From positions 584 through 59,272 of the forward strand of contig PCTW01000096.1 in the NCBI GenBank assembly GCA_002786715.1: DNA of 58,689 nucleotides, in the 5' to 3' direction. This stretch comes from Bdellovibrio sp. CG22_combo_CG10-13_8_21_14_all_39_27 (GTDB taxonomy: Bacteria; Bdellovibrionota; Bacteriovoracia; Bacteriovoracales; Bacteriovoracaceae). A program made the translations under genes and the position numbers. Positions 1 to 58,689 of this stretch are shown here, piece by piece. The notes under the pieces are model-generated. The model was not told where the DNA came from, made no database searches, and saw only the letters and a program-made list of their open reading frames with translations. The first letter of the stretch is position 1; the number at the start of each line of letters is the position of its first letter.

Positions 1-683
1 CTGGTTCCATGATCTCCCTCTGTGCCAGAGTTTGTCGGATCCCCCAAATAGGGCGATGCTAAATTATAATTTTTACTAAGAGGAGCGACGACGTTTTGCT
101 TGAGATCAGGATGTAATATTTCAAGACCAGTGTCACTTATGGCAACCACGATTTGATTTCCCGTATAAAATTCTGAAGTGGTTTGAGAAAGATTGAGATC
201 CTCCCCTGCTGTCCCGCCATTCTTGGCAAATCCCGTTTGGCCAGTATTACCGAGTTGCCATGAATACTCCATTAAAGGATCGCCATGGACAAAAATGGAA
301 AAGGGCCCTATCTCAGTATAGTTCGCACCTTTAACGGCCTTAATAATAATTCCATCAAAGCTTCCATAATTTTTGGGAGTTCCAAAAATTTCTGCAGAGT
401 TTGAATTGAATGACGCCCAAGAGGGCAAATTCGTAATTGAAAGTGTCGCACCAGTCACTTCGATCGAAGGTCTCCATGAATAATATATACCTTGCAAGGC
501 TGAACTATTCGGAGTTCCCGAAATGAGAGGCTGATTAGAAGGAACGATAGTTACCGTATTATTATCTTGAGAATTACTCACCGAGCTCGTGGCTTCTTTA
601 GGTTTACTCGGAACGCAAGAAACAATCTGAACTGCTATGAGCCCAGTTAAAAAGAGAAGAGAATAATGCTTTAGCGATGCCAT
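1..683 (-). CDS. Subtilisin-like (S8) serine protease lipoprotein, C-terminal part outside window
   Basis: Translated by hand from the ATG at 683 down to base 1; the gene runs off the left edge, so only the first 227 residues are visible. The N-terminus is a lipoprotein signal with a lipobox ending IVSC (Cys23). Residues about 50-130 resemble a bacterial Ig-like (He_PIG-type) domain, with the signature SGTPN and IFGTPKNYG. The peptidase domain follows: VAISDTGLEILHPDL carries the catalytic Asp (D184) and GDHGT the catalytic His (H225). The Ser would lie beyond the edge. The order (lipid anchor, Ig-like domain, subtilase) suggests a surface or periplasmic protease. The gene at 771 lies 87 bp upstream on the same strand. 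Family assignment is firm; substrate is unknown. Confidence 0.85.
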   Translation of the reverse strand, partial: MASLKHYSLLFLTGLIAVQIVSCVPSKPKEATSSVSNSQDNNTVTIVPSNQPLISGTPNSSALQGIYYSWRPSIEVTGATLSITNLPSWASFNSNSAEIFGTPKNYGSFDGIIIKAVKGANYTEIGPFSIFVHGDPLMEYSWQLGNTGQTGFAKNGGTAGEDLNLSQTTSEFYTGNQIVVAISDTGLEILHPDLKQNVVAPLSKNYNLASPYLGDPTNSGTEGDHGT

Positions 684-770
684 TAAAGGACTCCGCTACA
701 ATAGAATATCATAGCAATCATGTCGGCTTATTAAGGCTAAAGCTTGAATTGATAATATAATTTCAAGGAG

Positions 771-1487
771 TTATTGAGGGCTTGAACTGCGAGAGATAAT
801 TTCCCTTTCACAACGTTCAATTCTTGAGTCGGATGAGCAGTGCTTTTCCCATTTAAGGGCGTCTTCATTTGAAGTAGCTTCGAGAATAATTAATTTAATT
901 GCAGGAAAAGCTCCCAAGATTTTTTGATTTGAAAGTTCCGACTGTATTTCAACGAAAACCTGATCAGACTTCATTTTTATTTTTATATTATTTGTAAGAA
1001 TTGAATAGTTCATCTTTTTTTCTGAAAAAATAAGTTGTCTAAACTTTTCGCCAACGGGAAGCTCCGATTTCTCGATCATCACTTGGTTAAAAAGTTCTCC
1101 TATAATCTGGCTTCCCCACTCAGAGGCTTTTGATTTTGAGACAACGACGATATCTTCGACGAGGCGATACTTTGCTCTTGAGACTTGAATTTCACGAGTC
1201 GTCCACTCTCGAAGGGCTTTTTCTGGAGAGAGAAAGTGTTCCTGTGCAGGTGCTCTTGGAATCGAGACCTGGCTTAATAATTTCGATTTGCCGGAAGCTG
1301 CTCCATCTTCCATAGGTGCAGAAGCAGGCCTTCTTTTAATGACCTTATCCCCAATCGATTTTAAGACGACATCTTGAGATAAGTTTTCCTGAGGATCATA
1401 GAGCTTTGAAAGGAGTGAATAACTCCCGTACAAAGAAACACAAGCAATTAGAAGCATCCACAGCTTTTGCGGAGTTAGCTTTCTCAT
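771..1487 (-). CDS. Membrane-anchored hypothetical protein
   Basis: Unrecognised protein of about 238 residues. One hydrophobic segment near the N-terminus (KLWMLLIACVSLYGSYSLL) acts as a signal anchor, so the remainder is probably periplasmic. The soluble part is mixed alpha/beta with two cysteines close to the C-terminus (EKHCSSDSRIERCERE), which could form a disulfide. I chose the ATG at 1487 because it places a short Lys/Arg-rich stretch just before the hydrophobic segment. A GTG at 1526 would add 13 residues, but AAAAGAGG abuts it directly and it almost touches the divergent gene. It may be co-transcribed with the protease gene downstream. Function unknown. Confidence 0.7.
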   Translation of the reverse strand: MRKLTPQKLWMLLIACVSLYGSYSLLSKLYDPQENLSQDVVLKSIGDKVIKRRPASAPMEDGAASGKSKLLSQVSIPRAPAQEHFLSPEKALREWTTREIQVSRAKYRLVEDIVVVSKSKASEWGSQIIGELFNQVMIEKSELPVGEKFRQLIFSEKKMNYSILTNNIKIKMKSDQVFVEIQSELSNQKILGAFPAIKLIILEATSNEDALKWEKHCSSDSRIERCEREIISRSSSPQ

Positions 1488-1564
1488 ACTCTTCTTATCG
1501 GACAATCGCCAACAGACCTTAATCACCTCTTTTGCATCTCATAATATCTGTTAAAATAAGAATA

Positions 1565-2452
1565 ATGATTCGTTTTGCTTTTTACATAACTACCCTGCTT
1601 TTTTTATACACTTTTGGACAAGCTCTAAGAGCTGATGAGCTGGTGGTTATTAAGGCCGTATCCTCTTCCCGTAAAAGATTTGTTATTCAAAAAGGCGGGA
1701 TCGATGGAGTTTCAAAAGGTCAGATTTCGGTTTTTTCAAATAAGTATGCAACTGTAGCTGCTAAAGCAACAGAAGTGACTCACACCTATTCGATGTGGGT
1801 CGTTCAAGATCCAAGGGCCAGCTTTCCTTTTGATAAAGATGACTTTATCGCCTACTCAAATTCTGTCGACACGATGATTCTGGAAATACCAAAAATGAAG
1901 GAAGATTCTCGAGAGCTTGTTTTTAGAACAGAGAATCGATGGATCCTAAGAGGTAGTTATGCCTTTGGCCTGAGTCAATCGGTTTCCGAAACAAATACCA
2001 ATCAAATTACGAATAGAACAAGCTTTCAATTCGAAGGACTTTATTCTTATAAATGGGGACCTCATTGGGAAATCCTTGGAGGGCTTCGCATCGATCGAGA
2101 CAACGCGACTCAAAGTGAACCAGCGCTCGATATTCCAACTCAAAGAACAATGGCCGCTGCGGAAATCCTCTACCATTTCGATTATATTCGAGGCACGGAA
2201 AACAATATCTATGTTGGAACTGGCTTTGCTTACGGGAAAAGTCAAACCACTGTTGAAGACACAGTAAGTGCTGGACCAGCGCTGGTTGCTCCGATTGTTA
2301 AAATTGGTTATCAAAAAAAATTAGAATCAGGATCTGCCCTTTTGTTTGAAGCCGTGACCGAATCAATTGCAACTTCTGAATCCTTTACTGATAGTGAGCC
2401 TCAAACAACCAACGTCGTGAATGCCAAAATGAGTGTTGGCTATAAATTTTAG
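1565..2452 (+). CDS. Secreted beta-barrel-like outer membrane protein
   Basis: About 295 residues, starting at MIRFAFYITTLLFLYTFGQ, a signal peptide that ends near ALRADE. The first mature 100 residues form a small beta-rich domain (LVVIKAVSSSRKRFVIQKGG). The C-terminal two thirds show alternating polar and hydrophobic strands with aromatic ends and finish in VGYKF, the terminal-Phe pattern of outer-membrane beta-barrels. The upstream in-frame ATG at 1532 would put extra residues before the signal peptide, so I prefer 1565, although no clear Shine-Dalgarno is visible for it. The peroxiredoxin-like gene follows after 8 bp and is probably in the same transcript. The specific function is not recognisable. 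Confidence 0.7.
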   Translation: MIRFAFYITTLLFLYTFGQALRADELVVIKAVSSSRKRFVIQKGGIDGVSKGQISVFSNKYATVAAKATEVTHTYSMWVVQDPRASFPFDKDDFIAYSNSVDTMILEIPKMKEDSRELVFRTENRWILRGSYAFGLSQSVSETNTNQITNRTSFQFEGLYSYKWGPHWEILGGLRIDRDNATQSEPALDIPTQRTMAAAEILYHFDYIRGTENNIYVGTGFAYGKSQTTVEDTVSAGPALVAPIVKIGYQKKLESGSALLFEAVTESIATSESFTDSEPQTTNVVNAKMSVGYKF

Positions 2453-2460
2453 GAACCTTT

Positions 2461-3156
2461 ATGAAATTAATGATTCTGGCCGCGATCTTTTTCGCCTCTC
2501 CAGTTTTTTCCAGCTCCCTTGAATCAAAACTTACTCAAAAAAGAAATTCATCGAAAGCCCCGCCTGAAGTAAAAGAAAAAATGCAAAAAGGTGTTTATCA
2601 ACTCATTGAAAACAAATTAGATGAAAAGGCCCGCGCTTTAAAAGGAACCAAGCTCCCTGATGAAGTATTCACCAACGAAATTGGCATGCCTATTCCGTTG
2701 AAAAATCTCTATAAAATTTCACCACTGGTCATCAATTTCTACCGAGGAGGGTGGTGTCCTTACTGCATGCTTGAACTTCAAGCCTACCAAGAAATGATGC
2801 CAGAATTTAAAAAGGCAGGAATTCAGTTTATTTCCTTTGCTCCTGATCAGTATCGAGAAATAAATAAAACGCGCAAGAAATTCAACCTGACTTTTCCCAT
2901 GTACTCAGATCGAAATAATGAGCTTTCAAAAAAACTAAATCTCGCTTTTAAAGTCGATAAAGACACCCTTGATATCTACAAAGGTTTTGGTATTGATCTT
3001 CAAGCCTATCAGAACAACAAAGAATATATGCTCCCTATGCCAGGCGTTTACGTCATCGATACCAAAGGAGTGATTCGGGAGATATTCGTTGATCCTGATT
3101 ACACCAAAAGAGCAGAACCTTCTCAAGTGCTGGAAAAAGCAAAGGCCCTTAAATAA
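2461..3156 (+). CDS. Periplasmic peroxiredoxin-like AhpC/TSA family protein
   Basis: A thioredoxin-fold protein of 231 residues with an N-terminal signal peptide (MKLMILAAIFFASPVFS), so it should act in the periplasm. The core reads VINFYRGGWCPYC, with a CPYC pair (C99/C102) at the start of the active-site helix as in peroxiredoxin-like AhpC/TSA proteins. It is followed by a strand typical of the fold (GIQFISFAPD) and a late GVYVIDTKGVIR strand. The likely role is thiol-dependent peroxide reduction or thiol redox chemistry; which of the two cannot be told from sequence. TAGGAACC at the end of the upstream gene serves as ribosome binding site, supporting co-transcription with the barrel gene. 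Confidence 0.85.
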   Translation: MKLMILAAIFFASPVFSSSLESKLTQKRNSSKAPPEVKEKMQKGVYQLIENKLDEKARALKGTKLPDEVFTNEIGMPIPLKNLYKISPLVINFYRGGWCPYCMLELQAYQEMMPEFKKAGIQFISFAPDQYREINKTRKKFNLTFPMYSDRNNELSKKLNLAFKVDKDTLDIYKGFGIDLQAYQNNKEYMLPMPGVYVIDTKGVIREIFVDPDYTKRAEPSQVLEKAKALK

Positions 3157-3163
3157 GGGCCTT
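3142..3163. terminator. Bidirectional terminator-like hairpin between convergent genes
   Basis: A perfect inverted repeat AAGGCCCTT-AAAT-AAGGGCCTT overlaps the stop codon of the peroxiredoxin gene. On the minus strand, for the oxygenase gene, the stem is followed by TTGCTTTTT, giving a U-rich tail. The plus-strand tail is poor. It lies between the two converging genes where a shared terminator is expected. Confidence 0.65.
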
Positions 3164-3191
3164 CACAGATAAATTCAATTTTAAAAAGTTC

Positions 3192-4139
3192 TTAGTAGAG
3201 ACCGATTTCTTTCAAACGTTGAGTTAAGAAATCCCCTGCCGTAATTTCTGGTTCTTTAACACCATCACCAATACAACTTGGGATACACTTTAGAGATGCT
3301 TTTGAGTGGGGGTGAACAAAGAATGGCATAGAGTATCTTGCACTTCCATCATCATCAGGGTTGATCACTCTGTGAGTTGTGGCCGGAAGAACACCATTGG
3401 TTAATCTTTCCATCATGTCACCTGAGTCAACGACAATTTGACCTGGCTTAGAATTCACATCAAGCCATGAACCATCACGTTCAAGCAATTGAAGACCTGA
3501 TGCTGTCGCTCCCACCAACATGGTAATCAAGTTGATATCTTCGTGAGCAGCAGATCTGATACAATTCTTTGTATCTTGACCTGTTGTTGGTGGATAATGA
3601 ATCACTCTTAAAATAGAGTTACCGTCATTGACCATGTCCTTAAAGAAATGTTGAGGAAGGTCTAACCCCTTTCCAATCGCTTCAAGAAGAACAACTGAAG
3701 TTGTATCCATGGCACTATATAAAGTCTGGAAAGATTCTTTGAATTTCGCTACTTCTGAAGGCCAAACGTTTTCAGGATAAATCCCCTTATATTGAGAAGT
3801 CGCTGCAAGATCACGCCCCACATGCCAAAATTCTTTCAAATCTGGATTAGGATTGTTCTTCGCATGCTCTACTCCAAACGGAGTGTATCCACGTTGACCA
3901 CCATTTTTGATTTGGTAGTTTTGCTTCGTCGCTAAAGGAAGCTTAAAAAATTCTTTAACGAATCCGTAAGCATCATCAACTTTTTTCTGATCAACAGTGT
4001 GATCAGTTAAAATAATAAATCCGTAGTCTTTGAGACCCGTGAAGATCCCATCGACAAACTTAGCTTGATCTTGTGATGAACCGTTGATGTAACTTAAAAG
4101 CGAAAGTTCTGGAACTTTACGTTTTGAATCAGTGGCCAT
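3192..4139 (-). CDS. 2-oxoglutarate/Fe(II)-dependent oxygenase, isopenicillin N synthase family
   Basis: A full-length (315 residues) member of the isopenicillin N synthase-like 2OG-Fe(II) dioxygenases. The facial triad is present as H199-x-D201 (AAHEDINL) and H256 (ATTHRV). R268-x-S270 (SARYSMPFF), which in this family binds the 2-oxoglutarate carboxylate, is also intact. The N-terminal DIOX_N-like region contains LKDYGFIILTDH and GQRGYTPFGVE. These enzymes hydroxylate, desaturate or cyclise small molecules in the cytoplasm; nothing here reveals the substrate. A strong GAGGGGGA lies 5 bp upstream of the ATG. It appears monocistronic, with a hairpin in the leader region around 4209-4229. Confidence 0.9.
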   Translation of the reverse strand: MATDSKRKVPELSLLSYINGSSQDQAKFVDGIFTGLKDYGFIILTDHTVDQKKVDDAYGFVKEFFKLPLATKQNYQIKNGGQRGYTPFGVEHAKNNPNPDLKEFWHVGRDLAATSQYKGIYPENVWPSEVAKFKESFQTLYSAMDTTSVVLLEAIGKGLDLPQHFFKDMVNDGNSILRVIHYPPTTGQDTKNCIRSAAHEDINLITMLVGATASGLQLLERDGSWLDVNSKPGQIVVDSGDMMERLTNGVLPATTHRVINPDDDGSARYSMPFFVHPHSKASLKCIPSCIGDGVKEPEITAGDFLTQRLKEIGLY

Positions 4140-4208
4140 AAATCCCCCTCAAATCGAGTGTTACTCATCATTTATCCCTCAGTTCTGCCCTGCAGGAGTC
4201 AGGAGGTC

Positions 4209-4229
4209 AATGCCACCTCAGTGGGCATT
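4209..4229. other. Strong hairpin in the 169-bp gap before the oxygenase gene
   Basis: AATGCCAC-CTCA-GTG(G)GCATT pairs over eight bases with one bulged G. On the minus strand it lies about 70 bp upstream of the oxygenase start and about 80 bp downstream of the small winged-helix gene. There is no T-run beside it, so it is not a clean intrinsic terminator. An attenuator or leader structure is possible. The rest of the gap holds nothing I can name. Confidence 0.4.
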
Positions 4230-4308
4230 ACCATTTTACAGGGTGGATGAACATGGTAAGTATTTGGAAACAGGGAACCTATCTAATTAAAAGATAGTCA
4301 CTAGTGTT

Positions 4309-4563
4309 TTATTTAAATTTGAGATACTTCAATATTTTAGAAATAAAGCCGGCCCTCTTCGGAAACACCCTCTTCCACTTGGTCCCGCCTTTCGATTCAA
4401 CCAGTCCCCGCTTTTCAAGATTCTTCAAAATCTCCATCATTTTGTCTTTGGTAATTTCAGGGTATTTTTCGAGAATTTTTTGATCCATGTCGAAGAGGAT
4501 TTGTTCGAGTCCTAAGAATTCATAGAGAGAGAGGCCGGAGAGAATCAGTTCTTCTTCGCTCAT
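4309..4563 (-). CDS. Small winged-helix-like hypothetical protein
   Basis: 84 residues, basic at the C-terminus. The pattern of three helices followed by a short beta wing (KMMEILKNLEKRGLVESKGG then TKWKRVFPKRAG) resembles a winged helix-turn-helix of the MarR/DprA type, so nucleic-acid binding is plausible but not proven. It is the last gene of the glpX-SRPBCC-unknown-yggS operon and starts directly after the yggS stop (TAAATG), so translation is probably coupled. I do not recognise a named family. Confidence 0.65.
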   Translation of the reverse strand: MSEEELILSGLSLYEFLGLEQILFDMDQKILEKYPEITKDKMMEILKNLEKRGLVESKGGTKWKRVFPKRAGFISKILKYLKFK

Positions 4564-5250
4564 TTACTCTCCCTTGAAAATAGCAGTTCCAACGCGAATA
4601 AAGTCCGTGCCTTCTTTTAAAGCAACGGAGTAATCGCCACTCATGCCCATTGAGAGCTTGAGCGAGATATTCATTTGCGATTCGAGGTAATCACGAGTGC
4701 TACGAAGTTGTGAGAAGCATCGTTCAGCTTCAGCTAAAACATCATCAGTTCTAATCGTTGCCATGGTCATCAGCCCAAAAAAAGAAAACCGTTGTCCTTC
4801 TTGTAAAAGCATTTGGGCAGCTTCTTTGATTTCACTCAAATGGCGAAAGCCGCCCTTCTCCTCTTCTCCCGAAGTATTAATTTCCAGAAAAATTTTGGTC
4901 GCTGATAAAAACTGTTCCTGTCTCTTGATGAGATTCTGAAGCAGATCAAGATTGTCGACAGAATGAATCGAAAACAATTGAGGCACAGTGGCCAGTTTAT
5001 TAATTTTATTGCTCTGAAGATGGCCGATGAAGTGCCAACGAATATCATTCATTCCAGAATCGATTGCCAGCTTCGCTTTTTCAATCAGCGAATCAACTCG
5101 GTTCTCCCCGAAGTCGCGATGACCGGCTTGGTAGGCGCACTTGATATCTTCAAAGGGTGAATACTTGGTGACGGCGACTAATGAGACAGTGGACGGGAGC
5201 TTAGACTTCAATTGCTTTAAGCGAGCTTGAATGTCTAAGCAGTGATCCAT
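4564..5250 (-). CDS. yggS: YggS/PROSC-family pyridoxal phosphate homeostasis protein
   Basis: A TIM-barrel PLP-binding protein of 228 residues, the usual length. The PLP lysine is K29 in VAVTKYS. Other family signatures are FGENRV, WHFIGHLQSNK, HSVDN and, near the C-terminus, LSMGMSGDYSVAL and FIRVGTAIF. Members bind PLP without known enzymatic turnover and buffer vitamin B6 and amino/keto acid pools in the cytoplasm. It sits inside a compact minus-strand operon; the start is 2 bp after the upstream stop codon and has only a weak Shine-Dalgarno, consistent with coupling. Identification is secure. Confidence 0.95.
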   Translation of the reverse strand: MDHCLDIQARLKQLKSKLPSTVSLVAVTKYSPFEDIKCAYQAGHRDFGENRVDSLIEKAKLAIDSGMNDIRWHFIGHLQSNKINKLATVPQLFSIHSVDNLDLLQNLIKRQEQFLSATKIFLEINTSGEEEKGGFRHLSEIKEAAQMLLQEGQRFSFFGLMTMATIRTDDVLAEAERCFSQLRSTRDYLESQMNISLKLSMGMSGDYSVALKEGTDFIRVGTAIFKGE

Positions 5251-5252
5251 CG

Positions 5253-5594
5253 TTATTTTTGGTCTTTCTTTTTGAATTTAAGTTTGGCCTCAACTTCGAT
5301 GTCATACTTCTCTAAAATATGTTCGGTTAATTTCTCCGGATCAACTTTAGAGAGGTACTTTCGAAACTCTTCGCGAAGTGCGGTCGAGAGATCTTCCTTG
5401 GCACTGCGAGCGTTTTGTAAAAGACCATTTAAAATATCTTTTGGCAGTGGAATATCACCGACCATCGATTTAATGGCGTCTTCAGTTAGAAAAGCCGCCC
5501 CCATACCAATACTCGCGACTTTTTTTAAGACATCGGCCAAGCCTTTATCTTTCTCTTTTCCTTCTGAGCCTTCGCGATCTTTTTTCTCACTCAT
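5253..5594 (-). CDS. Small charged hypothetical protein, phasin-like pattern
   Basis: About 113 residues starting MSEKKDREG. The start at 5594 is preferred over a GTG at 5612 because AAAGG lies at a good distance and the ATG follows the upstream stop by one base. The protein begins with a highly charged stretch, then a helical segment (LKKVASIGMGAAFLTEDAIKS) and an amphipathic region ending in a Lys-rich tail. The layout recalls phasin or PHA-granule regulator proteins, but similarity is too loose to name it. It lies between the SRPBCC gene and yggS in one operon. Confidence 0.65.
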   Translation of the reverse strand: MSEKKDREGSEGKEKDKGLADVLKKVASIGMGAAFLTEDAIKSMVGDIPLPKDILNGLLQNARSAKEDLSTALREEFRKYLSKVDPEKLTEHILEKYDIEVEAKLKFKKKDQK

Positions 5595-5595
5595 A

Positions 5596-6027
5596 TTATT
5601 GGCCTTTGGCACGATTGAGAAAAGCCTTCATCATTGCTGGAAGATTTTTTTCAGTTAAATTGTTAACGATTGTACCTGCTCCAGGTATGAAACCTTTAAT
5701 TTCGACTTCAAGACCGTATGTGACTTCTGTTTTACCATCTCCTAGATCTTTTAATTTCCAAGAACCATTATTCTTTTTAAAAAGATCACCAGACTCAAAA
5801 ACCCAACTCACTTGAGTTGGCTTGTGATGGGTGAGCTTCAAAGTATACTTAAACTTTTTGATTATATTGAGATGGTATTCGACTCTCGCTCCAGCTTCTG
5901 TTTGTTCGAGAACACTTAAGCTCGAAACACCATCGACAAAATCAGGATAGGATTTGTAATCAGTAATGGTTTGATAAAGCTTTTCGATAGGGACATCAAA
6001 TACTTCTGTTCTTGAAACTTCGGCCAT
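5596..6027 (-). CDS. SRPBCC (START/COQ10-like) lipid-binding protein
   Basis: 143 residues with the layout of the polyketide cyclase/COQ10 branch of the SRPBCC superfamily. It opens with MAEVSRTEVFDVPIEKLYQT, then DYKSYPDFVDGV, and the rest alternates beta strands, closing with a long helix (NLPAMMKAFLNRA). Such proteins fold around a hydrophobic cavity and bind lipids or quinones; in bacteria the closest named relatives are the ribosome-associated toxin RatA and COQ10-like proteins. It is the second gene of the operon, 14 bp downstream of glpX. The ligand cannot be inferred. Confidence 0.85.
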   Translation of the reverse strand: MAEVSRTEVFDVPIEKLYQTITDYKSYPDFVDGVSSLSVLEQTEAGARVEYHLNIIKKFKYTLKLTHHKPTQVSWVFESGDLFKKNNGSWKLKDLGDGKTEVTYGLEVEIKGFIPGAGTIVNNLTEKNLPAMMKAFLNRAKGQ

Positions 6028-6041
6028 AAATAATCCTTTAT

Positions 6042-6995
6042 TTAATAACGTGGTTTAGTATCAAAGTGATGTTCAGCCTGAATTCTTCTTATTGTACCAG
6101 ATTGTGAGCGCATCACAATTGAATGAGTCGTCGCGCCCCAAGGACGGAATCGCACACCATCTAAAAGAGGTCCATCGGTCACACCTGTCGCCACAAACAT
6201 CACGTTGCCCTTAGCAAGTTCATGGATTTGATAAAGCTTATGAATATCTTTAATTCCCATTTTATAGGCGCGCTCAACTTCAAGATCTGAACGAGTTTTC
6301 AAGCGTCCTTGAAAATCACCACCAAGACAGCGAAGAGCTGCGGCAGTAATCACTCCTTCGGGAGCTCCCCCTGTCCCCAAAAGCATGTCGACACCTGATT
6401 CAGGATCGCAACAGGCCATAGAGGCTGCTATGTCACCGTCACCGATCAAGCGAATACGGGCACCAGCTTCACGAACTTGAGAAATGATTTCCGCGTGACG
6501 AGGGCGATCGAGTACACAAACAGTTAAGTCTTGAACGCGACATTTTTTAGCTTCGGCCAAACGGCGAAGATTATTTGCAGGTGTATCATCGAGGTCGATC
6601 AAGCCTTTACCTTCTGGTCCGACGGCTATTTTTTGCATATAAGAGTCAGGAGCATTTAAAAAGTTTCCTTCTTCAGCAATCGCCATCACTGAAATCGAAT
6701 TTGAAGCACCAACGGCACATACTGTTGTGCCTTCTAGTGGATCGAGAGCAATATCGAGTTTGGGACCATTTCCAGAACCAACTTTCTCACCAATATAAAG
6801 CATAGGAGCTTCGTCGCGCTCACCTTCACCAATCACCACTGTTCCCTGGCAATCAACGGTATCGAGCATCGCTCTCATGGCATCCACAGCAGCTTGATCA
6901 GCGGCTTTTTCGTCACCACGACCCATCCATCTTGCCGAATTAATGGCCGCCATTTCTGTTACACGAACGAACTCTAAGGCCAAGTTGCGATTCAT
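6042..6995 (-). CDS. glpX: Class II fructose-1,6-bisphosphatase
   Basis: About 317 residues, full length for GlpX. It hydrolyses fructose-1,6-bisphosphate to fructose-6-phosphate in gluconeogenesis, using divalent metal. Family signatures are present in order: SARWMGRGDEKAADQAAV, GEGERDEAPML, the metal/phosphate site ALDPLEGT, the central GDGDIAASMA, LGTGGAPEGVITAAAL, and FVATGVTDG near the C-terminus. The ATG at 6995 has AGGAG six bases upstream; a TTG two codons earlier is less suitable. It is the first gene of a five-gene minus-strand operon and is preceded by a good sigma70-type promoter. Confidence 0.97.
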   Translation of the reverse strand: MNRNLALEFVRVTEMAAINSARWMGRGDEKAADQAAVDAMRAMLDTVDCQGTVVIGEGERDEAPMLYIGEKVGSGNGPKLDIALDPLEGTTVCAVGASNSISVMAIAEEGNFLNAPDSYMQKIAVGPEGKGLIDLDDTPANNLRRLAEAKKCRVQDLTVCVLDRPRHAEIISQVREAGARIRLIGDGDIAASMACCDPESGVDMLLGTGGAPEGVITAAALRCLGGDFQGRLKTRSDLEVERAYKMGIKDIHKLYQIHELAKGNVMFVATGVTDGPLLDGVRFRPWGATTHSIVMRSQSGTIRRIQAEHHFDTKPRY

Positions 6996-7032
6996 ACTCA
7001 ACTCCTCTTGTCAGATGATTAATTTTGACGAA

Positions 7033-7061
7033 ATTATAGGAAGATTTGCTCTGTTTGGGAA
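7033..7061 (-). promoter_or_regulatory. Sigma70-type promoter of the glpX operon
   Basis: On the minus strand TTCCCA (7061-7056) and a perfect TATAAT (7038-7033) are separated by 17 bp. This places transcription start about 30 bp upstream of the glpX ATG. Only sequence match supports it. Confidence 0.55.
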
Positions 7062-7077
7062 CTAAAACCGTTTTTTT

Positions 7078-7794
7078 TTACTTAATATCGAGTTTAGTCG
7101 TCATGAATTCCAACGCTTCACGCGGGAGAAGTTCATCTCGAATGCATTGTATTAATTGTGAAGATGACTGCAATTTCTCAGAATCAACCGAGTCATCAAT
7201 TTGAAACATATATTCATCTTCTGAAAACAGAGGAGTATCTAAATTTCTTTTGGTTAAAATGCGCCCTGTACGCACCCCTTTTCCATCTTCCCATTCCACA
7301 AAGTTTTCAAGGAGTAGGACCTGGAAGCGAGAAACTTCACCGTCGTTGTGGCGCCAAACAAAAAGTTCTACTGGGCCATCAGCCTGAAGCCAATATTTGA
7401 GCTGTGCCGGAATTTCAAGGTCAAGATGACTGTCATGCACAGAGCGTAAATGTGAAGCAAGATTATCAATCGATAAAAAACCGCGGATTTCTTTTTGAAA
7501 ATTGGAATCTGCGACGAATTCAACCCCCATCCGCATGCCTCTAGTCCACTTCACTTGAGCTTGAATATTAATACTTGCGCCTCGCCAATGAATTTCCCCA
7601 TTGAGGCTTTCATCTGGTCTAAATTCATGGCCACCGTCTTTCAGCGTAAGCTGCATTCCTGTATGAGAAATATCGACAACTTCAAATGATCTTTCACCCT
7701 TCGCGCGGAAAATAAGAGCAGAAAAGGGAAATCTCGGGAAAATGCGCTTTTCTACATCTTGAACGCCAGTTTTAATCAAATTGAGTTGTGTCAT
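7078..7794 (-). CDS. PilZ-domain protein (putative cyclic-di-GMP receptor)
   Basis: 238 residues. The N-terminal half is a PilZ domain with both nucleotide-binding motifs: R17-x3-R21 (RIFPR) and D41-x-S43-x2-G46 (DISHTG), followed by the usual barrel (VKWTRGMRMGVEF). PilZ domains with both motifs normally bind cyclic-di-GMP. The C-terminal half (about 110-238) is an alpha/beta region I do not recognise; it is rich in acidic residues and Trp and could be an output domain. AAGGAG stands 5 bp before the ATG. It diverges from pgsA across a 110-bp gap. Confidence 0.9.
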   Translation of the reverse strand: MTQLNLIKTGVQDVEKRIFPRFPFSALIFRAKGERSFEVVDISHTGMQLTLKDGGHEFRPDESLNGEIHWRGASINIQAQVKWTRGMRMGVEFVADSNFQKEIRGFLSIDNLASHLRSVHDSHLDLEIPAQLKYWLQADGPVELFVWRHNDGEVSRFQVLLLENFVEWEDGKGVRTGRILTKRNLDTPLFSEDEYMFQIDDSVDSEKLQSSSQLIQCIRDELLPREALEFMTTKLDIK

Positions 7795-7835
7795 AATTTC
7801 TCCTTAAGATAATAGAATAACGGCAAAAGTCGTTC

Positions 7836-7862
7836 TTCCCTAGAGGGAAAAAAGCGCAAAAT
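7836..7862. promoter_or_regulatory. Palindrome and nearby inverted repeat in PilZ/pgsA divergent gap
   Basis: TTCCCT-AG-AGGGAA is a 14-bp palindrome at 7836-7849, immediately followed by a second, shorter repeat (AAGCG, 8-base loop, CGCTT). Position in the gap between divergent genes fits an operator, but no regulator family can be assigned. Confidence 0.35.
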
Positions 7863-7904
7863 AACGCTTCACAGTCGCGGATCGATGGGAGTACCATAAC
7901 GGAC

Positions 7905-8555
7905 ATGGATCATCAGGAATGGGAGATTGATAACCTTCCCAATCGATTGACAATATTTCGTGTTTTGTTGATACCCTTCATCGTTGGGTCGTTATTTATT
8001 TTAACCTTCGAAAATGAGTGGGCAAAAGAATGGAACAAGTTCTTAGGCTATACAGCAGCTTGGACCTTTGTCGCCGCTTCGATCACCGACTTTTTTGATG
8101 GATACATCGCCCGTAAACGTGGCATCGTCACAGTCTTTGGCTCTTTCCTCGATCCAGTCGCCGATAAATTTTTAGTCATTAGCTCTCTCGTCCTACTAGA
8201 AAATCTCAATCGTATTCCCGTACTAGTAGTCCTCATTCTAATCATGAGAGAACTCTATATTACTTCTTTAAGACTATTGGCCATGGAACGTGGACTTAGT
8301 GTTCCAGTCGGTCAAATGGGTAAATGGAAAACGGCCACACAAATGGTCGCAATTCCTCTACTCATGGCCAATGATACACCTTGGTCTTGGTTCAATATGA
8401 CTCTCGTAGGTACCGTATGTATTTATTTAGCTTCAGCCTTTTCGGTCTATTCGGCCGTTGAGTATTCGGCCGGACTTTTTGTAAAGCTTAAACAAAAACG
8501 CAAAGAAGCCCGAGAAGCACGTAAGAATCTCAAGGAGAAAATTGTCAATGAGTGA
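7905..8555 (+). CDS. pgsA: CDP-diacylglycerol-glycerol-3-phosphate 3-phosphatidyltransferase
   Basis: A 216-residue integral membrane enzyme that makes phosphatidylglycerophosphate, the committed step to phosphatidylglycerol and cardiolipin. The CDP-alcohol phosphotransferase motif is complete: D-x2-D-G-x2-A-R-x8-G-x3-D-x3-D, read as DFFDGYIAR, then GSFLDPVADK. The N-terminal LPNRLTIFRVLLIPF is the typical PgsA opening, and several hydrophobic helices follow. The C-terminus is a Lys/Arg-rich tail. serB starts inside its last codons, so the two genes are translationally linked. Confidence 0.95.
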   Translation: MDHQEWEIDNLPNRLTIFRVLLIPFIVGSLFILTFENEWAKEWNKFLGYTAAWTFVAASITDFFDGYIARKRGIVTVFGSFLDPVADKFLVISSLVLLENLNRIPVLVVLILIMRELYITSLRLLAMERGLSVPVGQMGKWKTATQMVAIPLLMANDTPWSWFNMTLVGTVCIYLASAFSVYSAVEYSAGLFVKLKQKRKEAREARKNLKEKIVNE

Positions 8556-9738
8556 AAGTGCTATTTTAGTCACAGTCGCCGGTCCCGATCATCCTGGTAT
8601 TACGGCCAAGCTCATGACCATTGTACGATCTCATAACGCAAAATTAGCGGATATGGGTCAAGCCGTAACTCATGGCCTTTTAAGCTTAAGCTTTGTCTTA
8701 ATCGAAAAAGATGAAAATAATCCGGTTCTAAAAGATCTCCTTTTTGAAGCATCAAAAATGGGTCTCAATCTTACTTATCAAAAAGTAAGTCAAAAAAGTT
8801 TGATTAATGGTGAACAATTAGAAAAATTTATTTTGAACTGTATTGCCGTCGAAGGTTTGACGGCCGCTTTTTTAGGCGATATCGCCACTTGCCTAGCCTC
8901 TCAAAACGTCAACATTTTACGTATTGATAATGTCGACTCACGTCACTTTAATGTGATTGAAATTTCGACAACTTTGCCAAAAGACCTCGAGATAAAACAG
9001 CTTAAATCGGAACTTTTAAAAATTTCGAATTCTCATCAAATTGATGTCGCTTTTTTGAAAGATAATGTTTTTAGAAGATCGAAAAGACTCATTGTATTCG
9101 ATATGGATTCAACTCTCATTCAAACCGAAGTGATTGATGAACTTGCCGAACTTGCAGGCGCAGGTAAAGAAGTTCGCATGATCACTGAAGCGGCGATGAA
9201 TGGCGAAATGGATTTTGATGAATCTCTCAAAAGAAGAGTTGCTTTACTCAAAGGTCTGAAAGCAGAACGGATGGACGAGATTATTAAAAAACTCCCTATC
9301 ACTCCTGGTGCTGAAGACTTTATTAAGACAGTAAAATCTCTTGGCTATAAAGTTGCCTTGATTAGCGGTGGCTTTTCTTATTTTGCCGATCACTTAAAAG
9401 AGAAGCTTGGTCTCGACTACGCTTTTTCCAATGACCTGAAGATAAAAGATGGTGTACTCACTGGCGAAATTGAAGGCACTATTATCAATGCTCATCAAAA
9501 AGCTTTGCTGTTAAAAGTGATCGCTCAACAAGAAAAGATTTCTCTTGAACAAGTTGTAGCAATTGGTGATGGAGCCAACGATCTTCCGATGCTCTCAACT
9601 GCTGGTTTAGGCATCGCTTATCACGCTAAAGACGTGGTTAAGAAGAAGGCCGAACAGCATATGAGTCATGGACCCATGACCTCAATTCTTTACTTTTTAG
9701 GCATCCCTGGGGCCCTCGATAAACCGAACAAAGGCTAA
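8548..9738 (+). CDS. serB: Phosphoserine phosphatase with N-terminal ACT domains
   Basis: About 396 residues. The C-terminal half is the HAD phosphatase that hydrolyses phosphoserine in the last step of serine synthesis: motif I VFDMDSTLIQTEVIDELA, motif II ALISGGFSYF, motif III/IV GDGANDLPML. The N-terminal half holds two ACT-like regulatory domains (ILVTVAGPDHPGITAKL and a second starting near VEGLTAAFLGD), giving the long SerB form. The ATG at 8548 overlaps the pgsA stop by 8 bp; AAGGAG lies 10 bp upstream. A TTG at 8542 with the same AAGGAG four bases away is an alternative. Confidence 0.95.
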   Translation: MSESAILVTVAGPDHPGITAKLMTIVRSHNAKLADMGQAVTHGLLSLSFVLIEKDENNPVLKDLLFEASKMGLNLTYQKVSQKSLINGEQLEKFILNCIAVEGLTAAFLGDIATCLASQNVNILRIDNVDSRHFNVIEISTTLPKDLEIKQLKSELLKISNSHQIDVAFLKDNVFRRSKRLIVFDMDSTLIQTEVIDELAELAGAGKEVRMITEAAMNGEMDFDESLKRRVALLKGLKAERMDEIIKKLPITPGAEDFIKTVKSLGYKVALISGGFSYFADHLKEKLGLDYAFSNDLKIKDGVLTGEIEGTIINAHQKALLLKVIAQQEKISLEQVVAIGDGANDLPMLSTAGLGIAYHAKDVVKKKAEQHMSHGPMTSILYFLGIPGALDKPNKG

Positions 9739-9765
9739 ACACCTGTAATAACAACTATTTTCTCC

Positions 9766-9794
9766 TTGAAAGCGCGTCAAAGATTGAGTATAAA
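9766..9794 (+). promoter_or_regulatory. Sigma70-type promoter directly before panD
   Basis: TTGAAA (9766-9771), 17 bp spacer, TATAAA (9789-9794). The panD ATG begins at 9801, seven bases past the -10, which is where transcription would start. The message may therefore be leaderless. Confidence 0.55.
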
Positions 9795-9800
9795 GGGCCC

Positions 9801-10142
9801 ATGAGAGAGCTATTATCCTGCAAAATTCATAAAGCGACTATTACTGACGCCAACGTCGAGTACGTAGGCTCTATTACCATCGACTCAGACCTGCTAGATA
9901 AAATTGATCTCTGGGAAGGACAAAAAGTTTTAGTAGTTTCCAATACCACAGGTGCTCGCCTCGAAACTTATGTCATCAAAGGCCCGCGCGGAAATGGCGA
10001 AATTTGTATCAACGGAGCAGCCGCTCACCTCATTAAGAAAAATGAAGAAGTGATTATTATCGGTTTTCAATTTTCAGATAAACTCATCGAACCAAAATGC
10101 ATTCTAGTCGATGAGAACAATCGTTTCGTTCGCTATCTTTAA
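9801..10142 (+). CDS. panD: Aspartate 1-decarboxylase precursor
   Basis: 113 residues, typical for PanD. The enzyme converts aspartate to beta-alanine for pantothenate and CoA synthesis after self-cleavage to form a pyruvoyl group. The cleavage site Gly23-Ser24 is present in YVGSITID, the N-terminus MRELLSCKIHKATIT is characteristic, and the substrate-binding region NTTGARLETY and NGAAAHL are intact. A promoter with near-consensus elements ends six bases before the ATG. Its stop codon overlaps the stop of the convergent giant gene by four bases (TTAA). Confidence 0.96.
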   Translation: MRELLSCKIHKATITDANVEYVGSITIDSDLLDKIDLWEGQKVLVVSNTTGARLETYVIKGPRGNGEICINGAAAHLIKKNEEVIIIGFQFSDKLIEPKCILVDENNRFVRYL

Positions 10143-13100
10143 TTCTCTTCAACCAATTTGTTTTGATACTTTTGATAGCGATTAGAAAGAATCGACCAAA
10201 TTGTTGCGTCCTGATCTTGTGAAATTTCTTGGCGTGGTTCTTTATTTTTCTTACGATAAGAAACTTGCCCCATCAATTCGGCAGCATCATAGGCCAATTC
10301 GTCATCACCTACATTTTTATCGTCTTCGAATTTAAAGTCTTCAAGAATTTTTTGTTCTTTTTCAGAGAGCATTTTTTTCTTGTTAAACTTAATTGCTTCT
10401 CTCCAATTCTTACCACTAATCCTATTGGCCACATCAGTAACCATTTTAACTTGGTTATTCATTAAGCGACCTTCAATTTGGCGAGTGTCCGCGAGAACAC
10501 TTCGAGCTAATTGAAGTTTGGCATTATCAACCTTTTCTTTCTTAATCATTGATTTATCAAAAACTAAAGTTTGCAATCCTTTTTTAGGAGCGGCTTGATT
10601 GTATCGTTCAACTAACCGGTTGGCATAAAGGATTCTATTCTTTCCAAAGCGCTCTTCTTTTGAAACAAAGCGAGCAAGTGAAATCTTACCATTTGAAAGG
10701 TCATTAAAATTAGAAGAAAGAGACTTCAAATTAGTGTTCTTTTCTACGGCCGATAATTGCTTTTTCAAAGTTGGATTAGAATTTACATTTGGCAGAGAAG
10801 CAAAGTTTGGAATATTGAGTTGCATACACGAATTGTTTCTTCGACAAGAGCACATTTCATCAGGAATTCCGTTGCTCGCGATACAGGCATTTCCAGTCTG
10901 GGCCGGTGTTTTTGTAGCTATGGGCTCACCAGTTACTGGATCAACTCCGTTTGTACGATTTTCGCCATTAATAGCTTTAGACTCTAGACCTTTTTGGTCG
11001 CTTGCAACTGACCCAGGAGCTCCCCCTCCGTTTCCATCTGCCAAAGCTTTACCATCTTCTAGACCCTGAACATCTTTATGGAATTTGTTAAACTGCTGAA
11101 TAATTTCTTCGAGAATATTGCCACGACGATTCATCTCTTTCGCGGCAGTAGTAGCTGTGGACTTCAAGCTGCTTGAAATTCCCATCATGATGCCGGCACC
11201 AATTGAAGTTAAATAGGCTTGAGCACACATAGGGGTTGGCATTGGAATCATCTCAATTATTGACATGGCCAATGCTGCCGCCGAGATCATCTGCACCATA
11301 CCGTAATTGCGAGCTTTTGTTTTATAAGCACTTTCTAATTCTCTATAACCTTTTAGGGCAAAATCAAAAGCCAGTTTTTGATACTCAAGTGAAGTGCGAT
11401 CCATATTAGCTGTTTGCGCTTTATACTCTTCTTGAAGCTGCTTCAATCGATTTGCAAGATCTTTGTTAACTTTAAATTCATTCATCAGAGCAATCGCTGA
11501 GCCGACGGCCAAAATTCCACCTGAAATACAAGGTTTACCACCAACTCCCAACATCTGAGCAATCATGGCGGCCGTGCCTGCAACAGCACCACCGGCCATC
11601 GACACGGCACCTTTCTTAATCATGGATTCAAGATTCTTACCAGCACCATCGAGATCGCTTTCAAGCGTTTTCCCTGTCGCAGCTGTTTGCTTGAGGTTAT
11701 CTACACACATGTTTTTGGTAGCTTCATCTGGTTGCATATGACAATCCATATAAAGCATCTTAAGGTCAGCATCTTGTTTGGCCGTGACACAAGATCCCGC
11801 TTGGCAATTATAACTCATGCCACCACCGCAACTCAAAGTGGGTTCACAAATAGTTGAACCAACTTGATACTCAAGTTCACCCAAACATCTTTTTTGCGCG
11901 AGTGGATTGGGAGCTGAATCACATTGTTTCTTACCATCAGCATAGGCATTGACTTGCTTGATACAAACATTGCGATCGCTGTCACTGACTTTGCTTTCGC
12001 AATCATTAATGGCCGCTTGATAGTGTTCAGCATCGGCTTTCATTTTTTGTTTGCATGCAGAATCTGGGCATTTGTTATAGTCGGCAATAAAACTAGTGAG
12101 ACGCTTATGGCAGCTCGCAATTTGTTCGGCATCCCCTTTCGCTTCGCAGGCATTATAGGCTGCTTGATATTCTTTTCGATCTGCTTCTAATTGCGCTTTA
12201 CAGGCATCATCTTTACATTCTTTATAGGTATCAACATACATGTCCAAATTATTGAGACATGTTTGTCTGGCCTGGAGATCTTCTTGGGCTTCACACTTTG
12301 AAAGCTCAGCTTGATAAGCATTGCGATCAGCTTCGAGTTTACCAATACAAGTTGAATCTCCAGCACATTTATCATACTGAGTAACATATTGATTAAGATT
12401 GTTTAAACACTTGGTCTTTTCACTTGGAGTCAAAGAATTACAACGAGCTTCTTCTGCGACATAGAGATTCTTATCGGATTCAATTCTCTCTCGACAGGCT
12501 GAGTTCTCTCCACAAGCTTCAACTTTCGAAACGTACTTATTGAGATTATCGAGACAAAGAGCTTTATCAGCTCCCACTTTGGCCTGGCACTTATTGAATT
12601 CGGCCGTGTATTGATCACGATCAGTCATGAGCTGATCTTTACAAGATTGATTTGAACCACAACTTTCGTACTTTGTTAAAAATTTATTGAGACGATCCAT
12701 ACAAGGAGCTGACTCTGTACTTGGTAAGGCCTTACATCTGTTTTCCTCAGCAACGTACTGGTCTCTTTCAGAATAAAGTTGAGATTCACAAGCGGAGTCT
12801 CCTTTGCAAGCTTCAAACTTAGCAACAAATTTATCTAGCCGGCTTTGACATTGTGCCTTTTCTGTAGCGTTTGTGAGAGCATTACATTTTTGCTGCTCGG
12901 CCACAAATTGATCACGATTTGATTTCAAACGATCCTGACAAGCAGCATCGCCGTTGCAAGCTTCATATTGGGCCAAGAAAGAATTTAATCTTGAATGACA
13001 ATTAGCTTTTTGAACACTGTCACTAATAGCTTCACAACGGTTGAATTCTGCCAAATAGGAATCACGATCTTCTTTCAATTGGTTCTGACAAGCGATATCT

Positions 13101-16100
13101 CCATTACATTTTTCATACTTGCTGAGAAAGGTCGCTAAACGATCGAGGCAACTTGCTTTATCCCCTTCACTTGAGAGGGCTTCGCAACGATTGCGTTCAG
13201 CAATATATTGATCGCGATCACTCATGAGTTGATCAATACAGACTTGATCATTGCCACAAGCATCCACTTTCGCTACAAATTTATCAAGGTCAGCGAAACA
13301 ACTTTCCTTATCAGGAGATGCCTTGGCATCACATTTCTTCTTTTCAGCGAGATATTGATCGCGGTTTTGTCTCAATTTATTTTGGCAAACAGAATCGTTT
13401 CCACAGGCTTCAAATTTTGTTAAGAAAGTATTAAGATCGCCATGACACTTTGTTTTTGATTCACCACTCAAGACTTCACACCTATTATACTCGGCGAGAT
13501 ACTCGTCTCTGTCTCTCATGAGATTATTTTTACAAAGATCATCGTTTCCACAAGCTTTAAACTTCGCTACAAATGTATCAAGACGGTTAAGACATTGAGT
13601 TTTGTCCAATCCTCCTAATGATTCACAACGATTGAGTTCTGCCAAATAATCATCTTTCTCTTTACTTACTTTAAGTTCACAAGAAAGGTCCCCTTTACAG
13701 GCCGTATATCTTGCAAGGAACTCATCTAGATTTTTAAGACACTTATCTTTTTCAGCAGTAGGCTTGGCCAAGCAGGCATCACGTTGATTCTTGTATGCAT
13801 TTTGATCGGCGAGAAGTTTATCTTTACAGGCTTGATCTTTACAGCCTTCATATTTGGCGACAAAATCTTCAACCTGTTGACGACAACCTGCCTGTTCCCC
13901 ACTTGGTCTAGTATCACAGTCAGCGAGAGCGGCTTCGTATCGAAGTCGATCTTGTTCAAGTTGATCTTTACAGGCTTGGTTCGTTCCACAATTGTTAAAT
14001 TTGGCAACATACTGATCGAGTTTTTGTAAACACTGAGCAACTTGGGCCACAGGTTTTGCTTGGCAATCCGCTTCCGCCTTTGCATATTCACTTCTTTGTC
14101 TTTCTAGTTCGTCTTTGCAAGCTTGATCACTACCACAATTGCGGTAGCTCTGAGCATAGCTATCTACTTTTGCAATACAAGAAGTTCGTGAAGTTCCGGT
14201 TAAGAGCTCACATTTTGCAATTTCTGATTGGTAAGCCTCTCTTTGAGTATTGAGTTGATCTTTGCAAGACTGATTGGCTCCACACTTTTCATATTCCGCA
14301 ACAAAGGCATCTAGTTGTTTTCGACACTGAACCTGCTCAGCAGTTGGTCGAACATCACACTTTGCCGCTTCACTTTGATAAAGGGCGAGGTCTGACATCA
14401 AACCTTGGCGGCAACTTTGATTAGCGCCACAAGCTTCAAGTTTATTTGCAAAATTATCTACGCGAGCAATACAGCTAATCTTTTCACTTGATGTTAAACG
14501 ATCACATCTGGCCATTTCAGACTGGTAAGCTGAGCGATCTGCATTGAGTTGATCTTTACATGTTTGATTGGTTCCACAGGCCTCAAATTTTGTAACGAAA
14601 GCTTCCAACTTATCGAGACAACTGGTTTGAGTTGCAGCATCTGGTTTCGCCTTACAATTTGAAACAGCTGCCTGATATTCAATTCTTTGGGTATTAAGAT
14701 CATCTTTACACTTTTGGTCAGCTCCACAAGCATCATACTTGGCCACGTATTTCTCTAATTGAGAGAGACAACTAGAACGATCAGTTCCCGACTTCGCTTC
14801 ACAACTCGCTCTTTCCGCTAGATACATTTCTCTATCTTGATTGAGCTTATCTTTACAGACGAGATCAGAACCGCAAGCTTCATACTTGCTTACATATTGT
14901 TCAAGACGAGTATTACAGGTTGTTTGTTCCGAAGCTGGTAATGAAGAACAACGAGCAACCTCCGTTTTATATGATTCACGATCTTGGTTGAGACGATCTT
15001 TACAGGCTTGGTCCGTTCCGCAGGCATTATACTGGGTTACAAATTTTTCAATTTGATCCAAGCATTTTGTTTTTTCTGCTGCAGGTTTGACTTCACAGGC
15101 ACTAACTTCTGAGACATAACTCTGACGATCGCTCTCTAACTGATCAATGCATGCTTGATTGCTTCCACAAGCATCAAATTTTTCCACATACTGAGACAGA
15201 CGAGTCATGCACATCGATTTTTCTGTGCCCGATTTTAAGTCACATTTGGCGACTTCTGTTTGGTAAGCTTGTCGATTGAGATCCAATTTGTTTTTACAAG
15301 CTTGGTCATCACCACATGATTCATATTTGGTGACATATTTTTCAAGGGCACTTAAGCATGACTCGACTTCTGTACTTGGTCTTTGATTACATCTATTAGC
15401 TTCTGCTTTATATTCATTCTTTAAACGGAGTAATTCATCTTTACAAGATTGATTAATTCCACAAGCATCGTATTTTGTCACAAAAGTCTCGAGACGATTT
15501 AAACAGCTCGTTCTATCGGCACCCGTTTTTTGTTCACATTGCCCCAGCTCCGCTTGGTAAAGATTTTTATCAGCAACAAGTTGGTCTTTACAGGCTTGAT
15601 CAGTTCCACATTGTTGAAATTTAGAAACATAACTATCTAAACGTTGAAAACATTTGGAACGATCAGTCCCAATCTTGCTTTCACAAGTATCGACTTCACT
15701 TAGATATTGATCTTTTTCAGAGAGGAGTTGAGTCTTACAAGCTTGATCGGCTCCACAATCATAATATTTCGTTGTGAAGGCTTCCAGTTGATCGGTACAT
15801 CTTTGAGTTTCTTCTTGATCAATTTTTTCTCGACACTGATTTTTCGCCGTTTGATACTCTGTTCTCTCCTTATCCATTTGGTCTTTACATGCCTGATCAG
15901 GACAAGCGAGATAATTTTCAACGAATTTATCAAGTCTTTGGAGACAAGCAGAAGCACCTTCACATGATTTTGCTTCGCTGACATAACTTGCAAGCTGCTT
16001 ATCGAGATTGGTCTTACATTCAGTACGAGCAGCGGGTGTCGTTTTTTTATTACACTCTAGAGACCCCCCTTGAAGCCATTCTTGGCGAGTGGTATCGAAA

Positions 16101-16252
16101 CAATATTCATATGTACAGTTCCAGGTGAAATTATTAACACCACAAGCTTTCTGATCAAGATCGAGTTGACTGTCCGTGGGATAAGAACATGCCATGGCAT
16201 CAACAATTAAGAGATGAAAAAATAGACTTAAAATGAATGAGAAGGACTTCAT
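10139..16252 (-). CDS. Giant secreted protein with about 27 Cys-rich helical repeats
   Basis: 2037 residues with an N-terminal signal peptide (MKSFSFILSLFFHLLIVDAM). Residues about 97-1450 are tandem units of about 49 residues with four cysteines, spaced C-x5-C-x17-C-x10-C-x13 to the next unit; a typical core is CGTDQACKDQL. The spacing predicts alternating helices whose connecting loops are closed by short disulfides. After the repeats come a short Cys-rich section, a segment with two hydrophobic stretches (about 1530-1720), a CSCRRNNSC motif near 1805 and a basic helical tail. This tail resembles that of the 1227-residue protein at 25768. Upstream on the minus strand are TAAAAT and AAGGTG. 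I do not recognise a named family; an adhesive, structural or protective surface role is only a guess. Confidence 0.9.
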   Translation of the reverse strand: MKSFSFILSLFFHLLIVDAMACSYPTDSQLDLDQKACGVNNFTWNCTYEYCFDTTRQEWLQGGSLECNKKTTPAARTECKTNLDKQLASYVSEAKSCEGASACLQRLDKFVENYLACPDQACKDQMDKERTEYQTAKNQCREKIDQEETQRCTDQLEAFTTKYYDCGADQACKTQLLSEKDQYLSEVDTCESKIGTDRSKCFQRLDSYVSKFQQCGTDQACKDQLVADKNLYQAELGQCEQKTGADRTSCLNRLETFVTKYDACGINQSCKDELLRLKNEYKAEANRCNQRPSTEVESCLSALEKYVTKYESCGDDQACKNKLDLNRQAYQTEVAKCDLKSGTEKSMCMTRLSQYVEKFDACGSNQACIDQLESDRQSYVSEVSACEVKPAAEKTKCLDQIEKFVTQYNACGTDQACKDRLNQDRESYKTEVARCSSLPASEQTTCNTRLEQYVSKYEACGSDLVCKDKLNQDREMYLAERASCEAKSGTDRSSCLSQLEKYVAKYDACGADQKCKDDLNTQRIEYQAAVSNCKAKPDAATQTSCLDKLEAFVTKFEACGTNQTCKDQLNADRSAYQSEMARCDRLTSSEKISCIARVDNFANKLEACGANQSCRQGLMSDLALYQSEAAKCDVRPTAEQVQCRKQLDAFVAEYEKCGANQSCKDQLNTQREAYQSEIAKCELLTGTSRTSCIAKVDSYAQSYRNCGSDQACKDELERQRSEYAKAEADCQAKPVAQVAQCLQKLDQYVAKFNNCGTNQACKDQLEQDRLRYEAALADCDTRPSGEQAGCRQQVEDFVAKYEGCKDQACKDKLLADQNAYKNQRDACLAKPTAEKDKCLKNLDEFLARYTACKGDLSCELKVSKEKDDYLAELNRCESLGGLDKTQCLNRLDTFVAKFKACGNDDLCKNNLMRDRDEYLAEYNRCEVLSGESKTKCHGDLNTFLTKFEACGNDSVCQNKLRQNRDQYLAEKKKCDAKASPDKESCFADLDKFVAKVDACGNDQVCIDQLMSDRDQYIAERNRCEALSSEGDKASCLDRLATFLSKYEKCNGDIACQNQLKEDRDSYLAEFNRCEAISDSVQKANCHSRLNSFLAQYEACNGDAACQDRLKSNRDQFVAEQQKCNALTNATEKAQCQSRLDKFVAKFEACKGDSACESQLYSERDQYVAEENRCKALPSTESAPCMDRLNKFLTKYESCGSNQSCKDQLMTDRDQYTAEFNKCQAKVGADKALCLDNLNKYVSKVEACGENSACRERIESDKNLYVAEEARCNSLTPSEKTKCLNNLNQYVTQYDKCAGDSTCIGKLEADRNAYQAELSKCEAQEDLQARQTCLNNLDMYVDTYKECKDDACKAQLEADRKEYQAAYNACEAKGDAEQIASCHKRLTSFIADYNKCPDSACKQKMKADAEHYQAAINDCESKVSDSDRNVCIKQVNAYADGKKQCDSAPNPLAQKRCLGELEYQVGSTICEPTLSCGGGMSYNCQAGSCVTAKQDADLKMLYMDCHMQPDEATKNMCVDNLKQTAATGKTLESDLDGAGKNLESMIKKGAVSMAGGAVAGTAAMIAQMLGVGGKPCISGGILAVGSAIALMNEFKVNKDLANRLKQLQEEYKAQTANMDRTSLEYQKLAFDFALKGYRELESAYKTKARNYGMVQMISAAALAMSIIEMIPMPTPMCAQAYLTSIGAGIMMGISSSLKSTATTAAKEMNRRGNILEEIIQQFNKFHKDVQGLEDGKALADGNGGGAPGSVASDQKGLESKAINGENRTNGVDPVTGEPIATKTPAQTGNACIASNGIPDEMCSCRRNNSCMQLNIPNFASLPNVNSNPTLKKQLSAVEKNTNLKSLSSNFNDLSNGKISLARFVSKEERFGKNRILYANRLVERYNQAAPKKGLQTLVFDKSMIKKEKVDNAKLQLARSVLADTRQIEGRLMNNQVKMVTDVANRISGKNWREAIKFNKKKMLSEKEQKILEDFKFEDDKNVGDDELAYDAAELMGQVSYRKKNKEPRQEISQDQDATIWSILSNRYQKYQNKLVEEN
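11905..15964 (-). repeat. Tandem ~147-bp coding repeats of the giant Cys-rich protein
   Basis: About 27 units, each of about 49 codons, diverged at DNA level but constant in cysteine spacing. Units in the first half carry CG-[DN]Q-xC; those from about the sixteenth onward carry CxGDxxC and the phrase DRDQYLAE. This suggests two rounds of amplification. Four units (first, fifteenth and the last two) have one residue fewer between the first two cysteines. Confidence 0.9.
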
Positions 16253-16271
16253 ATCAACACCTTATATTGCT

Positions 16272-16282
16272 ATTTTAGACCC
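16272..16282 (-). promoter_or_regulatory. GGGTCTAAAAT element upstream of giant repeat gene
   Basis: On the minus strand GGGTCTAAAAT ends 19 bp before the ATG at 16252; TAAAAT fits a -10 hexamer. Exactly the same 11 bases occur at 25723-25733 before the related giant gene. A recognisable -35 is lacking here. Confidence 0.45.
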
Positions 16283-16445
16283 AAGCGAGACGACCCCCTA
16301 GAGAAGTCCTTCCAGCCGATCTTCGCAAATAATAATCCCTTTATTTTCATTATGTTATACGACTTTTGAATCGACTTAAAGCTGTTCGCTGCTGCCGACA
16401 ATTTTTGCCACCCTTGGTTCTCCTTCTTCGCAAAGGCATAATAAA

Positions 16446-17045
16446 ATGATGAAGGTTCACAGTATCAATGGCTTAATTCTTATTGCTTTATTTTCCACAA
16501 GTTGTGTTCTTGCTCCTGAAAGTTATAACAATAAAGTTGATCAGGGCACCTATCGAGGTACTGCAATTGCTTACGATGGAGAAGGAAACTCTCCTGATTT
16601 TAGAGATCGCGTATGTCCCAATATAGATCTAGTCGTAACTGTTGACGAGAATAGTATTGTTTTTGATGCAACTGACGTTTACCCCAATTATGTTCCAGAT
16701 GCTGGAGTCATCACAAGCCATACGGGGATGGCCACTAGCTATGGAAATAATAAATTTAAAATTGATTTGAAATGGGCCTATTTAGACACTTTTGATAGCG
16801 TTCAATTAAATGATCTTCTCAATCTCAATATTTGTGACTCTACTGCTCCTTCAAACCCGACAAATAATTACACTGGTGATAAAGGTCGATTGGGAAATCT
16901 GGGCTTAACTATAAGTGATGAGTTCGGTCATCAAGGAGAATTCGGACAAGGAAAAATGCAAGGATCACTTTTTTACGGGGTAGAATGCACCGATGGAGAG
17001 CTTATTCCACTTTGTGTATACTTTATGCAGTTAAAAAAAGATTGA
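16446..17045 (+). CDS. Putative lipoprotein, hypothetical
   Basis: 199 residues starting MMKVHSINGLILIALF, followed by STSC, an atypical but plausible lipobox with Cys20. The mature part is acidic and beta-rich, with cysteines at RVCPNID, LNICDST and YGVECTDG. No named domain was recognised. The second of the two adjacent ATG codons is equally possible; AAAGG precedes them. The 193-bp divergent gap to the giant gene is shared, and the stop lies 7 bp from the convergent FecR/barrel gene. Confidence 0.7.
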   Translation: MMKVHSINGLILIALFSTSCVLAPESYNNKVDQGTYRGTAIAYDGEGNSPDFRDRVCPNIDLVVTVDENSIVFDATDVYPNYVPDAGVITSHTGMATSYGNNKFKIDLKWAYLDTFDSVQLNDLLNLNICDSTAPSNPTNNYTGDKGRLGNLGLTISDEFGHQGEFGQGKMQGSLFYGVECTDGELIPLCVYFMQLKKD

Positions 17046-17052
17046 TTAGAAA

Positions 17053-19062
17053 TTAGAACGTATAGAAGTATTCCACAGCTAAATTATCGTTTAAATCCCA
17101 CTTCCCAAATAATGAGTCCTTCTCACCTGAAAAATTCTCAATCTTTAGTCTCCACTCTCCACTATCCTTTTTATGCCAAGAAACACCAAAAACATTGGCC
17201 TGTCCTTTATCGGCATAGTCGAACTGGTAGTCGTAATTCAAATAGAACTCATCGCTAAATTTAAATATAAACGTGCCCATAACGGCATCTCGATAAATTC
17301 GAGAGTTGATAGAACTAACGACAAAAAATGGTCTCGATTGAGGTTGCTGAATTACCTCTTTTGCATATTCAGTAATAATATCGATGGAATCTAATCCAAG
17401 CCATTTAACCGATTCATCTAAAGTATAACGAAAGCCTAACATTCCCTGTGTATAGTTATCGTCTTTGCCTTGCTCAGTATTTGATTTGAGAACTTCTCCA
17501 TGTAATTCAAGTGAACCAAAAACTGTCGAAAAACCTGCGCTGAAAAAACTGGTATAAGCATGTTCTTTAAACAATTTAAATTCAGGTCGATTATTAATTA
17601 CCGAAATTTCCTTCCTAATGACGGGATCAGGATTGGGCCCATTAAAAAGAGCAGCGAAGATGTCCCAACCCTTTATCGTTGATTCAAATTTGAGCAAAAG
17701 TTGAATTTGTTTGTAAAATTTTTCTGGCAATTCGGTTTCAAAGGTAAGATCACTACCATCGTTTTGTAAACTCCATCTCGACAAAGAAGTTGGAGAACGA
17801 GTTCCTACAAAATAGGGAACGGCCAGAATCGTGTATGTACTTTGGTCACTATAAAAATCGGCTTGAGTAATAAAAGCCCCTGAAGTAAAGGGAGCAACAG
17901 GAACAATTTGATCGCGAGGCGAAATTTTATCTGTCGGAGAATAAATAATCCCCTTCCCTAATTTTACAATTTTCTTACCGATGGTTAAATCAAATGACTT
18001 ACTTGACTCAAGATAATATAGCTCTGTTAACTCTATAGGGAATCGTTTATCATTTCTAAAATCGAAAGCATCTTTCAAAGGACGATAAACGTGTTCGCGA
18101 TTTGAGATATCAACTTTAAAACTCGTTTGTACGGCATTTCCAACTCCGCTCCATTTCACTTTTCCGTTCAGTCTTAAATCGAGGTGATCTATTTGTTTGT
18201 CATGCCGCGACTCCTTCGTAGGTGCATGAAGGTATGTTGAATTTCTTAGGTAAAAATCAAAATCACTTGTTCTTTTGCCTTTAGGTTTTTCAATTCCCTT
18301 TACAACAACGTCAGCTTCGACGGGCTTAATGGGATCGCCAAAAACATCCTCAAATTCGGCGGCAGAATCAGAGGTGATAGTTGAAGCGGCAGGAGTAATA
18401 GATTGCGAGGCGCTTTCTCCAAAGATATCTGAAAAATCATCAACACTAGATTCTGTAGGCATTTGCCCTTTGGGCTTTTGTTCAATGGCTTTTTGCTTTT
18501 TTTCCACCTCGGGCAAAGGTGAGTCATCCATGATCAGTTCGACATTGGCATTGCTCTCCATTTTAACAGCTTCGATAGCACCAGAACGCTCTAAAATTGA
18601 TCCTTCTTCTTTGACGACTTCCTTTTCGGAACCTCTAAGTCTTATCGCAAAAGCATCGCCCCAATACTTTATTCCTGAACTTCCCAAACGAACTTCTAGA
18701 TTGGGTCGCTTGAGAGGATCTTTATAAGAAATATTTCCTTCGAATAAGATGACTGGCAGTCTATTCAAGCGAGAGTTCTTTGAGATAAAAACGCGAGAAA
18801 CTGCTTTCAGAGTTAACAGCCCACCATTCTTAATTTGAAGTTGAATTTGGCTATTTTCACGGACTGAGATATAGATATTTTGATCTATTGAATCGCCTAC
18901 CTTTGGGTAGTCAATTAATCGTCCTTTGTTATGTCCAAGAACAACTTGACCTCGTACAGAGACAACTTTGGCCAATTGATTAGCCTTAAATTCATTTTGA
19001 AAACTTAAAGCAAAAGATTGAGTTGAAAAAAAACAATAGATGAACAGTAAAAGAAAACGCAT
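17053..19062 (-). CDS. FecR-domain plus C-terminal beta-barrel outer membrane protein
   Basis: 669 residues with a signal peptide (MRFLLLFIYCFFSTQSFA). Residues about 32-140 match the FecR-like domain: VSVRGQVVLG, then GDSIDQNIYISVRENSQIQL and IKNGGLLTLKAVSRVFI. A low-complexity linker follows with two copies of a D-x-F-x-D-[IV]-F-G motif (DDFSDIFGE and AEFEDVFGD). From about 275 to the C-terminus the sequence is an amphipathic-strand barrel ending in YFYTF, the terminal aromatic pattern of outer-membrane porins. It is the last gene of the operon with the RND exporter and LolA-like protein. Barrel, LolA-like and RND genes together suggest envelope transport; substrate unknown. Confidence 0.8.
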   Translation of the reverse strand: MRFLLLFIYCFFSTQSFALSFQNEFKANQLAKVVSVRGQVVLGHNKGRLIDYPKVGDSIDQNIYISVRENSQIQLQIKNGGLLTLKAVSRVFISKNSRLNRLPVILFEGNISYKDPLKRPNLEVRLGSSGIKYWGDAFAIRLRGSEKEVVKEEGSILERSGAIEAVKMESNANVELIMDDSPLPEVEKKQKAIEQKPKGQMPTESSVDDFSDIFGESASQSITPAASTITSDSAAEFEDVFGDPIKPVEADVVVKGIEKPKGKRTSDFDFYLRNSTYLHAPTKESRHDKQIDHLDLRLNGKVKWSGVGNAVQTSFKVDISNREHVYRPLKDAFDFRNDKRFPIELTELYYLESSKSFDLTIGKKIVKLGKGIIYSPTDKISPRDQIVPVAPFTSGAFITQADFYSDQSTYTILAVPYFVGTRSPTSLSRWSLQNDGSDLTFETELPEKFYKQIQLLLKFESTIKGWDIFAALFNGPNPDPVIRKEISVINNRPEFKLFKEHAYTSFFSAGFSTVFGSLELHGEVLKSNTEQGKDDNYTQGMLGFRYTLDESVKWLGLDSIDIITEYAKEVIQQPQSRPFFVVSSINSRIYRDAVMGTFIFKFSDEFYLNYDYQFDYADKGQANVFGVSWHKKDSGEWRLKIENFSGEKDSLFGKWDLNDNLAVEYFYTF

Positions 19063-19075
19063 CTAAAGATGAACC

Positions 19076-19864
19076 TTATTGGATGTGCATTTCCTTCTGA
19101 AGGTATCTTTGCGCAAAAATTTCTTCATCAATTTTTTGTCCCACTTTACGATCGACAACTTTTATATAGGTCTTATGATCCTCTTCTCTGGTCATCACGG
19201 CCATCGTTGGCTTCCATGCTTTTCCATATTGGGCCCAAGCTGCATTTTCTAAAAATTTTAACTTTCTTCCACCAAGATCGTAAAATTCAACTCTGAGAGT
19301 TCTCATGTTCTTTTTATCAACCCATAAAACTCTTTTCGAGTAGCCGTAACTCTCTTTGATATCTTCTGTTACTGGAAGTGCTTCGATTTCATAACAAGTG
19401 TCACCCTTTCCACAAGTTACTTCTTTTGAGCACGTATATTTATTATTCTTTAACTTTTCACCATCAAGATCAGCAAAGGTAAAATCAGTTCCCATGAAAT
19501 AATTTTTTTTACTACCACTGGCGATTCGTTGCAGTTTTTTTAGTTCAGGAGAATAAAGCCACTGGTCCAATTGATCACCATCTGTCCAGTTGAGAACGGC
19601 AACACCTTTAATTTCTTTTGGTTCAGTAAAGGTTAAAAGTGATTTCTCTTTCTCATTTGAAGAGCGCTTGGTGAAAGTTTTCATGCCTCTTTTGTCTTTA
19701 GCTTTAGTCTTCATATCCAAAAGTACGACTTCTTGAATTTCCATTTCAGATTCAATGCGGTTTTGATCCAGTTGCTTTTTCATAATAACATCGCCAGCCA
19801 GATCACAAGCGGCTTGTGCGGAGAGAGATAACAATGCTGAAATAACAAAAAAGCTACTCTTCAT
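19076..19864 (-). CDS. LolA-like outer membrane lipoprotein-sorting family protein
   Basis: 262 residues with a signal peptide (MKSSFFVISALLSLSAQA), so periplasmic. The body matches the LolA-like proteins found beside RND exporters (COG2834 type): SLLTFTEPKEIKGVAVLNW, then DQLDQWLYSPELKKLQRI, FMGTDFTFADLDG and RVLWVDKKNMRTLRVEF. Such proteins adopt an open barrel that could hold a lipid. Four clustered cysteines (CSKEVTCGKGDTC plus an upstream one) are an extra. AAGGAAG lies 5 bp before the ATG. It is the third gene of the four-gene minus-strand operon, between the exporter and the barrel protein. Confidence 0.85.
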   Translation of the reverse strand: MKSSFFVISALLSLSAQAACDLAGDVIMKKQLDQNRIESEMEIQEVVLLDMKTKAKDKRGMKTFTKRSSNEKEKSLLTFTEPKEIKGVAVLNWTDGDQLDQWLYSPELKKLQRIASGSKKNYFMGTDFTFADLDGEKLKNNKYTCSKEVTCGKGDTCYEIEALPVTEDIKESYGYSKRVLWVDKKNMRTLRVEFYDLGGRKLKFLENAAWAQYGKAWKPTMAVMTREEDHKTYIKVVDRKVGQKIDEEIFAQRYLQKEMHIQ

Positions 19865-19893
19865 AAAGTCTTCCTTAACTCAATTTAAAAGTA

Positions 19894-22587
19894 TTACTGA
19901 ACTTGCTTCATCATATCATAAACTTGGAGATAGAATCCAGGATCTTGCCCCTTACATTTACTCAAAGCTTTTTGATCAAGAATTAATAATACTCCTTCGC
20001 CCATAGACCTGAGAGAAGAGCCATCTTCAACTTGCTGAGGAACGACGAATGAGTCCCCATCTTTAACTTTGCGCAGTGCCATCCATTGCCCTTTTTCATT
20101 TTCGCGAAGTGATGTTTTACCAATATGAAACTGATCTTTGACAACGACAATCAAACCATCAGGAAATCTGGCCAAATTAATCTGCTCACCTTCATCAAGA
20201 CGAATATAGGATGACCATTTTAATAACCGCTTAACACCATCGACACCAAGATATTTCATCAAGGGACCATGCTTCACATGTTCTTCAATTGATTCAAAAT
20301 TATCTAATTGAAAAAACTGTTTAATCCCGTGGATTTTAAATTTTACCAAAATATAAGGCGTCACTAATAAATCGCACATAACGGCAAAGAGAAGAACCAT
20401 GGCCGATAAAAGACCAAACTGATCAAGCGGAACAAAAACTGAAAAGCCTAATATTGAAAGTCCAATGGCCAAGGAAATAGAAGTTGTTAAGATAGCATTC
20501 ATTTCATGAAAGAGTGTATTTCTTGCTGCTTCCCAAGGTCGATCTGTTTTTAACTCTTCGTGGGCATAGCGAATGAAAAAATGAATGGTATCGTCAACCG
20601 CCAAGCCTAAAGTAACTGCGGCAATAGTACAGGTACCAATATTCAAGGGAATTCCAAACAATCCCATAAAGGCAAAAAGAAATAGTGCTGGCAATATGTT
20701 GGGAGGTAGTGCCAGTAAACCCATTTTAAAGCTTTTGAAAAAGATCGATAACATTAGAAAAATAAAAAGAACCATAAAAGATAAAGAAGAAGTTTGAGAA
20801 CTTACAATGGACTGCCCTGCTCTAAAATTCAGCCAACTCTTACTGGTGATTGACACTTTAACAGCTGAAGCCCATTCAAAATGCTTAATTTCGGCTTCAA
20901 TTTTTGCTAATAATTTTTCAACCTCGATTGATGATGATTTTGAGTGGCGAATAATCATCACGGCCTTTTTGTAATCGCTTGATAAAAAGGGCTTCACTTC
21001 ATCACGAGTCATCATGAGCAAGTATTGTGATATCAAATTTTTATTTTCAGGAATGATATAACTCTCAGGTTTAGAATCATTCATTTCCCTATTAATATGG
21101 GCAAATCGCTCGGCCATTGTATCGACTTGATCGATTTCGACTAAACTTTCAAGCCGCTTTTCTAACCGCCACATATCTTTCCAAAGTGGATAATCCTTCC
21201 ATGCAGAATCCTTTGCTTCAATCACAACATTTAAAGTATTTATGCCATGGTAATGATCTTGAAAAATATCTAGTTCTTTCCTAACTTTTGAACTTTCTTG
21301 AAATAAACGAGTTGAATCATTTTCGGAATACACCAAAGTACTTAATCCCAGCATAATGAGAGAGATTAGACATAGCCCAGGAATGACCCACTTTGATTCG
21401 ATCATCTTAGAAACTGTTGATTGAACATAGGGTCTCAGAGAAGCTGTCCAATCTGCTCGTTGACTTTTTACAGGCCATTTCTCTTTTCGATCAACAAAGC
21501 AATAAAAGGCGCTGACAAACATGAGTAAATAAACAAAGTAAAATGTAAGGGCCATTGCTGTGATAATGCCAAACTCTTTCAGCATTAAAATATCATTTAT
21601 CGAAATCGATAAAAAACCGGCGATTGTCGTTACTGCAGTCATTAGTAAGGCATAGGATAAATTGTCAGCTACATGCTGAAGGGATTGGCCAACATTATGA
21701 CCCTTTCTCCTATTTTTGGCATACTCATCAAGAAAATGGACCAGCTCAGTTGAGCCTAAAACAAAAACAATAATAGATGATGAGCTTGTCATCATTTGAA
21801 TAGGTAATCCTAAAAGTCCCATCATCCCTATGGTCGACAACATAGTAAAGCCATAAACTCCCATCAAAAGAACGGGGGCGCTCCAATGCCCGACACCTAT
21901 CCAGACGAATAAAAGGATAAAAGTAATCACTAAAGGGAGCAGATATTCCTGTGCGATGATAATCTGCTTCATCACCTCGCCTCTTAAAGCGACGTGCCCA
22001 CTATGAATGAGTTGTGCAAAATCCTTTTTGAATGGAGTAATTATTTTCTCAATATCAACATTGATTTCTCGTAGTGCACGCCCTTCACTTTTCAAGCTAA
22101 TGATAAAAAGTGTATCTTTTGATTTTTCTGTATTGTGAAAGAGTCGATCGTGAATCATGGGATTGAGTTCGGCCATTTTAAGAGCACGCTCTCTATCTTC
22201 AGTGCTCAAATTTGTTGAATAAAAAACGGGGGAAGTATCAAGGAGACCACTGTCATTATGAACATGCGTAGAAGTAAAAAGGGATTCAATATGATGAACT
22301 TCAGGGATGGCCCGAAGCTGATTCAAAATGTCCTTCATGATTTTTATTTTTTCTTTGGTGAAGACTTCAGGGTCTTTAAAAAATATAAAAGCAGTAGCAT
22401 CATCGGAAAAGGATTCTACGAATTGATCATAGATAACTTTCTCAGGATCTTTGGGGTCGAGAAGTCTGTCAAAGCTAGTATCGACTTGAATTTTTTTTAC
22501 ATACTGAAAAAGATACGAGTTAACAGAAATTAATACTAAAAGCGATATGACTGGCCATTTAGAAAGGTAATGAAGAAATGTTTTCAC
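19894..22587 (-). CDS. RND/MMPL-family exporter with extra C-terminal domain
   Basis: About 897 residues in the RND/MMPL superfamily of proton-driven exporters (COG1033 type). TM1 is near the N-terminus (WPVISLLVLISVNSYLF), followed by a periplasmic domain and a block of five helices around 235-390 (IMMTSSSSIIVFVLGSTELVHF). The second half repeats this, with LAVDDTIHFFIRYAHE. The last ~110 residues form a soluble beta-rich region (RLDEGEQINLARFPDGLIVV) that might be a cyclic-nucleotide-binding-like barrel; this is uncertain. I chose the GTG at 22587 because GTGA overlaps the upstream stop and AAGGCAGG precedes it. The longer form from 22629 would overlap the upstream gene by 46 bp. Confidence 0.88.
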   Translation of the reverse strand: MKTFLHYLSKWPVISLLVLISVNSYLFQYVKKIQVDTSFDRLLDPKDPEKVIYDQFVESFSDDATAFIFFKDPEVFTKEKIKIMKDILNQLRAIPEVHHIESLFTSTHVHNDSGLLDTSPVFYSTNLSTEDRERALKMAELNPMIHDRLFHNTEKSKDTLFIISLKSEGRALREINVDIEKIITPFKKDFAQLIHSGHVALRGEVMKQIIIAQEYLLPLVITFILLFVWIGVGHWSAPVLLMGVYGFTMLSTIGMMGLLGLPIQMMTSSSSIIVFVLGSTELVHFLDEYAKNRRKGHNVGQSLQHVADNLSYALLMTAVTTIAGFLSISINDILMLKEFGIITAMALTFYFVYLLMFVSAFYCFVDRKEKWPVKSQRADWTASLRPYVQSTVSKMIESKWVIPGLCLISLIMLGLSTLVYSENDSTRLFQESSKVRKELDIFQDHYHGINTLNVVIEAKDSAWKDYPLWKDMWRLEKRLESLVEIDQVDTMAERFAHINREMNDSKPESYIIPENKNLISQYLLMMTRDEVKPFLSSDYKKAVMIIRHSKSSSIEVEKLLAKIEAEIKHFEWASAVKVSITSKSWLNFRAGQSIVSSQTSSLSFMVLFIFLMLSIFFKSFKMGLLALPPNILPALFLFAFMGLFGIPLNIGTCTIAAVTLGLAVDDTIHFFIRYAHEELKTDRPWEAARNTLFHEMNAILTTSISLAIGLSILGFSVFVPLDQFGLLSAMVLLFAVMCDLLVTPYILVKFKIHGIKQFFQLDNFESIEEHVKHGPLMKYLGVDGVKRLLKWSSYIRLDEGEQINLARFPDGLIVVVKDQFHIGKTSLRENEKGQWMALRKVKDGDSFVVPQQVEDGSSLRSMGEGVLLILDQKALSKCKGQDPGFYLQVYDMMKQVQ

Positions 22588-23693
22588 CCTGCCTTGGCTC
22601 CGGCATCTAAATTCACAACATAATGACAAGCATAGATTTGAGGAACATTATCCAGTTTCTTTCTTAATTCAGCTGGAAAGAGTGAAAGATTTATAAGGTG
22701 CAAAGGATTTCTGTCACTGAGTACAATTTTCCCTTGGTACTTTCTTAAGATTCGACACAACTCATCAGCATCAGTTGAAGTCATCTGAGAAATATTATCA
22801 ATCCAAAAAACTTTATACTTCAAAATTTCTTCGTAATTGAAGCTTGATCCTTTCAAGCTTTTAACCCGCGACAAATCCAATTCAAAGATGGGATCTTGGC
22901 TATGCCCCTTGCGATAATAGTCTTTAATCGTTGAGATTTCTTTATTCTCACCTTCCAACATAATAATATGATTACTACGCATTAAGTATTCAATAGACCA
23001 ATAATAATTAACACTATGAATACTCTTGGCACTTGTTTCTAAGTAAAGATCAAACATATATTGAATTATTTTAATTTGCTTAAGTTGTAATCTTTGGTCA
23101 AAGTCTGAAAATACTGCAATGTCTTTCCCATTACCAACATTAATGGCAACTTTTGTCTTATGCCAAAAATATCCTTCTTTTGCTATAAAGGCTTGCATGC
23201 CAAAAAGCTCTTCATCATTTTCAGGTTTTTGCTTAGTCCCTAGAGAAAGAATCTTCCCCTCACGCAATCCAAAAAAGCTTGAAACCTCTTGTGCAAGAAA
23301 TCGTAAACTGCCTTTGTTTTTTAAATTTGATTTCCATTCATCAACTGTATTAAAGATCATCGGATAGTCTATTCCTAAAAAAGAAGAAAGAAGACTATTG
23401 CGAAGATCTTGTGAAGAAATCTCGGCCATAACTTTTTCAATATAGTCGTCCGAAACTTTAACTAAGGTAAGGCCTCGACTCACAAGAATTTGCTTTGGAG
23501 TTGGGGATTGAAATGAAATTTCATTGGGGCTATTTGCAGAACGCTTTAGAGTTACTGGCCGAGCCGGATCTAACAAACCTTGGACGAGGAATCCGTCTTT
23601 CCAAGCAATAAGTACCTTTCCCTGGCAATTTCCAGAGTAGGCTACCCATTCTAAATTTTCCAATGATAAACATTGAAATGCTTGTCTTTGCAA
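22584..23693 (-). CDS. Degenerate AAA+ (NtrC-like) protein heading the RND operon
   Basis: About 369 residues, unrecognised as a whole. The C-terminal third reads like a decayed sigma54-activator ATPase: KVFWIDNISQMTSTDADELC aligns with the Walker B helix (FLDEIGEM...Q.KLLR), and IVLSDRNPLHL with the sensor I strand. LFPAELRKKLDNV corresponds to the FREDLYYRLNV segment. No Walker A or GAFTGA loop is visible, so ATP-driven promoter opening is unlikely. The TTG at 23693 is proposed as start because GGAGG lies five bases upstream; a TTG at 23705 has no ribosome site. It overlaps the exporter by GTGA and diverges from another degenerate AAA+ gene. Confidence 0.7.
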   Translation of the reverse strand: MQRQAFQCLSLENLEWVAYSGNCQGKVLIAWKDGFLVQGLLDPARPVTLKRSANSPNEISFQSPTPKQILVSRGLTLVKVSDDYIEKVMAEISSQDLRNSLLSSFLGIDYPMIFNTVDEWKSNLKNKGSLRFLAQEVSSFFGLREGKILSLGTKQKPENDEELFGMQAFIAKEGYFWHKTKVAINVGNGKDIAVFSDFDQRLQLKQIKIIQYMFDLYLETSAKSIHSVNYYWSIEYLMRSNHIIMLEGENKEISTIKDYYRKGHSQDPIFELDLSRVKSLKGSSFNYEEILKYKVFWIDNISQMTSTDADELCRILRKYQGKIVLSDRNPLHLINLSLFPAELRKKLDNVPQIYACHYVVNLDAGAKAG

Positions 23694-23715
23694 CGAAACC
23701 TCCAAATCTTTTAAA

Positions 23716-23743
23716 TTATCGGCATTTCATAGGCTTAACTATA
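23716..23743 (-). promoter_or_regulatory. Sigma28-like promoter of the RND operon
   Basis: The minus strand carries GCCGATAA (23723-23716), a perfect match to the FliA (sigma28) -10 consensus. The -35 is weak: ATAG at 15-bp spacing or TATA at 16 bp. The predicted start lies just before the GGAGG of the first gene. Confidence 0.5.
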
Positions 23744-23745
23744 GT

Positions 23746-23772
23746 TTAATTTCTCAAATCTCTTACCGATAA
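23746..23772 (+). promoter_or_regulatory. Sigma28-like promoter of the divergent AAA+ gene
   Basis: TTAA, 15 bp, ACCGATAA (23765-23772), seven of eight bases of the sigma28 -10. The ATG at 23779 lies about where transcription would begin, and there is no Shine-Dalgarno, so a leaderless message is predicted. Its -35 abuts that of the opposite promoter. Confidence 0.45.
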
Positions 23773-23778
23773 GAACAT

Positions 23779-24897
23779 ATGAGTTGGCCATACCTAAGTA
23801 TTTCACCTGAATGTACTCTCTCCCTTCTTTTAGAAAAGGAAGAAAGATTACTTAAAGTTGAGTCTATTGATCAGACAGGTGCTGTTATTGAGAATTCGAC
23901 TGAAATTCTTGGCGATATTTTATTCCAGATCAAAATCAAAAACTTTAAAACCCCGACTCTAAAGGGCAAAGTTCAGAACGTAAAAGGCTTTAAAAAAATC
24001 GTGGCCAACGATAGACGCTTTTATATCAACGCCCTTTGGGATTTATTTAAAAACCTAGAACACAAAGATTTGATTGAGCTCGTTGGATCAATGTCTGTGC
24101 CATTGGGCTTTGAATGCTGGTCTGTGCTCTCAGGCCTCAATGATTCTCAACTCCTCTCTTGGAATACCAGCGTTGAACTTCCAGAAATTCACTTCAAAAA
24201 TCAAAATATTTGGACAGTGGGACAGCCTTTAATGGCCAGTACTAGATCAATAGTTATGGTTGGTCAGTCTCAAGCAATGATAGATCTTAGATCTCAAATC
24301 CCCAAAATAGTAAAAGGCAGCGGACTTATCAACCTTTATGGAAAGTTGGGCTCGGGACGTGAAACTCTGGTTCAGGTTATTCATGAAGAAAGCGGTCATG
24401 ATCATCAACTTCATTTCGTAAGAAGCCTAACGGAGCTCGAAGAAAGTATACGACTTGCTCCTTTGACTCCTCAACTCTATTACGTGAAAGATATTCCACA
24501 ACATGAAATTGAGAATCTTCACGAAATTTCACATATCATCGCAGGACAAGGCTCAAGACTTATTATCATTTCTGAACAGCCTTTTAAAAGTCCTCTACTC
24601 AAGCACATGATTAAAATTCCAGAGTTAAGCACGCGCAAGGAAGACTTGCCCTTACTCATTAATCACTTTATCAGACATTATGCTCATCAATTTCAATACC
24701 CTGAATTAACGATTGTTCCAGAAGCGATGCAACGTCTTATTAATAATAATTATCAAGGAGAGATAAAAGAGCTACGTTCAATTTGTAATTTAATTGTTTC
24801 TCAACATGGACACAAAGGAATTATCGAATTTGATGACGTCAAAATTTTCTTAAGCAAAGAAGAAATTCCACAAGAGGAATTTCTCAAAGTCGCTTAA
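23779..24897 (+). CDS. Degenerate sigma54-activator-like AAA+ protein
   Basis: 372 residues. The C-terminal ~230 residues follow the plan of NtrC-type ATPases: MVGQSQAMIDLRSQIPKI (helix before Walker A), then GKLGSGRETL in place of GESGTGKE, so the catalytic Lys is Arg. IPELSTRKEDLPLLINHFI follows, a good match to the sensor II region. The GAFTGA loop and an acidic Walker B are missing. No DNA-binding helix-turn-helix is visible at the C-terminus. The first ~100 residues (ESIDQTGAVIENSTEILGD) might be a divergent PilZ-like barrel. A structural or inhibitory role, rather than ATP-driven activation, is inferred. It converges on the next gene with a 4-bp stop overlap. Confidence 0.75.
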   Translation: MSWPYLSISPECTLSLLLEKEERLLKVESIDQTGAVIENSTEILGDILFQIKIKNFKTPTLKGKVQNVKGFKKIVANDRRFYINALWDLFKNLEHKDLIELVGSMSVPLGFECWSVLSGLNDSQLLSWNTSVELPEIHFKNQNIWTVGQPLMASTRSIVMVGQSQAMIDLRSQIPKIVKGSGLINLYGKLGSGRETLVQVIHEESGHDHQLHFVRSLTELEESIRLAPLTPQLYYVKDIPQHEIENLHEISHIIAGQGSRLIIISEQPFKSPLLKHMIKIPELSTRKEDLPLLINHFIRHYAHQFQYPELTIVPEAMQRLINNNYQGEIKELRSICNLIVSQHGHKGIIEFDDVKIFLSKEEIPQEEFLKVA

Positions 24898-25454
24898 CGT
24901 TTTTCTTTTTTAATTGTTTTCGTATTCTCTTCTTCAAACTGGCCCTTGTCCATTCCCATCGAATCAAGACATTCAGGGGAAAAGTTCTTCATATTTTTTA
25001 AAACACATTCGTTATATTTATTTTGCGCCATAGGATCATCGGCAGCATTTAAATCAAGGGGACAATTCCTTTCAATATCCCCCATACAGCTATCGAGCAT
25101 TTTAAAAGCTGTTTGAGAGAAGATTTGATCCATTTCTTCTTGGCACCCTAAACTCAATCTCTTTCTGTTTTTGTCATAACATTCTTTATCTGAATTTTGG
25201 CAAGCTTTTTGAAGCTCTGTAGCACATCGAGGGTTTCCAGGTTTTCCACTGCTTTCTTGTGTGAGAAGATAATTCCCGCAGCCTTTAGAAAAGTCCTTAA
25301 AATGTTCCTGAATGCATTTGCCAAGAGTTTTCTTTCCTTTATGAGCAGAGCAATGTTGATTAAGTTCTTGTGAGCATTTTTTGGTGTCAATTGATTCAGC
25401 ACCTTTAACTGTTAAAGTCATAAAGAAAAGAATTGAGATGATAATGGCTTTCAT
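24894..25454 (-). CDS. Secreted GLG1-type cysteine-rich repeat protein
   Basis: 186 residues with a signal peptide (MKAIIISILFFMTLTVKGA). It holds three units of the form C-x7-C ... C-x11-C: CSQELNQHC/CIQEHFKDFSKGC, CATELQKAC/CYDKNRKRLSLGC and CMGDIERNC/CVLKNMKNFSPEC. This spacing is that of the Cys-rich GLG1/ESL-1 repeat (PF00839 type) of the Golgi glycoprotein 1 and of small secreted bacterial proteins. The repeats should form disulfide-stapled helical pairs in the periplasm or outside the cell. The tail is charged (EEENTKTIKKEKR). Function in bacteria is not established. Confidence 0.85.
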   Translation of the reverse strand: MKAIIISILFFMTLTVKGAESIDTKKCSQELNQHCSAHKGKKTLGKCIQEHFKDFSKGCGNYLLTQESSGKPGNPRCATELQKACQNSDKECYDKNRKRLSLGCQEEMDQIFSQTAFKMLDSCMGDIERNCPLDLNAADDPMAQNKYNECVLKNMKNFSPECLDSMGMDKGQFEEENTKTIKKEKR

Positions 25455-25767
25455 ACTAAGTAACCTTTTTTAACTGTTTGATTTGTTCATTATACGTTAA
25501 GAGTTCACCAAGTCGCTAATCTTTCCCGTAAAACATAGTTAAACTTTTGAAATAACTATTCCCCAGTAACATTCATGAACTGCCAAGCTAAATAGGCACC
25601 AGGTCCCGGTCAGTCATCAGTTTCAAATACGACTTCAAAAGTCCGATATTATTGGGTTATGAATTATATTGATTGAGCCGATAAGCACTTAGCCCTCGCT
25701 TTATTTTGGCACCTAGCTTTTAGGGTCTAAAATGGAGAGAAGATATGAGTTTAACAGGACTAAAGTT
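25455..25767 (+). promoter_or_regulatory. Divergent control region before the 1227-residue secreted protein
   Basis: A 313-bp gap with two candidate promoters for the rightward gene. One is sigma28-like: GCCGATAA at 25677-25684, -35 only TATG at 15-bp spacing. The other is sigma70-like: TTGGCA at 25706-25711, 16 bp, TAAAAT at 25728-25733, the latter within the 11-mer GGGTCTAAAAT shared with the other giant gene. A nine-codon leader ORF starts at 25745. No RNA gene was seen. Confidence 0.5.
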
Positions 25768-25771
25768 ATGA
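25745..25771 (+). CDS. Possible leader peptide MSLTGLKL coupled to the giant gene
   Basis: ATG at 25745 with GGAGAGAAG just upstream opens an eight-residue frame whose TGA overlaps the ATG of the giant gene (ATGA). The Shine-Dalgarno is better than that of the large gene. It may be chance or a coupling device; nothing else supports it. Confidence 0.3.
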   Translation: MSLTGLKL

Positions 25772-28700
25772 AAATGCATGAAAATCAAAACAGCATCAAA
25801 GGCAGGATAGGCAAATCGCTTATCACCCACTTGGTATGGTCTTCAATGTTTATGACTCAAATTTCTTATGGGCAAACTAGTCCTAACCTAGATACAAAAA
25901 ATCAACAGATCGAAGAGAAAAATAGTGCCAATTTAGAAAGTAATATTCAAATAGCAAAAGATAATGAAAAGCATGATGAAGATGCTTTAGCGGAAGGAAA
26001 GCCAAACGCCACAAAATGTAGAACAATTCACGATGCCGCCGATGATAACTATAATATGTTGCTTAACTATCAACAGACTTATATGAATCAAAACATTGAA
26101 GGTTTAAATAGCACAATTTCGAATCTCCAAAGCAGTACTAATTCTATGGTACAAGCAGAAGGAGGTCTGAATGACGATCCCGTTTCTTCTATGACTGTTA
26201 CACTTGACCAATACAATCAATACCGCGCAGAATTGCCAGCAGCTGAGCAAAAAAGGAATGTTGCCCAAGCGAATCTTCAAAGTGCACAAAATAGATTGGC
26301 CCAATGTAATGATGATGGTTTTTCATGTTCATCAGGTGAAAGAAGTGCCAGACAAGCAGCAGTTGCAGCAGCACAGATTGAATACAATAAGGCCAATGAT
26401 GAATATCTTAAGATATATAATGGAATTCGCTCTTACCGAAATCAAGCAGTGGCGAATTCGAATCAATCGGTAAACAATGCATATGGGGACACGGCCAATC
26501 AAGAAGCCAACTCACACTCACAATTTGGAGTTACTCTCGATGGGCAGCTTACAGGATCGGGAAATTCTACTTATAATCAATTAACTGCCATGTATAATGC
26601 AACTACTGCAAGCGCTCAACAGCTGGCCTATGCGACAGTTGAAAAAGTTCGTAATCAAGAAATGCAAGCTCAATACAATGCCGACTACAGACTCTATGAA
26701 CTTGCAGTAGATGACTTTCCGCCTGATGATTCTTATAAATACCTTAATAGCGCATCTACTTTTAATAAAAAACGAATGGTACTTTCTTCGATGGAAGTTT
26801 TGGGACAAACAGGTGCAGCAGCAAAAGATCTTGCGTGTGTAAAACACAAAACATCTGAAGGTGACTCAAAAGCTTATTACCTCTTTAAAGCGGCTGCCGC
26901 TACATATGTATCAGCAGAAATCAACGATACTAAGTATCACTCTAGTACAACTGAATGCCGTGCCTATGAAAATTTCACTGAAGATGACAAGGATATGCAA
27001 GTTCGCTCTGTCGAACGAGCCGCTAATATCTATGATGAAATTTATGAACAACTCTGTTTAAAAATTAATCCAGTAAATGCCACTCAAGCAGCAGAATGTA
27101 ACAAATACTTAACAGAGATCTATGGTGACAAGTTTAAAGATGGAACTGGCAACTACATGCGTACTCGTGAAAAGGCCATCGATATCTTAAACCTAGCGCT
27201 TGATGCCGCCTATACAGAATTAAAAGATAAGATGCAAAAAGTTTCAACCGCTCACGCCAATGTAATGAAAGGTGAAGCTTGGATTAAGAAAGATAAGCAA
27301 ACGATTATGACTCTGACTGCTCTTCTTGCAGTTCTCTATGGTGTAAACTCAATTTGCCCTGGATGTTGTGGTTGTGTAAGTCCAAAAATTTCCTATGTTA
27401 TTGCCGCTCTCGATTTTTATACGGCAATCGATTTAGTCAAGGCCATGAAATTTACCGCAGAATGGAAAAAGAAAAGAGATGTTGCTAGACACTATACTCA
27501 CCTCGTCTGTAACCAAGATCAAGGCAGTGCTTCAGAAATTTCAAATCTTTGTAAGACACAAGCTGGCGAAAGCTACGCTAAAAATGAAATTTGTATGCAA
27601 GTCAAATCAGGAGTGATTCCAAAAGTTAAAGACGCATTTAGTGAAGAAGATGATATTCGCGCCTTTGCAGATGAAACGAGAAAGTTAGCTCAAGATGCAG
27701 TTGAAAAGGAAAAAGAGCGAGTAAATTCATTATTGCCACCAGAATTTGTTAAAAAGCAGCAAGAAACGACCTTTAATGTTGATCCTCAATTAGAAAAAAT
27801 TGTTCTAAAAAAAGTTGCTACCTCTGATACTGGCTATCAAGCAAGCCTTTCTGCCTATGATTGGTTAAGAATGAAAAAAGGGGCGCTAAGCTCATTGGCC
27901 TATGATGATGTTCTTCCTCCTCCAGAATTTATTGCAGAAGAACTTGAAAAAGTGGGAATTGAATTAAAGAAAACGGCCATCAAAGGTGCAAGATCGTTTG
28001 CTGAAGTAATGTTCCCTGAAGCCAGAGCGGCCAGTGATATTGTTGAAGATACGACTAATAAAAATAAAACAATTAGCTGTTCAGGCAGTGATCAAACCGG
28101 TGGCAAAACAGACTTAGTTGCTTGTTCAGTTGGGGTGATCAAAGGGTCTACCAGCTTTTCATACTTTCTGGTGCGTAGAAATAGAGGCTGGCAAAACCAA
28201 GCTCTTGACGTGACAAGAAGCTCAGCGCGTGTTCCATCACCTATTAACTATATGTCAACAACTTCAGGTTCGTTACAAACTGAAATCAGCGCTCTTCCAG
28301 TTGAAAACCAAACAGGAATGGTGGTTCCGGAAACACGTATCAATACAATTATGAATCTCATTAAAACCATTCAAGAGCATATGGCCTTATCAATGCTGGC
28401 CATGGATGAGCTCTATCTCCAAAGACAAGAATACATAACGCTTCTCGATCGCATGAAGAGAAAACTCGCTTTAGGAATTCAAGGCGTTGATGACTATCAA
28501 GCGATCACTCCTCAGAAGAGAGCTTTGAGCTGTATGAAGTCAAGCGGTGGAGAATTTCAAATTGATCCTAAATGTTCATGTAAAGCAGATAACTCATGTT
28601 CAACATTCTCATATCCAACTTTCGATGGGCCAGGCGCTGTATCGAGTGACTCACAAATGGCCTTTGATTTAGCTGATGCTTCATTGTCTGGAAATATGGA

Positions 28701-29448
28701 AAAGGCAAATCTCGCAGCAGGAAGTTTATCCAATAATGCAGCAAGAGTGAAGGCCCGTCTTGGAGATACTCTCGATCTCTTTAATAAGAATCGTGCAGAT
28801 GCAGGACTTCCTCCAATTGACGAACTGATCAATCAACAGAGAGATGCTGAGAGACAAATTTCATATGATTCTTATGCCAATCTATCTCCGAGCTTGAGTA
28901 AGTATGAAGAGAAAAAGAGTCAAGGATCATCTGGATTTGCAAGTGCTTCAGGATCATATGCCGATACTCTATTAAAAGGTGCGGCTGCAGATTCTTCAAA
29001 AGATAAAAGTGGCGAGGTCGCCGCCAATCCTAATACTTTAGGAGCTACGGGCGGAATCGTTGATATCAAAGGTAGCGGAAAAGCTTCTGCATCAAGTAAA
29101 CCTGTAGATTCCATGGTTGATTTTGACTTTAAAGCTGATGGTGAAGATACCATTGGAAATGAATTCTCTGGTGACCTAACGGGATATGCGAATGGTGGAA
29201 TAGATCCATTTAGTGGTGGCGCTGGCGGAGGCTACGATACTTCTGACCTAAGAAGTCGCAATGGTGGTTCTGGTTCAGCCGATAGTTTTTTTGCAAACAA
29301 CGGTGGGCGAAATCCAGCATCTGGAGAGAAGCGCAGAAGTCAAATTAATGAAAACCCAAAAGTCTCAATCTTCAAGATCATTTCGAAGAGATATGAGAGA
29401 AGTGCTTATCCTGTCTTATTAAAAAGAAGAGCAGCGGCAATTCCTTAA
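25768..29448 (+). CDS. Large secreted protein, coiled-coil rich, with Cys-rich C-terminal module
   Basis: About 1226 residues starting MKMHENQNSIKGR with a long signal peptide ending near TQISYG; an ATG at 25732 lies too close to the predicted -10. Residues about 50-320 are Gln/Asn/Ala-rich helices with coiled-coil character (AEQKRNVAQANLQSAQNRLA). A hydrophobic pair near 535-580 contains the cluster ICPGCCGCV. A CSCKADNSC motif lies near 960, then a Gly/Ser-rich stretch and a basic terminal helix (IFKIISKRYERS). The hydrophobic pair, CSC motif and terminal helix parallel the giant protein at 10139. An LRR gene follows directly. Envelope location is likely; function unknown. Confidence 0.85.
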   Translation: MKMHENQNSIKGRIGKSLITHLVWSSMFMTQISYGQTSPNLDTKNQQIEEKNSANLESNIQIAKDNEKHDEDALAEGKPNATKCRTIHDAADDNYNMLLNYQQTYMNQNIEGLNSTISNLQSSTNSMVQAEGGLNDDPVSSMTVTLDQYNQYRAELPAAEQKRNVAQANLQSAQNRLAQCNDDGFSCSSGERSARQAAVAAAQIEYNKANDEYLKIYNGIRSYRNQAVANSNQSVNNAYGDTANQEANSHSQFGVTLDGQLTGSGNSTYNQLTAMYNATTASAQQLAYATVEKVRNQEMQAQYNADYRLYELAVDDFPPDDSYKYLNSASTFNKKRMVLSSMEVLGQTGAAAKDLACVKHKTSEGDSKAYYLFKAAAATYVSAEINDTKYHSSTTECRAYENFTEDDKDMQVRSVERAANIYDEIYEQLCLKINPVNATQAAECNKYLTEIYGDKFKDGTGNYMRTREKAIDILNLALDAAYTELKDKMQKVSTAHANVMKGEAWIKKDKQTIMTLTALLAVLYGVNSICPGCCGCVSPKISYVIAALDFYTAIDLVKAMKFTAEWKKKRDVARHYTHLVCNQDQGSASEISNLCKTQAGESYAKNEICMQVKSGVIPKVKDAFSEEDDIRAFADETRKLAQDAVEKEKERVNSLLPPEFVKKQQETTFNVDPQLEKIVLKKVATSDTGYQASLSAYDWLRMKKGALSSLAYDDVLPPPEFIAEELEKVGIELKKTAIKGARSFAEVMFPEARAASDIVEDTTNKNKTISCSGSDQTGGKTDLVACSVGVIKGSTSFSYFLVRRNRGWQNQALDVTRSSARVPSPINYMSTTSGSLQTEISALPVENQTGMVVPETRINTIMNLIKTIQEHMALSMLAMDELYLQRQEYITLLDRMKRKLALGIQGVDDYQAITPQKRALSCMKSSGGEFQIDPKCSCKADNSCSTFSYPTFDGPGAVSSDSQMAFDLADASLSGNMEKANLAAGSLSNNAARVKARLGDTLDLFNKNRADAGLPPIDELINQQRDAERQISYDSYANLSPSLSKYEEKKSQGSSGFASASGSYADTLLKGAAADSSKDKSGEVAANPNTLGATGGIVDIKGSGKASASSKPVDSMVDFDFKADGEDTIGNEFSGDLTGYANGGIDPFSGGAGGGYDTSDLRSRNGGSGSADSFFANNGGRNPASGEKRRSQINENPKVSIFKIISKRYERSAYPVLLKRRAAAIP

Positions 29449-29449
29449 T

Positions 29450-30019
29450 ATGAGACAAGACAAGATTTTCATTAAACTTAGAAAAAACCAAACAGTGTTT
29501 CCAGTTGAACACTTGCACGAAAATTTGCTTTCTCTAGAATTTTCTGGTGAAGGTGTTGAAGAACTTCCTGAGGCCATTGGCCATTGTCACAAACTAGAAA
29601 CTCTGGTCATAACTGCTCTCAATGTAGAATGGCTTCCCAAAAGCATTGCTCAATTACCAGCTTTAAAAATACTTAAAATAAAGGCCAATATTAGCCACCT
29701 CTTCGAGATTCCTCCGGATTGGAGCAATCTGCAAACTCTCCAAATTAATCATAGCTCGTTAAAGAGCATTCCACATTGGATTAAAAACTTCTCTCAACTA
29801 GAGACGTTGAACCTCTCCCATAATAAGCTTATGCAGGCACCACCAGAAATTATCCAACTTCCAAACTTAAGACGATTAAATCTAGAGCATAATCAGATCA
29901 AGACTTTCCCATTTGATCCTCAACAGTTAATTGCTCTCAATCACTTATCACTCGACGACAATCCGATCTCAGATGATGAAAAAGCCCGAATCGAAAGAAC
30001 ATTTGGAATTTGGTTCTAA
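29450..30019 (+). CDS. Leucine-rich repeat protein
   Basis: 189 residues, no signal peptide. It consists of about six leucine-rich repeats of about 23 residues: LEELPEAIG-type motifs read LETLVITALNVEWLPKSIAQL, LQTLQINHSSLKSIPHWI, LETLNLSHNKLMQAPPEI and LRRLNLEHNQIKTFP. LRR arcs bind proteins. The ATG is one base after the stop of the large secreted protein gene, so the two are co-transcribed and likely coupled. A cytoplasmic partner or chaperone role for the secreted protein is conceivable but unproven. Its stop overlaps the convergent hemH-fusion stop by four bases. Confidence 0.9.
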   Translation: MRQDKIFIKLRKNQTVFPVEHLHENLLSLEFSGEGVEELPEAIGHCHKLETLVITALNVEWLPKSIAQLPALKILKIKANISHLFEIPPDWSNLQTLQINHSSLKSIPHWIKNFSQLETLNLSHNKLMQAPPEIIQLPNLRRLNLEHNQIKTFPFDPQQLIALNHLSLDDNPISDDEKARIERTFGIWF

Positions 30020-32442
30020 TTCGCCTCAACTTTTGGCAAGCGAGAAACTAAAAAGATTGGGATAATTAAAAAAGCGGCTCCTAGAAAATAAGGAACGCTT
30101 GAACCATATCTCCAATAAATGAGTGAAGCAACAATGGGACCGATCACTCTGGCCAAAGCACCGAGAGACCTGAAGATCCCAACACTTTTTCCTTGATGCT
30201 GAGCTGGAGTATAAAGAGAAACTAACGACGTCAAAGTAGGAATGGTCATACTTGAACCCACGGCCAAGAAGAACAAACCAACATAGAGCAAAAATAATGA
30301 TTGCGCGTAGGCAATGGCAATCAAACCAGGAATGACAAACACGAGTCCCTGAAGTGCCATTCTCTTCTCTCCTATTTGATGGGCCTTCCTTCTTACATAG
30401 CCACCTTGGACGAGAGTTAGAACAACTCCAATGAAAATGAACATATAAGCATTCTTCATTGGCGTGAAGGCCAGTCTTTCTGCGGCCAAGAATGTAAGAG
30501 TGAACTCCATTCCTGAAAAAGCTGCAAGAAAAAAGAAATAACCAAAGTTAGTGAGATTAACCCCTTTAAAAGGAAGAGGCTTGAAAAGTTTAATCGGGTT
30601 GATAGAGCGGTCACTTTCACTTTGTCCTCTCTTCTCTGCTGGCAAGGTTTCTTTGAAACGAGAGTATAAATTGACTAAGTTAAAGAGTGAAAGAAGTCCG
30701 GCCACGAGAGCAGGTACTGAAAAAGGGTTCACACCATAAGAGACTAAGGCTGGGTAAATCTCATTTAACTTAATTAACGAAAAGAGACCTCCCATGGCCG
30801 GACCTATAATAAAACCCAAAGCAAAAGCAATACCAATAGTGGCCATACCTTTAGAACGATTACTTTTGTCGGTAACATCAGCAACAACAGCAGTGGCGGT
30901 ACTTATGTTTCCACCCATAATCCCACCAATAATTCTTCCTAATATCAAAATGGTAAATGATCCCGCAAAAAACCAAAAGCCATAGCTTAGCATTAGACCA
31001 AATACGGAAATAAGAAGTACTGGTCTTCTCCCTATTCGGTCTGAAATTGTTCCCCAAATAGGAGCAGCAACAAATTGTAAAAATGAATAAAGAGCACCGA
31101 GTGCTCCACCAAACAACACTAATGAATTAAAATTGGTTTCACCTGCAGAAGTCCAAGTTTGAATAGAGTCAAAAATAAGTCTCAAGAAAAAATTGTCTCG
31201 ATCTGTTTTTAAATAATAATCCGCTAAAGCTGGAAACAAAGGAAAAATGATCGAAAAGCCAACGAGATCCAAGAAGAGCGTGAGAAAAACAATTTTAAGA
31301 GAGGATTTAGCATTATCAGAAAGGGGCGGGCTTTTTAATTCAACGGCTGGCATATGCTTATAGTCCTCTTTTGAAAGTGTATGAAAATTGTCTATATTAG
31401 TTTGCTTATGACTGAGTTCATGATCATCGATAAAGCGAGCAAAATCTTGGCACCATTGATCATCATCGTTGAGACAAGGAATAAGAAGAACTTCTCCTCC
31501 CAATTCTTTTAACTCATGCCCAAGTTCATTTCCAATTTCATCAGTCGTTTCTAAGCAGTCAGCAACGAAACTTGGACAATAAAAGGCCAATCGCTTATGC
31601 CCTTCTTCAACCCAAGCCACCGCACTAGCATCAGTATAAGGAGTCAACCACTCTTCACTGCCGAAACGAGATTGGAAGGTCATTTCAATTTTGTCACTTT
31701 CAATTTCTGTAATAAATTTTTTCAACAACCAAAAAGTTTCGAAGCAATGCTGATAATAAGGATCAAATTTATGAGTAACTCTCCTCTTTGGAATGCCGTG
31801 AAAAGAAATGACGAGTTTATCAGCCGCCCTACCCTCATTTTTCCACTGAGAAAGATTTTGATCAATAAGTCGTACTGAATTATCTATAAAACATTTTGCC
31901 ATGTGAAAATCGGTCATAAATTCAAATGGAGGAATTAAAACTTTTCCGGAGAGAACTTTAGCGAAGGCATCCATTCCGCTGGCCACGGTGCTCTCTGAAT
32001 ATTGCGGAAACATGGCAATGGCCAGAACTTTAGTAGCAGGCCGAGACTCTCCTTTTAAAACTTGTTGCTCCCAACAGCTCCAAACATCTTCAATTCGCGG
32101 AGAACTTAACAGATAAGCTTCTTCAACTTCAATTTGTTCAGGATGAGGTAGGGCCTTTCTCACTTTATTCGTAAATGAATGAGTATTGCTAATGAGAGGA
32201 AATTGCTTGCCATCCCATAGTCTTGCATAAGCTTTTGCTGATTTTTTAGGACGAAAAGGCAAAACAAAGAGATTGAGAATAATTTTCCAAACCCAAGGCG
32301 TGAAATCGACAACTCGCGGATCTCCCAAGAATTCCTTGAGATAATGTCTCACATCTTTGACTGAAGGCGACTTTGGTGAACCGAGTTGGACAAAGACGAC
32401 TTTTGTTTTATGTTGACCGAGTGCTTTCAAAGGGCCTCTCAA
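30016..32442 (-). CDS. hemH: Ferrochelatase fused to an MFS (TetA-like) transporter
   Basis: One uninterrupted 808-residue frame with two complete modules. Residues about 14-345 are ferrochelatase, which inserts iron into protoporphyrin IX: MFPQYSEST, the active-site His in SFHGIP (213-218), FQSRFGSEEWLTPYT with the catalytic Glu, and CPSFVADCLET. After a ~35-residue linker, residues about 380-808 form a twelve-helix MFS carrier of the drug/TetA type with motif A as GTISDRIGRRPVLL (464-477). The start codon is a TTG at 32442 or, with GAGAGG nearby, at 32430. Such a fusion could couple heme synthesis with movement of heme, a porphyrin or a metal. That link is inference; domain identities are secure. 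Confidence 0.93.
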   Translation of the reverse strand: MRGPLKALGQHKTKVVFVQLGSPKSPSVKDVRHYLKEFLGDPRVVDFTPWVWKIILNLFVLPFRPKKSAKAYARLWDGKQFPLISNTHSFTNKVRKALPHPEQIEVEEAYLLSSPRIEDVWSCWEQQVLKGESRPATKVLAIAMFPQYSESTVASGMDAFAKVLSGKVLIPPFEFMTDFHMAKCFIDNSVRLIDQNLSQWKNEGRAADKLVISFHGIPKRRVTHKFDPYYQHCFETFWLLKKFITEIESDKIEMTFQSRFGSEEWLTPYTDASAVAWVEEGHKRLAFYCPSFVADCLETTDEIGNELGHELKELGGEVLLIPCLNDDDQWCQDFARFIDDHELSHKQTNIDNFHTLSKEDYKHMPAVELKSPPLSDNAKSSLKIVFLTLFLDLVGFSIIFPLFPALADYYLKTDRDNFFLRLIFDSIQTWTSAGETNFNSLVLFGGALGALYSFLQFVAAPIWGTISDRIGRRPVLLISVFGLMLSYGFWFFAGSFTILILGRIIGGIMGGNISTATAVVADVTDKSNRSKGMATIGIAFALGFIIGPAMGGLFSLIKLNEIYPALVSYGVNPFSVPALVAGLLSLFNLVNLYSRFKETLPAEKRGQSESDRSINPIKLFKPLPFKGVNLTNFGYFFFLAAFSGMEFTLTFLAAERLAFTPMKNAYMFIFIGVVLTLVQGGYVRRKAHQIGEKRMALQGLVFVIPGLIAIAYAQSLFLLYVGLFFLAVGSSMTIPTLTSLVSLYTPAQHQGKSVGIFRSLGALARVIGPIVASLIYWRYGSSVPYFLGAAFLIIPIFLVSRLPKVEAN

Positions 32443-32528
32443 ATGATATTCAATGAGTTAAAGTATCTAAAAGTTAGCATAATGAGACATATCTGTCCTA
32501 TTTTTAGGCCAGATTTAACGAGGACAAA

Positions 32529-33044
32529 ATGAAGAGCAAAAGCCATGCACGTGACCCAAAAACTCTCAAAAAAATGAAATTGGGTGAAAAAAATACTGTT
32601 TACAAGGACACTTATGCACCCGAAGTCCTTGAAAGCTTCGCTAACAAGAATCCTCAATCTGAAGCTTGGACGACTTTTATCTGCACTGAGTTTACTAGCC
32701 TTTGCCCAAAGACCGGGCAACCTGATTTCGCTAAAATTTTCGTCAATTATATCGCAGACAAGAAGATGGTTGAGTCGAAATCCATGAAGCTCTACTTGTT
32801 CAGCTTCCGCAATCATGGCGATTTCCACGAAGATTGTATTCAAACCATTTGTGATGATTTGGTGAAGCTCTTGAAACCTAAGTATCTAGAAGTACTAGGT
32901 GAATTTACACCGCGAGGCGGAATCAGTATCTATCCTTATTCTAGTTATGCTAATAGCGACAAGCGTTTCCAAGAACTCAAAAAGTCACGTATAATGAATT
33001 ACGCTCCAGGCAAGTACAGTATGCCTTTGGAGAGAATCTACTAA
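32529..33044 (+). CDS. queF: NADPH-dependent 7-cyano-7-deazaguanine (preQ0) reductase
   Basis: 171 residues, the short (YkvM-type) QueF. It reduces preQ0 to preQ1 in queuosine synthesis. The catalytic Cys lies in EFTSLCPKTGQPDF, and the substrate region ESKSMKLYLFSFRNHGDFHED is near perfect; FTPRGGISIYPY follows. GAGGAC precedes the ATG by three bases. Together with tRNA-dihydrouridine synthase elsewhere in the window it belongs to tRNA modification. It diverges from the ferrochelatase fusion and is followed by tatA after 15 bp. An antisense frame covering its first half is not a gene. Confidence 0.96.
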   Translation: MKSKSHARDPKTLKKMKLGEKNTVYKDTYAPEVLESFANKNPQSEAWTTFICTEFTSLCPKTGQPDFAKIFVNYIADKKMVESKSMKLYLFSFRNHGDFHEDCIQTICDDLVKLLKPKYLEVLGEFTPRGGISIYPYSSYANSDKRFQELKKSRIMNYAPGKYSMPLERIY

Positions 33045-33059
33045 GGGCCGGAGAATACT

Positions 33060-33230
33060 ATGTTTGGTTTAGGAATGGGCGAAGGCCTAATTATATTAGC
33101 GATTGTCATTTTACTTTTTGGGGGATCAAAGCTCCCTCAACTTGGTTCTGCCCTCGGAAAAGCCTTAACGAATTTCAAGCAAGGAATGAAAGAAGGCGAC
33201 GATACTAAAAAAATCGACGACAAAAAATAA
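33060..33230 (+). CDS. tatA: Sec-independent translocase subunit TatA
   Basis: A 56-residue frame read directly from the sequence: MFGLGMGEGLIILAIVILLF, then GGSKLPQLGSALGKALTNFK and a charged tail ending in DDKK. This is the TatA plan: a short N-terminal transmembrane helix, an FG hinge, an amphipathic helix (KLPxLGxALGxAxxxFK) and an acidic/basic tail. TatA forms the pore that exports folded proteins across the inner membrane. GGAG stands about six bases upstream. It follows queF by 15 bp and ends directly against the convergent SIS gene. Confidence 0.93.
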   Translation: MFGLGMGEGLIILAIVILLFGGSKLPQLGSALGKALTNFKQGMKEGDDTKKIDDKK

Positions 33231-34757
33231 TTAGAATTGTTTTAAAACTTCTAAAACGATTGGCCTGTCTGGGCCGATTTGACTTTTAACTTCATAAATT
33301 TTCATAACCACTTCATCGTAACTGATATCTTCTCTTCCCTTCTCTTTCAACAGCAAAAGAATATATCGAGTCGCTCGATCAATCAGTTTATTATTTGAAG
33401 CCTTAACATAAGTCATAATATTACTTTGGTAACGTTGCAGTCTTCCCATCACTAGTGTTGAGTGAGCATTCAAAATCATTTTAAGCACGAGATGCCTCTG
33501 CCATAACTGGAGCTTTGTCATATCACAAACAGCTTTGCCTCGCCCCAACCTCATCGCGAGTTGTTGATGTGTCATTTCAATCACAGCTAAGTGCTGAGTG
33601 AAACCTAATTTTTTCTCTCGAAAATCGCGCAAAGAATGTGAAAAATCGAATCCGTAAAGTCTTTTTGCTCCAGCAATTCCTTCGAGCTCAGGCCATTCAA
33701 GTGTACGAGGTGTTCTCAGTAATAACTTCTCCCATGCCATCTCAGCTGTCGTCGAATCTTCGTCATAGAGATAACACCAAGACCATTTTTGAATTTGATC
33801 CTGACGATTTTCAAAAGCTGCTAGAGAAAATGTAGGAGCTCTTTCTGTAGTATCTGTCATAACGGCGATGGCCAATGAAGGCTCTACTTTGTAAAGGACA
33901 GATTCTCCCTTGTGATAAATGTCGCTCTCAATTTCAATCAACTCGCAAAAATCATCATTAGTTAATGAAGGCAAAATATCAATCAATTGCTGAACTTGAG
34001 ATTCCCACTGAGTGGATTGTTTTGAAGAAAAAAGGGCCAGTGAACAGGCCAACATCTGAATGGTCGTCGCCTGTAATCGCGTACTGCCCGACAGGGCCAT
34101 CGGCCCAATATCAAGATTGATTTTATGAATGCGATCATCTTCTAGTACTAACTTTGAACGTTCGGCAACTTTGATTAAAACCGCATCGGGATTGCAGTAC
34201 ATAAAAAAGGGTTTTCGCTTGGAGTGTTCAACTGCGTATTGAGCCGCACCGATAACGAAAGGAGTTTCTCCCCCTTCTGTCACGGCAATCACTAAATCAT
34301 TTCCCGCAAAGTTCAAATCTTGTAATTGCCGATGGGCGTATTCTGGATAATCTTCAAATTTTTCAATCGAATGAATGAGAGCAAGATCTCCACCTGACAT
34401 CATTCCGAACACTCTCTCATGACCTTCAATTTGAAGAGCATGGGCCAAAAACTCAATAGAGAGGGCCAATCTTCCGGTTGCTCCGCAACCCACAAAAAAA
34501 ACTTTATCTCCATCTCGAAGCGTATCATTGATAGTTGTTGCCAAAGGTAACAATATTTCTTTTTTTGCCATAAAGGCATTCAAGGCTTTTCGATCCACTT
34601 GATGAAATGTCTCGAGGGCAAGTTTTAAATCCGTTTGAGAAATTTGCGCAAGACCAATAGTATCGGGGTTTTGCTTTTCAGTTGAGAGATCACCTAATTT
34701 AAATTGATCTTTAATCGTAAGAAATTTTTGTGCTTCGATAAACCATGAATTTTGCAT
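33231..34757 (-). CDS. Double SIS-domain protein, MurQ/glucokinase-regulatory-protein family
   Basis: 508 residues, far longer than bacterial MurQ (about 300). The first half carries MurNAc-6-phosphate etherase/GKRP signatures: VFFVGCGATGRLALS, MMSGGDLALI, VTEGGETPFVIGA and GPMALSGSTRLQATT. The second half begins with DTTERAPTFSLAAFE and contains a second SIS-like region, the layout of eukaryotic glucokinase regulatory protein. The product may cleave or sense MurNAc-6-phosphate or another sugar phosphate in the cytoplasm. In a predator, recycling of prey peptidoglycan would be one use (inference). The upstream receiver gene lies 8 bp away and is probably co-transcribed. Confidence 0.8.
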   Translation of the reverse strand: MQNSWFIEAQKFLTIKDQFKLGDLSTEKQNPDTIGLAQISQTDLKLALETFHQVDRKALNAFMAKKEILLPLATTINDTLRDGDKVFFVGCGATGRLALSIEFLAHALQIEGHERVFGMMSGGDLALIHSIEKFEDYPEYAHRQLQDLNFAGNDLVIAVTEGGETPFVIGAAQYAVEHSKRKPFFMYCNPDAVLIKVAERSKLVLEDDRIHKINLDIGPMALSGSTRLQATTIQMLACSLALFSSKQSTQWESQVQQLIDILPSLTNDDFCELIEIESDIYHKGESVLYKVEPSLAIAVMTDTTERAPTFSLAAFENRQDQIQKWSWCYLYDEDSTTAEMAWEKLLLRTPRTLEWPELEGIAGAKRLYGFDFSHSLRDFREKKLGFTQHLAVIEMTHQQLAMRLGRGKAVCDMTKLQLWQRHLVLKMILNAHSTLVMGRLQRYQSNIMTYVKASNNKLIDRATRYILLLLKEKGREDISYDEVVMKIYEVKSQIGPDRPIVLEVLKQF

Positions 34758-34765
34758 ATTGCTAT

Positions 34766-35140
34766 CTATGATATTCTAAGATCTTTTTTAATGCGATCGA
34801 TAACATCTGAGACTGAAAAAGGCTTCATAATGAGACCCGTACCACCAAGACCAATAATTTCATCTTCATTGGCATCAAGATCTCCAGTGCAGAGATAGTA
34901 GAGAGGCTTATGCTCAAGAGTGGTAATAAATTTTAATACTTCAAGGCCTTTCATTCCAGGCATATTAGCATCACAAAGAACCACATCAATTCTCTGCTCT
35001 TTTAATTGAACTATTGCTTTTTGAGGATCTGTTTCAAAAGTAGAACGAAAACCATCATAGCCAAGACTCTCAGAGAGAATCTCAGCGATATCAATTTCGT
35101 CATCAATCACAATGACACTAAACTCTTCAGTTGTTGACAT
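34766..35140 (-). CDS. Stand-alone response regulator receiver protein (CheY-like)
   Basis: 124 residues forming a single receiver domain. The acidic pair (VIDDE), the phospho-acceptor Asp in VVLCDANMPG, the Thr in YLCTGD and the Lys in MKPF are all present. No output domain follows, so it should act by protein contact. It precedes the double-SIS gene in the same direction with an 8-bp gap. No histidine kinase is encoded in this window. Confidence 0.92.
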   Translation of the reverse strand: MSTTEEFSVIVIDDEIDIAEILSESLGYDGFRSTFETDPQKAIVQLKEQRIDVVLCDANMPGMKGLEVLKFITTLEHKPLYYLCTGDLDANEDEIIGLGGTGLIMKPFSVSDVIDRIKKDLRIS

Positions 35141-35173
35141 AAAATAATTATAGAGAGTATTTCAATAATAGAA

Positions 35174-35200
35174 ATAAAAAAACCCTCTTTTCAGAGGGTT
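35174..35200 (-). terminator. Intrinsic terminator of the ffh-rpsP-khpA operon
   Basis: On the minus strand AACCCTC-TGAAAA-GAGGGTT is followed by TTTTTATTTC. The stem is seven perfect base pairs with a clear U-tract, 30 bp after the khpA stop. Confidence 0.9.
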
Positions 35201-35230
35201 AATTTAATTAAAAGTTGATCAAAATGTTTT

Positions 35231-35470
35231 TCATTCAATAATTTCTAGAACAGATCTTTTCTTAAGTTTTGTCGATGCTGCATTGAGAATAGTTCTCAAT
35301 GCTCTAGCAGTTCTCCCCTGCTTGCCGATAACTTTACCGAGATCAGTTTTGTCAACTTTAAGCTCAATAACTGTTGTCTGTTCACCCATAATCTCATTCA
35401 CTTCAACAAGATCTGGCATATCAACTAAACTTTTAGAAACGTAAGTGATCAAATCCTTCAACTCGCTCAT
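35231..35470 (-). CDS. khpA: KH-domain RNA-binding protein
   Basis: 79 residues starting MSELKDLITYVSK (ATG 35470; GAGAG six bases upstream; a TTG two codons earlier is less likely). It is a single KH domain with the GKVIGKQGRTARALR loop and the closing helix TILNAASTKL. KhpA binds many RNAs in other bacteria, often with KhpB. It sits after rpsP as usual, but here the operon ends with it: a terminator follows, and rimM, trmD and rplS are absent from this place. Confidence 0.92.
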   Translation of the reverse strand: MSELKDLITYVSKSLVDMPDLVEVNEIMGEQTTVIELKVDKTDLGKVIGKQGRTARALRTILNAASTKLKKRSVLEIIE

Positions 35471-35532
35471 AAACAACTCTCACAGGAATTAGGGTTAGAC
35501 GACAGAGACGCGAACAACATTAAATCTAAAAA

Positions 35533-35781
35533 CTAGATTTGAACGTTATTGGCCTTCAAAAGATTTTTTACTGTATCGCTAACTTGAGCACCTTTTTCCA
35601 TCCAAGCTTTGATCTTGTCTGTCTTAACTTGAGTAAGGTTTTTTCCTGCTTCAAGAGCTGGATTATAGAATCCCAATTTTTCAATATAAAGACCTTCACG
35701 AGCTTTACGTGAATCTGTGGCCACGATAGTGAAAAGTGGGGCTTTTTTACGACCATTTTTTGACATACGAATAGTTAACAT
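35533..35781 (-). CDS. rpsP: 30S ribosomal protein S16
   Basis: 82 residues, opening MLTIRMSKNGRKKAPLFTIV, then SRKAREGLYIEKLGFYNP, the conserved S16 core. GGAG lies six bases upstream of the ATG at 35781; a TTG two codons upstream is not needed. It is the second gene of ffh-rpsP-khpA, a common order in bacteria. S16 helps assemble the 30S subunit. Confidence 0.97.
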   Translation of the reverse strand: MLTIRMSKNGRKKAPLFTIVATDSRKAREGLYIEKLGFYNPALEAGKNLTQVKTDKIKAWMEKGAQVSDTVKNLLKANNVQI

Positions 35782-35879
35782 TAACAACTCCTAATAACAT
35801 CACTACAAAATCTAACTGGGGAAAATTAGACTTGCGGCGAACAAAAGTCAACTTATTTCAATGATTAACAAGGCTCAGA

Positions 35880-37322
35880 TTAGAAATATCCCTTACCCCA
35901 AGGACCCTTGCCCTTACCTTTTTTCGGACCTTTACCACCGATTGCCGGCGGCTGCCTGAAACCTGCTTGCGCAGCGCCTCCAGGCATGCCCGGCATTCCA
36001 GGAAATCCGCCTTTCATCATTTGCATCATTCCGCCCATCATTTTTTCCATTTGACGGAATTTCGCCAAGAAATCACGAACTGCTTTTTCAGTATTCCCCG
36101 AACCTCGAGAAATGCGGCCAACATGTGAATCCTTGATGATTTTATAATTTTGACGTTCCTTCTTAGTCATAGAATCGATGATCACCCTCATGCGCTTCAT
36201 TTCATTTTCAGCTGGAGAAAGATCCCCAATCTGCTTCATCATGCCGCCCATGCCAGGAATCATTTTCATGATTGAACCCATGGAACCTAAACTTTTGATC
36301 ATATCCATTTGCTTCATAAAATCTTCGACGGTGAACTGGCCTTTCTCCAAGTTCTTCATCATTTTTTCAGCTTCTTTCTGATCAATATTTTCTTCAGCTT
36401 TTTCAACTAAAGAAACCACGTCACCCATATCGAGAATTCTTCCCGCCAAACGATCGGGATGAAAGAGCTCTAGGTCCTTCATCTTTTCGCCGGTAGAAAT
36501 GTACTTAATTGGAACACCGGTGGAATGGCGAATAGAGAGTGCAGCACCACCGCGGGCATCAGAATCCATCTTCGTTAACACGATACCTGTCAAACCAATG
36601 GCATCATGAAAAGTTTTAGCAACGTTGACAGCTTCCTGTCCGGTCATGGCATCAGCGACCATTAACACTTCGGGATTAAGACTCTCAATCCCCTTTTTGA
36701 CTCTGACGATTTCACTCATCAAACTGTCGTCAACATGCAAACGTCCAGCCGTATCGATAATGACGACATCCATATGTAGCTTCTTCGCCTCTTCCATACC
36801 TAAACGAGCAATCTCTTCAGGTGGGAGGCAAAGATTAGAATCGAAATACTCGATGCCTAAATTTTTTGCATGGGTTAAAAGTTGATCCTTGGCCGCAGGT
36901 CTAAAAGTATCACAAGGAACAAGGTACACTTTTTTATTTTTTTTGTTGGTTAAATGAAGAGCAAGTTTGCCAGAGAAAGTTGTTTTACCTTGTCCGTTTA
37001 ATCCGACGACGAGAACTGGAATAGGACCTGGTCTGTCGAGCGAAATTTCTTCGTTGGCCGTTCCCATGATCGCCGCAAGTTCATCGTGAACGATTTTGAT
37101 AAACTGCTGATCAGGATCGACACCAGTGATCACTTTTTCACCGAGAGATTTTTCTTTTACTTTGGTAACGAAGTCTTTAACGACTTTAAAATTGACGTCG
37201 GCTTCAAGCAAAGCTGTTCGAACTTCTTTAAGAGCATCTTCAATATTTTGTTCGGTGATTTTAGCTTTGCCTTGGATATGTTTTAGCGCTGAACCAAATT
37301 TTTCACTTAACGTATCAAACAT
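35880..37322 (-). CDS. ffh: Signal recognition particle GTPase Ffh (SRP54)
   Basis: 480 residues in N-G-M order. The N domain opens MFDTLSEKFGSALKHIQGK. The G domain has its P-loop as GLNGQGKTTFSGKL (usual form GLQGSGKTTT), DTAGRLHVD, TKMDSDARGG and the closing YISTGEK. The M domain (about 330-480) is rich in methionine, with GSMGSIMKMIPGM, and ends in a Gly/Met/Pro tail with KGPKKGKGKG. Ffh binds 4.5S RNA and signal sequences and delivers ribosomes to FtsY at the membrane. The Gln in the P-loop is a small deviation; the enzyme is otherwise normal. First gene of its operon. Confidence 0.97.
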   Translation of the reverse strand: MFDTLSEKFGSALKHIQGKAKITEQNIEDALKEVRTALLEADVNFKVVKDFVTKVKEKSLGEKVITGVDPDQQFIKIVHDELAAIMGTANEEISLDRPGPIPVLVVGLNGQGKTTFSGKLALHLTNKKNKKVYLVPCDTFRPAAKDQLLTHAKNLGIEYFDSNLCLPPEEIARLGMEEAKKLHMDVVIIDTAGRLHVDDSLMSEIVRVKKGIESLNPEVLMVADAMTGQEAVNVAKTFHDAIGLTGIVLTKMDSDARGGAALSIRHSTGVPIKYISTGEKMKDLELFHPDRLAGRILDMGDVVSLVEKAEENIDQKEAEKMMKNLEKGQFTVEDFMKQMDMIKSLGSMGSIMKMIPGMGGMMKQIGDLSPAENEMKRMRVIIDSMTKKERQNYKIIKDSHVGRISRGSGNTEKAVRDFLAKFRQMEKMMGGMMQMMKGGFPGMPGMPGGAAQAGFRQPPAIGGKGPKKGKGKGPWGKGYF

Positions 37323-37423
37323 CTGAAGACTCCTCAGGAATAAAGGAGCCTAGCTTAACCAATTTGAGGGGTTTCTTCAACTCAATTGACGCACCAAGTG
37401 CATATGAAGTATAGATGTTGCCG

Positions 37424-38506
37424 ATGAAATTCTCTAACCAACTCGAAAATAAGCTACAGCTACTCAAAGCACGCAGAGTTCCCATAGAATTGGGTGCTAT
37501 TCATGCAGAGTCAGCTTTGTGGCTGGCGCCCATGTCAGCAATCTGTGATGCGCCTTTTCGTTTGCTGATGCAAGAATTGGGTGCGGGAGCAACAGTCAGT
37601 GAGCTCATTTCCTGTCATGGCATCAATTACAATAATGAACAAACTCATCGCATGCTACGCATCCTTCCTGAAGAAACAAATATAGGCTTGCAACTTTTTG
37701 GGGAAGATCCTGAAGCGATGGCCACTTCTGCTAAAGTTGCTCAAGAATTTAATCCTAAATGGATCGATATCAATATGGGTTGTCCAGTTCGCAAGGTCGT
37801 CACCAAAGGTTCAGGCTCAGCCTTACTCAAAGACACAAGTAAGTTGGGACATTTTTTCTCGACGATCAAAAAGTCTCTCGAAGTTCCGCTAACGATTAAA
37901 ATTAGAACAGGATGGGATGCTCAAACTATTAATGCTCTCGAGGTGATTCGCATTGCTCGAGAAGAAGGAGTAGAGTTTGTCGCTATTCACGGTCGAACGA
38001 GAACTCAGCAATACACTGGTTATGCCGATTGGGATTTACTTGAAACGATTGCCAGTGATTCTCCTCTCCCAATTATTGGAAATGGAGATCTTCATTCTAC
38101 CCCTTTAGTCAAAAATCGAATGGCAAGAACTCAATGCAAAGCTTTGATGCTTGGTCGCGGGCCTCTTCGAAATCCCTTTTTATTTCTTGAACCTTATATC
38201 GAAGAAAATGATCAACTTGTTTTTACACCTGCTGACTATTGGGAAGTGGTTCAACGTTATCACCACCTCTTAGAAAATTTTGTAGATCGTGAAAGAACAA
38301 TGATTGTTCAACTCAGAAAGCTTATTGTTTGGATGGCCGCAGGTTTTCCTCACGTCGCTCAATTTAGAGGTCAGTTATTTGAAACTCAAGAGCTGCAAGG
38401 AATTCTCAAGATCAGTGAGAACTATTTTATGGGTCTCATGGATGCCGGATTTCATCACAAGAATATCGACCTCAACTCGCCTTTTATGGCGGGTGGCCAC
38501 GGCTAA
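37424..38506 (+). CDS. dus: tRNA-dihydrouridine synthase
   Basis: About 360 residues of the flavin-dependent Dus family, which reduce uridines in the D-loop of tRNA. LAPMSAICDAPFR is the FMN-site opening, INMGCPVRKVVTKGSGSALL contains the catalytic Cys, and IKIRTGW, VAIHGRTRTQQYTG and IIGNGD complete the barrel. The length and GxGSALL pattern resemble DusB. The ATG at 37424 is preferred to a TTG three codons earlier; neither has a strong ribosome site. It stands alone, followed by hairpins and the promoter of the next secreted protein gene. Confidence 0.94.
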   Translation: MKFSNQLENKLQLLKARRVPIELGAIHAESALWLAPMSAICDAPFRLLMQELGAGATVSELISCHGINYNNEQTHRMLRILPEETNIGLQLFGEDPEAMATSAKVAQEFNPKWIDINMGCPVRKVVTKGSGSALLKDTSKLGHFFSTIKKSLEVPLTIKIRTGWDAQTINALEVIRIAREEGVEFVAIHGRTRTQQYTGYADWDLLETIASDSPLPIIGNGDLHSTPLVKNRMARTQCKALMLGRGPLRNPFLFLEPYIEENDQLVFTPADYWEVVQRYHHLLENFVDRERTMIVQLRKLIVWMAAGFPHVAQFRGQLFETQELQGILKISENYFMGLMDAGFHHKNIDLNSPFMAGGHG

Positions 38507-38515
38507 ATCTTCATT

Positions 38516-38557
38516 CGCCCAGTTTTATGGGCGCTAAGTTCACGACTTATTGAACTT
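38516..38557 (+). terminator. Two consecutive hairpins after dus
   Basis: CGCCCA-GTTTTA-TGGGCG (38516-38533) and AAGTTCA-CGACTTAT-TGAACTT (38536-38557). Neither has a T-run, so rho-independent termination is doubtful, but their place directly after the dus stop suits transcript end formation. Confidence 0.4.
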
Positions 38558-38590
38558 CACTATCATAGATTCAAGCACTTACTCATCTAC

Positions 38591-38630
38591 TCACTGAAAT
38601 CCTTAACGATTTCAGTGATATTGCCGATAA
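38591..38630 (+). promoter_or_regulatory. Sigma28-like promoter overlapped by an 11-bp inverted repeat
   Basis: TAAC (38604-38607), exactly 15 bp, then GCCGATAA (38623-38630), the best FliA-type promoter in the window. The -35 lies in the loop of TCACTGAAATC-CTTAAC-GATTTCAGTGA (38591-38618), a perfect 11-bp inverted repeat that would fit an operator. The downstream ATG at 38655 has GAGGTGG five bases upstream. Confidence 0.65.
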
Positions 38631-38654
38631 TAAAGATGTGTTGAGGTGGATTTT

Positions 38655-40781
38655 ATGAATAAATATTCAATAACAATTATCTGTTTGATTGCGATGGCAT
38701 CGCCATTGTCGCAGGCTACAGATAGTAACGATTTTTTTCGCTTTAACCCTTTCAGTTCAACAACAGATCAATGCACGAAAAAATCTCAAGATTTAAGTGA
38801 GCTTAATCAATTGTTCAATGAAAACACTGCCCCAGGAGAAACACCTGATAGACCGCTAAAACTGATGTGGCTGGAACGAGAACTAGAAATTGCAAAATCA
38901 AATTTAGCGATCATTGATGGTCTAAAAAAAATAAATACCGAATTTAAAGAATCTGTGGCGAAAGTCGTCCCCGATGGAAATTTCGCTTGGACTTATAACG
39001 ATGCTAAAAAAATTGATCTGCTTCAAGAGCAAACTCAGAATGCCGCTAGTAACTATGCTCGCTTTAATACTATGGCCAACTTATTATCAGGAATTCAAGA
39101 GTCCCTTTTTGATTCAGGCGAACCTTTAGTTCCACCTGCAAATCTTCCCGCAAATATGACAGCAAGAGCGTCCTGGCTCTATAAAGAACTTTATAATCGC
39201 AATAAAAATAAATCTTCAAGTATCATTTCTAAAAGTGGCTTAAGTGATTATTTCAGCCAAAGTCCTCCAGATGAACTTCCGATGGATAATTCAATCCTTA
39301 TCTCAAAGTTCTTAATGGCCTATTCGACATCGCTCTTTAAAAGTGACGGCACAATTGTTCCAGAAAGTGAACTTTCTTCAAAAATGGAAACTTATAAAAG
39401 AGTTCTCTTTGATTCTATTCCGAGTGATGCTGCTGCACGGATCGCATCTGAAGATACTGGTCAACTCAATACAACAGTCGAGTACAACCGCTATAAAGGC
39501 TGTCTTGCTCAAGATGCTTACATCGCTCGAACTGCCCAGGCTTGTAGCAATGAAAAAAAGGCATGGATTTCAAAAGTTGAGAATGTGAAAAATAAATTTA
39601 CTGATCTTAAAAAGAGAATGATCATCACTTCAAAAGACATCGATAATTATGCCAGTCTCAATATCAATAAAATATCAACTTTAGCAGAAAGTATGGAAGC
39701 CTCGCAAATAGCACCTCAAAGAAGTGCTAAAGATGACATGATCATTCGTCTTAAAAATATGAACTTTTTTAGACAGAAAAAAATAAAAATGTCCTTAACA
39801 AGTGATAAATCAACAACGGATTCGAAAATTGACTTTTACAATTCGACAATCCGCCAACTACTTTGCTCTTCAAGCGATTGCCCGTCTCAAGATATTTTCG
39901 ATCAAAACCTCAATATAAACACTGAAAACTTCAAATTGTATTTATCAAAAATTCAAGAAGGCCAAGTCAGTGATCAAGACCTAGCGAAGCTTGAAGACTT
40001 TTACAGGCAAGAAGATCTAAAACTTACGGCTGAGCTTAATAGAATCAAATCAGAACCTCGCAATAAAGTGATCATGATGTCTATGGATTTGCTTGCTAAT
40101 GACATGGTAAAGAACTGTCGTGAAAATAATCAAGTGACAATGTTATCATGTCAAAATAATGATCTTGGTAATTTCAGAGCGATTACTTCTAAAATTAAAT
40201 CCCTTGGTGGCGATGTTAGCAATGTAATGATTTCGCTCAGAGGTAATCCACAAGATGCCAGCTTCTTAAACATAAATACTGAATGTACCAAAATGAGCCC
40301 TATTCCTGATGACGAAAATAAAATTATAAAAGAGATATGCTCTAATGCTGCAAAAAACTACCTTGCCACAGTTCAACAGAAAGAAGATGAAGTAAATGAT
40401 CAAAAATTTCTTCAACAAAATCGAGTGACTCCTAATGAAAGGGGTGAAGTTTACGTTACCAATTCTCGCGGACGTCGCGTCTTGGCCGAAGGTGCATCTG
40501 TAGAGCATGTTGATAGCGGAATTGGACGGGCCCTCGCTCAATCATTTCAAGAACAAATGGCGGGAGACAATTTAGTACCAGGCTGGATGAGCTTAGGAGT
40601 TAATTATCTCAACCGCCAAGACCGTTATGATTATTTCACTTGGTATGGACAACAAGAAAAAACCTACCTCTACCAACAACAGCAATACTGGAACAACATC
40701 AATCAACAGTGTGCCTTTGCTCAAGGAATGTGCGTTCCCATGGCCCTTAACCCAGCAACTGGCGCAGGATTCGGATTCTAA
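38655..40781 (+). CDS. Large secreted hypothetical protein
   Basis: About 708 residues starting MNKYSITIICLIAMASPLSQA, a signal peptide. The mature protein is mostly helical, Ser/Asn/Lys-rich, with scattered cysteines that come in near pairs (YKGCLAQ ... AQACSNE; LLCSSSDCPS; KNCRENN ... LSCQNND; CAFAQGMC). It ends in NPATGAGFGF, whose terminal aromatic is compatible with outer-membrane association. I do not recognise a family. It is followed after 234 bp by the gene for the 1694-residue lipoprotein in the same orientation, and both look like envelope proteins of the same class as those at 10139 and 25768. Confidence 0.85.
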   Translation: MNKYSITIICLIAMASPLSQATDSNDFFRFNPFSSTTDQCTKKSQDLSELNQLFNENTAPGETPDRPLKLMWLERELEIAKSNLAIIDGLKKINTEFKESVAKVVPDGNFAWTYNDAKKIDLLQEQTQNAASNYARFNTMANLLSGIQESLFDSGEPLVPPANLPANMTARASWLYKELYNRNKNKSSSIISKSGLSDYFSQSPPDELPMDNSILISKFLMAYSTSLFKSDGTIVPESELSSKMETYKRVLFDSIPSDAAARIASEDTGQLNTTVEYNRYKGCLAQDAYIARTAQACSNEKKAWISKVENVKNKFTDLKKRMIITSKDIDNYASLNINKISTLAESMEASQIAPQRSAKDDMIIRLKNMNFFRQKKIKMSLTSDKSTTDSKIDFYNSTIRQLLCSSSDCPSQDIFDQNLNINTENFKLYLSKIQEGQVSDQDLAKLEDFYRQEDLKLTAELNRIKSEPRNKVIMMSMDLLANDMVKNCRENNQVTMLSCQNNDLGNFRAITSKIKSLGGDVSNVMISLRGNPQDASFLNINTECTKMSPIPDDENKIIKEICSNAAKNYLATVQQKEDEVNDQKFLQQNRVTPNERGEVYVTNSRGRRVLAEGASVEHVDSGIGRALAQSFQEQMAGDNLVPGWMSLGVNYLNRQDRYDYFTWYGQQEKTYLYQQQQYWNNINQQCAFAQGMCVPMALNPATGAGFGF

Positions 40782-41015
40782 CCACTTTTGCCACCAAAAT
40801 TGGGCATGTCACCCACCCCTTTTGGAAGTGTGAAAATCTCTTTACCTAAAATTCCTGAGTCATTTCAACGGATTGTCTTTTTTGCCTTTTCTTCACCACG
40901 ATTTCGGCTATTTAGACCATCTCGAGGGGTAAAATATTCCTATCCCTTCAAGGTCACTTCATTCGGTTGAATCCAATCGGCAAGTTACCCGAAAAGGATA
41001 TGGGAGTTTATAGTT

Positions 41016-44000
41016 TTGAAAAGTGGTGTCTTAAAACCAACATTTATTCTTTTGATTTTGAGTTTAATCTTAAGCTCATGTGTCCCTCAGCAAAAAGGTT
41101 CGGCCAAAAAGAGAACTTCGACTGCAGCGACTGGCGGCACGACAACAGCAACTCCTACTCCTTCATTTACGACAACACAAAGTGCTTATTGGTACGATGG
41201 TGTAGCGCAATCTGGAGCTCTCACAGTAAATCAAAACACCACCACTCTTTTTTATATCAGAGGTCAAAAAATTCATGATTTTCTATCCCTTACTGGAAAC
41301 TCAACTAAAGTTTATTGTCTCGTCGTTGATTACAACAGTGCGAGTGCGAAGAAACAATTGAGATCACGGGCCGTGCCTATCAGCTTTAATAACCTATCTA
41401 CGGGAACCCTCGAAAGATTATTCAGAATAGATGCTATTGAAGACTCCCTCAATAGCTCAACTTGTTCAGGAACTACTTATCAATTCAATTCAACCGGTCA
41501 AACATTAGGAACCGTTGCTTCTAGCGACGCTGCCTTTTCTCCTAAGAATTTTTGTACTAACTGTAGTGGTATTATAACCAGCGTTCAAACCTCTCTCTAT
41601 ACAGCAAGTACAGGAATTGGAACTGTTACTTATGTCCCAAAAAGTATTCTCGATATTGGTTCCATGAGCTTAAGAATCGATACGAAGTCAAACACAGTTG
41701 AAAATCCCGTTTCATGCTCCCTCTCTACTTGCAGGGCCAAGGGCTTTGATTGCTGTCTTGACGGTCAGTGTGTGAAAGATGGACAAGTTAAACCGAATGC
41801 TCCCAATGAATCGGATTATCCACAAGCGCTTGCTGATGTTCTCTCGAATCCAAGTAATTTTACGAAGTGGCCTAATATCTATTATGTTTGTAGTCAGCAA
41901 GTAGTTCCAGTCCCTACTCCTACTCCTGGACCAGATGCTCAAGCAACTTCATCTGCTCTTTTACAACAGGATATTTTAGACTATCAATGTTTGGAAGAAG
42001 GTAAAAAATCATTTCCCGATTTTCCAGCGACGATGACATGTGCTCCGACATATGACATTACGGCCTACGAAGCTGTTCGCACAAAAGTTTGGAATAAGTG
42101 CGGTTGTTCAGCTGATCCCTTCCCAACCGACCCGAATAATTTCTATTGTCCTGACTTTGGATTAAAACCGGTCAAAGATCAATTTGGAAATATTATTGAA
42201 ATCGTTTGTGACATTCCACAACCGATTTCAGAACCAACCCCTTTCCAAGAATTATCGCTTTCAATCTCGACTCGTCATGCTCCTCACCGGTTTTACGATG
42301 CAACGACAGGTTCATCTGTTGATGATATTCAAGTGGCCCAACAAGCAGGACAAACACCTATTCCTGAAGGAACGCCTTTTTCTTATCTGGATGAAACAAG
42401 CAAAACAGACCCACTCAATGTATCAAATAATATGAATGCCATTCTTGGTGAATTCTCAACTGAATTGAATCGTGCCCTTCCTGCAAAAGTAGTAAATGTG
42501 GAATACGATCAGACCTATATCATTTCAACCAACAGTGGTCTTTATAGTCCATGTCCAATGTGCGCAAGAGATAGTTGGTATGCCAGCTTTACGGCCCATC
42601 CTACTTCAAACAGAGGTGCAGGACTCCAAGCAAGTAGCTGGACTACAGAAAGAGACGAATTTGTTTTCAATTCTAGCTTAGGCAATTACGAAGATACACA
42701 ATTTGGACGCGCCTGTTGGTTACCTCCGACCATGATACCTTTCTCTCATACAACGCAAACAACAGCGACTGCTCAAAGACAAAATCGTCTTATCACTCAA
42801 GCCGCCATGTACATGAACGGCTATCAAAGAGACTGGTACGGTTTCAATAAAGGCGCACTTATCGGATCATTTGATGGTGTGAAATGGTTTGCCATTGGTA
42901 AATCAAGACGTATTAGAGCGACCACGACAAAGCTTTTCCTCGCGATCAATGCCCCCTTCGCAGATTTGGCTGATCCGACTACTTTCTCAATCAGCATCCT
43001 TGCTGATAACTCTAATTCTGTAGCTCCACTTTATGATTATGATCCAGACTATACACTTTATGAATCAAATCAAAATCAGGGCGGAAGCTGTCAAGCCTAT
43101 CACCAATGTGAAGTCGATACAGACTGTATTACTCGCTTAGGTTGGGAATATATGTGTATCGATGTCTCAGACTTTAGAACAAGAATGCCACGATTTGATA
43201 TTTTTGGAGAAGAAAAATCCAATGATCAAATTGCAGAAGCTGGGATTTCAGAATTTCTCCAAGGAACAATGCCTGGAGGTTCTCGCAAGCGTTGTGTTTA
43301 CAGAGGTGCTGGATCAATTTGTAAAGGTGACTATACTTCAGGAATTAAAAATACAACTGACAATCGCCAGCGGATGTTTACTTGCGCACCCAATTTTTAC
43401 TGTGCCACAGTAGACTCATCTAATTTCAACGATGAAGTTGTCAGAGATCCTAATCAACTTGAAACTTTCTTATATGGTATGGATGCCGATGTTTTAGGTC
43501 GTCCCCTTTCCTACTTAGGAACCGGAAAAACACTACCGACAGTCGCTCAAACAAACATTATATCCAATGCTTCAATTCTTTTATCAAACACCACTGACGT
43601 AGGTCTCTGCCGACCTGGAAAAAAATTATCTTCTGTATCATTGTTGGCACAACACAATGACAAAGATACCTCAAAGCGAACGGATTATATTAACCAAATC
43701 TCTTCATGTAATTCTGGAACGACAGGATCAGCGAGAGTTGTATCATGTCCTCAAATTGAATCGCGAGATGATCAAGCAACAACGAAAGGCAATTATATCT
43801 TCAGCGGCTTTGAAACGACTCTTTTAGAACAACAGAATATGTGTGGAAAAGAATCTCAATACACCCAGTCTCCTGGAGTTGTCGTTTCAACTTTCAAGGC
43901 AATTGAAGCTCAGTCTCTACCTTCTCAATCATTTCTCCTTGCACCTACATTAGTGCAAGACGCCTGTTTAAGAAGACCAGGTTCAGTATGTCATACCAAC

Positions 44001-46100
44001 CTTGACTGTGCTCCCAATAAGCTTCACGCTGACCAAGCGGGTTTCTTTGGAGTCTCAGCTTTTGGTGGAACTGAAGCCGAAAAGAAATACTGGGAAGAAT
44101 ATCTGATTTGCGGACAAGCTCAAGAAAAGCCTAATCCATCGAGCGCCACCTTCTTTGATTACGATATGAGCAAAAATCGCTGCTGTCGTGAAATCACCAA
44201 AGACTTTACGATGTACACTCAAGGTGACCCTGACATCGCGACCTTGAATCCTAGTTTAAATACGATTCTCTTTCCTAAAGATAATCCAAGTGGAACAGGA
44301 CGCTATTCTCGTTATTCAGTAGTAAATGCTGTCGATGCAGCAGCGACAAGTGCCCATCCTCAACAACCATTACTAGACACAACCATTGCTCCTCCCAAGG
44401 CCTATCAGTGGAAAACTTTCCATGACACCGGAGAAAAAACTTGTTGTGGCGGCGGTTGGGTTAGAAAGTTTGCCGATGGAACACACGACTGGACAGTTAA
44501 AAACCGTCTCAATCTAACTCCACAAAACTTTGCCTGTTTGAATTATCAAAATAACTTAGTCTCAAGTACGCCTGGTGCAGATGTTAGAACACAAAGTTAT
44601 TTTAAAGATCTCGACAAACTCTGTCTTGCACCTGCTGATGGAGGATGCGTTGAGACTGGAATCGACATTGATAACTCTCGAAATATTTTGGTTCCAACAG
44701 ACTTAACAACGCTTTCCGGAACTTTAGATACCTCTCCAGCAGATGCTCCTTCGTCGGGAACCGCCTGTGTTCAAACGAGGTCAGATGTCGTTCCTTATAT
44801 GCCAGTTTACTATCAAAACGATTTACCGATTAACACATCATTCACTGATGTTCAGTGTAATAACTACTTAAGAGATCCGATTGAATTTCCAGCTGTCAGT
44901 CTTTACTTACCAATCTATATCGGAGGCGTTCAAAACATTACTTCTATACGCCTCAACTATTTTGATGTGGATGGTAAAGATTTGGGTCTTTCACCCGAAC
45001 TAATCGCAAATAGTAACCCAGTATGTAGTTTATCAATGGGTAATCCTTCCATGGCCTCAGTTTTAGGCGTTGATCAGTTTTGGTGCTTGGCCCCTGATAG
45101 AACTGGTCTCTATGATATTTTCAGTATTAGAGCTCCAATTAAAAATGTTCCGGCAGACCCAACCACGGATAGTGCCGCTTTTGATCCTCCAGATGGATGG
45201 GCCTATGCTGGTATCGTGATTGATTTTAATATCAGAAATAGAGATAGCTATCTCTATGGTTCGCCAGGAGCTCTTAATACCAGCATTAAGGCCACGAAAG
45301 CTGGGAATATGTACTATTACGCAACCAAGCTTGCTCGCCTAGAACTTTTGGGAGTTCCTCAAATCTTCTATGAACCTCTAAGATGTAACACAGATCGCTC
45401 GCAGATTGTTGACGGAATTTTTGAATTATCAAGTCCTACATGGGCCGCCTTCGATGCAATCGGCATTACTTACAACAATACTGTGAACTCTAAAAACCTC
45501 GACGAAATTTATGCCACGGCTTCAAATGCTGCCACAGGATCTTATATCAATGCTGGCGATAATATCGAAGTTGTCTACAAAGACAAAGTCTCGTTACCAG
45601 ATATTTTCGCAGGCAATGACTTCACTTGTTGTATTAAAGCAGGTGGCGAAACAACTTCTGCTGATCGTTGTTGTTCAAATGCAATGGGAACAAAAGATGG
45701 GAAGCAGCAATGTGTAATTCCTAGAGGAACAGATCTCTACGTCTACTTCAACCGCTTTATCTCTGGCGAAGGAACAGGAGCTGATTTCCCATTGGGCGGA
45801 TTGGTTGATGCAGACTTCGTCCCTGAAACAGGCGAACCAAAAATCGATACTGCTACTGAAAACAAAGTCCGCGCTCTCGGTGAGGCCCTGTGTTCAAGCG
45901 GCAAGGTCAGAAAAGGTGGAGCCTTTGGTAACTTCTTAGGAGAGCCAAATAACGGCTTCTATCAGCAAGAAGGCTCAATTGAAGAAAGCCGTATCTTTGG
46001 AATCGTCGATTCTTCAGGTGATTTTGAATCTACAACTGACTCTGGTATGGCCCCTTTCATTGAAGGTTTCAGATGGAACCATCACCTCTACTGCGAGTAA
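41016..46100 (+). CDS. Giant Cys-rich lipoprotein (about 1690 residues)
   Basis: The frame opens with a TTG at 41016 (GGGAG nine bases upstream) and no better in-frame start exists. MKSGVLKPTFILLILSLILSSC is a lipoprotein signal with lipobox LSSC, so the protein is lipid-anchored. A Thr/Ser-rich linker (KKRTSTAATGGTTTATPTPS) and later PVPTPTPGP tracts suggest an extended stalk. The rest is beta-rich with many paired cysteines: CRAKGFDCCLDGQC, CQAYHQCEVDTDC, CHTNLDCAPNK, RCCRE, TCCGGGW and CCIKAG, CCSN. The spacing recalls small knotted modules of eukaryotic secreted proteins. No catalytic domain is evident. A surface or adhesive role is a guess. A TAAAAT-like element lies at about 40929-40934. 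Confidence 0.88.
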   Translation: MKSGVLKPTFILLILSLILSSCVPQQKGSAKKRTSTAATGGTTTATPTPSFTTTQSAYWYDGVAQSGALTVNQNTTTLFYIRGQKIHDFLSLTGNSTKVYCLVVDYNSASAKKQLRSRAVPISFNNLSTGTLERLFRIDAIEDSLNSSTCSGTTYQFNSTGQTLGTVASSDAAFSPKNFCTNCSGIITSVQTSLYTASTGIGTVTYVPKSILDIGSMSLRIDTKSNTVENPVSCSLSTCRAKGFDCCLDGQCVKDGQVKPNAPNESDYPQALADVLSNPSNFTKWPNIYYVCSQQVVPVPTPTPGPDAQATSSALLQQDILDYQCLEEGKKSFPDFPATMTCAPTYDITAYEAVRTKVWNKCGCSADPFPTDPNNFYCPDFGLKPVKDQFGNIIEIVCDIPQPISEPTPFQELSLSISTRHAPHRFYDATTGSSVDDIQVAQQAGQTPIPEGTPFSYLDETSKTDPLNVSNNMNAILGEFSTELNRALPAKVVNVEYDQTYIISTNSGLYSPCPMCARDSWYASFTAHPTSNRGAGLQASSWTTERDEFVFNSSLGNYEDTQFGRACWLPPTMIPFSHTTQTTATAQRQNRLITQAAMYMNGYQRDWYGFNKGALIGSFDGVKWFAIGKSRRIRATTTKLFLAINAPFADLADPTTFSISILADNSNSVAPLYDYDPDYTLYESNQNQGGSCQAYHQCEVDTDCITRLGWEYMCIDVSDFRTRMPRFDIFGEEKSNDQIAEAGISEFLQGTMPGGSRKRCVYRGAGSICKGDYTSGIKNTTDNRQRMFTCAPNFYCATVDSSNFNDEVVRDPNQLETFLYGMDADVLGRPLSYLGTGKTLPTVAQTNIISNASILLSNTTDVGLCRPGKKLSSVSLLAQHNDKDTSKRTDYINQISSCNSGTTGSARVVSCPQIESRDDQATTKGNYIFSGFETTLLEQQNMCGKESQYTQSPGVVVSTFKAIEAQSLPSQSFLLAPTLVQDACLRRPGSVCHTNLDCAPNKLHADQAGFFGVSAFGGTEAEKKYWEEYLICGQAQEKPNPSSATFFDYDMSKNRCCREITKDFTMYTQGDPDIATLNPSLNTILFPKDNPSGTGRYSRYSVVNAVDAAATSAHPQQPLLDTTIAPPKAYQWKTFHDTGEKTCCGGGWVRKFADGTHDWTVKNRLNLTPQNFACLNYQNNLVSSTPGADVRTQSYFKDLDKLCLAPADGGCVETGIDIDNSRNILVPTDLTTLSGTLDTSPADAPSSGTACVQTRSDVVPYMPVYYQNDLPINTSFTDVQCNNYLRDPIEFPAVSLYLPIYIGGVQNITSIRLNYFDVDGKDLGLSPELIANSNPVCSLSMGNPSMASVLGVDQFWCLAPDRTGLYDIFSIRAPIKNVPADPTTDSAAFDPPDGWAYAGIVIDFNIRNRDSYLYGSPGALNTSIKATKAGNMYYYATKLARLELLGVPQIFYEPLRCNTDRSQIVDGIFELSSPTWAAFDAIGITYNNTVNSKNLDEIYATASNAATGSYINAGDNIEVVYKDKVSLPDIFAGNDFTCCIKAGGETTSADRCCSNAMGTKDGKQQCVIPRGTDLYVYFNRFISGEGTGADFPLGGLVDADFVPETGEPKIDTATENKVRALGEALCSSGKVRKGGAFGNFLGEPNNGFYQQEGSIEESRIFGIVDSSGDFESTTDSGMAPFIEGFRWNHHLYCE

Positions 46101-46155
46101 GTTGACAAGCCGAACTGCCTCAGGCAAATTCTAGTCAGAAGTATAGGAAAATCAA

Positions 46156-46950
46156 ATGTTTAGAGTTTTCATCCTGATTATATTCTCCCCTGTATTGGCG
46201 TGGGCTTCCTCGCAAACTGTGGCGTGCAGCCACCCTCAAGTTTGCAACCTTATCAACGATATAGCTCCAGAGCTCAAGGCCACTCTGCCTGAAGCAATGA
46301 ATGGTGATCCTCACCTGTATTCGCCTTCTCCTTCTTCCATTAAAAAGTACTTAAACGTCGATATCTTAATTGCTGCTCCTTTGGAGATGAATCCATGGAT
46401 TGAAAGAATCGTTTCCATGCGAACAAAGCAAAATAAAAAGAGTTATATTCTCAAACACAAAAACTGGAGCAAACTTAAAGTTTCTAAAGAATCAATGGCC
46501 CACTTCTGGCTCAGTATTGATTCGCTTTGTGATTCACGATCTCAGATATCAACATTCCTAGATTCTAAAGATAGCGCTTGCCCCTATCTCAATTTTCAAA
46601 AAGAATTAACTCTTGAATTGGGAAATTGGAAAAACTCACTTTTTATTTTAAGTCATGACGCTCTCACAACGCTTCTCAAAATTCATGAATTAGAAGCACT
46701 TCCCATAGAAAGCGGTGGGCACGATCGCGAGATCAATTCTAGAACCATGAAAAACTTAGCAAAATTGACTCAAACTTCTCGCACGATCATATGGATAGAA
46801 GAGCCTCCTATGCATTTTCCTTCTCAAGTACTTAAGTCTAAAAAACCAAACGATATCTTTTTAAGAATCAATATCGTAGGTGAAATAGGACATTCTCCGA
46901 CCCAAGTTTTATCAGACTTCCTCACAGCGCTTAAAGAGGCTAAGCGATGA
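46156..46950 (+). CDS. Metal ABC transporter substrate-binding protein (ZnuA-like)
   Basis: 264 residues with a signal peptide (MFRVFILIIFSPVLAWAS). The pattern of cluster 9 metal-binding proteins is present: SHPQVCNLINDIAPEL, GDPHLYSPSPSSIKKYLNVDILIAAP (metal His and helix), ILSHDALTTLLKIH and HDREINSRTMKNL. These proteins deliver zinc or manganese to the ABC permease in the periplasm. It is shorter than usual and lacks a His-rich loop. The gene overlaps the ATPase gene by ATGA, starting a four-gene operon. Which metal is not decidable from sequence. Confidence 0.85.
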   Translation: MFRVFILIIFSPVLAWASSQTVACSHPQVCNLINDIAPELKATLPEAMNGDPHLYSPSPSSIKKYLNVDILIAAPLEMNPWIERIVSMRTKQNKKSYILKHKNWSKLKVSKESMAHFWLSIDSLCDSRSQISTFLDSKDSACPYLNFQKELTLELGNWKNSLFILSHDALTTLLKIHELEALPIESGGHDREINSRTMKNLAKLTQTSRTIIWIEEPPMHFPSQVLKSKKPNDIFLRINIVGEIGHSPTQVLSDFLTALKEAKR

Positions 46951-47714
46951 GCGAAATTTTAAAGATTGAAAAACTTTCTTTCAAGAGAAATGTTAGTGAA
47001 TCAATTCTGAAAGAAATTGATCTGATCCTCAATTCCTCTGAAACCTTAGGTATCATTGGCCCCAATGGAGGGGGTAAAAGTACGCTTCTCAAACTGATTG
47101 TAGGACTTCTCAAGCCGACTTCTGGCCATATCAATTACAAAGGTCGCTTAATGGGTTATTTGCCTCAGACCGCTTACACAGAGAACGTCTTTCCCATAAC
47201 GATTAACGATGTTTTAGATTTTTCAACATTAAAACATCAAGGTCTTCTCAAAAAAGAAGAAGTGCTGGAACTCGTGGGACTCACAAAACCTGTCTCTACC
47301 CTTATGACAAAACTCTCAGGTGGAGAAAGACAAAGAGTGCATTTAGCGCGGGCCCTTATGAGTGGTCCAGATCTGCTCATTCTCGATGAGCCAACTCAGG
47401 GTCTTGATAGCACTGGTCAAGATCAACTTTTAAGCCTTATCAACAAGATAAAGATAGAATATCAAACGGCCATCATTATTGTAGATCACAATATCAATCA
47501 ACTGATCAAGCATTGTGATAAAATTCTCTGTCTCAATAGAACTCAACACTGGCATAATCACAAAGATCTATTAAACAAATCAGTGTTGGAATCCATTTAT
47601 CATTGTGAATTCGAACATATTCTTCTTCATGAGAAAGAAGATTTGGGTGAGCATCATGCTTGTGATCATGATCTTCATAACCATGATCACCATAATCATA
47701 AGGAGTCTAAATGA
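46947..47714 (+). CDS. Metal ABC transporter ATPase with His-rich C-terminal tail (ZnuC-like)
   Basis: 255 residues. Walker A GPNGGGKSTL, Q-loop MGYLPQTAY, signature LSGGERQR, Walker B LLILDEPTQG and the H-loop VDHNINQL are all intact. The last ~25 residues form an Asp/His-rich stretch (HHACDHDLHNHDHHNHKESK), a likely metal-binding tail in the cytoplasm. With the ZnuA-like protein and ZnuB-like permease it forms a complete importer; ATGA overlaps on both sides imply coupled translation. The His tail favours zinc. Confidence 0.92.
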   Translation: MSEILKIEKLSFKRNVSESILKEIDLILNSSETLGIIGPNGGGKSTLLKLIVGLLKPTSGHINYKGRLMGYLPQTAYTENVFPITINDVLDFSTLKHQGLLKKEEVLELVGLTKPVSTLMTKLSGGERQRVHLARALMSGPDLLILDEPTQGLDSTGQDQLLSLINKIKIEYQTAIIIVDHNINQLIKHCDKILCLNRTQHWHNHKDLLNKSVLESIYHCEFEHILLHEKEDLGEHHACDHDLHNHDHHNHKESK

Positions 47715-48550
47715 GCTCCTTTACTGATTTCATCCAATACGACTTTTTGCTATATTCATTAATCGGAGCGATCTTGCTCTCCCTCGCAAGTGGACCTTTA
47801 TCTCCATTGATCATTGCGAAAAGACAAGCCTTTATGGGAGGTGCCGTATCTCATTCAACTCTTTTAGGTTTGGCCCTAGGACTGTGGTGGATCGAAACCC
47901 AAAACACACTGCTACTTTTTCTCTTCACATTGGTAACCACTCTTGTTTTAACACTTATTCTAGCCCGTCAAAGCTTCAAAGAAAAACTTCCTGAAGAATC
48001 TTTTATAGGAATTTTTTATACCATTACGATGGCCCTTGGAATTTTAGTGCATTCTCAGAATGCTCAAAACAAAGGTGATCTGATGAGTTACCTGTTTGGT
48101 AACGTGCTTATGCTTAGTCCTGAAGACTTAATCATTGCTTCAATCCCAACTATTCTTTCCTTGGTAACAATTAAATTATTATGGAAGCAATGGAGCTTTT
48201 GGGCCTACGATCCTGAAGGTGCTCAAGTCGCTGGTCATCCTATTAAACTTTGGCATTATCTATTTTATTTATTACAAACATTGATTATCGTTTCTGGTTT
48301 AAAACTTGTTGGCATTGTTCTTATTCAAGCTTTTCTTCTCATACCTGGACATTTTGCGCTCAAAATATCGAAGGACATTAAATCAACTTACCGAAACTCT
48401 CTGATATTTGCCGTATCAACATCAATCATTGGACTTTATCTGGCCAACCTTTTTGAACTTCCAGCAGGAGCAAGTATGGCCGTGGTACAATTTATTGGAT
48501 TAGCGTTGACTACAATAATATTGAATTTAAAAGAACGAGGCCTTTCATGA
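47711..48550 (+). CDS. Metal ABC transporter permease (ZnuB-like)
   Basis: 279 residues with about eight hydrophobic helices, the ABC-3 permease family. YSLIGAILLSLASGPLSPLI and the region RQAFMGGAVSHSTLLGLALG match the cytoplasmic coupling loop of MntB/ZnuB. The C-terminal half contains LKLVGIVLIQAFLLIPGHFA, also typical. AAGGAG lies five bases before the ATG, within the ATPase gene. The stop overlaps the start of the thioesterase gene. Confidence 0.93.
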   Translation: MSSFTDFIQYDFLLYSLIGAILLSLASGPLSPLIIAKRQAFMGGAVSHSTLLGLALGLWWIETQNTLLLFLFTLVTTLVLTLILARQSFKEKLPEESFIGIFYTITMALGILVHSQNAQNKGDLMSYLFGNVLMLSPEDLIIASIPTILSLVTIKLLWKQWSFWAYDPEGAQVAGHPIKLWHYLFYLLQTLIIVSGLKLVGIVLIQAFLLIPGHFALKISKDIKSTYRNSLIFAVSTSIIGLYLANLFELPAGASMAVVQFIGLALTTIILNLKERGLS

Positions 48551-49020
48551 ATAAAATAGAAAACAAAACTCCAGAAGAATCCGAAGTTGTCATGAACATG
48601 CTTGTGATGCCAAATGATGCCAATCCAAATGGTACTATTTTTGGTGGCGTTGTCATGAGCTGGGTTGATATGTGTGCCGCAATGGTGGCCCAAAGACATT
48701 CAGGTAAAAATGCAGTAACTGTTCATATAGATGATATTTCTTTTCTTGCGCCAATTAAAATTGGCGACCATGTAAAGATCATGGGGAGGGTTAATTACAC
48801 TGGAAAAAGCTCCATGGTCATTGGTGTAAAGGTTTTGTCTCATAATCCTAAAACAGGCGAAGAACGCCATACAACAACTGCCTATCTGACCTTTGTCGCC
48901 CTAGATGACATAGGAAGACCAACGGGTGTTATTCCTATTAAATTAGTCACGGAAGAAGATAAACGCCGGCACGAAGAATCTCAAATAAGATCAAAGAAAA
49001 ATCAAAAGAAAAGAAGCTAA
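48547..49020 (+). CDS. Hotdog-fold acyl-CoA thioesterase (YciA-like)
   Basis: 157 residues, single hotdog domain. MPNDANPNGTIFGGVVMSWVD carries the conserved catalytic helix entry (Asn, Gly, Gly, Asp), VTVHIDDISFLAPIKIGD is the second strand block and LTFVALDDIGRP the end. The tail is very basic (KKNQKKRS). YciA-type enzymes cleave acyl-CoAs in the cytoplasm. Its ATG overlaps the permease stop (ATGA), which places it oddly at the end of a metal-transport operon; a functional link is not obvious. Confidence 0.92.
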   Translation: MNKIENKTPEESEVVMNMLVMPNDANPNGTIFGGVVMSWVDMCAAMVAQRHSGKNAVTVHIDDISFLAPIKIGDHVKIMGRVNYTGKSSMVIGVKVLSHNPKTGEERHTTTAYLTFVALDDIGRPTGVIPIKLVTEEDKRRHEESQIRSKKNQKKRS

Positions 49021-49107
49021 ATACAGATTAACAATAATGAAGACCTACACATTTTTGATATTATCAGTCTTCGCTATTTAAAATCGGGACAACATCTGTA
49101 TCAAGAA

Positions 49108-49138
49108 TAAAAAAAAGGAGATCCGAAGATCTCCTTTA
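49108..49138 (-). terminator. Strong intrinsic terminator of the nine-gene operon
   Basis: On the minus strand AAGGAGATC-TTCG-GATCTCCTT is followed by TTTTTTATTC. A nine-pair stem with a stable UUCG-type tetraloop and a long U-tract, just after the stop of the last gene. In the plus direction the tail is TATAAAAA, so it may serve the thioesterase gene less well. Confidence 0.92.
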
Positions 49139-49144
49139 TAAAAA

Positions 49145-50623
49145 TTACATAAACATTCTCAACCAAGTTTGCAGAAGTCTCGTTGAAGCATCTCTAGAAA
49201 GAGGAACTAAACGATTTTTTAGATAATCCTCACCAGAGTTCGTATTCGGTAAGACGCCCCCAAATGTAGGGTCTTCCCAACTTGTAGCGGCCCCATAATC
49301 ATAGTTCCATTTCCATGTTTCTTTATTTTTACCAACTTTTTCAGCAACATTGGAAAAGCGGTTAGCGAATAATCCTTTGAGGTCTCTCATAGACTTGTTT
49401 GAAGGATTAAAGATTTGGCTAATATCAACATCAAAAGTCACCCCAGCAACTCTATCCGTAAAAATCTTAGTACCAGCAATTTGCAGCTCAGAATCACCGC
49501 CCATCAAAGCTAAGCGCTTCTTTAGAATGGCTTCAGTCACACCAGGACGAGATGTGAAAAGACGAGCGTTGATGGCGTAATCTCCTTGATTAGGAAGATC
49601 CGCGAGGTGTTCCATGGCCTGAAATCCAATCAGACGGTTTTTAACTCCTAGCTTTAAGTATTGATACGCCATAGGGAGGGTCTTAGAAGCATTGTTACGT
49701 AAAGTTAAAAAAGATTTAAAATCAGAATCGTTTAAAATATCTGCAAAATCTTTAGGACCTAAAACCTTTGTTGCAAAAATTCGAGTAATAAATGAATTAC
49801 CCATTCCAAACTTTTTACTGACAAAAGTTTTCTTTGTCATTTTAGAAACAAAATCAACCAGACCTTCAAAATTATAGCTGGCCAAATAATGAGTCATTCC
49901 CAAGCGCGTATAGACATCGGCCAGGGCCAAATAGAGATGGGCAGGCATAACCTTGCGATAACGATTAGTTTGCGAAGTCATTGCTGTCGCGACATTCTCT
50001 CCCAAGAGCAAACCTGAATCGTACATGAATATGGCCTTATCGGCATCAGCACTATCAGCAATGTTTTGGATCATGATCGCATTGGCCTGCACGATTGGAG
50101 AGATTTGATTAACAACCCAATCTTGGAATTGAGCAAACGAAGTGAAGAGCCCTTTGTGTCCTAAGATCGTTTCTTCTGGGTTAGGATCTGCAATGTAATC
50201 GAACAAGGCGTCTACATGCTCACCTCTTCTCTCTTTATTGCGCTTAAACATTCGAAGTTGATTGATCACGTTAACGTAGACGACATCCATTGGTTCTATG
50301 ATAAAACGAAGTCTCCAAAGAATACCTTTTAAAGGCATAATAACTTTAGCAACCCCAGCGTAAAGCTGAGCGACTGAATTGTCTGGATCTTGAATTGCCA
50401 AAGCGATAATTTTACTTAAAGCTGGATCAACTTGATCTTTAGTCTTTACTGAAAAAATTAAATTGTTCATCTGAGTTGCGGCTTCACTTTGTAAAGAGCT
50501 CTCAACGTTTGAAGGAAGTCGTTTAGTGTTGACTGCGTGTTGCCCACTAAATTGAGTACGATAAAAAAAGACTCCAAATACCAAAAAACCAAATAGCCCC
50601 ATCCAGGGGAAAAACTTTTTCAT
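49145..50623 (-). CDS. Membrane-anchored hypothetical protein ending the operon
   Basis: 492 residues with an N-terminal anchor (WMGLFGFLVFGVFFYRTQF). The rest is a large, mainly helical periplasmic region; segments such as NSVAQLYAGVAKVIMPL and HLYLALADVYTRLGMTHYL have TPR-like spacing but do not give a clear repeat. A hydrophobic patch around 300-330 (DFKSFLTLRNNASKTLPMAY) may be buried. It overlaps the RND exporter gene by ATGA and sits directly before the terminator, so it is the last gene of the operon. No family recognised; a periplasmic accessory of the exporter is possible. Confidence 0.75.
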   Translation of the reverse strand: MKKFFPWMGLFGFLVFGVFFYRTQFSGQHAVNTKRLPSNVESSLQSEAATQMNNLIFSVKTKDQVDPALSKIIALAIQDPDNSVAQLYAGVAKVIMPLKGILWRLRFIIEPMDVVYVNVINQLRMFKRNKERRGEHVDALFDYIADPNPEETILGHKGLFTSFAQFQDWVVNQISPIVQANAIMIQNIADSADADKAIFMYDSGLLLGENVATAMTSQTNRYRKVMPAHLYLALADVYTRLGMTHYLASYNFEGLVDFVSKMTKKTFVSKKFGMGNSFITRIFATKVLGPKDFADILNDSDFKSFLTLRNNASKTLPMAYQYLKLGVKNRLIGFQAMEHLADLPNQGDYAINARLFTSRPGVTEAILKKRLALMGGDSELQIAGTKIFTDRVAGVTFDVDISQIFNPSNKSMRDLKGLFANRFSNVAEKVGKNKETWKWNYDYGAATSWEDPTFGGVLPNTNSGEDYLKNRLVPLSRDASTRLLQTWLRMFM

Positions 50624-52887
50624 GAAACACTCCTTGCAAGTTTTACAAAAATCGATTTAAAACGAATTTTTTTACTATTAAATTGAATAAAATATTTAAG
50701 GATAGCAGGTAGAAATAAAATATCAGCGAGTAAGGCCAAAACAAGAATGAGGCATAAAAGAAACGCCATTTGATAGAAAATCTTAATATCCGTTAACAAG
50801 AAAGTTGGCATCGTAATGACGAAGATAAGGGTTGTTCCCATTAATGCATTAACCGTTTTTTTATAACATTGAGAAAGTGCTTCAGAAAAATTAATACCAC
50901 CATCAATACGTTTTTTAAAATCAAGAATAAAATGAATGGTGTCGTCAACTCCAACACCTAGAACAATTCCGAAAATTACAATGAGATTATACTCAATCGT
51001 GACTTCAAAAAAATTCATTAGTGCAATTGCAAAGAAAAGGGGGAAAGTATTTGGGATCATGGCCAGTATCGCCCAGTTCAATGAACGCAGCATGAATATA
51101 AAAATGATAAAAATAAGAGAATAGCTAAAAAGAAAAGATTTAAAGAAAGAATCAAAAATCCCACCCATTAACTCAGAACGTATTGGAAAAAACCCTGCAA
51201 ACTTATAATGAAGTTGAGAAAGGCTTTGGTCTTTAAATAAATTTTCAACACTCGATTTCAAGTTTGTCATCGCCGAGGAAGATGAGTCACTCACGAAAAG
51301 AGTTATTCGGGTGTCATCTCCGCGGAGTGAAAAATACTGTTTAAGCAGGCCATAATCTTCAAAAATATTGAGATAGTTGGAGACTTTAGAATCGGGATTG
51401 TTAAAACTTTCACTTGCAGATTGAGGCAAATAACTTCTAATGTAATCAAAGACATTGCTAGAAGAATCAACTTTCGTGACATTTGGAAGAAGGGATAGTT
51501 TATGAGTTAATTTTTTCAGTAATTGCTCCCCTTCTACTGTTCGGAAATAAAGTTTATCAATATGATCGCCACCAACGACTAATTCAACAGGACCTAGAAA
51601 ATTAAAGCTTTTCTGAAAGGCCATATTTGACTGAGACAAAGGATGCTTCGTTACAAACTTATCATAGAGATCATCACTAACATTTAATTTATGAATATTA
51701 AAAATTGATAAAACGGTTAAAGCGATGAATCCCCAAATGATATAAGTAGATTTGGTTGTTACAAATTGAAGTAAATGACTGTTGAAATTAGACATTGAGC
51801 TTTTTCTTTTTACATTCAATTCGAGCTTCAATCCTTCAAGAACCCAAGGTAAAAAGGTAAAAGTAAGCAAATAGCATAGAGCTATGCCAATTGCTGAAAA
51901 TAAACCAAAATAGCGAACAGGAGGAATATCACTCAAGCAAAGTGAACCTAGACCAACAACAGTAGTTAACGAGGTTAAAAAGCAGGGGTAACGAACTTCT
52001 TTGGCAGCTTTCCAAGGATCGCGGATCACAGAATAAGTTGAAAAGTAGTGAATGATATCAGAGGTCGCAATAACAAAAACGAGCAAGAGTGAAAAGCTAT
52101 TAAAAGGGTCAAGTCCACCTTGAAGAGATAAGATTGCTTGGGCCGTAAAACCATAGGCGATTCCCATAACGAGAAGAGAAAGTACTCCTACCCTATAATC
52201 ACCAAAGAAGTAGTAGATAATCATAAAAATAAGCAGTAACAGCAAAGGTAGAATCCTTTGTTGACTCGCTTGAACCTCATCGAAGAAATGCATACGAGCA
52301 ATGTCTGCCCCTAATAAATGTGACTTTAAAGTCGAATGCTCTAGATTGAACTCCGACCTTAACAAATGAAGCTGTCTATTGAGCTCAACTCTTTGGACAA
52401 CACTAAGATTCGGCCGCTCTTTAAGGTAAATAATCGTTGATTTATGATCTTTAGAAATGAGTGTATTTTGAAGATAGGCCAGTTTATCAACGGCCTTTAA
52501 TGCTGAATTTAATATATTTCCATTTACGACAAAAGGATCTAGAGAAAACTTCTTTTTAGAAAAATGAATATACTCACTATTAAATATGCTTCTTACAGAC
52601 TCCAGATGTTTCGTAGTCTTGAGTTTTTCTTCAACATATTGAATTGATTTTACAGATTCTCCATCAAGTTCTTTATCAGAAGAAAAAAGAAAAAGAATAT
52701 CTCCATCAGAATTAAAATCTCGATTAAATTGATTATAATTCTGAATAGCAGAACTATTTGGATCGAGAATTGAAGTGATATCGTACGGTTTCGCCTTTTG
52801 CTTTAGTAAAAGTGGAGTTGGAGCCACAAATAACAGCACTGCAAGGACTACACAAATGGTGAAAACCTTACGATTTTTTAAGCCCAT
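50620..52887 (-). CDS. RND/MMPL-family exporter
   Basis: About 755 residues with the duplicated RND layout. TM1 is VFTICVVLAVLLFVAPTPLLL. Helical blocks lie around 210-360 (LLIFMIIYYFFGDYRVGVLSLLV) and around 585-740 (FGIVLGVGVDDTIHFILDFKK, matching the VDDTIHF of the other exporter here). Two large periplasmic domains lie between. The ATG at 52887 lies inside the end of the UbiA gene; a GTG at 52896 is possible. COG1033-type exporters move lipids or lipid-linked products across the inner membrane, which fits the prenyltransferases upstream. No LolA-like partner is encoded in this operon. Confidence 0.88.
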   Translation of the reverse strand: MGLKNRKVFTICVVLAVLLFVAPTPLLLKQKAKPYDITSILDPNSSAIQNYNQFNRDFNSDGDILFLFSSDKELDGESVKSIQYVEEKLKTTKHLESVRSIFNSEYIHFSKKKFSLDPFVVNGNILNSALKAVDKLAYLQNTLISKDHKSTIIYLKERPNLSVVQRVELNRQLHLLRSEFNLEHSTLKSHLLGADIARMHFFDEVQASQQRILPLLLLLIFMIIYYFFGDYRVGVLSLLVMGIAYGFTAQAILSLQGGLDPFNSFSLLLVFVIATSDIIHYFSTYSVIRDPWKAAKEVRYPCFLTSLTTVVGLGSLCLSDIPPVRYFGLFSAIGIALCYLLTFTFLPWVLEGLKLELNVKRKSSMSNFNSHLLQFVTTKSTYIIWGFIALTVLSIFNIHKLNVSDDLYDKFVTKHPLSQSNMAFQKSFNFLGPVELVVGGDHIDKLYFRTVEGEQLLKKLTHKLSLLPNVTKVDSSSNVFDYIRSYLPQSASESFNNPDSKVSNYLNIFEDYGLLKQYFSLRGDDTRITLFVSDSSSSAMTNLKSSVENLFKDQSLSQLHYKFAGFFPIRSELMGGIFDSFFKSFLFSYSLIFIIFIFMLRSLNWAILAMIPNTFPLFFAIALMNFFEVTIEYNLIVIFGIVLGVGVDDTIHFILDFKKRIDGGINFSEALSQCYKKTVNALMGTTLIFVITMPTFLLTDIKIFYQMAFLLCLILVLALLADILFLPAILKYFIQFNSKKIRFKSIFVKLARSVS

Positions 52888-53777
52888 CTTACCCACTCAG
52901 CAATAATCCAGCAAATGCGTCCTAAGAAAAGCGTTTTTAATAACGTCTCCAATTTATTCTTAGAATTTTCATAGGGATTTTTTGCCCATCTAAAAACTTT
53001 GACTGCAGCAAATAAATAAATACTGCCAAATGCCGCATACAGGACAAGTTCACCAATTTGAAAATAATGAATGTATTGATCTTCCCAAAGAATGTAACCA
53101 ATAATGAAAACTGCGACGGCAAAAAAGATGGACCCTAATCTTAAGGCAAGGCTAGGCCCGAGAAGCGTAGAATAATTTTTGGCACGAGCATAATTATCAG
53201 TTGGTTCAAGTTGATAAATTTGAGTGGCTGGATAGGAGCCCCAAACACTTAAAGTGAATGCGACACATATCATAAAAAATCGCATATCAAATGCCCCACC
53301 AGCTAGAGCATGCCCAAAAAAAAGTGAAGCGAAACCACATCCAAGAGAATTAATCACACTATCGAGCCCTCCAACTTCTTTTCCCCGTGGAATTTTTCCC
53401 AAGCGCGCTGAATACAATATAGAAAGGAGCAAAATAAAAAGACTCGCATAGAAGACAAGTGTCCCTAAGAAATAGGAAATGAAAACTGCCAGGACCATGA
53501 GGAATAGTCCAAAGAGTCCTAAATGCTTTGGATTACTTGGAGGATGATCTAGATAATTGAGAGGTTTGCCATCTGATTCACCATCAAAAGCGGTGTTGAG
53601 CGCTGCCGTTCCACCGAAAAGCAAAATACTATAAACTCCAAAAATGATCGCCATATGTCCTAAGACAAGCGAAAATGTATCAGGTTTAACCGATGAACAA
53701 GCATAACCGGAAAAGGCCAAAAAGAAGCTTGGAATGAAACTATGTGGCCTCATATGGATAAAATAATTTTTCATCAT
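52878..53777 (-). CDS. UbiA-family prenyltransferase-like membrane protein (second copy)
   Basis: 299 residues, about eight to nine hydrophobic helices. The two acidic motifs of UbiA enzymes are present in modified form: NTAFDGESD (canonical NDxxDxxxD, first Asp replaced) and QLEPTDNYARAKNYSTLLG (second motif). These motifs bind Mg-pyrophosphate of a prenyl or related donor. HMRPHSFIPSFFLAFSG is the typical N-terminal substrate helix. It is one of two UbiA-like genes in the operon, followed by the RND exporter (overlap) and preceded by a small membrane protein (ATGA overlap). Substrate unknown. Confidence 0.85.
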   Translation of the reverse strand: MMKNYFIHMRPHSFIPSFFLAFSGYACSSVKPDTFSLVLGHMAIIFGVYSILLFGGTAALNTAFDGESDGKPLNYLDHPPSNPKHLGLFGLFLMVLAVFISYFLGTLVFYASLFILLLSILYSARLGKIPRGKEVGGLDSVINSLGCGFASLFFGHALAGGAFDMRFFMICVAFTLSVWGSYPATQIYQLEPTDNYARAKNYSTLLGPSLALRLGSIFFAVAVFIIGYILWEDQYIHYFQIGELVLYAAFGSIYLFAAVKVFRWAKNPYENSKNKLETLLKTLFLGRICWIIAEWVRWA

Positions 53778-54322
53778 GCTAACGCCTCTTCACTTTTGCG
53801 AAGATCTTTTGATCGTTCATTTTGGTAACTATTCAATTCACGATTACCAATAACTCCCATCGCAACAAAGATGATGCCCCAAAGTACGTAATGGTATAGG
53901 GGAAGAGAACCGAAGCCCTTATACTTGAAGAGGAACCCCCACAGGAAGACGACAGCGGTTCCAGTATTAATCGAAATCCACATTATTAAATGAATGATAG
54001 TTTCTTTAAAAGAACAACGGTCCACGTGAAACTTCATTTCATCAATAAACTCATGAGTAAAACGGGTTATAAAGGCACCTAAAATAATAGGCAAAGCAAT
54101 GAGCCGATTCCATGCCAACATCAAAAGACCAACTTGTAGGACCCAACTTGCATAAAGAATAATTTTATGCGTCTTGAGTTCATTGTCGGTAATATCCACC
54201 TCCCAGATTTTCACGTGAGTGAGATGATCGAGATACCAAGCAACACTAAAAACAATTCCCATTAGAATAGTTAACCAAGATACAAGTTCAGGACTGAACT
54301 CTCGTAAAAAATCTAAATCCAT
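53774..54322 (-). CDS. Small polytopic membrane protein, hypothetical
   Basis: About 182 residues from MDLDFLREF, four hydrophobic segments (WLTILMGIVFSVAWYL, LQVGLLMLAWNRLIALPIILGAF, LIMWISINTGTAVVFLWGFL, YHYVLWGIIFVAMGVIG). Polar residues between the segments include HLTHVKIWEVD and RFTHEFIDEMKFHVDRC; the histidines and acids here could bind a metal. The ATG at 54322 overlaps the end of the first UbiA gene; a longer form from 54358 is possible. It is sandwiched between the two UbiA-like genes with overlaps on both sides, so it probably belongs to the same membrane complex. No family recognised. Confidence 0.72.
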   Translation of the reverse strand: MDLDFLREFSPELVSWLTILMGIVFSVAWYLDHLTHVKIWEVDITDNELKTHKIILYASWVLQVGLLMLAWNRLIALPIILGAFITRFTHEFIDEMKFHVDRCSFKETIIHLIMWISINTGTAVVFLWGFLFKYKGFGSLPLYHYVLWGIIFVAMGVIGNRELNSYQNERSKDLRKSEEALA

Positions 54323-55149
54323 AGGGCCCCCGAAACAACTAACAAAATGATGAAGCAAGTGAACAAGTTATAAGTTTGAAGATAACGATCTTTTAAAGAG
54401 CTTTGCTGTGAAGCTTTATAAAGAATAAAACCTCTCCATAAGCACACGAGGATAAGGGACAAATAGAAATGATGAAGAGAGTTCTCAAAGTAATGAAAAG
54501 CCAGAAGCAAGGCCCATGAAAGAAGATTCATGACATGAAGAATTTTATAAGTTTTCAATTCACCATAAACAACTGGAAGAGTTCTAACTCCATGATCGCG
54601 ATCTGAATCACAATCACTTATATCCCTCATGACACTCCCGATGAAAACTTGAAGGGCTGAAAAAAGTGCAATATTAACAACAGTATTTTGATCAATTGAA
54701 CCAAAACCAAAAAGAACCAAAATCCCCCACCCAAAAGAGATAAAAATATTCTTTAAAACAAAGAGATTTTTAAAACGATGAAATCTAGCAATTGCCGGCA
54801 GCTCTAAAGAGTAAATGACTCCGACAGAGAAAATGAGAAAGAGCAGCCAAAAAGCTGAATTCTGCTCGATATAAAGATAGGTACCAATTGCAGAAAGTGG
54901 CAACAACAGTCCACCTAAGCGAAGAGATTTAAAATGTTCAACAATACTTCTTTCTTCATCAAGAACATCATTTAAGCTGTAGACAAAGATAGTTGTCGCG
55001 ATCACGCCGAGAAATTTGATAATAAAAAGTGATCCATTAAAATCTGCCCTTAAATTTCCGCCCACTAAAAAAAGCGAGAGAGCAGCAAAAACCAGCATGT
55101 AAAGTGATTTGCTATTTCGAAATATTGATTTATTGCTTCCTGCAATCAT
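54313..55149 (-). CDS. UbiA-family prenyltransferase-like membrane protein (first copy)
   Basis: 278 residues with about eight hydrophobic helices. UbiA acidic motifs: YSLNDVLDEERS (NDxxD form) and RDISDCDSDRDHGVRTLPVVYG, close to the canonical second motif DxxxDxxxGxxTLP. This is the more orthodox of the two UbiA homologues and looks catalytically competent. Members transfer prenyl (or phosphoribosyl) groups onto aromatic or lipid acceptors. Its start overlaps the DUF4956 gene by 20 bp. Pairing with a second, altered UbiA protein in the operon suggests a heteromeric or two-step reaction (inference). Confidence 0.9.
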   Translation of the reverse strand: MIAGSNKSIFRNSKSLYMLVFAALSLFLVGGNLRADFNGSLFIIKFLGVIATTIFVYSLNDVLDEERSIVEHFKSLRLGGLLLPLSAIGTYLYIEQNSAFWLLFLIFSVGVIYSLELPAIARFHRFKNLFVLKNIFISFGWGILVLFGFGSIDQNTVVNIALFSALQVFIGSVMRDISDCDSDRDHGVRTLPVVYGELKTYKILHVMNLLSWALLLAFHYFENSLHHFYLSLILVCLWRGFILYKASQQSSLKDRYLQTYNLFTCFIILLVVSGALWI

Positions 55150-55636
55150 TTCTTATTCCTTCAAGTTTAAGGGACATATGATTATTAAAATAGCTCTGAA
55201 AGAGACTCACTATCGTGTAAATCCCTGCCAAAAGCCAGGCAATCGTTATTTCATCTAACCCACAGGCAATTCCTGCAATGATGGCGAATAGAATAGCGTG
55301 TGAAAGATCGTTCGTTTCAAGCTTCGTTCTAAATCGAATGAGGGCTATGGCAGCACCGATGGAAAAAGCCCGAGCGAGATTATTATTAACAAGAATCATG
55401 ACAATTGTTAGTCCAACAGATAAGTAAATGAGATTAAAAGAAGATGCGACTACTCCTTTATAAACGATCATATTTTCATAACGGTCGCGCTGTTTACCGT
55501 ACTTTAATCGAGCGCACAAAATAGTAATAAAAAAAAGAACTATTCCGAGAGTCAACGAATGGCCAACAAGACGATAGATGTCTACGTCAGACAGAGCCAC
55601 ACTTACCATTTGATGTTTATCAATAAACTTTCCCAT
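55130..55636 (-). CDS. DUF4956 membrane protein
   Basis: 168 residues with four hydrophobic helices. The family signature is clear: LARAFSIGAAIALIRFRTKLETNDLSHAILFAIIAGIACG, given here in part as FSIGAAIALIRFRTK and AIIAGIACG. DUF4956 proteins are typically encoded next to VTC-domain polyphosphate polymerases, as is the case here (the VTC gene ends one base into it). They are thought to form the membrane partner of the polymerase. The N-terminus (HSLTLGIVLFFITILCARL) is the first helix. Confidence 0.88.
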   Translation of the reverse strand: MGKFIDKHQMVSVALSDVDIYRLVGHSLTLGIVLFFITILCARLKYGKQRDRYENMIVYKGVVASSFNLIYLSVGLTIVMILVNNNLARAFSIGAAIALIRFRTKLETNDLSHAILFAIIAGIACGLDEITIAWLLAGIYTIVSLFQSYFNNHMSLKLEGIRNDCRKQ

Positions 55637-56448
55637 TAAAAAGTGGCTCCATGTTGTTGTAGCATTCGATGTGATTTAAAAATTCCACAGCAATACTTAG
55701 AAAATGATTCTTCACTTCCAAAAACTTCCTGCATTAAAAACTTTGCCATCATATCGTCTTCAACTAGAGACTTAATCTCAACAACAACGCTAGAATCAGT
55801 TTCAATTTTAGAATAAGGAGGAAGATTATGTTGCGCATAACGAATTAAATTAAATTGAATACTATCGTCAATGGTCAAACGAACTTCCGGATTAGATCTC
55901 AAAGCGAATGAATGTCGGCGATAAGAAGTTGTAAGAACTGGAGAATAAGATTGAACAGTTAAAATATCCAACATCTCATCAAGAAATTCAGCAATCTCTT
56001 CCGAAGACTTATCTGGATTAATAAAACTAATTCGCTCAAATGAACGTTCAATATAATTTCTTACCAGATTAGGTTTTAAAAATTCAAACAAAGATCGATC
56101 AAAGGCCAAGCGTTTTTTGAAAGTGACATCGCAAACTTTAGATTTAATTTCAAAATAACATTGATTCAATTGAGGATCATCAGATAAATATTCACGAATA
56201 CGGACTTTTAAACGAATTTCACGACTGAAAACGGAATCAGCATAATTAGTAAAATTTGGATCATCAAGATAAGTGTTTCGGATTTGGCTGATAGACTTAC
56301 CTTCAAAAAAACTTTCATTAAAAAGTGAGTTAAAAACCGATCCTGAGTCATTGAGAATTGAACTGAGTAGGTTTTGTTCTAGCAATTTTTTACGCTCAAT
56401 TCTTTTGCTAAAAGTTTTTTCTATATTTTTTGAATTATTCATCTTCAT
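55636..56448 (-). CDS. VTC-domain protein (polyphosphate-polymerase-like)
   Basis: 270 residues forming a triphosphate-tunnel (VTC) domain. Basic strands are visible in order: RIERKKLL, then REIRLKVRIREY, CYFEIKSKVCDVTFKKR, TSYRRHSFAL, EVRLTIDD and VVVEIKSL. Lys/Arg and Glu residues alternating on strands line the tunnel in VTC4 and related polymerases, which polymerise phosphate from ATP. Followed immediately by DUF4956, its usual membrane partner. It overlaps the FAD oxidoreductase gene by ATGA. Whether the product is polyphosphate or a different phosphate chain is not shown. Confidence 0.85.
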   Translation of the reverse strand: MKMNNSKNIEKTFSKRIERKKLLEQNLLSSILNDSGSVFNSLFNESFFEGKSISQIRNTYLDDPNFTNYADSVFSREIRLKVRIREYLSDDPQLNQCYFEIKSKVCDVTFKKRLAFDRSLFEFLKPNLVRNYIERSFERISFINPDKSSEEIAEFLDEMLDILTVQSYSPVLTTSYRRHSFALRSNPEVRLTIDDSIQFNLIRYAQHNLPPYSKIETDSSVVVEIKSLVEDDMMAKFLMQEVFGSEESFSKYCCGIFKSHRMLQQHGATF

Positions 56449-57929
56449 TCCATCACTGCAACTTTTCTTGTTTTTTTAAAATAATTCATAACTTGAGCTT
56501 TCAAAATCCTACATTTAATAGAAAGGAGTAAAACAAGCACAGTCTTAAAAAGTAATACCCCGTAGATGGGACCTATTCTTGCATAAAAATTTGTCTTATA
56601 AGACTTTAGAGGAGCCGATATACCAAGCCTTTTCTTTTCGTCATACATTGTTAAAAACATTGATTTAAAATAAAGGTAGAATCTTCTGGATAAAAGATCG
56701 AACTGAGCTGGTCTTTTAATACATGACTTAAATAGAAGTGAAGGGACGACGCTCCCATAATAATAACCAACTAAATCAAAAGTCATCCAAAGGCTAAAGA
56801 TTTCAGGATCATCCATGACCTTATAGCGGCCTTCATAAAGTTTAAATCGATCTTTGAAACTCTCCACAAAAACTTTCTCATATCTTCGTGATAGCTTTTC
56901 TATATTCTTGCCAACGAAGTCTGCACTGATGACATCACAAAGCCATAAAACTTGATTTCCAACATACTCTAAGCCAGGACTGAATAAGGGATCAATAAAT
57001 CCACTAGCGTCTCCAAGCGAGGCAATTTTATTTTCGATTAACTTGTGGCTAATATGCGGCAAATGCGGGAGATGAAAATCCTTCAACATTTCATACTCGC
57101 TTAAGAAAATATTGAGCAGGGGATGATTTTCCAAAAAGCTCATAAAGTGCTTTCGCGGATTCTTAACTTCCTCCGGAAAATACTTCTTATCGATAACGAT
57201 CCCAACACTCACAATATCTTCTTCAATATTAATTTTCCAAATCCAGTATCCCTTCCCCATAAAATGCTCAGTTGCATTTTCTGATGCCGCAAATGCCCTT
57301 CGCGTCCAACCAGTTTTAGATTGAAATGATTGTGCATGATCCTTTAATTTAAAGTGGGCCCATGTGGCGGAAGTTTGGAGTCCTTCATACTTTTGACACC
57401 ACTTTCTTTCACCTGAAATCAGTCTTGACCTACCGGAAGCATCAACCACCCAGGAGCTGTGAATTTTGGTATCATCAGATAGGGTCAAGCAATGAAACCC
57501 ATCCTCTTCAGTTAATTGCTTGAAACTTTGCCCGCGATAGACATCAATACCCAGTTCAATACAGCGCTGAAGCAGCTCTTCATCAAAACGACTGCGGTTG
57601 AGTTGACGTCCATTACTTCGTGACGGATAACTCGGGCTAGCAAGATCAGGCAACTCTTCAATTGTTTGATTATCAACTTGATCAAAATAAAAACGTAGCC
57701 CACCTTTTTGTACATGTTTCTGAAAAATATCATCGACATTGATTGCATACTTGAAAAAGAGTGCCGCAATGTCATTAACACTCTCTCCCACTTTCTGGGG
57801 GAATTGATTTCTTTTTTCAACAATAGCAATTTTCATCTGAGGATTTTTTTGGAGTAAAGCAATCGCCAAACTACTACCTGCTGCTCCCCCGCCAATAATC
57901 GAAACATCAAATGACTTTTTAGTGTTCAT
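56445..57929 (-). CDS. FAD-dependent oxidoreductase, tryptophan-halogenase-like
   Basis: 494 residues. Rossmann motif IIGGGAAGSSLAIALL, then a KVGESV segment and NRSRFDEELLQRC, VVDASGRSRLI, GYWIWKI (position of the GWxWxIP halogenase motif) and LGDASGFIDPLFSPGLEYV. This is the FADH2-dependent halogenase/monooxygenase branch (CmlS- and geranylgeranyl-reductase-like). Because the WxWxIP motif is only partly kept, halogenation is uncertain; hydroxylation or desaturation is equally possible. The last ~100 residues include a hydrophobic stretch (YGVLLFKTVLVLLLSI) that suggests membrane association. ATGA overlaps link it to the VTC gene, and it starts where the CYTH gene ends. Confidence 0.88.
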   Translation of the reverse strand: MNTKKSFDVSIIGGGAAGSSLAIALLQKNPQMKIAIVEKRNQFPQKVGESVNDIAALFFKYAINVDDIFQKHVQKGGLRFYFDQVDNQTIEELPDLASPSYPSRSNGRQLNRSRFDEELLQRCIELGIDVYRGQSFKQLTEEDGFHCLTLSDDTKIHSSWVVDASGRSRLISGERKWCQKYEGLQTSATWAHFKLKDHAQSFQSKTGWTRRAFAASENATEHFMGKGYWIWKINIEEDIVSVGIVIDKKYFPEEVKNPRKHFMSFLENHPLLNIFLSEYEMLKDFHLPHLPHISHKLIENKIASLGDASGFIDPLFSPGLEYVGNQVLWLCDVISADFVGKNIEKLSRRYEKVFVESFKDRFKLYEGRYKVMDDPEIFSLWMTFDLVGYYYGSVVPSLLFKSCIKRPAQFDLLSRRFYLYFKSMFLTMYDEKKRLGISAPLKSYKTNFYARIGPIYGVLLFKTVLVLLLSIKCRILKAQVMNYFKKTRKVAVME

Positions 57930-58689
57930 TAAATATTATCCATTAAGTGCAGAATACTATCGCGATATTTAGAATCATAATTGGCCTCAATTGAAAACTT
58001 CTTGGCCAACTCATTATTCAGTTTGTGAATGTACTCTTTTGAAATGATCGAATCAGGATATTTATTCTCAATTTCTAATTCCATTATTACATTTCGTGCT
58101 TTTTTATTTTTAATACTAAAAAAATGAGCGTGATCGGCTGACATTTCCGCAAGCCAAATATTCCTTGGATTTTGGATAAAAAACGTTGGTAACTCTCTCA
58201 CTGTATACAGTGGTTTAAGTTCAGTTTCCCCTTCTTGAATAAAAACATGAAATCGTTCTCTCTTTGAAACACCAATTAAAACAGGTCTAAGTTTGGAAAC
58301 TATTAATGGATCTTGCGGAAAGAAGCGCTTCAACTTAACAAATGGATCAATGGTAGAATTTGACTTAAATTTTATCCAATCAGTGATGAGCTCAATTTGC
58401 GAGTGAAAATCTGAAGCAGGCCCTCTTTGAGGAATATCCCCTTCGACAAACTTGAAAATGCTCCCCAGCAAATCTTCAATAGGTTCCCATTGATCCCCAA
58501 TTTTAACTTTATAAAAGCTCAAACTTCCCTCTTCGACTTCCATTCTTACATCATCTTCAACATTCGGCTCTGATTTAAGTTGAAGATCATAATCCATTTC
58601 TCCACTTTCAAAAGTTCGCTTGCGGAGTCGAAGGCTAAGTTTATTATTAAACAAGGCCAGATCTGGAGTATCGAGATAGAGGTCGTAAT
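57929..58689 (-). CDS. CYTH-domain (triphosphate tunnel) protein, N-terminus outside window
   Basis: The open frame continues past the TTG at 58654 to the right edge; reading it out gives YDLYLDTPDLALFNNKLSL, the canonical CYTH opening (YxDTPDLxL...LRLR). So the gene is truncated by the window and at least 253 residues are visible. Further CYTH features: RLRKRTF, DYDLQLKSEP, VRMEVEEG, SKLRPVLIGVSKRERFHVFI and VIMELEIENKYP with a closing helix NELAKKFSIEANYDSKYRD. CYTH proteins hydrolyse or bind triphosphates, including polyphosphate. It is the furthest-upstream gene seen in the operon and shares its superfamily fold with the VTC protein two genes downstream. Confidence 0.85.
   Translation of the reverse strand, partial: YDLYLDTPDLALFNNKLSLRLRKRTFESGEMDYDLQLKSEPNVEDDVRMEVEEGSLSFYKVKIGDQWEPIEDLLGSIFKFVEGDIPQRGPASDFHSQIELITDWIKFKSNSTIDPFVKLKRFFPQDPLIVSKLRPVLIGVSKRERFHVFIQEGETELKPLYTVRELPTFFIQNPRNIWLAEMSADHAHFFSIKNKKARNVIMELEIENKYPDSIISKEYIHKLNNELAKKFSIEANYDSKYRDSILHLMDNI

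Follow-up and report, generated by a model that had tools for sequence, protein, structure and literature searches.

The closest described arrangement to the operon reported here is the CotH-VTC-DUF4956 accessory set carried by Pel loci of Gram-positive bacteria (PMC7112168); in Streptococcus intermedius, mutants of the CotH gene and of this set's 4-TM gene show changed Pel levels and reduced aggregation (PMC12345266). Like that module (PMC7112168, PMC12345266), the operon and its relatives place VTC and DUF4956 genes beside the gene of a secreted protein and an operon for an envelope product. Unlike it, they contain no Pel genes, their secreted protein (p510) does not resemble CotH in profile comparison, and UbiA genes, a novel membrane protein (g6), a flavoenzyme and an RND transporter are present in addition. 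Individual components also have described counterparts. The VTC protein has the catalytic tunnel residues of Vtc4 of the eukaryotic VTC complex, but no SPX domain, and a distinct DUF4956-like protein supplies its membrane portion. The flavoenzyme g2 belongs to the sequence family of PltA/CmlS-type flavin-dependent halogenases, with Lys75 aligned to the Lys-Lys-Phe-Gly stretch of PltA, whereas a carrier-protein partner is absent here and the WxWxIP motif is complete in only three relatives (L040-L042). Among solved structures, digeranylgeranylglyceryl phosphate synthase is nearest to both UbiA groups (E 1.2e-6 for UbiA1); unlike the setting of that enzyme, the genome lacks geranylgeranylglyceryl phosphate synthase (PcrB) and the first Asp motif is degenerate. 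The transporter g8, with 11 predicted TM segments, shares its MMPL domain and RND topology with the hopanoid transporter HpnN and the MMPL family, but scores only 60 bits against the HpnN profile, far under the cut-off of 752. Finally, the YfiM-1 lipocone-UbiA operons (PMC12419801) similarly couple a membrane protein to a UbiA homologue, a comparison made for g6 by neighbourhood only, whereas none of their amidophosphoribosyltransferase, RidA, HD and PHP genes was seen here. In open-access text, we found no described system of this composition, as the original prediction had supposed, and neither the combination of UbiA and CYTH nor that of DUF4956 and a VTC domain turned up in searches.

The DNA analysed (the window) is a stretch of 58,689 nucleotides in which nine minus-strand open reading frames, all present on checking, run from 58687 to 49145 (Table 1). 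Successive neighbours from g1 to g9 overlap by 1, 4, 1, 20, 46, 4, 19 and 4 nt with no gaps, the 46-nt overlap of g5 and g6 shrinking to about 10 nt if the likelier g6 start is taken. The nine genes are a real operon, and the prediction that they overlap or abut and end at one terminator was borne out, a hairpin with a T-run (49137-49114) following the last stop. Promoter-like matches in the region number 26, fewer than in shuffled sequence (35.0 +/- 6.6), a count that neither shows nor excludes internal promoters. The contig (C38) breaks off within the CYTH-like gene, at window base 58689, and the rest of the assembly yielded no further part of this gene. The 5' end of the operon as drawn is therefore the assembly edge rather than a biological start, and the operon is incomplete there. 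On the plus strand, a metal-type ABC transporter set (46156-48550; binding protein, ATPase with a His-rich tail, and permease; znu/mnt-like by eye) lies directly before the convergent end of the operon. An acyl-CoA thioesterase (hotdog)-like gene, also identified by eye, is convergent with the operon (48547-49020), and positions 41016-46100 hold a very long reading frame for a secreted cysteine-rich protein of 1694 aa with a lipoprotein-like start.

Table 1. Features of the operon, in window coordinates
Feature	Position	Strand	Remarks
g1, CYTH-like triphosphate-tunnel protein, N-terminus lost to contig end	57929..58687	-	probably periplasmic, by analogy with signal-bearing relatives
g2, FAD enzyme, flavin-dependent halogenase/monooxygenase superfamily	56445..57929	-	closest solved structure PltA; K75 and E321 invariant
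g3, VTC-type polyphosphate polymerase-like protein	55636..56448	-	Vtc4-like tunnel residues
g4, DUF4956-like 3-TM membrane protein	55130..55636	-	short divergent branch
g5 (UbiA1), UbiA-fold membrane protein	54313..55149	-	motif 2 intact; motif 1 degenerate in relatives
g6, novel 4-TM membrane protein family	53774..54322	-	invariant D, E, H, R residues; adjoins UbiA1 in 10/10 loci
g7 (UbiA2), second UbiA-fold membrane protein	52878..53777	-	Pfam UbiA
g8, MMPL/RND transporter	50620..52896	-	Pfam MMPL
g9, N-terminal hydrophobic segment, no Pfam family	49145..50623	-	homologue convergent with cluster in L040/L041
Terminator-like hairpin with T-run	49114..49137	-	10-bp stem just past last stop

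Most of the family labels originally proposed could be retained. VTC (97 bits), both UbiA proteins (65 and 48 bits; PF01040 cut-off 34.2), MMPL (86 bits) and Trp_halogenase (66 bits) all pass their Pfam cut-offs. Two labels hold by homology, because relatives in the same type of cluster pass the cut-off: g1 scores 18.8 bits against CYTH (cut-off 23.2) and its L041 counterpart 26.8, while g4 scores 16.4 bits against DUF4956 (PF16316; cut-off 30.6) and cluster relatives 60.3 (L032) and 58.6 bits (L041). The homology of g4 to these proteins, at E values of about 1e-5 to 5e-6, is the basis for calling it DUF4956-like. What did not carry over is the description of the UbiA proteins as prenyltransferases, since g5 and g7 are UbiA-fold proteins by Pfam with putative prenyltransferase activity, and the CYTH gene proved to be truncated. 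The gene predicted to encode a further membrane protein, g6, is present, but most likely starts at ATG 54322 instead of TTG 54358. Neither g6 nor g9 matches a family in Pfam or NCBIfam and, together with p510, they make three families without a Pfam match.

Using g6 as the marker for carrier genomes, we found it in 6 of 369 genomes of the phylum, the window's own included. Two genomes (L032, L033) that belong to the window's family but to a different genus hold six of the nine window protein types in one run, ordered UbiA1-g6-p510-CYTH-UbiA2-DUF4956-p221-VTC (p221 checked in L032 only). Three genomes from a different family of the phylum (L040-L042) share the order flavoenzyme-UbiA1-g6-p510-CYTH-UbiA2-RND; L042 is cut within the RND gene, before the VTC-DUF4956 region, and the L040 and L041 contigs continue with DUF4956, a p221-like gene and VTC, then a convergent g9 homologue at the end, uniting all nine window families in one block. 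Identity between the window and these clusters is 34-47% for the well-conserved proteins, about 31% for UbiA1 and CYTH, and about 25% for VTC and DUF4956. Gene order is thus shuffled among clusters while the partners are kept, rather than the orthologues being scattered, the outcome that the original prediction had named as counting against it. No relatives of the cluster were found among the plasmids and viral contigs searched.

Sampling of Bacteroidota, to which the Flavobacteriales genome with L017 belongs, revealed g6 in four genomes, with a fifth match (G979) that is weak and lacks context. One locus reads UbiA1-g6-flavoenzyme-p510-CYTH on a single strand (L070); in others UbiA1-g6 is convergent with p510-CYTH (L069) or with an MMPL transporter (L048), or lies on a short contig (L071). 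The smaller set that recurs here therefore consists of UbiA1 with g6, the halogenase-like flavoenzyme, and p510 with CYTH. Across both phyla, each of the ten loci examined has UbiA1 and g6 side by side, and the seven with p510 all carry it immediately upstream of the CYTH-like gene. With the complete set of nine protein types present in a second family of the phylum and a portion of it in Bacteroidota, conservation supports the predicted reading of the operon as one functional unit. VTC-DUF4956, UbiA2 and g9 turned up only in those loci that belong to the window's phylum, and no VTC-DUF4956 pair was seen near the Bacteroidota clusters in the loci fetched, although it may lie elsewhere in those genomes. 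The phylogenetically deepest part is UbiA1-g6, p510-CYTH and the flavoenzyme; the VTC-DUF4956 pair, absent from the Bacteroidota loci, would fall outside this oldest core. In a Pseudomonadota sample g6 was found in 0 of 398 genomes, a result that says no more than that the family is scarce or lacking in that group. At 39%, the CYTH protein of L070 is closer to the window's than are the CYTH proteins of the window's own phylum (28-33%), which suggests horizontal exchange. These pairings also revise the original grouping of two triphosphate-tunnel proteins: they are not a pair, VTC going with DUF4956 and CYTH with the secreted p510. By profile comparison, CYTH and VTC may or may not be related (probability 14%).

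The two UbiA-fold proteins, likewise, may or may not be related to each other (profile-comparison probability 18%). Window UbiA1 carries the Asp motifs NDVLDEE and RDISDCDSD, and the corresponding sites of UbiA2 read NTAFD and QLEPTD. Motif 2 of UbiA1 is intact, and the loss of the degenerate motif 1 in several relatives suggests that its donor may be something other than a prenyl diphosphate. Its constant partner g6 gave a predicted model of pLDDT 78 with no match in the PDB; being compact and conserved, with invariant His, Asp, Glu and Arg residues, it could be expressed with UbiA1 and assayed.

The second constant pair appears to act outside the inner membrane. CYTH-like proteins of relatives begin with a hydrophobic, signal-like segment, on which ground g1 is probably periplasmic. 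The CYTH-like family has RxExE (RxE), and the majority of its proteins have ELEIE at the site of the C-terminal Glu; both resemble tunnel enzymes of the hydrolase type. At the ExExK strand position, a part absent from window g1, relatives mostly have ExQxK. Tunnel positions that are acidic in the hydrolases are basic in Vtc4 (PMC4641920), and in the CYTH-like protein these distinguishing positions are mostly acidic. These residues and the signal-like N-terminus of relatives suggest that it may be a periplasmic hydrolase or transferase of triphosphate or polyphosphate. Its neighbour p510 is a secreted protein of about 510 aa in relatives and, judging from this synteny, was probably lost from the window owing to the contig end. 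Seven p510 sequences share invariant G178-S179, K182, K197-W-G-D-E, W336-D337, N342 and D363-L364-G365, with a spacing that resembles kinase catalytic motifs. Comparison with Pfam, profiles and solved structures gave no significant match, and the predicted model (pLDDT 49.6) is too poor for the p38 kinases listed by the fold search, at non-significant E, to make the kinase likeness more than a lead; identity with CotH was rejected (profile probability 0.1%). A 1065 aa protein encoded elsewhere in the same genome (contig C21; L044:8960-12154, minus strand) contains a segment matching the p510 profile (E 4.6e-7). As the match covers a C-terminal segment only, it was rejected as the missing p510 and appears to be a distant paralogue, a second, larger member of a p510 superfamily.

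The VTC-DUF4956 pair has followed a different path. The g3 protein carries the aligned R/K/E residues and complete tunnel residue set of yeast Vtc4, its closest solved structure (profile E 2e-21), with a basic residue two positions after the C-terminal Glu (E224-x-K226); domain and residues together mark it as a VTC-type polyphosphate polymerase-like protein, predicted to synthesize polyphosphate from ATP. In gene trees, the cluster copies of VTC and of DUF4956 from L032, L033, L040 and L041 form one clade. Window DUF4956 instead groups with L022 and L023 (100/100), and window VTC with L020-L023, at weaker support and with a program warning of long branches. The window pair thus belongs to another lineage than that of its relatives and was exchanged, while UbiA1, g6, UbiA2, CYTH, the flavoenzyme, RND and g9 all match the relatives' cluster. 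That the pair was kept through such an exchange argues that it is needed. Separately, CotH genes occur in 12 of 59 relatives, in some close to VTC genes (G034:C36 and G036:C22; L027, L026, L057, L058), and none is present in the operon's own genome.

From gene content and order, co-conservation, pairings, signal sequences and residues, we infer the chemistry, substrates and transport direction of an envelope biosynthesis-and-export system acting on both sides of the inner membrane, a scheme that as a whole we put forward as possible but somewhat short of probable. UbiA1 and g6 would together act within the membrane as an enzyme that makes or remodels a lipid, probably isoprenoid, to which UbiA2 would add a second step in the window's phylum. 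The PltA-like flavoenzyme would then oxidise or halogenate this lipid, and the MMPL/RND transporter would move it out of the inner membrane. VTC would make polyphosphate which, with DUF4956 as membrane partner, would be pushed into the periplasm, where p510 and the CYTH-like tunnel protein may use or process the phosphate chain in decorating the exported product. The earlier proposal of a pathway that makes and exports a lipid- or polyphosphate-linked compound would fit this anatomy. Bacteroidota loci without a nearby VTC-DUF4956 pair suggest that the steps from transport onward may not be linked everywhere. The flavoenzyme may represent a tailoring step, as it is missing from the fetched loci of some carriers; its WxWxIP motif is incomplete in the window (WIWKIN), against WVWTIP in L040-L042 and WWWIIR in L070, and we therefore describe g2 as halogenase-like without claiming halogenase activity.

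A competing account, which we consider rather doubtful, would place two independent modules on one transcript. One would make and export a lipid or pigment-like product (UbiA1-g6, FAD enzyme, UbiA2, RND, p510-CYTH and g9), and the other would be a generic, hitch-hiking VTC-DUF4956 polyphosphate module. Such independence would agree with VTC-DUF4956 genes that occur without UbiA genes in other relatives (L022-L026) or beside other partners in Gram-positives (PMC7112168), and with the Bacteroidota clusters; against it, the pair sits inside the cluster in the window, L032, L033, L040 and L041 despite exchange and differing order.

Two known kinds of pathway also bear on the proposed lipid. An archaeal-type ether-lipid route, with the UbiA proteins as digeranylgeranylglyceryl phosphate synthases and the FAD enzyme as a geranylgeranyl reductase, is suggested by the closest solved relative of the UbiA groups and by a match of g2 to digeranylgeranylglycerophospholipid reductase (E 7.7e-10). 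Yet g2 is far closer to halogenases (PltA, E 9.6e-30), motif 1 of UbiA1 is not conserved, and PcrB was found in none of seven carrier genomes in which positive controls were detected; the route was rejected on this absence and is the least probable of the readings considered. Scarcely more probable is an aryl-polyene or flexirubin-like pigment cluster, a type in which a halogenase-like flavoprotein and an MMPL-type exporter also occur together. Among outside relatives of g2, the nearest ones picked up by the scan, in Alteromonas flava (L016) and a Flavobacteriales MAG (L017), do lie among ketosynthase-, FabG- and dehydratase-like genes, of aryl-polyene or flexirubin type by eye, but ketosynthase, acyl carrier protein, acyltransferase and LolA-like genes are all missing from the operon and from the relatives' clusters, and this identification was rejected.

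Returning to the envelope biosynthesis-and-export system, its participants, namely UbiA-fold membrane enzymes, flavin halogenase-like chemistry and periplasmic polyphosphate or triphosphate enzymes, are not known to cooperate, and the scheme, if true, would link them. The periplasm is thought to lack ATP. In a bolder form, which we regard as unlikely though worth stating, this would be an undescribed envelope system of at least two phyla, in which the UbiA1-g6 pair, the flavoenzyme and the periplasmic, kinase-like p510 with CYTH make a new class of phosphate-decorated lipids, one lineage using exported polyphosphate to replace ATP as the periplasmic phosphate donor. The operon would thereby offer a testable setting both for the role of bacterial VTC-DUF4956 pairs and for the phosphate source of secreted kinase-like proteins.
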